Below, piece after piece: positions 1-36,300 of a DNA stretch of 36,300 bases. The stretch is from Phycisphaerales bacterium (GTDB lineage Bacteria; Planctomycetota; Phycisphaerae; UBA1845; Fen-1342): positions 392-36,691 of the forward strand of contig PMMM01000163.1 of the NCBI GenBank assembly GCA_003162245.1, in the 5' to 3' direction. The translations under genes and the position numbers were made by a program. Within the stretch, counting starts at the first letter, position 1, and the number at the start of each line of letters is the position of its first letter. The notes under the pieces are model-generated. The model was not told where the DNA came from and did no database searches. It saw only the letters and a program-made list of their open reading frames with translations.

Positions 1-45
1 GGAACGCAGAGCCGGGTGACGCCGGCCGATCGGAAGGAGATTTGG

Positions 46-297
46 ATGCGCGCCCTGTTTACGTTTAAGCATCGCTGGTTGCTGATTCTCGCGGCTGGGG
101 GCGGCCTGTTTCTGCTGGAGAGCTGCGACCCTACCGTCCGTGACACGCTTCTCACCGGGTTCGGGAATGCGACCACGGGCCTGATCGGCGCCCTTGTCCA
201 GGCGCTGATTCAGCAACTGCAGGCCAACGACGTCACGCAGCAACCGGCCACGACGGTCCGCGCGATCCTGGACACAGTGCCGCAGTTTTTCGCCTAG
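46..297 (+). CDS. Small exported protein of unknown function
   Basis: An 83-residue protein that I do not recognise. The ATG at 46 is chosen because a strong ribosome binding site (GGAAGGAGA, 32-40) sits five bases upstream; an in-frame GTG at 16 lacks one. Residues about 9-24 form a hydrophobic segment ending in LLESC, which could be a signal peptide or a lipoprotein signal, although Glu just before Ser-Cys is not a standard lipobox. The rest is a Gly/Ala/Leu-rich amphipathic stretch followed by a Gln/Thr-rich part. Short proteins of this style are common in planctomycete genomes. The gene may continue an operon to the left of the window. A five-base-pair hairpin overlaps the stop codon (296-310) but has no T run. 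Confidence 0.7.
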   Translation: MRALFTFKHRWLLILAAGGGLFLLESCDPTVRDTLLTGFGNATTGLIGALVQALIQQLQANDVTQQPATTVRAILDTVPQFFA

Positions 298-444
298 CCG
301 GCGAACGGCTCCGGGGGGGCTCTCCAGACGAACTCGGGCGGTGCGCAGAAACGGCACCGGCCGTGGCCGCGTATGCCGCACAGGATCGTCTCATCTGTCA
401 CGGCAGCGTCGGGGACGACGCGTACGGCAGACCGCCCGCTGCGG

Positions 445-488
445 AGAAACAAAGCAGGGCGGAACGCCAGTCCGGCGCTTCGCCCTGC
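445..488 (-). terminator. Rho-independent terminator of the pseudopilin gene
   Basis: GCAGGGCG (454-461) and CGCCCTGC (481-488) form a perfect eight-base-pair stem, with an inner CGCC/GGCG stem. Read on the minus strand, the hairpin is followed directly by TTTGTTTCT. It lies 25 bases past the stop codon of the gene ending at 513, where a terminator is expected. Confidence 0.75.
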
Positions 489-512
489 CAGGGGTCCCAT
501 CCAAAGTGGTCG

Positions 513-1490
513 CTACGGCACAATCACCGAGTCGGTGTTCGTGTTTGGCCCCTTCTGGTTGGCCGGAACGAAGCCTACCATCGTATCATGCGGAGACCAG
601 CCGGTTCCCGCCCCCGCTTGATACGTGTAGATGTTGTCGAAATTCACGCCGACGATCGGCTTCTTCTCGAACGTCACGTGTGAGTCCTGGTACAGGCAGT
701 TCTGACCTTCCGAGGTGTGGTTACGGCTGTTGTACGGCCGCCACTTGTCGGTGTCCAACTGGAGCACCTTGACCCCGTCCGGAGTCGTGTCGAAACGGGG
801 GATCTCGCTGCCAGGCGCGTTGTCGCCCGTCTCGCTCTTGGCCTTGTCGGGCGTGTTCTGGTAGAGCGCGTCGCCCACCGGCGCTGCGGCCGCGAAGTAC
901 GGACTCTTGTCGGCCAGGATCACGGTACGCGCGTCGAGGTTCTCGTTGCCCCGGCCGCGCGAGCCGAACGGATACTGGGTACCGTAGCTGAGGTACGGAT
1001 ACCCGCGGAAGTCGAAGCGGTTGATGCCCGGCTGAGCCACGACCGGATTGCCGCCGCTCTTGGGGATCCGCAGGTCGTCTTCGCTGTCACCCGAGCTCGG
1101 ACAGATGTACTGCTTGGCCGTGCAGGTTCCATCGACGACGAGCATGAACATGCACCGGCTGGGGTGAATCTTGTCCCACGCCTGTCCCGTACCGGTCGAG
1201 GCCACCACCGGTTGCTGCATGTTCGTCGACAGGTTGCCTATCCACGTCACGTCGTTGATCGGGGCGGTCTGGGTCGTCTCCTTGAACAGCACGGACGGAT
1301 ACCAATCCGCGTTGTCGTTGGAGTAGACCTTCATCGATTGCCCGATGCCACGCGCGTTGGACGCGCACACCGCACGTTTCGTGATCTCGCGAGCCCGGGA
1401 CAAGCTCGGCAAGAGGATGGAGATCAACAGCGCGATGATCGCCACCACAACCAGCAACTCGATCAGGGTAAACGCCTTTCTCCTTGCCAT
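513..1490 (-). CDS. Prepilin-like protein (planctomycete type II pseudopilin family)
   Basis: A 325-residue protein starting MARRKA, then [20 protein letters not shown], the type IV prepilin/type II secretion pseudopilin head: a short basic leader, a cleavage site before Phe, Glu at +5 and a hydrophobic helix. The residue before the cut is Ala rather than the usual Gly. Near the C-terminus, a His...Asn-Cys-Leu-Tyr-Gln-Asp-Ser-His-Val stretch matches the H-X9-DG-type signature of planctomycete proteins with this head. The ATG at 1490 is chosen because AGGAGA lies eight bases upstream and because it places the leader directly at the N-terminus; the frame is open much further upstream without coding character. 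The gene stands alone, with its own terminator and a long upstream region. Its substrate or role is unknown; the family is thought to be membrane-anchored and cell-surface associated. Confidence 0.85.
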   Translation of the reverse strand: MARRKAFTLIELLVVVAIIALLISILLPSLSRAREITKRAVCASNARGIGQSMKVYSNDNADWYPSVLFKETTQTAPINDVTWIGNLSTNMQQPVVASTGTGQAWDKIHPSRCMFMLVVDGTCTAKQYICPSSGDSEDDLRIPKSGGNPVVAQPGINRFDFRGYPYLSYGTQYPFGSRGRGNENLDARTVILADKSPYFAAAAPVGDALYQNTPDKAKSETGDNAPGSEIPRFDTTPDGVKVLQLDTDKWRPYNSRNHTSEGQNCLYQDSHVTFEKKPIVGVNFDNIYTYQAGAGTGWSPHDTMVGFVPANQKGPNTNTDSVIVP

Positions 1491-1942
1491 CGAGAATCTC
1501 CTAGCAGCTCCCATGAACCACAACCCGACCAGCTTGTCCAGCGGGCCCGGCGGCCACAGCGGCCTATGGTACGTATCAGAGCGCGATGCACTGCTCCTGG
1601 CTGCGGGCTGCCGCAGACGGCCTCGCCGTCCGCGGGCGCAGAAACCGCTGGTCGCCGCGTTTCGAGCAGCCGGGCGTACGCCGCCCGAGCTGCCCTGCGG
1701 CCGCATGGGAGGGGGCCGCAGCGCGGGTTTAGTCGCGAGTGATAACGGACTGGCGTATCTCAAGCCCGCGCGGGCGCAGAAACTGCAACCGCGTGGACGA
1801 AAGACGCCTGGTCCTGAACGAATGCGGGTTTGTTATGAACGAGGGCAGGAATCGGCAATGACGCAAGTAAAACGCTATGAATACAAATGATACCGTCCGA
1901 TCGACGCACCCTCATTCGTTCTGGTCGACCACGCGTGATCGA
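1491..1942 (-). other. Long leader/regulatory region with repeats, no gene seen
   Basis: About 450 bases between the promoter-like site near 1950 and the pseudopilin start hold no convincing gene. CGCGGGCGCAGAAAC occurs twice in direct orientation (1631-1645 and 1769-1783). AACGAATGCGGGT (1817-1829) recurs inverted with one mismatch at 1908-1920. TGAACGA occurs twice between 1815 and 1842. Short frames here have no ribosome binding site of note. If the promoter at 1952-1979 is real, this is an unusually long 5' leader. Confidence 0.45.
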
Positions 1943-1979
1943 CCTATTAATAGGATAGCACACGCCGCGGGGGTGTCAA
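1923..1979 (-). promoter_or_regulatory. Sigma-70-like promoter overlapped by two palindromes
   Basis: On the minus strand TTGACA (1974-1979), a 16-base spacer and TATCCT (1952-1957) make a near-consensus promoter reading toward the pseudopilin gene. A perfect 12-bp palindrome CCTATTAATAGG (1943-1954) overlaps the -10 box. Next to it, 1923-1944 is a 22-bp inverted repeat with 11-base arms and one mismatched pair (1929/1938), centred on ACGCGT. Both lie where a repressor would block transcription start. The regulator is unknown; the centre differs from the AACGTT core of the LacI-type site at 13424, so a different protein is likely. Confidence 0.6.
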
Positions 1980-2023
1980 TCGCAAAATCGCGCAAAGCTG
2001 GCCCACCGATTGCCAGGGCCGGG

Positions 2024-3094
2024 TCACGCGCCGTGCCGCACCACCACATGATCGATGTCCGCGGGGGCCCGGCGCCCCACGCCGTCCTCGGCTGCCGCCT
2101 CCACGTACGGAATCCGCAGCGGGGTCTCGACCGCCAGCTTGCGTCCTTGCTCCTCGAGCAATTCCAGCCCAACCGCGTCCAGGGCGACCGGGTCAAAACC
2201 CAGCAGGAGGCCACCGAAGGGGACCACGTCCTCCGCGCGGGCATCGGGCCCGTTCCGCGCGACGAGCCGGAGCGCGTTCACAATGGTCAGCCGCAGCCTG
2301 TCGCTAACCTCTTTGTTGCCAACGACTTGTCCAACGTACGGCGCGCAGCCGTGCTCGTGATACCGCGCCGGATGGCGAATCACTGCGTGGGATAGGTTCT
2401 TCAACGCCCCCGACATCCCAGCGATCCGATGCGTCTTCAGCAGCGGCACATTCACGACGGCATCAGCCGCCAGCAGATACGCCGCCAGCTCCTCCGTGCC
2501 GCCCCCGATAGGGATCGACGTCCCCCAACCAGGCTCCACGGCCCGCGTGCCCAACTCGCGAGTCAAGTGCGCCGGGGCCTCGACCAGGGTAAGTGTGCCC
2601 GGTTCGTAGCCGGCATCCAGGAGTGACTCGCCGAGAGCGGTTCCGACTGCGTCGTTCGTCCCCAGGACCTCCGCACCCACTTGGTTGAACTTGAGCACGA
2701 TACGCCGTGCCGGTCCGAGCACGCTGCGCCAAGCATCACTACTCGTACGCTCCCCGGTGAGCACCTGCACGCCCAGATCGAGCATTTCGCGCAGAATGAC
2801 TTCGTCGCCCCCCGCGACTCGAAGCACATGCGCGCTCATTACGCGAACCACACGCGAGCGCGGAAACGACGCACCGAGCCACCAAGGACGCGGAACGGCG
2901 CCGGCGGTCGTCGCCTGTGACGTCGGAGGCGGTGCCGGACGCGTGGCGCTCTGTGACGCGGGCGATTTCACGCCGCCGCCGCGCACCGGACCAACGAATG
3001 CGCCCACCGCCGCGGCCGCAGCGGCGCCCAATAGTTCCCGCCGCGTGGGCCCGCCGCCACCCGGAGCCGCCGGTTTGACCTGTCCTCTCCGCAT
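2024..3094 (-). CDS. Tat-exported DUF362 domain protein
   Basis: A 356-residue protein. Residues about 16-35 hold a twin-arginine signal (Pro-Thr-Arg-Arg-Glu-Leu-Leu-Gly, then an Ala-rich hydrophobic stretch), so it is probably exported folded. The body matches DUF362: a stretch with IVLKFNQVG, then NVPLLKTHRIAGMSGALKN with the conserved Lys-Thr-His and Gly-Ala-Leu-Lys-Asn, and a C-terminal GFDPVALDAVG. The family has no settled function; some members carry iron-sulfur domains, but none is visible here. The ATG at 3094 is chosen because it puts the Tat motif near the N-terminus; its ribosome binding site is weak. The gene is divergent from the pyrophosphorylase gene with 51 bases between them, so their promoters must be compact. 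Confidence 0.8.
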   Translation of the reverse strand: MRRGQVKPAAPGGGGPTRRELLGAAAAAAVGAFVGPVRGGGVKSPASQSATRPAPPPTSQATTAGAVPRPWWLGASFPRSRVVRVMSAHVLRVAGGDEVILREMLDLGVQVLTGERTSSDAWRSVLGPARRIVLKFNQVGAEVLGTNDAVGTALGESLLDAGYEPGTLTLVEAPAHLTRELGTRAVEPGWGTSIPIGGGTEELAAYLLAADAVVNVPLLKTHRIAGMSGALKNLSHAVIRHPARYHEHGCAPYVGQVVGNKEVSDRLRLTIVNALRLVARNGPDARAEDVVPFGGLLLGFDPVALDAVGLELLEEQGRKLAVETPLRIPYVEAAAEDGVGRRAPADIDHVVVRHGA

Positions 3095-3145
3095 GGATAC
3101 TTTTATCGCATACTTGGGGCCACCCGGTTTCGTGGATTCGTATTC

Positions 3146-4582
3146 ATGACCACCGCGATGGAAGAGAAATACCGGGCCTACTCGCAGCGTCTGTGCGAGA
3201 TCTCCCAGGCCCACCTGCTGGCGTTCTGGCCGCAGCTCAGCGAGCGGGAACGCGTGCAGTTGCTCGATGACCTCGACCAGATCGACTTCGCCCGCTGCCT
3301 GCCCCTGCTCGACACGTACGTCCGTACGCACGCGGCCGCGGCCGTCCCGCAGCACATCGACCCGCCGCCGAGCTTCCCCGCCGAGCCCGGCCCGACCCAC
3401 GCCGACCTTTACGCCCGCGCCCGCCGCGCCGGGGAGCAGGCGATCCGCGCCGGACGCGTGGCCGCGTTCACGGTTGCCGGCGGCCAGGGGACGCGCCTGG
3501 GCTTCGACGGTCCCAAGGGTGCTTACTGCATCAGCCCGATCCGCAACGCGCCACTATTCCAGATTTTCGCGGAGGGGCTCCTCGGCACCGAACGCCGCTA
3601 TGGCCGCCGGCCGCGCTGGTACATCATGACCAGCCCAGCTAACCACACCGAAACCACCGCCTTCTTCGCCCAGCACGCGTTCTTCGGCCTGTCTCCGGAC
3701 GACGTGCTGTTCTTCCAGCAGCGGCAGATGCCCGCGTTCCTCCCGGATGGCCGCATCGCCCTCGCCGAACCGCACCGCGTGGCCCTTTCGCCGGACGGCC
3801 ACGGCGGCAGCCTGCGGGCGCTCGCCGAGAGCGGGGCGCTCGCGGACATGCGCCGCCGCAACATCGATGTCGTCAGCTACTTCCAGGTCGACAACCCGCT
3901 GGTCAAGCCGATTGATCCGCTCTTCGTCGGCCTGCACCTCGTCAGCGACTCCGAGATGTCGAGCAAGGCCGTCGCGAAGGCCCACGACCTCGAGCGCGTC
4001 GGCGTGTTCGCGCTCGCGGACCGCAAGCTCACGGTCATCGAGTACAGCGACCTCCCGGAAGACCTCGCTCGGGCACGCAACCCCGACGGCACTCGCCGCT
4101 TCGACGCCGGTAGCATTGCGATCCATGTGCTCAACCGCGAATTCGTCGAACGGCTCACAGCGCCCGCTGCGACCGTCCAACTTCCCTGGCATCGCGCCGA
4201 AAAGAAGGTCCCGACCGTGGACGAGCACGGCCGTCCGCTCAACCCGGACAAGCCGAACGCGGTCAAGCTCGAGATGTTCGTCTTCGACGCGATCCCCCTC
4301 GCCCGCAACCCAGTCGTGCTCTTCACCCGGCGTGAAGAGGAGTTCAGCCCCGTCAAGAACGCCACTGGCGACGATTCGCCCGCCACAACGCGGCGCGACA
4401 TGATCCGCCGGGCCGCACGCTGGCTGGAACACTGCGGCGGCATGGTGCCGCGCGGCACCGACGGCGAGCCGGCGCAGCCCATCGAGATTAGTCCGGCGTT
4501 CGCGCTCGACGCCGACGACCTGCGACAACAACTGACGAATCGTCCGGCTCTGTTGGTCGGCGCGCCGCTGCTGCTGGCGTGA
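3146..4582 (+). CDS. UDP-N-acetylhexosamine/UDP-sugar pyrophosphorylase family protein
   Basis: A 478-residue cytosolic enzyme of the eukaryote-like UDPGP family (UAP1/AGX type), which makes a UDP-sugar and pyrophosphate from UTP and a sugar 1-phosphate. The nucleotide-binding loop is at residues about 112-124 (Gly-Gly-Gln-Gly-Thr-Arg-Leu-Gly, then Gly-Pro-Lys-Gly). Also visible are FQVDNPLVKPIDP, the UDP-sugar binding part, and FVFDAIP followed by a RREEEFSPVKNATGDDSP stretch, which is typical of UDP-GlcNAc/GalNAc pyrophosphorylases. The length fits the family. The exact sugar cannot be read from the sequence; N-acetylhexosamine 1-phosphate is most likely. The start is uncertain: the ATG at 3146 has no clear ribosome binding site, and an in-frame ATG at 3158 would also serve. 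It is probably monocistronic and feeds envelope polysaccharide synthesis. Confidence 0.88.
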   Translation: MTTAMEEKYRAYSQRLCEISQAHLLAFWPQLSERERVQLLDDLDQIDFARCLPLLDTYVRTHAAAAVPQHIDPPPSFPAEPGPTHADLYARARRAGEQAIRAGRVAAFTVAGGQGTRLGFDGPKGAYCISPIRNAPLFQIFAEGLLGTERRYGRRPRWYIMTSPANHTETTAFFAQHAFFGLSPDDVLFFQQRQMPAFLPDGRIALAEPHRVALSPDGHGGSLRALAESGALADMRRRNIDVVSYFQVDNPLVKPIDPLFVGLHLVSDSEMSSKAVAKAHDLERVGVFALADRKLTVIEYSDLPEDLARARNPDGTRRFDAGSIAIHVLNREFVERLTAPAATVQLPWHRAEKKVPTVDEHGRPLNPDKPNAVKLEMFVFDAIPLARNPVVLFTRREEEFSPVKNATGDDSPATTRRDMIRRAARWLEHCGGMVPRGTDGEPAQPIEISPAFALDADDLRQQLTNRPALLVGAPLLLA

Positions 4583-4677
4583 CCGCACCCTGAGCCCGCA
4601 GCATGTTCGGTCGACTTGCCCAGGCCTGATGATAGGCCATAAGTCTGAGGGTGGACTGGCCGACGAGGTCTACGTGG

Positions 4678-4750
4678 TCCTCGATAGCTCAATCGGTGGA
4701 GCCCCCAACTGTTAACCGGGTTGTTCTAGGTTCGAGTCCCACTCGGGGAG
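4678..4750 (+). tRNA. tRNA-Asn(GUU), imperfectly paired, possibly decaying
   Basis: All parts of a 73-base tRNA are present with correct spacing: a seven-pair acceptor stem (TCCTCGA with TCGGGGA, one G-U), T8 and A9, D-stem GCTC/GAGC, anticodon loop CTGTTAA with GTT at 4711-4713, a five-base variable loop, T-loop TTCGAGT, and discriminator G. CCA is not encoded. Four pairs are not canonical: two A-C pairs next to the anticodon loop (4707/4717, 4708/4716) and, in the T-stem, A-C (4728/4740) and C-C (4726/4742). It may be a pseudogene or a divergent working copy. Confidence 0.72.
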
Positions 4751-4757
4751 ATCAACG

Positions 4758-4782
4758 CTCGGTCGCGAGACTGGCGACCGAG
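4758..4782. terminator. Strong hairpin between convergent genes
   Basis: CTCGGTCGC (4758-4766) pairs perfectly with GCGACCGAG (4774-4782) around a seven-base loop. It lies between the tRNA (plus strand) and the end of the GH30 gene (minus strand), so it could end or protect either transcript. Neither side has a T run, so it is not a textbook terminator. Confidence 0.5.
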
Positions 4783-4800
4783 GAATGGCCGCTACGTCAG

Positions 4801-6915
4801 TCAGGGTGTGCCCGTGAAGTTGATCTGGAACGTGGCGATGTCGCGCAGGTCAATGTCGTTGTCGCCGTCGAAGTCGAAGGCGGCGAGGCACCCGGCTTCG
4901 CCGGGCACGTCGGGGGCCGTCAGGCAGCCCGGCTGCGCGGCGACGACGGAAGCACTGTCGAGATTCAGCGAGCCGTGGGCACCGGACTGGTAATCGGTGA
5001 TTTGGAGCACGATGCGGCCGATGTCCGCGGTCGCCGGGGCCGTAACGGCTCCCGCGAGCGTGACCCATTGGTCGCGTGGGTCGGTCGCCGCGTAAAACTT
5101 GTCGACGACGGCCTCGCCGAGCCGGTGGGCGGAGTCGGTGCCGAGCACGCTGTTGTAGAACTCGGCTTTGAGCAGCCCGTTCCAGCCGACGAGGGGATCG
5201 AGAGTGGAGTTGAGGGCGAGAACGCGGTACGCATACGAATTGCCAGCGACGACGGGGACGTCCTGCCAAACGCCGGCGTCGTCCCACCAGAACTTGATGG
5301 CTTTGGTGCCGATGACGCGGCCGGCGTCATCGTGGTGCCAGCCGCTGCTGCCCCAGACGCCCCAGCCGGGGACGCCAGCGGAGATATTTCCGGTGGCGCC
5401 GTCTTCAAAGCCGCCGTTGGTGAGCGGGCTCGCGGCGACAGTGCCGACGAGCGCGGTGAAGTCGCTGAAGTCCACATCGCCGTCGCCGTCGAAGTCGCCC
5501 GTCGGAACGATCCGCGGCCAGACGAAGGTAGCGACGGACTTCGGCGGCAGACGGTAAGCGAAGTACTGACCGTTGCGGACGACGTCGAACCAAAGCGACG
5601 CGTCGCCGGGGTTCAGGGCGAGGACGACCTCGGTGCCATCGGGGTTGCGGTAGGCGACGGTTTCGAGCGTACCGTCGTAGGATTCGGAGGCGGTCCGCAC
5701 GGCGCCGGGCTGAACGAACTTGCTGGCGTGGGCAAGGGCGTAATACTCGACCTCGAACGCGACGTTGCCGCTGGTGCTGTTGATCGTAACGACGCCGCGG
5801 CACCCGTTGCAGCCGCCGGGGAGGTAGGGGCCGTCGTTTTCGTCGAGGGCGATGTTCCAGAAGATGGCGGTTTTGGCCCAGTTGCGCGGAGCGCCGATGA
5901 CGATGTTGTGGAGGTACCAGACGAGGTTATCTGGAAACGAGGTCGCCCAGTCGCCGCCGGAGATCTCGGTGAAGTAGATGTCCTTGTCGGGGAAGGCGTC
6001 GTGGACGGTGGTTTGGGCGGACACGTCGCCGCCATAGCCATGGAAGGCGGTGCCGGCGGTGTACGGGCGGGCGTCGGCGTCGCCCAAGACGGTGAGCGCG
6101 TAGTCCGGCTGGTCCCAGTTGTGGTCGTAGCAGAGGATCCGCGTGTTGAGGCCGGCGGCGGCCAGCGCGGGACCGAGGTAGTGCCCGATGAACGTGCTTT
6201 GCTGTGCCGTGCTCATACCTGCGGAGGGCAGAGCGGTTGAATCGTTGAGCGGCTCGTTCTGCGCTGCCAGGGCGTGAATGGGCAGGCCCGCGGCCGCGTA
6301 GGCTTGCAGAAAGCGGACGAAGTACTGCGCGTAGACGCTGTGCCGCGACGAAACCAGCGAACCGCCGTAGAGCGACTGCGACGTCTTCATCCACGCGGGT
6401 GGGCTCCAGGGTGCGGCGAAGAGCTGCAGGGCGGGGTTCAGGGCGCGGGCCTGCTGAAGCGTCGGGATGATGTACGTTTGGTCGTGGGCGATCGAGAAAT
6501 AGGCGAGGTTGGGGTCGGTCTGGCCCGCGGGCCGGTCATCGTACGTGTACGCCGTCAGCGCGAAGTCCGAGGCGCCGATCGGGACCTGGAGATAGCTGAG
6601 GCCAATTCCGGATTGCGGGGAGAAGAGCTGGGCGAGCAAGGTGGCGCGCTGCGCGGCGTTGAGGCGGTTCTGGATCAGCCAGGCGGAGGAATCGGTGACG
6701 GCGGCGCCGAAACCGACCATGGTCTGGTAGGTCGTCCCGGGAGTGAGGTGGGCGCGCGTTGCGTGCGTCCCCTGGCCGGCCTGAAACGTCAGATTCGGAC
6801 GGTGCTCGAGCAGGCTGACCTGGTCGCCGCGCGTGAGCCAGACCTGCACGTCCGTGGCGCGGGTCAGCGCGACGGAGTGCAACAGGACCATGAGGAGGAT
6901 TAGTTTCCGCGGCAC
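4801..6915 (-). CDS. Secreted GH30 family glycoside hydrolase with split dockerin and inserted binding module
   Basis: A 704-residue secreted enzyme. The GTG at 6915 is chosen because GGGAG lies seven bases upstream and because it gives a clean signal peptide (RKLILLMVLLHSVALTRA). Residues about 30-460 are a GH30 (glucosylceramidase/beta-1,6-glucanase-type) domain: the general acid/base is Glu221 in AQNEP and the nucleophile is Glu317 in FTEISGG. A first calcium-binding dockerin repeat (DFDGDGDVDFSDF, about 472-485) follows. Next comes a 155-residue GFEDG-type jelly-roll-like module (about 495-652), then the remaining dockerin part (PDVPG...FDFDGDNDIDLRD, about 656-704). Normally the two repeats are adjacent, so the module looks inserted. 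It closely resembles the PEP-CTERM protein at 8377-9009. This is the last gene of the minus-strand glycosidase run. The substrate is probably a beta-glucan, though other GH30 activities (glucosyl, xylosyl, fucosyl) cannot be excluded. Confidence 0.88.
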   Translation of the reverse strand: MPRKLILLMVLLHSVALTRATDVQVWLTRGDQVSLLEHRPNLTFQAGQGTHATRAHLTPGTTYQTMVGFGAAVTDSSAWLIQNRLNAAQRATLLAQLFSPQSGIGLSYLQVPIGASDFALTAYTYDDRPAGQTDPNLAYFSIAHDQTYIIPTLQQARALNPALQLFAAPWSPPAWMKTSQSLYGGSLVSSRHSVYAQYFVRFLQAYAAAGLPIHALAAQNEPLNDSTALPSAGMSTAQQSTFIGHYLGPALAAAGLNTRILCYDHNWDQPDYALTVLGDADARPYTAGTAFHGYGGDVSAQTTVHDAFPDKDIYFTEISGGDWATSFPDNLVWYLHNIVIGAPRNWAKTAIFWNIALDENDGPYLPGGCNGCRGVVTINSTSGNVAFEVEYYALAHASKFVQPGAVRTASESYDGTLETVAYRNPDGTEVVLALNPGDASLWFDVVRNGQYFAYRLPPKSVATFVWPRIVPTGDFDGDGDVDFSDFTALVGTVAASPLTNGGFEDGATGNISAGVPGWGVWGSSGWHHDDAGRVIGTKAIKFWWDDAGVWQDVPVVAGNSYAYRVLALNSTLDPLVGWNGLLKAEFYNSVLGTDSAHRLGEAVVDKFYAATDPRDQWVTLAGAVTAPATADIGRIVLQITDYQSGAHGSLNLDSASVVAAQPGCLTAPDVPGEAGCLAAFDFDGDNDIDLRDIATFQINFTGTP
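4957..5432. repeat. Diverged direct repeat, copy 1 (binding-module DNA)
   Basis: This stretch encodes the inserted module of the GH30 protein and is clearly similar, at the DNA level, to 8457-8942 in the same orientation. The best-matched runs include the DNA around 5309-5347 and 8814-8852, which differs at only a few bases. Boundaries are approximate and read from the protein alignment. Confidence 0.7.
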
Positions 6916-6936
6916 GAATTCACTCCCAGCGCGCCG

Positions 6937-7026
6937 GGCCGTGCGCACAGCAAGGGCTGTGCGAACGGCCCCGAACAACGAGACTTACCAGCCGCCACTG
7001 CCGAGCGGTACTCGGCGGCCGGCGGC
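6937..7026 (-). other. Two intercistronic hairpins ahead of the GH30 gene
   Basis: Between the dockerin gene (stop at 7035) and the GH30 start (6915) lie two stable inverted repeats. One pairs GGCCGT (6937-6942) with ACGGCC (6965-6970) around an inner perfect seven-pair stem GCACAGC/GCTGTGC with a four-base loop. The other pairs GCCGAG/CTCGGC (7000-7016) inside GCCGCC/GGCGGC arms (6991-7026). Neither is followed by a T run on the minus strand, so partial termination, RNA processing or 3'-end protection is more likely than full termination. Confidence 0.5.
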
Positions 7027-7034
7027 GGCGTCTA

Positions 7035-8285
7035 TCACGGACAAGTCGTTCCGATCACGGCCACGAACGGGTCGATGTCCGCGAACGTCACGGTGCCGCT
7101 GCCGTTGCAATCGGCGTTCAGCCACGGGCAGTTCGGATGGCTTACGTTCCAGGCGGACTCGCCGCCCAAAGCCGCCACGAACGGATCGATGTCGGTGAAC
7201 GTGACCCTTCCGTCGCAGTTCATATCGCCGCGACAGATCCCGGGCGCTTCCGTCAGGCCGGCGGTGAAGACGAAGGCATTGCGCAGCGAGCCGCCGCTGT
7301 GGCCGACGTTGTCAAAGCGGAAGAGCGGGCGGACGTAGACCGTGCCGGGCGGGGCGGTGCTGGTCATGCCGAATTGCAGGCCGTCGCCGGGCTGCGAGGT
7401 GTCGGCCAGGACCATGGTCTCGCTGAGCATGTGGAAGTCATCGTCGCCGTAGAACTGGAGGCCGAAGTAGAGGTCGGCGTCCCAGTCCTGCTCGATACGC
7501 ACATCGAGGAGGCCGAAAGCGTAGCGGGCGCCGGGGCGACCGAGGATGCCCTGTTGGTAGACGCCGCCGGAGCTGCCGACCGTGTCGGCGTAAAAGCTGG
7601 CGTGGCCGTTGACGCCCCAGAAGGAGTTGAAGTCGACAGTGCCCCAGTGGCCCCAGTAGTCGCCGTAGGCCGCGTCGCCGTTGAGGTCCTCGAAGCCGGC
7701 GTTCTTCAGGAATTCCTGTCCGACGGTGGGGGTCAGGCTGAGGAACGTGTCGAAGACGAACGCGTTGGCGGAGGGCTCGGCGACGTAGTTTTCGTTGATG
7801 TTGTCAAACCGGAAGATTGGGCGGACAAAGACGGTGCCGGCGGCCGACGTGCCCTGCATGCTCAGGATGTTCCCATCCACTTGTCCGTTGGCGACGCGCG
7901 CCGCTGTGTCGGCGAGCACCATGGTCTCGCCCAGCTTGGTACCGTCGGCGGCGTCGTAGTACTCGAGTCCAAAGTACAGGTCGGCGTCCCAGTGCGACTC
8001 GATGCGCGTGTTAAACAAGGTGAACTGATAGCTGGTGGCGGGCTGTCCGGCGATGCCCATCTGGAAGAAGCCGCCGTAGTTTCCGACCCAGTCGGCGTAC
8101 ATGCTGGCGTGCACGTCGGGGCCCCAGAAGTTGTTGAAATCAGTGTTGCCCCAATTGCCCCAGGCGTTCCCGGGGGGCGGTCCTTGAAAGCCGGGGTCGA
8201 CCAGCAGGTTGTCCACGGCTAGGGCCGGCACGCTCAGGCCCACGAGCAGGGCACAGATGGCGATTGTCCTCAAGTGGCGATTCAT
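7035..8285 (-). CDS. Secreted dockerin protein with two tandem binding-like domains
   Basis: A 416-residue exported protein. The ATG at 8285 has AGGAGAG just upstream and opens a clear signal peptide ending in VPALA (residues about 1-24). Two homologous domains of about 140-150 residues follow, sharing the blocks W-G-x-DFN-x-FWG, HAS-x-YAD, DADLYFGL, ETMVLADT and VRP-x-FRFDN; they look like jelly-roll carbohydrate-binding modules, but I cannot assign a CBM family. The C-terminus has a type I dockerin-like dyad (NCDGRVTFTDIDPF and NGSGTVTFADIDPF). No cohesin or scaffoldin gene is visible; in planctomycetes such dyads occur widely without cellulosomes. No catalytic residues are recognisable. 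Its place between the PEP-CTERM gene and GH30 suggests a non-catalytic glucan-binding helper. Confidence 0.85.
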   Translation of the reverse strand: MNRHLRTIAICALLVGLSVPALAVDNLLVDPGFQGPPPGNAWGNWGNTDFNNFWGPDVHASMYADWVGNYGGFFQMGIAGQPATSYQFTLFNTRIESHWDADLYFGLEYYDAADGTKLGETMVLADTAARVANGQVDGNILSMQGTSAAGTVFVRPIFRFDNINENYVAEPSANAFVFDTFLSLTPTVGQEFLKNAGFEDLNGDAAYGDYWGHWGTVDFNSFWGVNGHASFYADTVGSSGGVYQQGILGRPGARYAFGLLDVRIEQDWDADLYFGLQFYGDDDFHMLSETMVLADTSQPGDGLQFGMTSTAPPGTVYVRPLFRFDNVGHSGGSLRNAFVFTAGLTEAPGICRGDMNCDGRVTFTDIDPFVAALGGESAWNVSHPNCPWLNADCNGSGTVTFADIDPFVAVIGTTCP

Positions 8286-8376
8286 CTTTCTCTCCTGCCT
8301 TGTCGGCACATGGCGGCTGCCCGCCGCGCTTCGTCCGAATATCCGCCCGCGGGGCTGCCCGCGGTTTTCCTCAATC

Positions 8377-9009
8377 TCAACGCCGGCGCAGCGCCGCTAC
8401 GAGCACCAAGCCTAGCACGGCCGCGGCCGGCTCGGGCGTCAGGGCGATGGACGCATTATCGAAGTTGAGCGAGCCGCCGACGCCGGTGGACTGCCAGTCC
8501 GCGATCTTCAGGATCATGCGGGCGATGTCCGCGGTGGGCGGGGCCGTGACCGTGCCGCTGACCGTCACCCATTGGTCGCGCGGATCGCTCGCCGAGTAAA
8601 ACCGATCGACCTCGGCCTGGCCGAGGAGGTGGCCGGAGTCGGTGCCCAGGGCGCTGTTGTAGAACTCGGCCTTGAGGAGGCCGTTCCAACCGACGAGCGG
8701 GTCGGCGGACGCGCTGAGCGCCAGCACGCTGAAGTCGTACTGGCCGCCGGGGGCGATGGTGACGTCCTGCCAGAGGCCGGTGTCGTCCCACCAGAACTTG
8801 ATCGCCTTGGTGTCGATGACGCGGCCGGCGTCGTCGTGGTGCCAGCCGCTGGTCGGCCCCCAGGCGGACCAACTGGTGGGCACGCCGTCGCCGCTGATCG
8901 GCCCGGTGTTGCCGTCCTCAAACCCGCCGTTGAGCAGCAGGTTGGTGGCGGAGGCCGGCAGCGCGAGGGCCGCAGCAACTGCCAGCGCTAAGAACAGGTA
9001 CCTACTCAT
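8377..9009 (-). CDS. PEP-CTERM sorted protein with a GFEDG-type binding module
   Basis: A 210-residue exported protein. The ATG at 9009 has GGAGGAGA three bases upstream and overlaps the GH5 stop codon by eight bases, so translation is probably coupled. Residues 1-21 are a signal peptide ending in LPASA. Residues about 23-185 form one module starting LLLNGGFEDG and containing WHHDDAGRV, KAIKFWWDD and DPLVGWNGLLKAEFYNS; it is nearly the same as the module inserted in the GH30 protein and lacks glycosidase motifs. The C-terminus PEP-AAAVLGLVLVAAL-RRR is a short PEP-CTERM signal, which is normally cut by an exosortase and attached at the envelope; no exosortase is encoded here. A likely role is holding the glucan at the cell surface while GH5 and GH30 cut it; this is inferred from context only. 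Confidence 0.85.
   Translation of the reverse strand: MSRYLFLALAVAAALALPASATNLLLNGGFEDGNTGPISGDGVPTSWSAWGPTSGWHHDDAGRVIDTKAIKFWWDDTGLWQDVTIAPGGQYDFSVLALSASADPLVGWNGLLKAEFYNSALGTDSGHLLGQAEVDRFYSASDPRDQWVTVSGTVTAPPTADIARMILKIADWQSTGVGGSLNFDNASIALTPEPAAAVLGLVLVAALRRR
8457..8942. repeat. Diverged direct repeat, copy 2 (binding-module DNA)
   Basis: The partner of 4957-5432. It encodes the body of the PEP-CTERM protein. Similarity in both protein and DNA points to duplication inside this operon rather than ancient shared ancestry. Boundaries are approximate. Confidence 0.7.
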
Positions 9010-11494
9010 GCCTCTCCTCCTTCTTCTCCTGGGATTGTGGCTTGGAATGGCTGGAAACTGTAACGGGTGTGTCCGCACGCGGCTCGGCACACAGAGCCGC
9101 AACATCAAACTTCAGCGCCGCGTCGCGCGGCGTTTGGCGGCTGGGATTGACGACGATCAGCACACGGGCGTTGTCGGCGGGGAGCGTGCCGGCGACGTGG
9201 AGGCGGCTCCAATTGTCGCCGCTCGCAAGGTCCTTGGCCGCGTAGGTCTGCGAGGCGACCGTCAACAGGCGGCCTTTGTAGGAGCTTTCGATGCGCAGCT
9301 CGACGGTGTCGGGGCCGTATTTGCCGTCGGCCGGCAGGTCGCGGTTCGCGTACACGCTGAACGTGCACCGCGTGCCCGCGGCGAGGCCTGGCACGTCTTG
9401 GTATGTGCCGGAATTGTCGGCGGACTCGATCTGCCAATGGTGGTAGCCGAGGAGGCCGCGGCCGTCGCGCTGCGGCTTCCAGTCCTGCTCGCGGTTGAAC
9501 CACTGGCCCCAGCGCTCCCAGTGCTGGGCGCGGTCGGCCGCGTTCGGGGCGTCGGACACAGTCTCGAACGACGGGTTCTTCAGCAAGTTGTCGGCCGCGG
9601 GCAAAGATCCCGGCGGCGGCGTGCTCTTGTCGTCGAGGCCGGAGAACGTCGCCGTGGCGAGAGTCGTCTCGTCGTGCGACAGGACGACCAGGCCGAGCAG
9701 GGCCTTCTCGGGAAGGCGGACATCCTCGGGCACGCGCTGCTTCTGCCAGCGGCCGTCGGCGTCGGTGTAGCGGACGGACAGCGCACCGCCAGTGCGTTCC
9801 AGGCCCAGGCCGACCGGCAGGCCGCCGATGGCCAGCGTCTGCTCGTGCGTGACCTCGCCCTGGTGCGACCGCCAGGCCAGCATCGCGCGGCCGTCGGCGA
9901 AAGCGTGCACCAGCACGTGGGCGGCGTCGGGGGCGGTGCTCTCGCGCAGCATCCAGCCGGCCTTCGCGAAGCTGTTCGGCACCGCGAGCGAGGTCAGCCA
10001 GGTCTGAATGGCAAAGTCGCCGGCCATCTCGCGGTAGACGTAGCGAAACTCGTCGTGGTTGCCCCAGATGTCGCTGCCGCCGCCGTAGATCGTCACTGTG
10101 CCGTCGGCGTGCACTTCCGCGCCGCCCGGCGGCATGGCGGACACATCGACGCCGGTCCAGCCGGGGAGTTTGTCCGCGGGCGCGGCGGCGGGCTGCGGCG
10201 CGAACGTGGCGAGGCGGAGAGCGCCGCCGTCGTTTGACGTCAGAGCCGTCCGCAGCCCCTCGTCCGCGGCCAGCTTCATGGTGCCCAACTGGACGAAGGC
10301 CTTTTCGAATGCCTCGTACGGAGCGGTGCGCAGGTCCGGCAGCTTAAAAGGCTCGGCGTTGGTGACCAGGCACCAGTGGTCGGGCTGCAGGCCGCCCTCG
10401 AGGCTGATCGTACGCAGCGACCACACGGTCGCGAGCCAGCCCGCCGCGCCGAACTCGTCAAAATAGCGGCGCAGCAACTCCGGCTGCGCGACGCGTCCGA
10501 ACACGGGGTTGAACTCGCCCAGCAGGTACGGCACGTCGAGGCGTTCGATGATCCGGCGTTTGGCGGGCACCGCGTACGCGAGGAAGCGCGCGTGCGTTTC
10601 CAGCGACGCTGAGCCCTGGCCGAACAAGCCGGGGTAAAAATGCTCGGTGAGGCCGACGTTCTTCCAGCCGTGCTCGTGCAGGTTGCCGTAGAATGCGATG
10701 CCGCGCAGCGAGCCCGGTGCGAAGATCAGCTTGTCGGGGTCGGCGGCGCGGATGGCAGTCCGAATGCGGTCGATCAGCGGCAGCAGCTTCTCGCGCACGT
10801 CCATGCGGAAGTCGCCCCACGGCTCGTTGAGCACGTCGTAGGCGACGACGGCGACGCGGTCGCGGTAGCGCTCGGCGATGCGCTGCCAGAGCCACGCCGT
10901 CTGCTCCTGGTGCGCGGGGCTGTCGAAGAGCTTGTTCTGGTCGGCGCGGCCGGTGGTGCCGTCGACGCTCTGGCCGCCGGGCGCGGCGTGGAGGTCGAGG
11001 ATCACATACAGGCCGGCGTGCTCGGCGAGATCGACGGCGCGGTCGAGCCACTTGAACGCGTCCGGCCGCAGGGTCAGCGGCCGGGCATCGTCCATCAACA
11101 GACCGTAGTGGAAAGGAACGCGGACCACGTTGAAGCCGAAGGACCTGGCGACGTCCATTTCGCGCGGGGTGATCCAGTTCTGGCGATAGAGCTCGAGCAG
11201 TTGGGCGGTGCGGTCCGCGCCGAAGCGGGATTCGAGGGCGGTGGTGAAGCTGTACTCATCGCGGATGCCCTCGTCTTTAATTCCGAGCATCCAGGGTTCG
11301 ATGAGCAGCCAGCACCCCAGGTTGCAGCCGCGGAGGGTGACTTTCTGGCCCGCTTCGTCGACCAGGAAGCGGCTGGCGACGTGCAGGCGCGGGAGGTCGG
11401 CGGCGGCCAGCGGAACCAGAAACGCAGCGGCCGCCAGCGCGAGCGAACTCGCACCGTGGCCGCACGGCGATCTGGTCCCCGGGTCGTGAGTCAT
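9002..11494 (-). CDS. Secreted GH5 exo-1,3-beta-glucosidase-like enzyme with two C-terminal modules
   Basis: An 830-residue secreted enzyme whose start overlaps the upstream pseudopilin stop as ATGA (11491-11494). A Tat-less signal peptide ends near Ala-Ala-Asp (residue about 33). The catalytic domain (about 35-390) has [14 protein letters not shown], which resembles the opening of exo-1,3-beta-glucanases of GH5. The acid/base is Glu224 in YDVLNEPWG and the nucleophile is Glu327 in LLGEFNP. A second region (about 440-620), with [14 protein letters not shown] and a W-Met-Leu-Arg-Glu stretch, resembles DUF1349/concanavalin-like modules. The third (about 640-800, starting [12 protein letters not shown]) is a more distant relative of the GFEDG binding modules in the neighbouring genes. 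Predicted role: trimming beta-1,3-glucan outside the cytoplasm. Related GH5 subfamilies acting on other beta-glycans remain possible. Confidence 0.87.
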
Positions 11495-12285
11495 TGGTTG
11501 GGGTCCGGAATGGAGTATTCGTCCCAGCCGTTGGCGATGAAGGGGTTCCGCGCTTCGTCCTGAAACTTGTAGAACGGGCTCTGGGCGAGGTACTCCTTGC
11601 CCGTGATGAAGCCCACGTGTCCGTCGACGTAACCCACGTTCAGTCCGCCGCGGACGCCCTGGTGCGAGAAGCAGCGGAGGGGCCAGTCGGCCCAGGCCAC
11701 GTCGAAAAAGAGCACGGCGCGCCCCGGAACGCGGACCGAGCCAATCGGCCGGCCGTACGCCATGTCTAACTTGGCGATATTGGGGTCCCGGTACACGACG
11801 GCCTTGTGCGTGTTGTACCGGTAGTGATTCTGCACAGTACCCTTGAGATAGTTGGGATTGTTCGGGTCTTCGCCGGGCTCGAGGCAGCGAAACACCATCG
11901 AGAAGGGGACGAACGAATTGGGATCGGCGCCCGGAATCTCGCCGCGGACGGTTCCGCCGAGGTATGGAATCAGAAGATCCTGCACAAACGGAGCATTAAG
12001 CAGCGGCTTGTATTTCGGCGCCTCGATCTCTTTGCTGTACTTGGCCAGCGGCAACCGATCCTGGTTCTCTTGCGCGTACATGTGTGCCGCCGTTACCTGC
12101 TGCCGCACGTTGGACATGCACTTGGCGCGTTTGCCCTGCGCCCGGGCCTGGCCGAGAGCCGGAATCAGGATCGAGATGAGCAGGGCAATGATCGCGACGA
12201 CGACCAGGAGCTCGATGAGGGTGAAGCCCGGGCGCGCGAATCGCCTGCGCCGGCTGTGCGGGCTGGGCGTCGTGCGGCTTTCCAT
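11491..12285 (-). CDS. Prepilin-like protein inside the glycosidase operon
   Basis: A 264-residue protein. A 20-residue Arg/Ser-rich leader ends in Pro-Gly before [20 protein letters not shown], a standard prepilin cleavage site with Glu+5. Near the end [14 protein letters not shown] matches the DGHV signature of planctomycete pseudopilin-like proteins. The ATG at 12285 is preferred because GGAGG lies ten bases upstream; an in-frame ATG at 12306 lacks a site. The stop overlaps the GH5 start by four bases, and lacI ends 30 bases upstream, so all three are probably on one mRNA. Its body differs from the pseudopilin at 513-1490 apart from the head. It may be a surface pseudopilin that helps export, or displays on the surface, the glucan-degrading proteins; that link is inferred from the operon. 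Confidence 0.85.
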
Positions 12286-12315
12286 GGCTTTCGTGCCTCC
12301 GTTCATCGGGTTCGT

Positions 12316-13380
12316 CTAGTCCGTTATCCGCTGCCCCGTCGGCGTTACACGCACCGGCACGGCCGGCGGCGGCGCCGTCGTCTGGTTGATTTCCAGGAAC
12401 GCCTCAATCTCGAGCCGCAGGGGACCCGTGGCCCGCTCGCCGTTCGGGCTCTCCGCGAGTTGCCGACAGAGCCAGCGTCCCGCCTGTTGTCCCAGTTCCG
12501 CCGCGTTCTGGCAGACCGCGGTGTAAACCGGGTGCGTCATCTTCCGCAGCCGCTCGTCGTCCACCCCGACGATCGACAGCTCGTCCGGCACGCGGACCCC
12601 GACTTCCAGCGCGCGGCGCAGCGCGCCGATCGTCAGCGCCGGATCGGCGAAGAAAATGGCCGTGGGCGGCTGCGGCAACGACATCAGGCGGTTGAACGCC
12701 GCGCCCCCGCCGCCGATTTCGGCGTTGATCGCGATGATCAGGTCCGGATCGACCTCCAGCGCTGCGTCCGCGAGCGCTGCTCCGTACGCCTCGATGCGGT
12801 CGCGATGGTCCGTGTCGAGCACCGTGTTGTGGCAGACGGCAATCCGCCGGTGCCCCAGGTTCAGCAGGTGTTCGATGGCCGCACGACTCGGCCGCGCCGA
12901 GTTGCAGCAGACGTAGCTCACCTGTTCGTCGTCGAAGCGGTCGGCGATGACGATGTGCGGGACCCCGTCGGCGGCGATCGCACTGCACACGAGGCGGGTT
13001 TCCTCGTCGACCCGGACGACGAGCCCCTCGACGCCCTTGCGCATCGCGAACGCGGCGAAGCCCTCGCCCGGCCTGCGGTCCAGCGGATCGATGACACACA
13101 CGTCGTACTTCAACGCCACCGCAGCGCGGGTCACGCCGCCCCAGATCACCGCGTCATAGCCGCTGAACTTCGGCCCGGACGTCTCGTTGAAGAAGATGAT
13201 GCCGATCCGGCCGGTGCGGAGCGCGCGGCGGGGCAGCGCGTAGCCGATGCGGCGGGCCTCGGCGATCACCTTCTCGCGCACGGCGTTGCTGACGTCGGGG
13301 GAGTTGTTGAGCGAGCGGGAAACGGTCGCCGGGGAAACCCCCAAGCTCTCTGCGATGCCTCGGACAGAAGCCGAACTCAC
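12316..13380 (-). CDS. LacI family transcriptional regulator
   Basis: A 354-residue DNA-binding sugar sensor. Residues about 3-50 are the LacI helix-turn-helix and hinge (VRGIAESLGVSPATVSRSLN, then Val-Ile-Ala-Glu-Ala-Arg-Arg-Ile-Gly-Tyr). Residues 60-340 are the periplasmic-binding-protein-like effector domain, with VVRVDEETRL, a VIADRFDDEQV region and SIVGVDDERL. The start is GTG at 13380, with GGTGAGGA about seven bases upstream. It is the first gene of the minus-strand run toward GH30. A 14-bp LacI-type palindrome lies 44 bases upstream, directly after the -10 box, so the protein probably represses its own operon until an inducing sugar binds. The inducer is unknown; a beta-gluco-oligosaccharide or glucose derivative fits the context. 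Confidence 0.92.
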   Translation of the reverse strand: MSSASVRGIAESLGVSPATVSRSLNNSPDVSNAVREKVIAEARRIGYALPRRALRTGRIGIIFFNETSGPKFSGYDAVIWGGVTRAAVALKYDVCVIDPLDRRPGEGFAAFAMRKGVEGLVVRVDEETRLVCSAIAADGVPHIVIADRFDDEQVSYVCCNSARPSRAAIEHLLNLGHRRIAVCHNTVLDTDHRDRIEAYGAALADAALEVDPDLIIAINAEIGGGGAAFNRLMSLPQPPTAIFFADPALTIGALRRALEVGVRVPDELSIVGVDDERLRKMTHPVYTAVCQNAAELGQQAGRWLCRQLAESPNGERATGPLRLEIEAFLEINQTTAPPPAVPVRVTPTGQRITD

Positions 13381-13423
13381 TGCTGGTCCTCACCGAGACT
13401 GGGTGATGATTCTCTGAAACATA

Positions 13424-13468
13424 CAGAAACGTTACTGGAATAGTATCCGTATTCTCGGCGCCGTGCAA
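13424..13468 (-). promoter_or_regulatory. Promoter and LacI-type operator of the glycosidase operon
   Basis: On the minus strand TTGCAC (13463-13468), a 17-base spacer and TACTAT (13440-13445) form a good sigma-70-like promoter. The operator-like palindrome CAGAAACGTTACTG (13424-13437, one mismatched pair, AACGTT core with central CG as in LacI-family sites) covers the transcription start. Position and core fit autoregulation by the lacI gene that begins at 13380. Confidence 0.72.
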
Positions 13469-13488
13469 GGAAAAAACACCACTTCTAC

Positions 13489-13517
13489 TTGAATTGGACC
13501 ATGAAACAGCGTATCAT
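13489..13517 (+). promoter_or_regulatory. Promoter of the GH1 beta-glucosidase gene
   Basis: TTGAAT (13489-13494), a 17-base spacer and TATCAT (13512-13517, five of six consensus bases) read toward the GH1 gene, giving a leader of about 40 bases. The LacI-type operator lies about 52 bases upstream of this -35 box, so one bound repressor could influence both divergent promoters. Confidence 0.6.
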
Positions 13518-13565
13518 GCGCTTCTGAATCGTTCCGGAACAGCGCGAGACAAGAGGACACCCCGA

Positions 13566-14948
13566 ATGCGGTTTCCAGATGGGTTCGTGTGGGGGGTGGC
13601 GGCGGCTGCATACCAAATAGAAGGCGCGACCCGCGCGGATGGGCGGGGTCCGTGCGTGTGGGATGCGCTCTGTACGCGTCCTGGGGCGGTTTTTGGCGGT
13701 CACAGCGGCGCCACCGCCTGCGACCACTACCACCGTTACCCCGAGGACGTGGTGCTGATCGCCGAGCTAGGCGTCAAGGCCTATCGCCTGTCGGTGAGCT
13801 GGCCGCGCGTGCTGCCCAGCGGCGAGCAGCCGATAAACGGAGCGGGACTCGATTTCTACGACCGCTTGGTTGACGCGTTGCTCTCCCGCGGCGTGAAGCC
13901 GTGGGTCACGTTGTTTCACTGGGACTTCCCGCTGGCCCTGCAGCAGCGCGGCGGGTGGCTGAATCGGGCCAGCGTCGGCTGGTTTGCGGATTACGCCGAG
14001 GTGGTCGTTCGCCGGCTGGGGGATCGCGTGCAGCACTGGATGACGCTGAACGAGCCGCAGTGTTTCGTGGGGCTCGGACATAGCTCGGGCGTTCACGCAC
14101 CCGGGCTGCGGTACAACCGGCCGGACGTACTGCGCGTGGCGCACCATGCGCTGCTGGCGCACGGACGCGCCGTGCAGGTTATCCGAGAGAACGCCAAGCT
14201 AAAGCCGCTGATCGGCTGGGCACCGCATGGCTCGATGCCGTATCCGGCCACGCCGTCGGAGGCGGACGTGCAGGCCGCGCGCACCGCCCTGGCCGGGGTT
14301 CCGGCGGGCGAGCAGTGGTACTTCAGCACCTCGTGGTTCGCCGATCCGGTAGTGTTGGGGCGCTACCCGGAGGAAGGGCTCCGGCTGTTCGGCGCTGAGC
14401 TGCCGGCCGGCTTCGAGCGCGACTTGGCGCAGATCGCGCAGCCTCTGGATTTCTTTGGCGTCAACGTGTACCAGGGGCAGCCGATCGCCGCGGGGGAAAA
14501 TGGGCGGGCGGCGGCCGCGCCGCGGACACCGGGGTATCCGCACACGATGTGCGACTGGCCGGTCGAGCCGGAGGTCCTGTACTGGGGGCCGCGGTTCCTG
14601 CACGAGCGGTACAAGCTGCCGCTGTACATCACGGAGAACGGCTGCGCGGCGATGGATTGGGTGCACCAGGACGGCCGCATCCACGACAACGCGCGGATCG
14701 ACTACACGGCCCGCTACCTGACCGCCTTGCACGCGGCCATCGGCGAAGGCGCCGACGTGCGCGGCTATTTCCACTGGTCGATCATGGACAATTTTGAGTG
14801 GGCCGAAGGCTACCGGATGCGCTTCGGGCTAATTTATGTCGATCAGCGCACGATGGAGCGCATCCCCAAAGACTCATACATGTGGTACCAGCAGGTGATC
14901 CTGTCGAACGGCGCCTGCCTGCCGGCCAATCCTGTGCCGTTGCGCTAG
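13566..14948 (+). CDS. GH1 beta-glucosidase
   Basis: A 460-residue enzyme covering the whole GH1 family length. It opens with the family N-terminus FPDGFVWGVAAAAYQIEGA. The acid/base is Glu163 in WMTLNEP, and the nucleophile is Glu357 in YITENG. Further GH1 marks are KAYRLSVSWPRVLP, LFHWDFPLALQQRGGW and GYFHWSIMDNFEWAEGY. It has no signal peptide, so it should act in the cytoplasm, releasing glucose from imported beta-linked oligosaccharides. The ATG at 13566 is chosen because AGAGGA lies about nine bases upstream and the protein then begins as the family does. It is divergent from the lacI-GH5-GH30 operon and faces the shared operator. No transporter for the oligosaccharides is in the window. 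A beta-galactosidase or beta-fucosidase side activity cannot be excluded. Confidence 0.95.
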   Translation: MRFPDGFVWGVAAAAYQIEGATRADGRGPCVWDALCTRPGAVFGGHSGATACDHYHRYPEDVVLIAELGVKAYRLSVSWPRVLPSGEQPINGAGLDFYDRLVDALLSRGVKPWVTLFHWDFPLALQQRGGWLNRASVGWFADYAEVVVRRLGDRVQHWMTLNEPQCFVGLGHSSGVHAPGLRYNRPDVLRVAHHALLAHGRAVQVIRENAKLKPLIGWAPHGSMPYPATPSEADVQAARTALAGVPAGEQWYFSTSWFADPVVLGRYPEEGLRLFGAELPAGFERDLAQIAQPLDFFGVNVYQGQPIAAGENGRAAAAPRTPGYPHTMCDWPVEPEVLYWGPRFLHERYKLPLYITENGCAAMDWVHQDGRIHDNARIDYTARYLTALHAAIGEGADVRGYFHWSIMDNFEWAEGYRMRFGLIYVDQRTMERIPKDSYMWYQQVILSNGACLPANPVPLR

Positions 14949-15004
14949 CAGGCCAGCGCGGATCGGCACCGCCTGCACGCCGCGGCGAACAAGGACTCGC
15001 CCGC

Positions 15005-15535
15005 CTACGTCGCCTGGTACACGCCGCGCCCGAGCTTCTTTACGCCGGGGACCGTCCGCAGCGCGACGCCGACGCTCTTGGCGAACGTCTTGTCGCGGCT
15101 CTTATAGCCGGCTTTGAGTACGGCGCCGGCGATCTCTTTTCTGCGCATCGGTCTACGCGCGGCCTGGAGCACGCGAACGACGAAGCTCTTGAGCGATCCA
15201 TGCCGTACCGGCCCACGACTTCGGCCTCGGGGTCCGGGCTTGGCCGCCGCCTTCGGCGCAACGCCGTCCAAAGTTGCCAGAAGCTGATCCAGGGCCGCCA
15301 CCTGGCTTGCGAGCTCGGCCTGCTGAGCCGCCAGCTCAGCGCGCCAGGTGTGGATCTCACCGAGCAAACCCGCCGGGCCACGCGCCGCAGCGCGCGACCG
15401 GGTCCCGGCCGCGCGGGCCGCTCCGCCGCGCTTGAGCCTGCTCCCGTGCATCGTGGCCATGTGGCGGCCCAGATGCGGTGCCATCCCGAACGTGCGATCG
15501 CATTTCGGACACTTGAAATTCTTGCGCTTGGCCAT
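15005..15535 (-). CDS. C2H2 zinc-finger protein with C-terminal winged-helix-like domain
   Basis: A 176-residue, very basic protein. The ATG at 15535 has GGAGGA five bases upstream. Residues 9-30 match the classical zinc finger exactly: Cys9-x2-Cys12-x3-Phe16-x5-Leu22-x2-His25-x4-His30. A basic Ala/Arg/Gly-rich linker follows, then a probable coiled coil (about 62-90, ELAAQQAELASQVAALDQLL), a second basic Pro/Gly/Arg linker, and a C-terminal domain (about 110-176, with RRKEIAGAVLKAGYKS and GVKKLGRGVYQAT) that resembles winged-helix/HARE-HTH folds. It probably binds nucleic acid, perhaps as a small nucleoid or regulatory protein; no target is known. It stands alone, convergent with GH1. Confidence 0.78.
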   Translation of the reverse strand: MAKRKNFKCPKCDRTFGMAPHLGRHMATMHGSRLKRGGAARAAGTRSRAAARGPAGLLGEIHTWRAELAAQQAELASQVAALDQLLATLDGVAPKAAAKPGPRGRSRGPVRHGSLKSFVVRVLQAARRPMRRKEIAGAVLKAGYKSRDKTFAKSVGVALRTVPGVKKLGRGVYQAT

Positions 15536-15776
15536 GCTCGTCCTCCAGGTCACAGAACCGCGCAAGCGGGAGACTACTTCGAGTCGTGCAGTTCTGCAAC
15601 CGGTCCTGGCCGACTTATCCCCCAATGCCGACGGTGATACCCGCCTGGCGGTTATGTTTGACCGGACCGGCGTGGCACCGTCCGTGGTCTTGCGGTGATG
15701 GTCGATGGGGTTCCCCCGAGTGGACTCCCCCACTGGATCGCGTAGGGGGCGAGTGCGCCAGCGGCAAGGCCGCCGG

Positions 15777-16946
15777 TCAGGGACGCAACACGGACGCCAG
15801 TGCGGCGCGCATCTCCCGCAAAAAGCGCTCGCGGCCGAAGCCGCGGGCCCGCTGATGGAGAACCTGCGGGTCAAACGCGAGCATCTCCCGCAACTGCATC
15901 GCTTCCACAAGCGCGGCGACCGTCGGCTGGTGGAAGAGAACGCCCGTTTCGCGGTGAACGACCGTTTCCGCCGCCCCACCCACGCCGTACGCGATGACCG
16001 GACACCCGTGTCCCATCGCCTCGACCGGCACCAAACCGAAGTCCTCCTCGCCGGGGAAAAGCACCGCGGCCGCCCGGCGGAAGTGATCTTGGACGACGGC
16101 CTCCGGCTGCCAGCCGAGCAGCTCGACGTGACGATCCCGCCGCGGATCGACGCGCCGCGTCGCGGGCCCGTCGCCGATCACGACCAGCCGGCGGCCCAGC
16201 GTACGGCAGGCGTCGATCGCCAGGTCAAGTCGCTTGTACGGCACGTGGTGGCCGACACAGAGATAGAAGTCCTCGCGCGGTCCGGTCGCCGGCTGCGGCG
16301 GTACGTCGACCGGCGGGTAAATGACGATGGCCTCGGCGCCGTACCAGCGCCGGATGCGTTCGGCCACGTGCCGGGAATTGGCGATGAATAGGTCCACGCG
16401 CCGGGCGGCCCGGCGGTCCATTTGACGTACCAGCGCTGTGGTCAACCCCCACAGCGGCCGCAGCACCGCCGGCAGCGTTTGGCGATACGCCGCGGCGATC
16501 TCAGGGTCGAATGCGTAGCGCATGGGCGAGTGGCAATAACAGACCACGCGGCTGCGCGGGTGAGCCCGCATCACCTTCGCCACCGCCGCATCGGAACACA
16601 CGACCAGATCGACGGGGGGCAGGCGCATGGCCAGCGCCGCGAAGGGCAGTAACGGCAGCAGCTTGGGATAATGCTGGCGCGCCCCGGGCAGGTATTGCAG
16701 AAGCGAGGCATGGATATGCCGGCGGGCCAGCGGCGAGCCCGCCAGCCCTCCCGGATCGTGGACCAGCGTGTAAATCGGGCAGTCTGGCAGCAACTCGCCG
16801 AGGGCTTCCAGCACCTTCTCCCCGCCGCGACGCCGGACCAGCCAATGGTGCGTCAAAACGGCGGAGCAGCGCAGCGGTTCGACGAGCTTGGGCTCTTCCA
16901 GAAACGGCACGCGCGACCTTCCCGGATGGCACTCGGCCGGCGACAT
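15777..16946 (-). CDS. GT4 family glycosyltransferase (WbaZ/mannosyltransferase-like)
   Basis: A 389-residue cytoplasmic GT-B enzyme. The N-terminal half has THHWLVRRRGGEKVLEALGEL, where a glycine-rich loop follows the first strand, and VVCYCHSPMRYAFDPE, a block seen in WbaZ-like mannosyltransferases. The C-terminal half has YLCVGHHVPYKRLDLAIDA, VVIGDGPATRR, and PGEEDFGLVPVEAMGHGCPVIAY, the GT4 E-x7-E motif that binds the donor nucleotide sugar. It likely transfers a sugar from a nucleotide donor in surface polysaccharide synthesis. The ATG at 16946 has no strong ribosome binding site; a start slightly downstream is possible. The gene is divergent from the squalene synthase gene, with under 100 bases between starts. 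Confidence 0.87.
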   Translation of the reverse strand: MSPAECHPGRSRVPFLEEPKLVEPLRCSAVLTHHWLVRRRGGEKVLEALGELLPDCPIYTLVHDPGGLAGSPLARRHIHASLLQYLPGARQHYPKLLPLLPFAALAMRLPPVDLVVCSDAAVAKVMRAHPRSRVVCYCHSPMRYAFDPEIAAAYRQTLPAVLRPLWGLTTALVRQMDRRAARRVDLFIANSRHVAERIRRWYGAEAIVIYPPVDVPPQPATGPREDFYLCVGHHVPYKRLDLAIDACRTLGRRLVVIGDGPATRRVDPRRDRHVELLGWQPEAVVQDHFRRAAAVLFPGEEDFGLVPVEAMGHGCPVIAYGVGGAAETVVHRETGVLFHQPTVAALVEAMQLREMLAFDPQVLHQRARGFGRERFLREMRAALASVLRP

Positions 16947-17039
16947 CGCGACCAGCGGTGAATGGTAGCCGTACCGCCACCGACCGGCGACATGAAAAAG
17001 GCTTCCGCCCCCTGTCTCGCGTTAGAATACCGGCCAGAG

Positions 17040-17981
17040 ATGGACCCGTTTGTAGACCAGCATCTACAGGGCGTGTCGCGCACCTATGCGCTGCTCGTGC
17101 CGCTGCTGCCGCCGCCGCTGGACGACACGGTGGGGGTTTCCTACCTCCTCATGCGCATCGTGGACACGCTTGAGGATGCCCCGCAGCTCTCGACCGACGA
17201 GCGAGTGTGCTGCTTCCAGCAACTCGACGCTGCGCTGGGCGGGGATGCGGCGGCCATAGAGGCGTTGACGCGCCCGATCGGCGATCTGCACGCCGAGCGC
17301 GCGCTGCTGCGTGCGGCGCCGGAGGTCTTCGCCCGGGTCGCAGCGTTCGAGCCCGGCGACCGCGAGGCGGCGTCTTCCTGCGCCCGCGCCATGAGCGCGG
17401 GCGTGCGCACGCTGCTGGCTCGCAGTGCAGTTTGCGGCCTGCCGTATCCCGCGGTTCGCGACGCGACCGAGCTACGTGAATACTGCTACTACGTCGCGGG
17501 AGTGGTCGGCGAGATGCTGTGCGCCATGATGGCGCGACACCTGGAGTGTCCGGCACTGCTGCAACTGCGCCCGCAGGCGACGGAGCTGGGCATCGGCCTA
17601 CAGCTCGTCAACATACTCAAGGACACGCCGCGGGACGCGGCGCAGGGGCGGCGCTACCTGCCGCGCGCCGTGGAAGGGGGCCCATCGCACGCAACGATCT
17701 ACCAGGCGACGCTGGGTATGGCGCGGCAATGCCTGCAACAGGGCATCGATTACGTGCTGGGTCTTCCGGCCAGTGCCCGCGCGCTACGCTCGTTTTGCGG
17801 GCTGCCGATCGCCTGGGGAGCGCTGACGCTGACCTGCGCCGAGCGCGAGCCCGCGCGGGCGAAAATCGGGCGCAGCGCAATTCAGCACTCGATCGGCCAA
17901 TTCGCGACCCTGGCGGGCGACGACGCGGCGCTGCGCGGCTGGCTAACCTCGCTCCTCCGGCCGCCCGTCGCGGTCGCGTGA
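17040..17981 (+). CDS. Squalene/phytoene synthase family protein
   Basis: A 313-residue all-helical prenyl-condensing enzyme. The first Asp-rich motif is Asp42-Thr-Leu-Glu-Asp46 after YLLMRIV. The second is Asn191...Asp195...Asp199 in LVNILKDTPRDAAQGRRYLP. The block YCYYVAGVVGEML resembles squalene synthases (farnesyl diphosphate farnesyltransferases) more than HpnC/HpnD, so squalene or dehydrosqualene is the likely product; phytoene cannot be excluded. The start is uncertain: the ATG at 17040 follows a TAGAAT (17023-17028) by only 11 bases, suggesting a leaderless mRNA, while an ATG at 16992 would add 16 residues with no clear binding site. No other terpenoid gene is nearby. Confidence 0.85.
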   Translation: MDPFVDQHLQGVSRTYALLVPLLPPPLDDTVGVSYLLMRIVDTLEDAPQLSTDERVCCFQQLDAALGGDAAAIEALTRPIGDLHAERALLRAAPEVFARVAAFEPGDREAASSCARAMSAGVRTLLARSAVCGLPYPAVRDATELREYCYYVAGVVGEMLCAMMARHLECPALLQLRPQATELGIGLQLVNILKDTPRDAAQGRRYLPRAVEGGPSHATIYQATLGMARQCLQQGIDYVLGLPASARALRSFCGLPIAWGALTLTCAEREPARAKIGRSAIQHSIGQFATLAGDDAALRGWLTSLLRPPVAVA

Positions 17982-18010
17982 CGCCGGCAGATTCTCGGCG
18001 TGAGCCCGAA

Positions 18011-18038
18011 GCCCACCGTGCACGGCCGGGCGGGTTTT
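18011..18038 (+). terminator. Probable terminator after the squalene synthase gene
   Basis: GCCC (18011-18014) pairs with GGGC (18028-18031), enclosing CCG-TGCA-CGG (18016-18025), and GGGTTTT follows. It lies 30 bases past the stop codon at 17981. The stem is short and interrupted and the T run is only four bases, so this call is moderate. Confidence 0.45.
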
Positions 18039-18105
18039 CCTTGGCGTGCCGGCGGCGGTGGGGTATCGTCAATGGGGTACAGCTCCTTGCGAAGGGAACC
18101 ACGTT

Positions 18106-21100
18106 ATGCCTGCGCAAGTCAACGCCGCCCCGGACTCATGGGCCCGCCAGTACGCCGAACTGCTGACGGAATACGCGGAGCGCCCGTCGCCCGAACTGCT
18201 CCGCCGCGCCGCCGATCTCGGGCGCACGCGACGGCAGCGGGGGACGGCGTTGGGCGAAATCGCCGCAGCGCACACGTCGGCATTGGCGGCCCTGCTTGGC
18301 CAGCGCGGGGGCTCGACGCCCGAGCTGGTGCAGGTCGTGAGTCCGGTGCTTAGCCAGTGCCTGGAGGGCTATGGCGCCGCGTGCGAAGAGGAGTTGCAGA
18401 CGCAGCGCGCTGCGCAGCGTCGCTTCCGCGAGATGGCCGACTGCGCGCAGGCGTTTCTGTATCGGATCCGGCTGGACGACGGCTCCTTCGAGTACGTCAG
18501 CCCGTCGTGTGACCAGCTTACCGGTTTCACCGCCGACGAGCTGCGCGCCATGGGACCGGCCAGCGTGTTCCGGCGGGTCCATCCGGAGGACCAGCCGCAC
18601 GTCCTGACGCCGCGGCGGGACGTGGAGGCTGCGCCGGCGGAGGACCGTTGGCAGCGGCCCTTCGCGTTTCGGTTCCGGAACCGCCAGGGGGAGTACCGCT
18701 GGTTCAGCGGGGCGCGCGTGCTGATCCGGAACGACGACGGCGAGCCCGTCGCCGCTGTCGGGACGTTTCAGGACGTCACCGTCCAACGGCAAGCCGAGGA
18801 GCAGCTGCGGGCCAGCGAGGCTGAGCTCCGCCGGCACCGCGAACAGCTCGACGAGCTGATCGCGCAACGGACGGCAGACCTCGCGCGGCTGAACGAACGC
18901 CTGCAAACGGAGCTCGCCGAGCACCGGCGGATGGAGCAAGCGCTGCGTGAGAGCGAGGAGCGCTTCCGTCAACTCGCCGAGAACATCCGGGAGATCTTCT
19001 GGCTGTCAGAGCCGAAGAATCGGAAGTCGCTGTACGTCAGTCCGGCGTTCGAGGCGATCTGGGGACGTCCACGTGAGGACGTTTACCGCGATCCGCAGGC
19101 GTGGCTGAGTAGTATCCACCCCGAGGATCGGGCCACCACGTGGGCGAGCTTCGAGGAACAGAACCGCGGGCTGGCGACCGACTGCGAGTACCGCATCCTT
19201 CGGCCCGACGGCACGATCCGGCGCATCCGCAATCGCGGCTTTCCGATCCGCAATGCCGCGGGAGAGGTCTATCGCGTCGCGGGCATCGCGGAAGACGTGA
19301 CGGCGCAGCGGCGGATCGAGGAAGAGCTGCGGCAATTCAAGGCCCTTTCGGACCAGGCCGCCTACGGGGCGGCGATGATCGATATGACGGAGCACGTGAC
19401 TTACGTGAATGACGCCTTCGCCCAGATGCACGGGTACACGCCGGACGAGCTGCTGGGCCGGCACGTGTCCGTTTTTCACGACGCGGAGCAGATGCCGCGC
19501 GTCGCCGATCTGCTGGCGCGGCTGCGGCGTGACGGCCGCGTACTGGGGGAGGAGGTCTGGCACGCCCACCGCAGCGGCCGGGTCTTCCCGACGCTCATGA
19601 ACATCACCCAGATTGCCGACGAGCACGGGCGGCCGGCGTTCATGTCCGGGACCGCCATCGACATTACGGAGCAGCGCCGGGCCGAGGAGGTGCTCCGGCA
19701 GAGCGAGAGCCAACTGCGGCTGATTACGGACAACGTGCCGGCCATGATCGTGTACGTCGATGCCCAGCGCCGCTACCGCTTCGTCAACGAACGCTTCACC
19801 AAGTGGCGCAGCGTTTCGCGGGAGCAAGTGCTCGGTCGGCCCGTGCGCGCCGTGCTCGGAGACGAGCTCTACGCCGCAATTGAACCGCACCTGTCGGCAG
19901 CGCTCGCGGGCGAACAAGTGAGCTACGAGCGGCGGGGCGACCGTCCGGGTGAGCCGGAGTGGCGCAGCGTCACTTACGTGCCGGACCGCGACGCGCGCGG
20001 CGCCGTGCAGGGTGTCTACGCGCTCATTCACGATATCACCCAGCAGAAGCGAACCGAGCAGACGCTGCGCGAGAGTGAGGAGCGGTGGCAGCGCGTCCTG
20101 ACGGAGATGCCGGTCCTGCTCGACGCGTTCGACGCCCAGGGGAATATCGTCGTCTGGAACCGCGAGTGCGAACGAGTGACCGGGTACGCGGCATCGGAGG
20201 TCATCGGGAATCCGGACGCGATGCGCATGTTCTATCCCGACGCTGCCTATCGCGCGCTCGTGCTGGCGAGCATTCGTCAGGAGCACGGCGACCACCACAA
20301 CGTGGAGTTTGAGCTCACGTGCAAGGATGGATCGCGACGCACGATCGCCTGGTCCAGCATCTCGGGTGCGGTCCCGATTCCCGGGTGGGCGACGTGGGGT
20401 GTCGGCATCGATGTGACCGAGCGGGAGCGGGCGGAAGCCGCCCTGCGCGCCAGCGAAAAGATGTTCCGCACGCTGGCCGAAACGGTCCCCGCCGCCATCA
20501 TGATCGGCCGGGGCGATTCGATGCGCTACGCGAACGAGACCGCCGCCCGCATTGCTGGCTGCACGTTGGACGAGTTCCTCGCGCGGAGCCCGTGGGCGTT
20601 TGTCCATCCCGATCATCAGGAACTGGTCCGGCAGCGGAGCCTGGCCCGGCAGGCGGGCCAGCCCGCGCCCTCACGCTACGAAATCCGCGTGGCGGGCAAA
20701 GACGGCGGCGAGCGCTGGCTCGACATGTCCGTCGCGACCGTGGAATACGAGGGCTGGCCGGCCAGCCTTGTGGCCGCACTCGACATCACCGAGCGCAAGC
20801 AGGCGGAGGAGGCGGCGCGGCAGCACCAGGAGCAACTGGCCCATGTGGCGCGCGTCAGCGCCGTGGGTGAGATGGCATCCGGCCTCGCCCACGAGCTGGC
20901 CCAGCCGCTGACTGCGATTCTCTACTTCGCCAAGGGCTGCATCACGCGGCTGACCTCCGGCGCCTGGGGCCCGGCGGAGGCCGTGCGCACGCTGGAAAAG
21001 GTGGCGGCCCAGGCCGAGCGCGCCGGCGTGTTCATTCGCCAACTCAAGACCTTCGTACGCAAGGCCGAGCGGCAGCGGGTGCGCAGCGACCTGAACGGGA

Positions 21101-21531
21101 TCGTGCGCGAGGCGCGCACGCACCACGTCGATGTCCGGCTGGACCTGGCCCAGGAGTTGCCCGCCGTCGTCGTCGATCCCGTCCAGATCGAGCAAGTGCT
21201 CTTGAACCTGGCGCGGAACGGGATCGAGGCGCTGGCGCCGTTGCCGGCGGAGCAGCGCGTACTGACGATTCGAACCGTGCGCGGCCCGGACGACACGGTC
21301 CAGGTGAGTGTCAGCGATAGCGGACCGGGAGTTCCGCCCGAGTCGGTGCCGCTGGTGTTCGATCCGTTCTTCACGACGAAACCCGGGGGCACGGGCCTGG
21401 GGCTCTCCATCAGCCGCTCGCTCGTCGAGGCGCACAACGGTAAGCTATGGGTCGAGGGCGGCCCTGCCGGAGGTGCGGTCTTCAGTTTCGTACTGCCCGT
21501 GGCCGAGGGTGCGGTCGATGCCGGACGCTGA
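18106..21531 (+). CDS. Multi-PAS sensor histidine kinase with RsbU-N-like head
   Basis: A 1141-residue kinase. The ATG at 18106 is chosen because GAAGGGA lies eight bases upstream. Residues about 1-85 resemble the helical N-terminal domain of RsbU phosphatases. Six PAS domains follow (about 106-225, 285-402, 408-522, 529-645, 658-775, 785-898), most ending in a D(V/I)T-type PAC motif, with a coiled coil at about 225-285. The kinase core has His929 in AHELAQPL (phospho-acceptor), then the N box LLNLARNGIEAL, G1 DSGPGVPPE, F box DPFFTTKPGG and G2 TGLGLSI. No membrane segment is visible, so sensing is probably cytoplasmic. The H-box type is that of FixL/TodS/DctB-like kinases. The next gene, a FixJ-type regulator, overlaps it by 14 bases and is the obvious partner. 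The signal is unknown; no heme-ligand motif was recognised. Confidence 0.92.
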   Translation: MPAQVNAAPDSWARQYAELLTEYAERPSPELLRRAADLGRTRRQRGTALGEIAAAHTSALAALLGQRGGSTPELVQVVSPVLSQCLEGYGAACEEELQTQRAAQRRFREMADCAQAFLYRIRLDDGSFEYVSPSCDQLTGFTADELRAMGPASVFRRVHPEDQPHVLTPRRDVEAAPAEDRWQRPFAFRFRNRQGEYRWFSGARVLIRNDDGEPVAAVGTFQDVTVQRQAEEQLRASEAELRRHREQLDELIAQRTADLARLNERLQTELAEHRRMEQALRESEERFRQLAENIREIFWLSEPKNRKSLYVSPAFEAIWGRPREDVYRDPQAWLSSIHPEDRATTWASFEEQNRGLATDCEYRILRPDGTIRRIRNRGFPIRNAAGEVYRVAGIAEDVTAQRRIEEELRQFKALSDQAAYGAAMIDMTEHVTYVNDAFAQMHGYTPDELLGRHVSVFHDAEQMPRVADLLARLRRDGRVLGEEVWHAHRSGRVFPTLMNITQIADEHGRPAFMSGTAIDITEQRRAEEVLRQSESQLRLITDNVPAMIVYVDAQRRYRFVNERFTKWRSVSREQVLGRPVRAVLGDELYAAIEPHLSAALAGEQVSYERRGDRPGEPEWRSVTYVPDRDARGAVQGVYALIHDITQQKRTEQTLRESEERWQRVLTEMPVLLDAFDAQGNIVVWNRECERVTGYAASEVIGNPDAMRMFYPDAAYRALVLASIRQEHGDHHNVEFELTCKDGSRRTIAWSSISGAVPIPGWATWGVGIDVTERERAEAALRASEKMFRTLAETVPAAIMIGRGDSMRYANETAARIAGCTLDEFLARSPWAFVHPDHQELVRQRSLARQAGQPAPSRYEIRVAGKDGGERWLDMSVATVEYEGWPASLVAALDITERKQAEEAARQHQEQLAHVARVSAVGEMASGLAHELAQPLTAILYFAKGCITRLTSGAWGPAEAVRTLEKVAAQAERAGVFIRQLKTFVRKAERQRVRSDLNGIVREARTHHVDVRLDLAQELPAVVVDPVQIEQVLLNLARNGIEALAPLPAEQRVLTIRTVRGPDDTVQVSVSDSGPGVPPESVPLVFDPFFTTKPGGTGLGLSISRSLVEAHNGKLWVEGGPAGGAVFSFVLPVAEGAVDAGR

Positions 21532-22147
21532 GCCCAAAGTCTTCGTGGTCGATGACGACGACGCCCTGTGCGATGCGCTCCGGGAGTTTCTCGAGGCGCA
21601 AGGTCTCCCGGTGGAGGCCTACAACTCTGCGGAGGCCTTCCTGGCCGCCGGTGGCCCCGCGCGGCCGGGGTGCCTGGTGCTCGACGTGCGCATGCGCGGG
21701 ATGAGCGGGATCGAGCTGCAAGGCCGGCTCGCGGCCGACGGCTTTGCGCTGCCCGTGATCGTCATTACCGGCCACGGGGACGTCCCGATGGCGATCCGCG
21801 CCGTCCGGAATGGCGCCGTGGACTTCCTGGAGAAACCGGTCCCCGATCAGCTCCTGCTCGAACGCATCCGCCACGCCCTCGCGCTGGACGCGCAGCGGCG
21901 GCTCGCGGCGGAGGAACGCAACGCCGCGGCCGCCCGGCTCGGCACGCTGACGCCCCGCGAACGCCAGGTCATGGACCACGTGCTCGCCGGCGAGTCGAAC
22001 AAGCAGATCGCCGCCGCGTTAGGCATCTCCGTGAAGACGGTCGAGGCGCACCGCAAGCGCGTGATGCAGAAGATGGGGGTCCACTGCGTCGTCGACTTGA
22101 TGCGGGCCGTCACGCAATCCGAGCCCCCGCGTCCCGCACGCGAATGA
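21518..22147 (+). CDS. FixJ/NarL-type response regulator
   Basis: A 209-residue two-domain regulator. The receiver (1-120) has the acidic pocket VVDDDDAL, the phospho-acceptor Asp56 in LVLDVRMRGMSG, the conserved Thr in VIVITGHGD and Lys in FLEKPV. The C-terminal LuxR-type helix-turn-helix (about 140-200) has LTPRERQVMDHVLAG, NKQIAAALGISVKTVEAHRKRVMQKM; this arrangement is that of FixJ/TodT/TtrR. The start at 21518 lies inside the kinase gene (14-base overlap), which implies translational coupling and a dedicated pair. It should activate genes once phosphorylated; its targets are not identifiable, although the membrane glycosyltransferase gene follows within 137 bases on the same strand. Confidence 0.93.
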   Translation: MPDAEPKVFVVDDDDALCDALREFLEAQGLPVEAYNSAEAFLAAGGPARPGCLVLDVRMRGMSGIELQGRLAADGFALPVIVITGHGDVPMAIRAVRNGAVDFLEKPVPDQLLLERIRHALALDAQRRLAAEERNAAAARLGTLTPRERQVMDHVLAGESNKQIAAALGISVKTVEAHRKRVMQKMGVHCVVDLMRAVTQSEPPRPARE

Positions 22148-22203
22148 GCAGATCGCACGCGCCTGCCTTGGAGAACGCCAACCCTCCGCAGCGCTGCCGG
22201 ACG

Positions 22204-22209
22204 TATAAT
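22204..22209 (+). promoter_or_regulatory. Perfect -10 box upstream of the GT-C gene
   Basis: TATAAT stands in a very GC-rich gap between the response regulator and the glycosyltransferase gene at 22285. No recognisable -35 box lies 16-18 bases upstream, as expected for a promoter needing an activator, which could be the adjacent FixJ-type regulator. Confidence 0.4.
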
Positions 22210-22284
22210 CGCTCGCCCCGCGAGCCCACGCTGCGGCCCCGGCGTGCCGGGATCGGCTGACCCGGGTTCGCGGGTACGAGGACG

Positions 22285-23928
22285 ATGGTGTCACCGTCCA
22301 GCCGCACCAGCACACGGTCGTTTCGTTGCGTGCTCCTGGCCCTGCTTGTCGTCGCCGGCGTGTGGCGTGCAGGCATGGCGGCGGCGCTGCCGGTGATCTC
22401 GCGCGACGGCGTGGTCTTCTGCGCGTACGCCCGCGCGCTCGACGCGCAGGGCTGGGCGTACCTGCGGACGCCCGAGACGCGCCAGCATCCCTTGTTCCCG
22501 GCCTTGATCCTGGCGGTCCGGCGGGCCGCGGGCGGACTCGGCGCACCCGACACGCCCATGACCTGGCAGCACAGCGGGCAGGTCGTGTCGTGGACGGCCG
22601 GGATGGCCGTCATCGCCCTGACCGGTCTGCTCACCGCACGGTTCATCCGGCGTCTCCAACTCCCGGTGCACGAGCACAGCACCGTCCTGCTGGCGATGCT
22701 CCTGGCGGCGGTGCTGGATCAAAACGTCTGGCTGTCGGCCGACGTCATGTCCGATCAGGTCCACCTGGCCTTCTATCTTGCCGCGGCGTGCCTGCTGCTG
22801 AAGCTGGAGAGTGCACCGACGGCGCTCGGCGTGGGCCTGCTGGCCGGGCTCGCGTTCCTGACCCGCCCGGAGGGGCTCATGCCGGTCATCGGCGGCCTGG
22901 CCGTGCTTGCCACGCAGCGGAAGCGGATCGCCTGGCGACCGCTGGCCGGGCGCGCGGCGTTGCTCCTGCTGGGGTTCGTCGTGTGCGCCCTGCCTTACTG
23001 GTTGGCCGTCGGTCGTCTTTCCGCCAAGAAAGACCCGCGCGACTGGCTCCCGCGCGAAAACGCCGCGGCGGTGAGGAACTGCGCCGCAGCCGTCAATCGC
23101 GCGCCGGTGGCGGACGAAGACGGTGACGCATCGCCCGGCACGGCGTTAGCGCGCCTGACCACGGTCGACCTGCGCTGGTACCAGGTGGCGCCGTTCGCTC
23201 TCTACAAGTTGCTCCGCGCGGGACGCGTGATCGTGGTCCTTCTGGCCGTGCTCCCGCTCATCAACCTGCGCCGCCGGCTGCTGGGGCCGGAGCTCATCGG
23301 TGTGTCAACCTGCGCCGCCGGCCACTTCGCCCTCACCCTGATCCTGTTGTCGCATTACGGCTACCTCGATCCTCGTCACACGCTGGTCATCGTCATGTTG
23401 CTCATGCCGCCGGCCGCCCTGTTCCTCGGGCGTGTGCTTCACTTGCTGCGCCAGCGCGGCCAGACCTGGCTCTCGGTTTTGGTCCTGACCGCGTGTGTGC
23501 TGCCGCTGGCGGCCTACGCGGCCCGCGTGCCGAATCGCCAGGATCGCTTTCTGGCCGACGCGACGCACTGGCTGACCGCACACGACCCCAACCTGCAATC
23601 CAAGCGGCTCGTCGGCGGCAGCAGCACCCGCCGCATCGCGTTCTACGCCGACATGCGCTGGGACCAGTGGTTCGAGGACCCAAACGATGTGCGGTCGCTG
23701 CGGGCGCAGCTTCTGGGCGGCGGGCCGGGGTATTTCGCGGTCGAGGTCGATCCGGCGGGCTCCGGCCGCAAAGACTCGGAGCGCGCCGGCAGTCGTGAAA
23801 TGGTGGAGCACCTGCTCGCCGACGCCGAAATCGCGGCCCACATGCGGCTCGTCCACACAGAGACGGGACCGAATGGCAGCGAACTCCAGTTGTTTGAATT
23901 CCTGCCGGCGCCAACCACGCTGCCGTAG
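22285..23928 (+). CDS. GT-C membrane glycosyltransferase (GT39/ArnT-like)
   Basis: A 547-residue polytopic inner-membrane protein with roughly ten hydrophobic segments in residues 10-420 and a soluble C-terminal part (about 425-547). The first extracytoplasmic loop has ISRDGVVF, the position where GT-C enzymes carry their catalytic acidic residue. GLAFLTRPEGLMPV is a further block of GT39/ArnT-like proteins (Thr-Arg-Pro-Glu-Gly). These enzymes transfer a sugar from a polyprenyl phosphate to proteins or lipids on the outer face of the membrane. Donor and acceptor are unknown. The ATG at 22285 has a modest GAGGAC site upstream. It follows the two-component pair and ends 11 bases from the convergent ThuA gene. 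Confidence 0.78.
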   Translation: MVSPSSRTSTRSFRCVLLALLVVAGVWRAGMAAALPVISRDGVVFCAYARALDAQGWAYLRTPETRQHPLFPALILAVRRAAGGLGAPDTPMTWQHSGQVVSWTAGMAVIALTGLLTARFIRRLQLPVHEHSTVLLAMLLAAVLDQNVWLSADVMSDQVHLAFYLAAACLLLKLESAPTALGVGLLAGLAFLTRPEGLMPVIGGLAVLATQRKRIAWRPLAGRAALLLLGFVVCALPYWLAVGRLSAKKDPRDWLPRENAAAVRNCAAAVNRAPVADEDGDASPGTALARLTTVDLRWYQVAPFALYKLLRAGRVIVVLLAVLPLINLRRRLLGPELIGVSTCAAGHFALTLILLSHYGYLDPRHTLVIVMLLMPPAALFLGRVLHLLRQRGQTWLSVLVLTACVLPLAAYAARVPNRQDRFLADATHWLTAHDPNLQSKRLVGGSSTRRIAFYADMRWDQWFEDPNDVRSLRAQLLGGGPGYFAVEVDPAGSGRKDSERAGSREMVEHLLADAEIAAHMRLVHTETGPNGSELQLFEFLPAPTTLP

Positions 23929-23939
23929 CGCCAGCGCCG

Positions 23940-25469
23940 TTACTCAGCCAGCCGCTTGATCTTCACATTGCGGAACCACACCGGGCTGCCGTGCTCCTGA
24001 AACCCGATGTGCCCCACGCGGGCCATGTCTTTGTACGCCGTCTTGAACTTGTTCGGCGTGCCGTCGGGGTTCTTGCCCGCGGTGGTCCACTGATCGAGGT
24101 TCATATCGATGATCTTCTCGCCGTTCATTTCAATGGCGATCTTCGGGCCCTTGCACGTAATGGTGGCGTGGTTCCACTCGCCGGCCTTCTTCACGGCCTG
24201 TTTGGCGGGCGCGAGGCAGTCGTAAACCGCCCCGCAGTCGTGCTTGTCCACCGGCTCTTTCCCGTACGTGTCGAGCACCTGCACTTCGATGCCCGTCTGC
24301 ACGCAATCGGCGATGTCGGACGTGCGCAGGAACACGCCGCTGTTGGTCTTCTCCGCGATCTTGAAGTCCAGGTCGAGCACGAAGTCGCCGAAGGTCTGCT
24401 CCGTCCAGATGTAGTCGCCGCCCTTGCGGGTCAGGATGCCATCCTCGACCGCCCAGCTCCCCGGCTTGGAGACCCAGCCGGTCAGGTCCTGGCCGTTGAA
24501 CAACTCCGCCCAGCCGTCGGGCAAAAGCTGGGCGTTCGGCGTCGCGTCCGCCGGCAGATCGCCCAGCGCAAACTGGATGCCCGCCAGATCGTGCTGCAGG
24601 ACCGCCGGCGTCCAGAAGATGTCCTCGCGATGCCCCAGCGAGCAGAAGAACACCCGGCCCAGGCCGTACGTGTGCACCCAGCTCACCGCAAAATCGCCGT
24701 CGGTGCGCTTGATGCCCGGCCTGGTCATGTCGGTCTTGGCGGTGTCGAGGCTCAGCAGCACACGGAGCTTGGCCCGCGAGTACGGCTCCTTAAACTGGTA
24801 GATCTCGTCCGCGATCTCAAACCCCTTCCCCCCAAACGCCGCGTTGAGCGGGTGCTGCGGATCGTCGACCTTGATCGTGACCGTCCCGTTCCACGGATGC
24901 CCGTCGAAGTACCCGCCCATCATGTCGCCATACTCCGGCCACTTGTAAAAGCAGTCCGTCGCGGCATGAATGCCGACGATGCCTTTCCCCTTGCGCACGA
25001 AGTCGAGCAGGGCCTGCTTTAGCTCCGGCTCGTCGAACAGCTCGCCGGTTGTGTTGTTGAAGCAAATCGCGTCGAAGCGGGCCAGGCTCTCGGGCTTGAA
25101 CACGGCCGGGTCGTCGCTGACCGTCACCTGATACGCGCCGGTCTTCTCGCCCACGATCTGCAACGCCGCCGTGCAGAACGGGATCGAGCTGTGCTTGAAG
25201 CCCTTGCAGGCGGTGTAGATCAGCAAGTGTCGCGGCTGAGCCGGCGTGACCGGTGCCGTGGCCGGCGCGGCCGCGCGCATCCGCGCCACCGCGTCCGGCG
25301 GCACTTCCGTCGGCAGCGTTGCGGCGGGTAGCGCGGGTTGCACCTTCGGGGCCGCGACCGGGCCGGTAGGCACCTCGCGCGGCTTCTGCTCCGTGGCCGT
25401 GCAGCCGGCCAAAGCGATCGTCAGGGCAATCGATCCAAATGCGCGAATGGCAACGCAGGGACGCGACAT
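23940..25469 (-). CDS. Lipoprotein with ThuA and DUF1080 (3-keto-disaccharide hydrolase-like) domains
   Basis: A 509-residue exported protein. The ATG at 25469 has AGGAG nine bases upstream and opens a lipoprotein signal with lipobox IALAGC (Cys about 21). After a Pro/Ala/Thr linker, residues about 75-290 are a ThuA-like (class I amidotransferase-fold) domain: LLIYTACKGFKHSSIPFC, the GIVGIHAATDCFYKWPEYGDMMGGYFDGHPW block, and WVHTYGLGRVFFCSLGHRED. Residues about 305-505 are DUF1080: GWAELFNGQDLTGWV, GGDYIWTEQTFGDFVLDLDFK, NSGVFLRT, and a final VGHIGFQEHGSPVWFRNVKI. DUF1080 proteins include 3-keto-glycoside hydrolases, and ThuA is linked to trehalose/3-keto-sugar use. The protein probably cleaves oxidised sugars at the envelope; no 3-dehydrogenase gene is nearby. 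Confidence 0.88.
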   Translation of the reverse strand: MSRPCVAIRAFGSIALTIALAGCTATEQKPREVPTGPVAAPKVQPALPAATLPTEVPPDAVARMRAAAPATAPVTPAQPRHLLIYTACKGFKHSSIPFCTAALQIVGEKTGAYQVTVSDDPAVFKPESLARFDAICFNNTTGELFDEPELKQALLDFVRKGKGIVGIHAATDCFYKWPEYGDMMGGYFDGHPWNGTVTIKVDDPQHPLNAAFGGKGFEIADEIYQFKEPYSRAKLRVLLSLDTAKTDMTRPGIKRTDGDFAVSWVHTYGLGRVFFCSLGHREDIFWTPAVLQHDLAGIQFALGDLPADATPNAQLLPDGWAELFNGQDLTGWVSKPGSWAVEDGILTRKGGDYIWTEQTFGDFVLDLDFKIAEKTNSGVFLRTSDIADCVQTGIEVQVLDTYGKEPVDKHDCGAVYDCLAPAKQAVKKAGEWNHATITCKGPKIAIEMNGEKIIDMNLDQWTTAGKNPDGTPNKFKTAYKDMARVGHIGFQEHGSPVWFRNVKIKRLAE

Positions 25470-25871
25470 GACCAGGCTCCTGTATTGGTGACGCCGACGG
25501 CAACTCACGCGGCCACTATACCCAACGCCGCGCCGGACGGGAGTGCCGCGCGGCGCCGTCCTCCGTCTTGCTCCCCCGGCTTGCGTCGCGGTGCGGCGCG
25601 TTCGTGCCCGCACACGCAGCCTTCGGGCCCGGCCTGCCTACCGGACGTAAAGGCGTACGACGTATACGACGAAAGGCCAATAACTTTGGGTTTTTCTCGT
25701 GTTATAGTACTAGTGAAGGGTGTTCGCAGTGGGCCGAAGGGAGTTTGCCCTCCAGGCTTGAGCAACGGAATGTTGCACGGGTGGTCTGTGGTCTCGTTTT
25801 GCCCGAACGGCACCGGGCTGTGGAGAGCGCACCCGCCGGTCGGTTTGCCCGGCGAGTGAGGAGAGAGAGCC
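25470..25871. promoter_or_regulatory. Divergent promoter region with a long leader on the right side
   Basis: This 402-base gap separates the ThuA gene (minus) and the small secreted protein gene (plus). On the minus strand TATAGT (25515-25520) is a candidate -10 for ThuA. On the plus strand TATAGT (25703-25708), in an AT-rich patch, is a candidate -10 for the right-hand gene, leaving a leader of about 155 bases. That leader contains hairpins GCCCG/CGGGC (25801-25818) and CGCCGG/CCGGCG (25834-25854). No clear -35 boxes and no gene are visible. Confidence 0.4.
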
Positions 25872-26273
25872 GTGAGAGGCGCACGCCGTTGTTTCGTCTG
25901 CCTTGCGCTGGCCAGTAGCCTGTTTGGCCCGGCCTGGATCGCATCGGCCGTGCCGAACGCACGGGACCCGTACCTCCTGCGGTCGCCAGACAACGCTGGA
26001 GTGAATTTAGCCTGCGAATGGCGCAACCTCGATCAGCCGCCGGCGTGGACACCGGCCGACCCGTGTAGCTGTGCCGATCTCTACACCGGCCCCGGATTCG
26101 AAGGCGGCACGGCCCCCGATGCCCCCAGAACCTACTGGGCGCTACTGGACTATCCCGACGGCCTCTTGCGTACGGACGCGGGCCCGTACCCGGCCGCCGC
26201 GAACCGGTTCGAGCTCGCGGCGTCAGTCTTGGCCGCGTCGAGCGGGCTGCTACTGTTCCGGCGCCGTCCGTAG
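25872..26273 (+). CDS. Small secreted protein with a C-terminal hydrophobic-Arg tail
   Basis: A 133-residue protein that I do not recognise. It starts at GTG 25872, with GAGGAGAGAG just upstream. Residues 1-26 are a signal peptide (Arg-rich head, CLALASSLFGPAWIASA). The middle has two close Cys residues (PCSCADL), several Trp, Tyr and Pro, and no catalytic motif. The end is FELAASVLAASSGLLLF-RRRP: a hydrophobic segment then a basic cluster, the general layout of PEP-CTERM-like sorting tails but without a Pro-Glu-Pro. It may be anchored and processed like such proteins. Its start is read from a long structured leader. It is convergent with the sigma factor gene. Confidence 0.6.
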   Translation: MRGARRCFVCLALASSLFGPAWIASAVPNARDPYLLRSPDNAGVNLACEWRNLDQPPAWTPADPCSCADLYTGPGFEGGTAPDAPRTYWALLDYPDGLLRTDAGPYPAAANRFELAASVLAASSGLLLFRRRP

Positions 26274-26313
26274 GCGGGAAATCGCCGAAGCCCCGCTGCC
26301 AACCGGGGGCCAA

Positions 26314-27210
26314 TCACGTCGGTGCACGGGACAAAAACCCCACGCTTGAGGCGAAACAGCGCTCGCGGAGCTTCTGCCGCGCGGTCTCGTCGCGCTCGTC
26401 GCCCGCCCGCAGGTCTTCGAGGTTCGCGTTGCAGCGGTCGCAGTCGGCCTGACGCACGTGGAAGTCGATGTACTGCTCCCAGTCGTCGTCCAGCGCCCCG
26501 AGCAGGTAGCGGCCCAGCGTCGAGCGTTTCAGGCACGAGATGCCTTCTTCCCGCCAGATGCGCCCCACTGAACTCTCGGCGGCCAGGTCGCCTTCCGCGC
26601 ATTCGGGGACGCCCGACGCGGCTTGCGTGAGCCTCCGCCACTGCTCGAGCACGCGGAACTTGATGCCCGCGACGGCCGGCTCGGTCAGATCGAGGTCGGT
26701 GGCCACTTCCTTGTTGCGCAACCCGAGCACGACCAGCATCTCGATTACGATCAGGTCCTGCAGGCGGCCCTGTTCCGTGCACTGCTCGACCCACTGTCGC
26801 AGGCAATGCACCAGCGCCTGCCGTTGCGCCGCCAGCATTTCCTGCGCACCGACATGCCGGCTCGGCGTGTCCTCATCCACCCAGGCCTCCGGGGCCTCGT
26901 CGAGTTCCAATTGGTCGAGACTCTGCCGCTGGCCCGCGTAGCGCCGCCGGACGTGATCGCTGAGCTTGTTCCGGAGGATCGCGAACAGATACGTCTCGAG
27001 CGAGCGGCTCGCATCGTAGCGCGGCAGGCTGCGCAGGAACCCCAGGAATGTTTCCTGCACCAGGTCCTCGGCCTCGCTGCGCTCCGCGAGCATTCGGCGG
27101 GCGAAGCTCACCAGCCGCCCCTGATAGCGCTCGATCACCTCTTGCCACGCCTGTGGCTCGCCGCGCTGGACGGCTTCGATCAGGTAACTTTCGGCCTCGT
27201 CGGCGGGCAT
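26314..27210 (-). CDS. ECF-like sigma factor with C-terminal His-Cys-Cys motif
   Basis: A 298-residue sigma-70 family protein. Region 2 (about 20-90) includes AWQEVIERYQGRLVSFARRML, EDLVQETFLGFL and YLFAILRNKLSDHVRRR. Region 4 (about 145-190) has LIVIEMLVVLGLRNKEVATDLDLTEPAVAGIKFRV. Unusually for an ECF factor, about 90 further residues follow, with a zinc-ligand-like motif His251-x5-Cys257-x2-Cys260 in a context (WEQYIDFH...CNANLEDL) recalling zinc anti-sigma domains (H-x3-C-x2-C) with two extra residues. The ATG at 27210 is the most plausible start, though its binding site is weak. It lies downstream of the kinase and FHA genes on the same strand (gap 173 bases). ECF groups linked to Ser/Thr kinases are known in planctomycetes; this fits that theme. 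It probably directs polymerase to an envelope-response regulon. Confidence 0.88.
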   Translation of the reverse strand: MPADEAESYLIEAVQRGEPQAWQEVIERYQGRLVSFARRMLAERSEAEDLVQETFLGFLRSLPRYDASRSLETYLFAILRNKLSDHVRRRYAGQRQSLDQLELDEAPEAWVDEDTPSRHVGAQEMLAAQRQALVHCLRQWVEQCTEQGRLQDLIVIEMLVVLGLRNKEVATDLDLTEPAVAGIKFRVLEQWRRLTQAASGVPECAEGDLAAESSVGRIWREEGISCLKRSTLGRYLLGALDDDWEQYIDFHVRQADCDRCNANLEDLRAGDERDETARQKLRERCFASSVGFLSRAPT

Positions 27211-27383
27211 CGCTCGCGTTCCGAACCTAGCGCCTGGCACGTTGTCGCACGCCACCAAGGTGCAGGATAACGCCGATGGCCGCGGGGGCATACATGGCCC
27301 GCCCGTGTCCGTCCGCCCCCCCGCGCCGCTCGAAAAGGCCAGGGCGTCCCACCGACCGCGCGTGCTGTGCTCCCCGACGTGCT

Positions 27384-29684
27384 TCAAATCACGATGGGCC
27401 GGTTCGGATCGCGGCGGCGCTGCGCTAGCAACACCAGCCCGACGAAGACCATCGCTGCCGCCATAGCGACCGGCGCCCAGACGGTGGGGTCTTCTTGCGT
27501 GAACTGTGTCCACCCACTGTTGAGCAGCACTGACACGCCCGCGCTGGCGACCGTCGTGGCGCACAGCGCGCCCGCGATCATCAGGCCACAACCCGCCGCA
27601 CCGCGTACCATGTGCCCCGCGCCCGCCCCGCGCCGCGCCAGCACGAGCAATACGCTGCCCGCCGCCAGGCACAGCACCATCGTGCGCGAAGCGGTCCTGA
27701 CGCGTTCCGACACGACCACGTGCGACGTCGGCCCCAGGCGCATTCCTGGTACCGCCAACTTCTCGACCCGCGTCGTGGATCGATGCGGCACGCCATACCC
27801 TACGGCCGAGACCAGCCCCACCACCAACAGCACCTTGCCCAGGAACGACAGCCCCGCATGGCTGCAACGCCGGCCCAGCGACGGCCCGGCCGCCTCGACC
27901 ACCACCGGAGCCTCGGGCGGCGACCCCGCGGGCATCGTCGGCGCGTTCGGCGGCGCCGTCCGCCCAGGGGTCGGAACGACATGGCCGACTCCCGCTCGTG
28001 GCAGGGGCATCCCCCGACCAAAGGGCACCGGCCGCTCGAACGCCGGCAGCACCGGCGCGACCGGCCACAACGCCGCCGTCGCCTGCGTCAGCAGCGCGAT
28101 CGTCGCGCAGATCCCGGCCGCGACCCATATGTAGTCGCCTCCGTTCGCAATCGCGGCGACGACGAGTCCGATGATCGCGGGCCAGACGATCACTCCGCCT
28201 TTGACCTGTCCGCGGCGGCCATTCTCGATCAGCCGGCGCCAGTCGCTGATCGCGATGGCGGCGATCGGCGCGAGGATGAGTCGCTCCAACGGGTGCAGGT
28301 GCGCGTCGGACGCAATCCCATAGCCGATTAACATGCAGAAACCGCCCACCGTGGCGTACACGAGCCGATCCACGAGCGCGCTGCGCGCGTACCACCGGCG
28401 CATCAAGACCAGATGGGCCACCAGCGGCCCGGCGATCCCGCCGATGATGTAGAAAACGAGCGTCGCCGCTTGGTCTTCCGTCTTCTCGCCTCCCGAACTC
28501 ACGAGGCTAAGCACGATGCCCACACCTACCGCGACGATCAGCAGTACGAACAACTGCGGTAACCGATGTAAACGCAGCACGGGGCCGTCCGCCGGCGACG
28601 GTGGCTGCCCACGGCCGGTCCAGCCGCCCCACTTCTCCTGAATCCGCGCGGCCTTCGCTTCCACCTTCGCGAACTTCTCGTCCAGCTTCTCATTCAGACG
28701 GTCGAGCTTCGCGCGAAGCCGCGGCGGTAACTCCGCTCCGCCGATCTGCGGAATCGGCCCCTCGCGCACGTCCAGCGGCGGCGGCACCGCCGGCCGCGCC
28801 GGCGAAGTCAGCGTCTCATCCGGGTCGTGGGCCTCCGGCGCCCGCGGCACCTGCGTCAGCGCGCTCGCGTCGAACGCCTCCACGTCGCGGCTGAACTCGG
28901 GCGAGTCCAGGATCGCGGCAAGCATCTCGTCCGCGTCCTGGTACCGCTCGGCGGGATCCTTGGCGAGCGCCTTCGCGATCACCGCCGCGAACGGCGCCGG
29001 CACGCCCGACAAATCCGGGTTGTCCTTCAGGTGCCGCATGAGCACTTCGCCCATGCTCGACCCCGTGAACGGCAGCCGGCCCGTGAGCATCTCGTACACG
29101 ATCACGCCGAGGGCGTAAATGTCGATCGCCTTCGTGTAGCTGCCCGAGCCGATCTCCGGGGCCATGTAGTGCACGGTGCCGACGCTGACGGTCTGCCCGC
29201 TGTGCCGCGACACCGAAATGTGCTTGCTCAGCCCGTAATCGCCGATCTTCACGTACCCGTCGTCATAGAAGATGTTCGCCGGCTTCATGTCGCGGTGCAC
29301 GATCCCGCGCTCGTGCAGGTAGCTCAGCCCGGCCACGATGCCGCGCAGCAGAAACGCAACTTTCTGCGGGCTCATGCCCGCCGGCTCGGCCAACAGCAAC
29401 TCGCGCAGCGACGGCCCGCCGATGTACTCCATGATGACGAACGAATCGCCGGCGGCGTTCCGCTTCACGTCGTAGATCGTGATCAGGTGCGGGCTCTTCA
29501 GGTTCAGGACGTGCGCGATGCCACGTAGCTCGATCTCCGGATTCTCGCGCAGGTACTTGAGCGCCACCTGCTTGCCGGAGTCGGCGAGGGCGTAATACAC
29601 CTCGCCAAACCCGCCGCGCCCGACGGCCCGCTGCACGCAGAAGCCCTCCAGCGGGCGATCGCCATGCTTGTACGTGTACGGCAC
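27384..29684 (-). CDS. Transmembrane Ser/Thr protein kinase (DYG variant)
   Basis: A 766-residue kinase. The start is GTG at 29684, with AAGGAGAG upstream; an ATG at 29720 has no such site. The kinase domain (about 15-275) has the Gly loop VGRGGFGEVY, Lys43 in VALKYL, Asp132 in HRDMKPAN and Asp149 in GDYG, where Phe of the usual DFG is Tyr. After a Pro/Ala linker and a charged coiled-coil-like stretch (about 325-360, LRAKLDRLNEKLDEKFAKVE), the C-terminal half holds around eight to ten hydrophobic segments (about 375-745). The multi-pass tail has no domain I recognise. It should phosphorylate proteins on Ser/Thr at the membrane. Gene order FHA - kinase - sigma on one strand (gaps 63 and 173 bases) suggests it phosphorylates the FHA protein or the sigma factor. 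Confidence 0.92.
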   Translation of the reverse strand: MPYTYKHGDRPLEGFCVQRAVGRGGFGEVYYALADSGKQVALKYLRENPEIELRGIAHVLNLKSPHLITIYDVKRNAAGDSFVIMEYIGGPSLRELLLAEPAGMSPQKVAFLLRGIVAGLSYLHERGIVHRDMKPANIFYDDGYVKIGDYGLSKHISVSRHSGQTVSVGTVHYMAPEIGSGSYTKAIDIYALGVIVYEMLTGRLPFTGSSMGEVLMRHLKDNPDLSGVPAPFAAVIAKALAKDPAERYQDADEMLAAILDSPEFSRDVEAFDASALTQVPRAPEAHDPDETLTSPARPAVPPPLDVREGPIPQIGGAELPPRLRAKLDRLNEKLDEKFAKVEAKAARIQEKWGGWTGRGQPPSPADGPVLRLHRLPQLFVLLIVAVGVGIVLSLVSSGGEKTEDQAATLVFYIIGGIAGPLVAHLVLMRRWYARSALVDRLVYATVGGFCMLIGYGIASDAHLHPLERLILAPIAAIAISDWRRLIENGRRGQVKGGVIVWPAIIGLVVAAIANGGDYIWVAAGICATIALLTQATAALWPVAPVLPAFERPVPFGRGMPLPRAGVGHVVPTPGRTAPPNAPTMPAGSPPEAPVVVEAAGPSLGRRCSHAGLSFLGKVLLVVGLVSAVGYGVPHRSTTRVEKLAVPGMRLGPTSHVVVSERVRTASRTMVLCLAAGSVLLVLARRGAGAGHMVRGAAGCGLMIAGALCATTVASAGVSVLLNSGWTQFTQEDPTVWAPVAMAAAMVFVGLVLLAQRRRDPNRPIVI

Positions 29685-29747
29685 CTCTGACTCTCCTTGG
29701 GGCGGCCTGCACAAGCTCATCCGTGCGGGACGCTCCCACCGCGAGCG

Positions 29748-31322
29748 CTACATATACGGCTTTACCGTCACGCGCAGCCGCGCCACCTCGAGCGTCTGTC
29801 CCGCCACCACCGGCGCGGCGCGGAGCGTCGGGCCGCCCAGGCGGGCGTCCTGGATCGGTCGCGCGTACAGGGCCCCGCCGCGCTCGAACAATACGATCTG
29901 ACCGTCGTCTTCGCGCGTGCGGACGTGGCACGTCGCGGCCGGCCCGATCAGGCACGTGTCGCGAAACAGCACGACGTCGCTCACGTCCTGCGGCAGCCGG
30001 CAGCGGTGCGATAGCCGCAGCACCGCCGATTCGCTCTTCGAGCTCGGCTTGTGGAACGTCAACCGTGCCTCGCCCAGCGCGATCTGGTCGCCGTCGTGCA
30101 GCAAACGCTGCTGGACCGGCTGCTGGTTGACCCGCGCCGGGCCGAACGCGGTCAGGAAGTAGTCCCCGCCGCGCCGAATGATGTCCGCGTGGTGCGACTG
30201 CAACTCCGCGGGCAGGGGCACGTCGATTTCGGTCGTGGAGCCGGCGTGGCCGATGCGCACCTGGTCGCGCCGCAGGAGCAGGCTGCTGCCGCCGCCATCG
30301 ACGAGCATCAGCAACGGGCGGTCGAGCCGCAGCGCATTCGGGTCGCATGCGTCCAGCCCCCCGCCGCGCGCCGCCGTCGCCGCATCCACGGCACGGCCAT
30401 CCGGCGTCGTCCGCTCCCCCGCCGTAGTGGCAAAAAGCCCCAGTGGCGAGGTCAGGAGCTGCTCCTGGCCTTCCGCAATCCGGGTCAGCGCGTCCAGCGC
30501 CGCATTCACCCACGCAACGGCGCCACGGGCCGCCTTCAAGCGGAGCAACGTCTGGCGCAGGCCGGCGTAATCGGTCGCGGCAAGCTGCGCCGCGGCCCGC
30601 GCGCACAGCTCGATGAGCCGTTCGCAGTCCGCCAGCGCCGGATCGTGCGCCGCGAGCGCGCCGATTCCGGCGCGGGCGGCCAGCAGCCCCTCCGTCCGAC
30701 CTTCCGCGTGCCAGCGGTCAACCGCCTGCCGGCCCGCCACCGCCAGCCGCGCCGCAAAACCATCTGTCTCGGCCGTGCGTCCGTGCCGGGCCGCCTCCTG
30801 CCAGTACCGCAGCGCCGCCAGCACGTCGTCGCGGCCCAGCGCGTCGGCGGCCTGCTGCAGCAACTGGCCGCCGCGCTGTACGCGCCGCTCAAGCTCCCCG
30901 GCCAATTGCTCGTGTTGGCGCGCGTCCTCGACGTTATCAAGCTGGAGTCGCCCCGTTTCGAGGTGCCCGGCCCGCAGGTGGTCGGCAGCCTGTTGGTACG
31001 CGTCCCGGTCCTGAGCCGACCGCCGGGCCCCCTCACGGACCTCCTGCGCGATCTGCTGCCGCAGGGCCTTAGCATCCGGCCCCTCGCGGTTCAGCCCCGC
31101 GAGGCGGTCGAGATCGACGAGGGCCTCGCGATAGCGGCCAGCCTGCCGGTGCAGGCGGGCACGGGCCTCCAGTGGCTTGGCCAGGGCGTCGAGCAGGGCC
31201 TGTCCACGCGAATCCTCCCGCAGATTCAGCTCGGCGGCGATGGCGAGCGCATCGTCCAGCCGACCCTGCAAGAGGGCCTTCTCGGCGGCCCGGATGCGCA
31301 CGTGAAACCAGCGGGCAAACAT
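29748..31322 (-). CDS. FHA domain protein with helical repeat N-terminus
   Basis: A 524-residue cytoplasmic protein. The ATG at 31322 is chosen because GAGGAC lies nearby and the upstream extension lacks coding character. Residues about 1-300 are rich in Ala, Leu, Arg and Gln helices (ALLQGRLDDALAIAAELN, AGRYREALVDLDRLAGL), TPR-like or long helical hairpins. Residues about 340-440 form an FHA domain, with VRIGHAGSTTEIDVPLP and SHHADIIRRGGDYFL covering the Gly and Ser-x-x-His positions that read phosphothreonine. The last part (about 445-524) looks like a second, degenerate FHA (LIGPAATCHV, DGQIVLFERGGALYARP). It is the first gene of the run with kinase and sigma factor and likely binds kinase products. 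TAGAAT (31363-31368, minus) is a possible -10. Confidence 0.85.
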   Translation of the reverse strand: MFARWFHVRIRAAEKALLQGRLDDALAIAAELNLREDSRGQALLDALAKPLEARARLHRQAGRYREALVDLDRLAGLNREGPDAKALRQQIAQEVREGARRSAQDRDAYQQAADHLRAGHLETGRLQLDNVEDARQHEQLAGELERRVQRGGQLLQQAADALGRDDVLAALRYWQEAARHGRTAETDGFAARLAVAGRQAVDRWHAEGRTEGLLAARAGIGALAAHDPALADCERLIELCARAAAQLAATDYAGLRQTLLRLKAARGAVAWVNAALDALTRIAEGQEQLLTSPLGLFATTAGERTTPDGRAVDAATAARGGGLDACDPNALRLDRPLLMLVDGGGSSLLLRRDQVRIGHAGSTTEIDVPLPAELQSHHADIIRRGGDYFLTAFGPARVNQQPVQQRLLHDGDQIALGEARLTFHKPSSKSESAVLRLSHRCRLPQDVSDVVLFRDTCLIGPAATCHVRTREDDGQIVLFERGGALYARPIQDARLGGPTLRAAPVVAGQTLEVARLRVTVKPYM

Positions 31323-31362
31323 CAGACGTCCTCGCGGTGCCTCGCAGACGAGGTCCGACAAC

Positions 31363-31368
31363 ATTCTA
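31363..31368 (-). promoter_or_regulatory. Possible -10 of the FHA-kinase-sigma run
   Basis: On the minus strand GTTAGAAT stands 41 bases ahead of the FHA start; the same GTTAGAAT precedes the squalene synthase start at 17021-17028. No convincing -35 box is present. Between here and 31571 I see no gene on either strand. Confidence 0.3.
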
Positions 31369-31571
31369 ACACACGCCCACGCCGGGTCCTGCGACCCGGC
31401 AGGCACGGGGGTATTCGCGGCCCGAGGAACGATATTTGGCGTCGGCCCGGCCGGCCCCCCCGGGCAGCGACGCGCAAGTTTTGCCTGCCTGTCGAAATCT
31501 CGCCGCATTACACAGCCGCCGCGTCAAAATGGCCGATACTCCTGTCAGAAACCCTTTCGGAGGTCGTTAAC

Positions 31572-31592
31572 GTGAAGTTTGGTTCCAGTTAG
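31572..31592 (+). CDS. Possible six-residue leader ORF (MKFGSS)
   Basis: A GTG eight bases after a strong GGAGG (31559-31563) opens GTG-AAG-TTT-GGT-TCC-AGT-TAG. CTCC at 31539-31542 could pair with GGAG and hide the site. It lies 36 bases ahead of the next tiny ORF. The peptide itself carries little; a leader or translation-coupling role is possible, but the ORF may equally be chance. Confidence 0.3.
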   Translation: MKFGSS

Positions 31593-31627
31593 CTCGGTGG
31601 GGAAGAGGAAGCGAGAGGTACAGTACC

Positions 31628-31708
31628 ATGCTGCTTCCCTGGATCATCGAGTTGTGGCGGATCCTCACGCACTGTTACGACTACATTATCCTGGGGGTCG
31701 AGGGTTGA
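31628..31708 (+). CDS. Tiny hydrophobic peptide, 26 residues
   Basis: The peptide MLLPWIIELWRILTHCYDYI...EG is hydrophobic with three early aromatic/acidic turns, likely membrane-associated. Most codons (about 21 of 25) end in G or C, like real genes in this genome. A GAGAGG site lies about nine bases upstream. The stop is four bases ahead of the next start at 31713. I do not recognise the sequence. It lies on the plus strand in the gap between the FHA gene and the CHASE2 kinase, both on the minus strand. Confidence 0.42.
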   Translation: MLLPWIIELWRILTHCYDYIILGVEG

Positions 31709-31712
31709 GGCC

Positions 31713-31856
31713 ATGGTCTTCGGACCGGTCAACGCTCCGCCCCATCCCGACGAGTTCGCCCTGGGCAGTCGCGTCGCAGCTGCAATGTGGTTGATGGCGG
31801 GCACGCTGCTGGCTTTGCTCGTGGCGTGGTCGCTCGAACCCCATTGGGTCGCCTGA
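31713..31856 (+). CDS. Small single-pass membrane protein, 47 residues
   Basis: Residues 1-20 are polar with several Pro (MVFGPVNAPPHPDEF). Residues about 21-41 form one membrane helix (RVAAAMWLMAGTLLALLVAW), ending SLEPHWVA. Most codons end in G or C. GAGG lies directly ahead of the ATG, and the preceding tiny ORF ends four bases upstream, so the two are probably cotranslated. The function is unknown. A small partner of the neighbouring membrane kinases is possible, but this is guesswork from position. Confidence 0.52.
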   Translation: MVFGPVNAPPHPDEFALGSRVAAAMWLMAGTLLALLVAWSLEPHWVA

Positions 31857-32073
31857 CCGAAACGAGCGAGTTCGACAGGCAGGATAGTGGGAGCGAGTCA
31901 AAACACGCGGCGGCGATAATGCCGCCCGGCGCCGTGTCCCGTCCCGGCACAGCCGGTCGTGTTGGCGCGGCCCTCAGGTCTCGGCACACATCGCGCGAGC
32001 ACGGTTAGGCGCACTCTCGAACCTCGCCGCAGCGTCAGGATGACGGCTTGCCATTCCCCGCCCCGGTCGCGCG

Positions 32074-34440
32074 TCACAGGCCGCTTTCTCTCCGCGCCGG
32101 CGTCCCCGCCCAGGTCGTCGACCCCGTTGTGCCGTCTGGCGACCACACCGGACCGGGCGTCAGGTGTAGTTGCCGCTGGTGCAGCAGTTTGACCGCCAGG
32201 ATGGGGCCGGCCACGGCAAAGAAGGCGCAGAGCGCGATCGCAACCTCCCCGCTCTCGCGCGTCGTCGCACCCAGGCCCGCGCGCGACGCCAGCGCGATAC
32301 CCAGCGCGAAGCTCGACAGCCCTATGGCCAGGGCGAGGCGCGGCGACCGGGTCGCACGCGTCGGAATCAAGCTGACCAGCAAGGCGGCGACCGCACACCA
32401 TCCGCACACGCGCAGCACCACCATGCCGGGAGTCAGACGCGCGATTTGGACCTGGCTCAGCAGGTTCTCGAGGGCTGCCGCCTGGACCTCACAGCCGAAC
32501 ACATGTTGTCCCGAGGCCAGCGCGTGCCAGTCGGCCCCCGGCATCATCTGGCCGATCACAACGGCGTGGTCGCCGAACCAGCCCCGAAGCTGGTCGGCAT
32601 CGGCGGCCAGCACCTGCTCGACCGGAATCGCCCGCCCGGCCCACTGCGGGGCCTCGTCCACACGGACGCGGCCGTTCAGAATCTGGTCCCCGGCCTCGAA
32701 GCGGGTGTCGCCCTGCCTCGGGGGCGCGGTGTCAAAGACGGGGAGCGTGTCGATCTCGCTGCGCCGCCGCCGCTGCTCGGCCGGGGTCGCGCCCCTGCGG
32801 TAGCCCAGATCCAGCCGGTGGGGCTGCACACGGATGTCCACGTCGCTGTCGGGGAACCGGGCGGCGGCAAAAGCGGCGACTGCGAGCGACGGGGACGGCG
32901 GACCGAACTCGTGCTGAACGGCCAGCGGCATGGCGATCTCCAACCCGAGCGACTCCGGCCGATCGGAGACCAGCACGCCCCAGCCATGGACAACGCCGCG
33001 CAGGGCGGGACACAGCACCGGCTCCCCGTTGACGTCGAGCTTCTCAGTGCCGACGACCACCGGCACACCCAGCGCCCGGACGCCGCGGACAAAGCCCTCG
33101 TCGTACTCTGGACGGCAATCCGGGAAATAGTAGTCCCAGACGACGACCCGCGGCCGGGCCGCGGCGAGCTTCTCCATCAGCCGGCCATACAGCAGGCGCC
33201 AGCTCTTGCGGTCACCCGCCGACAACCCGGGCAGGTCGCTGCCGATCTGACCGTTTTGGAGGGCCTGTAGCGTACCGGCGGTGAACCCGATCAATGCGGT
33301 CGGCGTGCGCCCGCGCGCGGGACCCATCCACCGCGCCTCCACGCGCCAGAACGTGACACTCAGCAGGGCCGCGGCGAACGCCGTCAGCAGAACCTGCACC
33401 GCGCGCGGGTGGTTGCGCAGAACCAGCGCGGTGATGCGCGCCAGACGATCGCTGGCGGGCGCGTCGCGCCGCGCCCGGATCTCGTGCCCCGCCAGGTAGC
33501 GTTCCAGGTCCTCAACCAGCGCCGCGCACGTGGCATAGCGCTGCTCGGGCTTCGCGTGCACGCAGCAGGCGATGATCGCCGCCAGGTCGTCCGCCCGGTT
33601 CACTTCCCGCTCGCGCAGGATCGCCGTCAGGCGCTCGATCTGCGCGGCGAAACGTGCGGGCTGGCCCGTGATCACGTGGAACAGCAGGACGCCCAGGCCA
33701 TATACGTCCGCACGGGCGTCCACCGCCTGCCCCGCAATCTGTTCCGGCGCCATGTAGCCGTATGTCCCGAGCGGGCCCTCGCGCGGCGGCGGTGGGCCGA
33801 CCGGCGGCGCGGACGTCTCGCGCGTCAGGCCGAGCCGCTTGGCAATGCCGAAGTCCACGATGCGCGGTTGCCCGTCCGCGTCAATGATGATGTTCTGCGG
33901 CTTGAGGTCGCGATGCACGACGCCTTCGCGGTGGGCATAGTCGACCGCGGCGCCAACGGCCTGGATGATCTTGATGCGCTCCTCGAGCGAAACGTCGCGC
34001 GCGCGAATGTACTCGTCGAGCTGCTGGCCCGCGACGAACTCCATCGCGTAGTACAAGGGCGGGTTGTCGAGCCGCGCCTCGTACAATGTCGCGATGTTCG
34101 GATGCCGCAGCTTCGCGACGAGGTGCACCTCGTTCTCGAAGTACGCCTCGCGTAGCGGCGTAGTGGAAAAAAGGACCTTGAGCGCCTCGGCCCGCGCCTT
34201 GCCGTGGTGAAACGCCTTGTACACGACGCCGAAGCCGCCGCGGCCCAGCTCCGACAGGATCGTGTACCCGCTGAATCTCGGAAACCGCCCCTCCGTGAGC
34301 TCCCGGTACACGGCGCGACACGCTTCGCACTGCTCCAGGTGCGCCTCGGCGTCGCGCCGCTGCACGTCCGGCAAATCACCGGCGGCGAAGGCCGTGGTGG
34401 TATCGCGTTGCGGGCAGGACTGTACGGCTCGGGTGGGCAT
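32074..34440 (-). CDS. Ser/Thr kinase with N-terminal zinc finger and CHASE2 sensor
   Basis: A 788-residue kinase. Residues 9-41 hold a zinc anti-sigma-type finger: Cys9, then His34-x3-Cys38-x2-Cys41. The kinase domain (about 59-320) has LGRGGFGVVY, Lys88 in EALKVL, Asp178 in HRDLKPQN and Asp196 in VDFG, all canonical. A membrane helix (about 345-365) leads to an extracytoplasmic CHASE2 domain (about 375-650, with VVVWDYYFPDCRPEYDEGF and the later VVIGQMMPG). Three or so helices follow (about 660-770). This is the usual CHASE2-kinase order: outside sensor, inside kinase. The ATG at 34440 is chosen because it puts the finger near the start, though its ribosome site is weak; TTG at 34479 is an alternative. 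TATACT (34503-34508, minus) may be the -10. The zinc finger could bind the nearby sigma factor. Confidence 0.9.
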   Translation of the reverse strand: MPTRAVQSCPQRDTTTAFAAGDLPDVQRRDAEAHLEQCEACRAVYRELTEGRFPRFSGYTILSELGRGGFGVVYKAFHHGKARAEALKVLFSTTPLREAYFENEVHLVAKLRHPNIATLYEARLDNPPLYYAMEFVAGQQLDEYIRARDVSLEERIKIIQAVGAAVDYAHREGVVHRDLKPQNIIIDADGQPRIVDFGIAKRLGLTRETSAPPVGPPPPREGPLGTYGYMAPEQIAGQAVDARADVYGLGVLLFHVITGQPARFAAQIERLTAILREREVNRADDLAAIIACCVHAKPEQRYATCAALVEDLERYLAGHEIRARRDAPASDRLARITALVLRNHPRAVQVLLTAFAAALLSVTFWRVEARWMGPARGRTPTALIGFTAGTLQALQNGQIGSDLPGLSAGDRKSWRLLYGRLMEKLAAARPRVVVWDYYFPDCRPEYDEGFVRGVRALGVPVVVGTEKLDVNGEPVLCPALRGVVHGWGVLVSDRPESLGLEIAMPLAVQHEFGPPSPSLAVAAFAAARFPDSDVDIRVQPHRLDLGYRRGATPAEQRRRRSEIDTLPVFDTAPPRQGDTRFEAGDQILNGRVRVDEAPQWAGRAIPVEQVLAADADQLRGWFGDHAVVIGQMMPGADWHALASGQHVFGCEVQAAALENLLSQVQIARLTPGMVVLRVCGWCAVAALLVSLIPTRATRSPRLALAIGLSSFALGIALASRAGLGATTRESGEVAIALCAFFAVAGPILAVKLLHQRQLHLTPGPVWSPDGTTGSTTWAGTPARRESGL

Positions 34441-34561
34441 CCGTGCACCGTCGGTGAAGTGGCCTGCGTGGCGCCGCAAATTCCCGTCGCTCAGCCACCA
34501 CCAGTATACCGCGCGGCCGGCCCGACCGCAGCCCCGCGCTGTCAGCGGGGGCGAATGCCCG

Positions 34562-34590
34562 TTGAAACCGCGCCGCTCTGGCCGGATACT
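34562..34590 (+). promoter_or_regulatory. Promoter of the DUF1573 gene
   Basis: TTGAAA (34562-34567), a 17-base spacer and GATACT (34585-34590) match sigma-70 boxes at five and four of six bases, giving a leader of about 48 bases before the ATG at 34645. Confidence 0.5.
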
Positions 34591-34644
34591 ATGCGCCGAG
34601 CCGGGACGGAATCCGCTTCCGTCCAGTTAAGGAGATGATGAACG

Positions 34645-35763
34645 ATGACCACGACCTCGATGCCCACGCGTGTAGCCCTCCTCGCCGCGCTCCTGGCGGC
34701 GACCGCCGTCGCCCAAAACGCCCCGGCGCCAAAGATCGTCCTCCAACCCACGTCCTGGGACTTCGGCCAGGTGTGGCAGGAAGAGCAGCAGAGCTTCACG
34801 CTCACCGTTAAGAACGAAGGGAATGCCGACCTGCTCATCAGCGAGGTCCGGACGACCTGCGGCTGCACGGTCGCCCAGCCCGAGCGGACGACCGTCCCGC
34901 CCGGCCAGACCACGACCGTTAAGGTGCAGTACGACACGCAAGGCAAGCAGGGCGACGTGTCGTCCAAGGTGATCGTCCTGTGCAACGATCCGCGCCGGGG
35001 CGCCGACCTGCTCAACGATGAGCCGAATCCCAAGCAGGGCGAGGCCCACTTCAAGATCAAGGGCTTCGTGAAACGCGCGATCCTCAAGGAGCCGCTGGGC
35101 GGCCTCGTCGTGCGGTCGCTCGACCCGAAGCCCGGCCAGTCCGGGAAGGTCCGGCTCAAGAACCAGATGCCCGAGCCGATGCGCCTGCAACTCAAGTCGA
35201 GCACGATTCGCGAGCTCGACGTGGAGATCAAGGAGATCACGCCCGGGATGGAGTACGAGGTGATCGGCCGCACCGCCCGCGAGTTGAAGGTGGGCAAGGT
35301 ACGCGGCGACCTGCTCTTCACCACGGGCCTCACGAAGGAGCCCGAATTCACGGTCCCCGCGCGGATCGAGATGCTGGCGCCGATCGAGCTGGTGCCGCCG
35401 GTGATGTATCTGCTCAAAACCGACAAGGAACCGGTGCAACGCGTGGTCAACCTGCAGTATTACGGCGCCGACGGCGTGGAGAAGTTCCGCGTGACGGACG
35501 CACAGTGCAAAGACCCGCGCATCAAGGTCACCGTCGGGCCCACGCAGCCGCCCGAGGAGTGGATGCGCACCAAGTTGACGCCGCCCGTCACGGCCGTGGT
35601 ACGCTCGAACGTGTCGCTGCCGCCGGGCGCGGAAATCCCGCCCGAGGGCGCGCTCATCGAGTACACGACCACGGACCCCCAGTGCCCGAAGGTCGACGTG
35701 CTCGTGACGACCGACAAGGAGGCGTTCGAGGCACGCATGTACGGACGCTGGGGTACGAAGTAA
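34645..35763 (+). CDS. Exported DUF1573 protein
   Basis: A 372-residue periplasmic or surface protein. Residues 1-24 are a signal peptide ending in TAVAQ. Residues about 28-110 match DUF1573: WDFGQV, FTLTVKNEGNADLLISEVRTTCGC with the conserved Thr-Cys-Gly-Cys, and VPPGQTTTVKVQYDT. These are Ig-like ASH/MSP-type beta-sandwiches. The rest (about 130-372) looks like further Ig-like beta domains without a named family. AAGGAG (34629-34634) lies ten bases ahead of the ATG at 34645; an in-frame ATG at 34660 would give a shorter signal. The molecular role is unknown; planctomycetes have many of these proteins. It is followed on the same strand, after 128 bases, by the partial beta-propeller gene. 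Confidence 0.85.
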   Translation: MTTTSMPTRVALLAALLAATAVAQNAPAPKIVLQPTSWDFGQVWQEEQQSFTLTVKNEGNADLLISEVRTTCGCTVAQPERTTVPPGQTTTVKVQYDTQGKQGDVSSKVIVLCNDPRRGADLLNDEPNPKQGEAHFKIKGFVKRAILKEPLGGLVVRSLDPKPGQSGKVRLKNQMPEPMRLQLKSSTIRELDVEIKEITPGMEYEVIGRTARELKVGKVRGDLLFTTGLTKEPEFTVPARIEMLAPIELVPPVMYLLKTDKEPVQRVVNLQYYGADGVEKFRVTDAQCKDPRIKVTVGPTQPPEEWMRTKLTPPVTAVVRSNVSLPPGAEIPPEGALIEYTTTDPQCPKVDVLVTTDKEAFEARMYGRWGTK

Positions 35764-35891
35764 CGGCGACCGGCGGCTGGGCGTCTTTCGACCGGAATCG
35801 ACCGGCCCCCCGGGGCACGGTGCGCCGCAACGGAACTACTACGTCGTGCGGAAGGGGCTGCATCCTGCCGGGCAGAGAGTGAGGCTGGCAC

Positions 35892-36300
35892 ATGCGGGCG
35901 TGGCACGGAGTTTTCTGCGGTCTTCTCGTCGCCTCCGGCGTCGCCATGGCGACGGCCGCGCGGGCGCAGCCTCCGCCCAACTCGCAGACGGCGCACGACG
36001 AATCGCGCTGGTTTCGCAACGTCCGGCAGTTGACCTCGGTCGACATGGGAATGGATCGCTCTGGTGAAGCCTATTTCTCGCCCGACGGCAAACGCATCTC
36101 CTTCCAGGCCTGGCCGAGGGGCAAGCAGGAATACCAGATCTACGTCATGAACCTGGACGGCACCGGCCTGAAGATGGTCAGCACCGGCGAGGGCGCGACC
36201 ACCTGCTCGTATTTCCACCCCAGCGGCGAAAAGCTGATCTTCGCCTCCAACCATCTTGACCAGCGCCTCCCGGAGAAGCCCGCCGAAGTGGAACCCATGC
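35892..36300 (+). CDS. TolB/PD40-like beta-propeller protein, 3' part missing
   Basis: An open frame runs from the ATG at 35892 off the right edge (136 complete codons visible). Residues 1-26 are a signal peptide ending in TAARAQ. Then FRNVRQLTSVDMG opens a propeller, and two PD40-type blades can be read: EAYFSPDGKRISFQAW and SYFHPSGEKLIFASNH, separated by QIYVMNLDGTGLKMVST. This is the layout of TolB-like and related WD40-like PD40 periplasmic proteins; some carry extra C-terminal domains, which cannot be seen here. It lies downstream of the DUF1573 gene, possibly in one transcript. Confidence 0.8.
   Translation, partial: MRAWHGVFCGLLVASGVAMATAARAQPPPNSQTAHDESRWFRNVRQLTSVDMGMDRSGEAYFSPDGKRISFQAWPRGKQEYQIYVMNLDGTGLKMVSTGEGATTCSYFHPSGEKLIFASNHLDQRLPEKPAEVEPM

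Follow-up and report, generated by a model that had tools for sequence, protein, structure and literature searches.

Kinase-associated ECF sigma factors are known from Planctomycetes and Proteobacteria as groups ECF43, ECF59, ECF61, ECF62 and ECF217 (PMC8999054), and, as described so far, they do without an anti-sigma factor. In ECF43, a phosphothreonine supplies the charge missing from region 2.2 (PMC8999054), and EcfK is phosphorylated in the linker region between sigma2 and sigma4 (PMC13147305). The groups ECF48, ECF52 and ECF53 carry a C-terminally fused zinc anti-sigma domain, as in SCO4117 (PMC8999054). Both kinds, the sigma factors linked to a kinase and those fused to a zinc anti-sigma domain, are already known (PMC8999054). 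A precedent for kinase control is provided by PknB, which acts on the zinc anti-sigma factors RshA and RseA (PMC8999054). Structurally, the three-helix bundle of the class I anti-sigma domain binds sigma4 and its fourth helix binds sigma2; the motif Hx3Cx2C marks the zinc-binding class I members and is absent in many class I factors (PMC7406223).

Gene order and the conserved core

The locus described here lies at positions 26314-34440 of the window, that is, of the whole 36,300-nucleotide stretch of Phycisphaerales DNA that was analysed. A sigma factor, a membrane kinase, an FHA protein and a CHASE2-kinase, placed in a row on one strand by an earlier sequence-only reading, are indeed found as four open reading frames on the minus strand, each with Pfam support:

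32074-34440, minus strand: CHASE2 sensor kinase with an N-terminal zf-HC2 finger (Pfam Pkinase 1.2e-47, CHASE2 1.9e-10, zf-HC2 8.1e-6)
34315-34392, minus strand: N-terminal zf-HC2 zinc finger of the CHASE2-kinase (Pfam E 8e-6, above cut-off)
29748-31322, minus strand: FHA-domain protein, 524 aa (Pfam FHA 1.8e-4, just above cut-off)
about 30072-30257, minus strand: FHA domain within the FHA protein (Pfam)
27384-29684, minus strand: Hanks-type Ser/Thr kinase with a multi-pass membrane C-terminal half (GTG start; Pkinase 7.1e-49)
26314-27210, minus strand: ECF sigma factor, 298 aa (MPADEAES...; ATG at 27210), with sigma2, sigma4 and a C-terminal zinc-type domain
26926-27210, minus strand: sigma2 domain, residues 1-95 (VIA-align to SigW; EAED-LVQETF region 2.2 motif)
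26620-26865, minus strand: end of the sigma2-sigma4 linker and sigma4, residues 116-197 (whole-sigma alignments to 1or7 and 6in7)
26317-26595, minus strand: C-terminal zinc-type, anti-sigma-like domain, residues 206-298 (invariant columns; hhalign; Foldseek; VIA)

The FHA-kinase and kinase-sigma gaps, about 63 and 173 bp, are operon-like, and about 750 bp lie between the end of the CHASE2-kinase gene and the start of the FHA gene. The zinc-type domain of the sigma factor and the zf-HC2 finger of the CHASE2-kinase had both been missed by the sequence-only reading. A second FHA-like stretch is visible by eye after the FHA domain of the FHA protein.

The sigma factor matches Pfam Sigma70_r2 (1.4e-20) and Sigma70_ECF (1.1e-8) and NCBIfam sigma70-ECF (3e-21). 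Its AlphaFold model (pLDDT 84.7) was aligned to solved ECF sigma factors, and VIA-align superimposes its sigma2 on that of SigW with a Z of 14.7 and an rmsd of 1.9 over 94 residues. With sigma2 and sigma4 as its only sigma domains and with ECF profile matches, the protein belongs to the ECF sigma factors; its sigma4 is divergent, and Pfam Sigma70_r4 finds no match in that region of the window protein. A single full-length orthologue is present per genome, far above every other ECF match, with identities of 60-78% within the family and, elsewhere in the order, of 37-46%. Among its relatives, those with a name are MAGs of uncultured Phycisphaerae and Planctomycetota.

Co-occurrence was counted in a sample of 198 class genomes, where sigma factor and kinase are each present in 50; both occur together in 49 genomes, one alone in 2 and neither in 147 (Fisher p 3e-44, shared ancestry uncorrected). 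The kinase orthologue is thereby found in 49 of the 50 sigma-bearing genomes, and in 37 of those 49 it lies directly before the sigma gene on the same strand, a conserved neighbouring Ser/Thr kinase gene as in kinase-linked ECF sigma factors. Order was counted on the 54 of 80 sigma loci that have at least 6 kb of flank upstream of sigma: FHA and then kinase precede sigma, in one order and on one strand, at 32 of them (hand count from the table). Furthermore, the FHA gene adjoins the kinase in all 11 examined genomes where sigma lies apart or is undetected. Coupling of sigma factor and kinase is not absolute, because a few genomes carry one of the two alone (one partner only in G009 and G188; no kinase match in G016 and G057). 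The neighbourhood and co-occurrence tests place the gene order far from chance. They rule out independent scatter of the sigma and kinase homologues, a finding that the sequence-only reading had named as refuting it, and bear out its proposal that the FHA protein goes with the sigma factor and the kinase. FHA-kinase-sigma is the core unit, conserved across Phycisphaerae and reaching other classes of Planctomycetota.

For the fourth gene, the CHASE2-kinase, the picture is different. Its orthologue is present in 25 of the 27 genomes of the source family, yet in only about 8 does it adjoin the FHA gene, counting the window, its congener and some six more. Outside the family, the homologues found are weak and partial, with 29-34% identity. 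The CHASE2-kinase was accordingly rejected as a core member, having close orthologues in the family only and linkage in a minority of genomes, and the adjacent membrane kinase is the candidate for the conserved input instead. This kinase has about 8 predicted membrane helices in its C-terminal half and keeps all of its catalytic motifs intact (GRGGFG, VALK, HRDMKPAN, DYG and APE).

In phosphothreonine-binding FHA domains, the Arg of GR and the Ser of SRxH contact the phosphate. In an alignment of 52 of the FHA proteins, these phosphate-contacting residues are not conserved: the GR position reads GH in the window and GP, GG or GQ in some others, and the Ser of SRxH is replaced in nearly all. 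With these residues lost, the FHA protein is more probably a scaffold for the kinase than a phospho-reader. The sequence-only reading had proposed that CHASE2 senses an outside signal, that a phospho-reading FHA protein relays it, and that a sigma factor without an anti-sigma factor is thereby activated. CHASE2 is a recognised sensor domain, and collinearity of all four genes is seen in the window, in its congener and in several genomes of the family; with the CHASE2-kinase linked in so few of the family's genomes, the phosphate-binding residues of the FHA domain degenerate and an anti-sigma-like domain present on the sigma factor itself, such a relay is nevertheless improbable.

A zinc-type domain, fused or separate

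Residues 206-298 of the sigma factor roughly match the sigma2 domain in conservation and, together with the tail, are more strictly conserved than the linker and much of sigma4. The residues invariant over 60 orthologues are C226, K228, R229, T231, G233, H251, C257, C260, A262, N263 and D266, and the tail has the sequence FxSSVGFL. The motif of the fused domain, Hx5Cx2C, differs from the canonical Hx3Cx2C. Pfam gives no match for the domain in the window copy and none that is meaningful in 60 relatives, and a PDB sequence search with its profile returned no relevant match. No membrane helix is predicted in the sigma factor with its fused domain.

Modelled alone, the fused domain is predicted with a pLDDT of 85 and helices H9-17, H24-31, H37-49 and H53-89, which would give it the class I make-up of a three-helix bundle followed by a long fourth helix. 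The fold search with the whole sigma model produced sigma matches only and was uninformative on the C-terminal domain. Foldseek with the model of the fused domain (350,542 PDB chains, E up to 10) yielded a single match, RsiW, at E 5.6, and a second look with VIA retained only RsiW (Z 5.8), RslA (5.5) and ChrR (3.9 and 3.8). The PDB fold neighbours of the modelled domain are thus zinc anti-sigma factors only; each match is weak, but chance would hardly explain that they all agree.

A phylum-wide search reveals that the zinc domain separates from sigma. The sigma gene of families f51, f92 and f101 stops after sigma4, and a second frame encodes the zinc domain within a protein of roughly 135-150 residues. 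Profile comparison by hhalign relates the fused domain to a stand-alone zf-HC2-like protein with an E of 2.4e-32. The finger type zf-HC2 is found in zinc anti-sigma factors. Among ten stand-alone proteins tested, two exceed the Pfam zf-HC2 cut-off (1.7e-6 and 1.9e-7), and in the latter the first finger carries Hx3Cx2C. Several stand-alone proteins have this canonical finger first and then the shared Hx5Cx2C module. Against NCBIfam 'antisigma', the stand-alone proteins score weakly (2.4e-4, far below the model cut-off). When the zinc domain of the sigma factor is aligned by hhalign with the zf-HC2 of the CHASE2-kinase, the C/H/C/C positions fall in register, with a Prob of 10-29% that is only suggestive.

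With a profile of the stand-alone form, the zinc domain is detected in 51 of 294 genomes, in one copy each, and sigma is present in all 51. In eight genomes of the phylum that lack the zinc domain, the sigma matches are weak (E 4e-27 or worse) and were provisionally taken for other ECF sigma factors. Phycisphaerae and f57 have the fused state, as do one member of f52 and a few others. The zinc gene is separate and downstream of sigma in about 10 families: it follows sigma directly in f30, f34, f61, f71, f74, f94 and f106, where the kinase usually lies directly upstream of sigma. Family f63 also has it downstream of sigma, with no kinase seen; in f92, it lies within about 1.3 kb downstream (2 of 3 genomes); and in f101, it is adjacent. 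In the large family f51, the zinc gene is unlinked to sigma. On the tree of the sigma part, the fused and separate states need at least three changes, by fusion or fission; if the separate state is ancestral, this would mean repeated fusion to sigma.

The idea of a sigma factor without any anti-sigma-like partner was rejected, since the fused zinc domain is homologous to a stand-alone gene that many relatives carry separately beside sigma. A dedicated anti-sigma gene elsewhere, named in the sequence-only reading as a finding that would undo it, is nearly supplied by the fused domain and the relatives' separate gene; in the source genome, a search with the stand-alone-domain profile found no separate anti-sigma gene. 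The fused zinc domain, which makes up the last 93 residues of the sigma factor, is a candidate dedicated inhibitor of it.

An invariant Cys/His set in a soluble domain would also suit a direct redox or metal sensor of the CorE or RsrA/ChrR type, in which case the kinase would have other targets, and CorE-type sigma factors with metal-sensing C-terminal extensions do exist (PMC8999054). The near-perfect co-occurrence and adjacency of a kinase that keeps all its catalytic motifs speaks against such a sensor, which appears unlikely.

Region 2.2, the linker and a putative phosphorylation switch

The acidic motif of region 2.2, EAED, is intact in the sigma factor: D49 and Q52 are invariant in 60 orthologues and E48 is at least 90% conserved. 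The combination typical of ECF43, an uncharged region 2.2 and a phosphorylatable Thr, is therefore not what is found here; with the acidic motif kept, the ECF43 mechanism is not required, and charge restoration was rejected. In the linker, the motif TPS (115-117) is conserved, with S117 present in 58 of 60 orthologues; four other ECF sigma factors of the source genome have Asp or Gly there. The serines and threonines S61, T73, T115, S117, S225, T231, S288 and S289 are kept in at least 97% of 60 fused orthologues. The tail residues S288/S289 could serve the fold rather than the kinase.

The fused domain, its homology to the stand-alone gene, the gene order and the co-occurrence were computed here, and from them we infer inhibition by the zinc domain, zinc binding and phosphorylation-driven release. 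The reading we favour, by a modest measure, is that of a kinase-linked ECF unit in which the fused zinc domain inhibits the sigma factor and the membrane kinase relieves this inhibition by phosphorylation. Most likely, the zinc domain would fold back on sigma2/sigma4 and hold the sigma factor inactive. A membrane signal would activate the adjacent kinase, for which the FHA protein is a probable scaffold, and the activated kinase would phosphorylate the sigma factor and/or the zinc domain, the candidate sites being the linker residue S117, T231 and the tail residues S288/S289. This modification may then weaken the hold of the zinc domain and allow binding to RNA polymerase. Phosphorylation as the putative trigger of the sigma factor is plausible.

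Alternatively, the zinc domain may be a docking or activating module that recruits the kinase or the FHA protein, or aids RNA polymerase binding, with direct phosphorylation of the sigma factor in a broadly ECF43-like manner. The strict conservation of the domain and its tail relative to the linker and much of sigma4 is consistent with such a role, as is the zf-HC2 at the N-terminus of the CHASE2-kinase, which indicates that such fingers need not be anti-sigma. S117 is likewise conserved in the very region where EcfK is phosphorylated (PMC13147305). On the other hand, a charge-restoring switch is not needed where region 2.2 stays acidic, the stand-alone gene directly downstream of sigma reproduces the classical sigma/anti-sigma layout, and the fold neighbours are all anti-sigma factors. 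A docking role thus deserves consideration at roughly one chance in a few, behind inhibition by the zinc domain.

Comparison with known systems

It is conceivable, although we hold it with less than even confidence, that a widespread planctomycetal class of kinase-linked ECF sigma factors has a hidden zinc partner, repeatedly fused or moved and switched through phosphorylation by the kinase of the operon. If this is true, classification by gene neighbourhood has overlooked a dedicated zinc partner, fused in some lineages and unlinked in others, and kinase control and anti-sigma control would form one pathway rather than alternatives. The lineages with the fused and the separate form offer natural pairs for direct comparison. 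The literature searched yielded no soluble zinc domain fused to sigma within a kinase operon and interchangeable, across lineages, with a gene of its own.

Like RsiW, RslA, ChrR and RshA, the fused domain is predicted to have a three-helix bundle with a Cys/His set and then a long fourth helix; unlike class I zinc anti-sigma factors, it carries Hx5Cx2C, has no recognisable sensor domain and has a kinase in the operon as the candidate for control. In M. tuberculosis, the PknB gene is not known to lie in one operon with RshA/SigH or RseA/SigE, and the anti-sigma factor there is a separate protein. The action of a Ser/Thr kinase on a zinc anti-sigma-like domain would nonetheless be shared with PknB - RshA/SigH and RseA/SigE (PMC8999054). 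As in ECF48, ECF52 and ECF53, the zinc-finger domain is fused at the C-terminus of sigma. Those groups are found in actinobacteria and anchored in the membrane, and proteolysis is the expected means of their activation (PMC8999054); the sigma factor described here differs from them in lacking a predicted membrane helix, in its kinase neighbour and in the separate genes of its relatives. ECF43, ECF59, ECF61, ECF62 and ECF217 likewise have the ECF gene beside the gene of a Hanks-type kinase, and a classical anti-sigma gene of its own has not been reported next to it (PMC8999054). Unlike ECF43, the window sigma factor keeps the acidic region 2.2 motif, and in contrast to the kinase-linked groups, compared here by their descriptions, the present unit has a zinc anti-sigma-like partner, either fused or separate.

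Kinases of the locus

The FHA-linked kinase is usually present as a single copy, and the few genomes with additional copies carry them mostly in tandem. This is the case at locus L043 (G003:C2), with additional copies at 7877-8650 and 9449-10258; genomes G037, G041 and G217 likewise have additional copies. The kinases of the organism's own family end C-terminally in a conserved short hydrophobic motif (RPIVI, RQIVI, ETIVV or RTIVV). The CHASE2-kinase bears a zf-HC2 finger, in which the Cys/His ligands are not strictly kept among family orthologues.

Kinase features in the window
27384-27400, minus strand, hydrophobic C-terminal motif of the membrane kinase
34315-34392, minus strand, N-terminal zf-HC2 finger of the CHASE2-kinase

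Other gene groups in the window

A carbohydrate gene cluster, its members confirmed with Pfam, occupies 4804-14948, and a PAS-rich histidine kinase and a response regulator adjoin within 18046-22147.

Members of the two groups
4804-6978, GH30 (Pfam)
9005-11494, GH5 (Pfam)
12319-13380, LacI-type regulator (Pfam)
13554-14945, GH1 (Pfam)
within 18046-22147, histidine kinase of 1161 aa, about six PAS domains (Pfam)
21470-22147, response regulator, directly after the histidine kinase; it combines a receiver domain and an HTH domain of the LuxR type

Fused and separate zinc domains

Where the zinc domain is a separate gene (loci L250, L251, L254, L259 and L264), the upstream FHA match lies in a much larger protein of about 890-970 aa. 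Family f52 differs internally: the domain is fused to the sigma factor at L233, whereas at L265 an in-frame TAG, followed by a new Met, splits it off. This difference is apparently a recent change.
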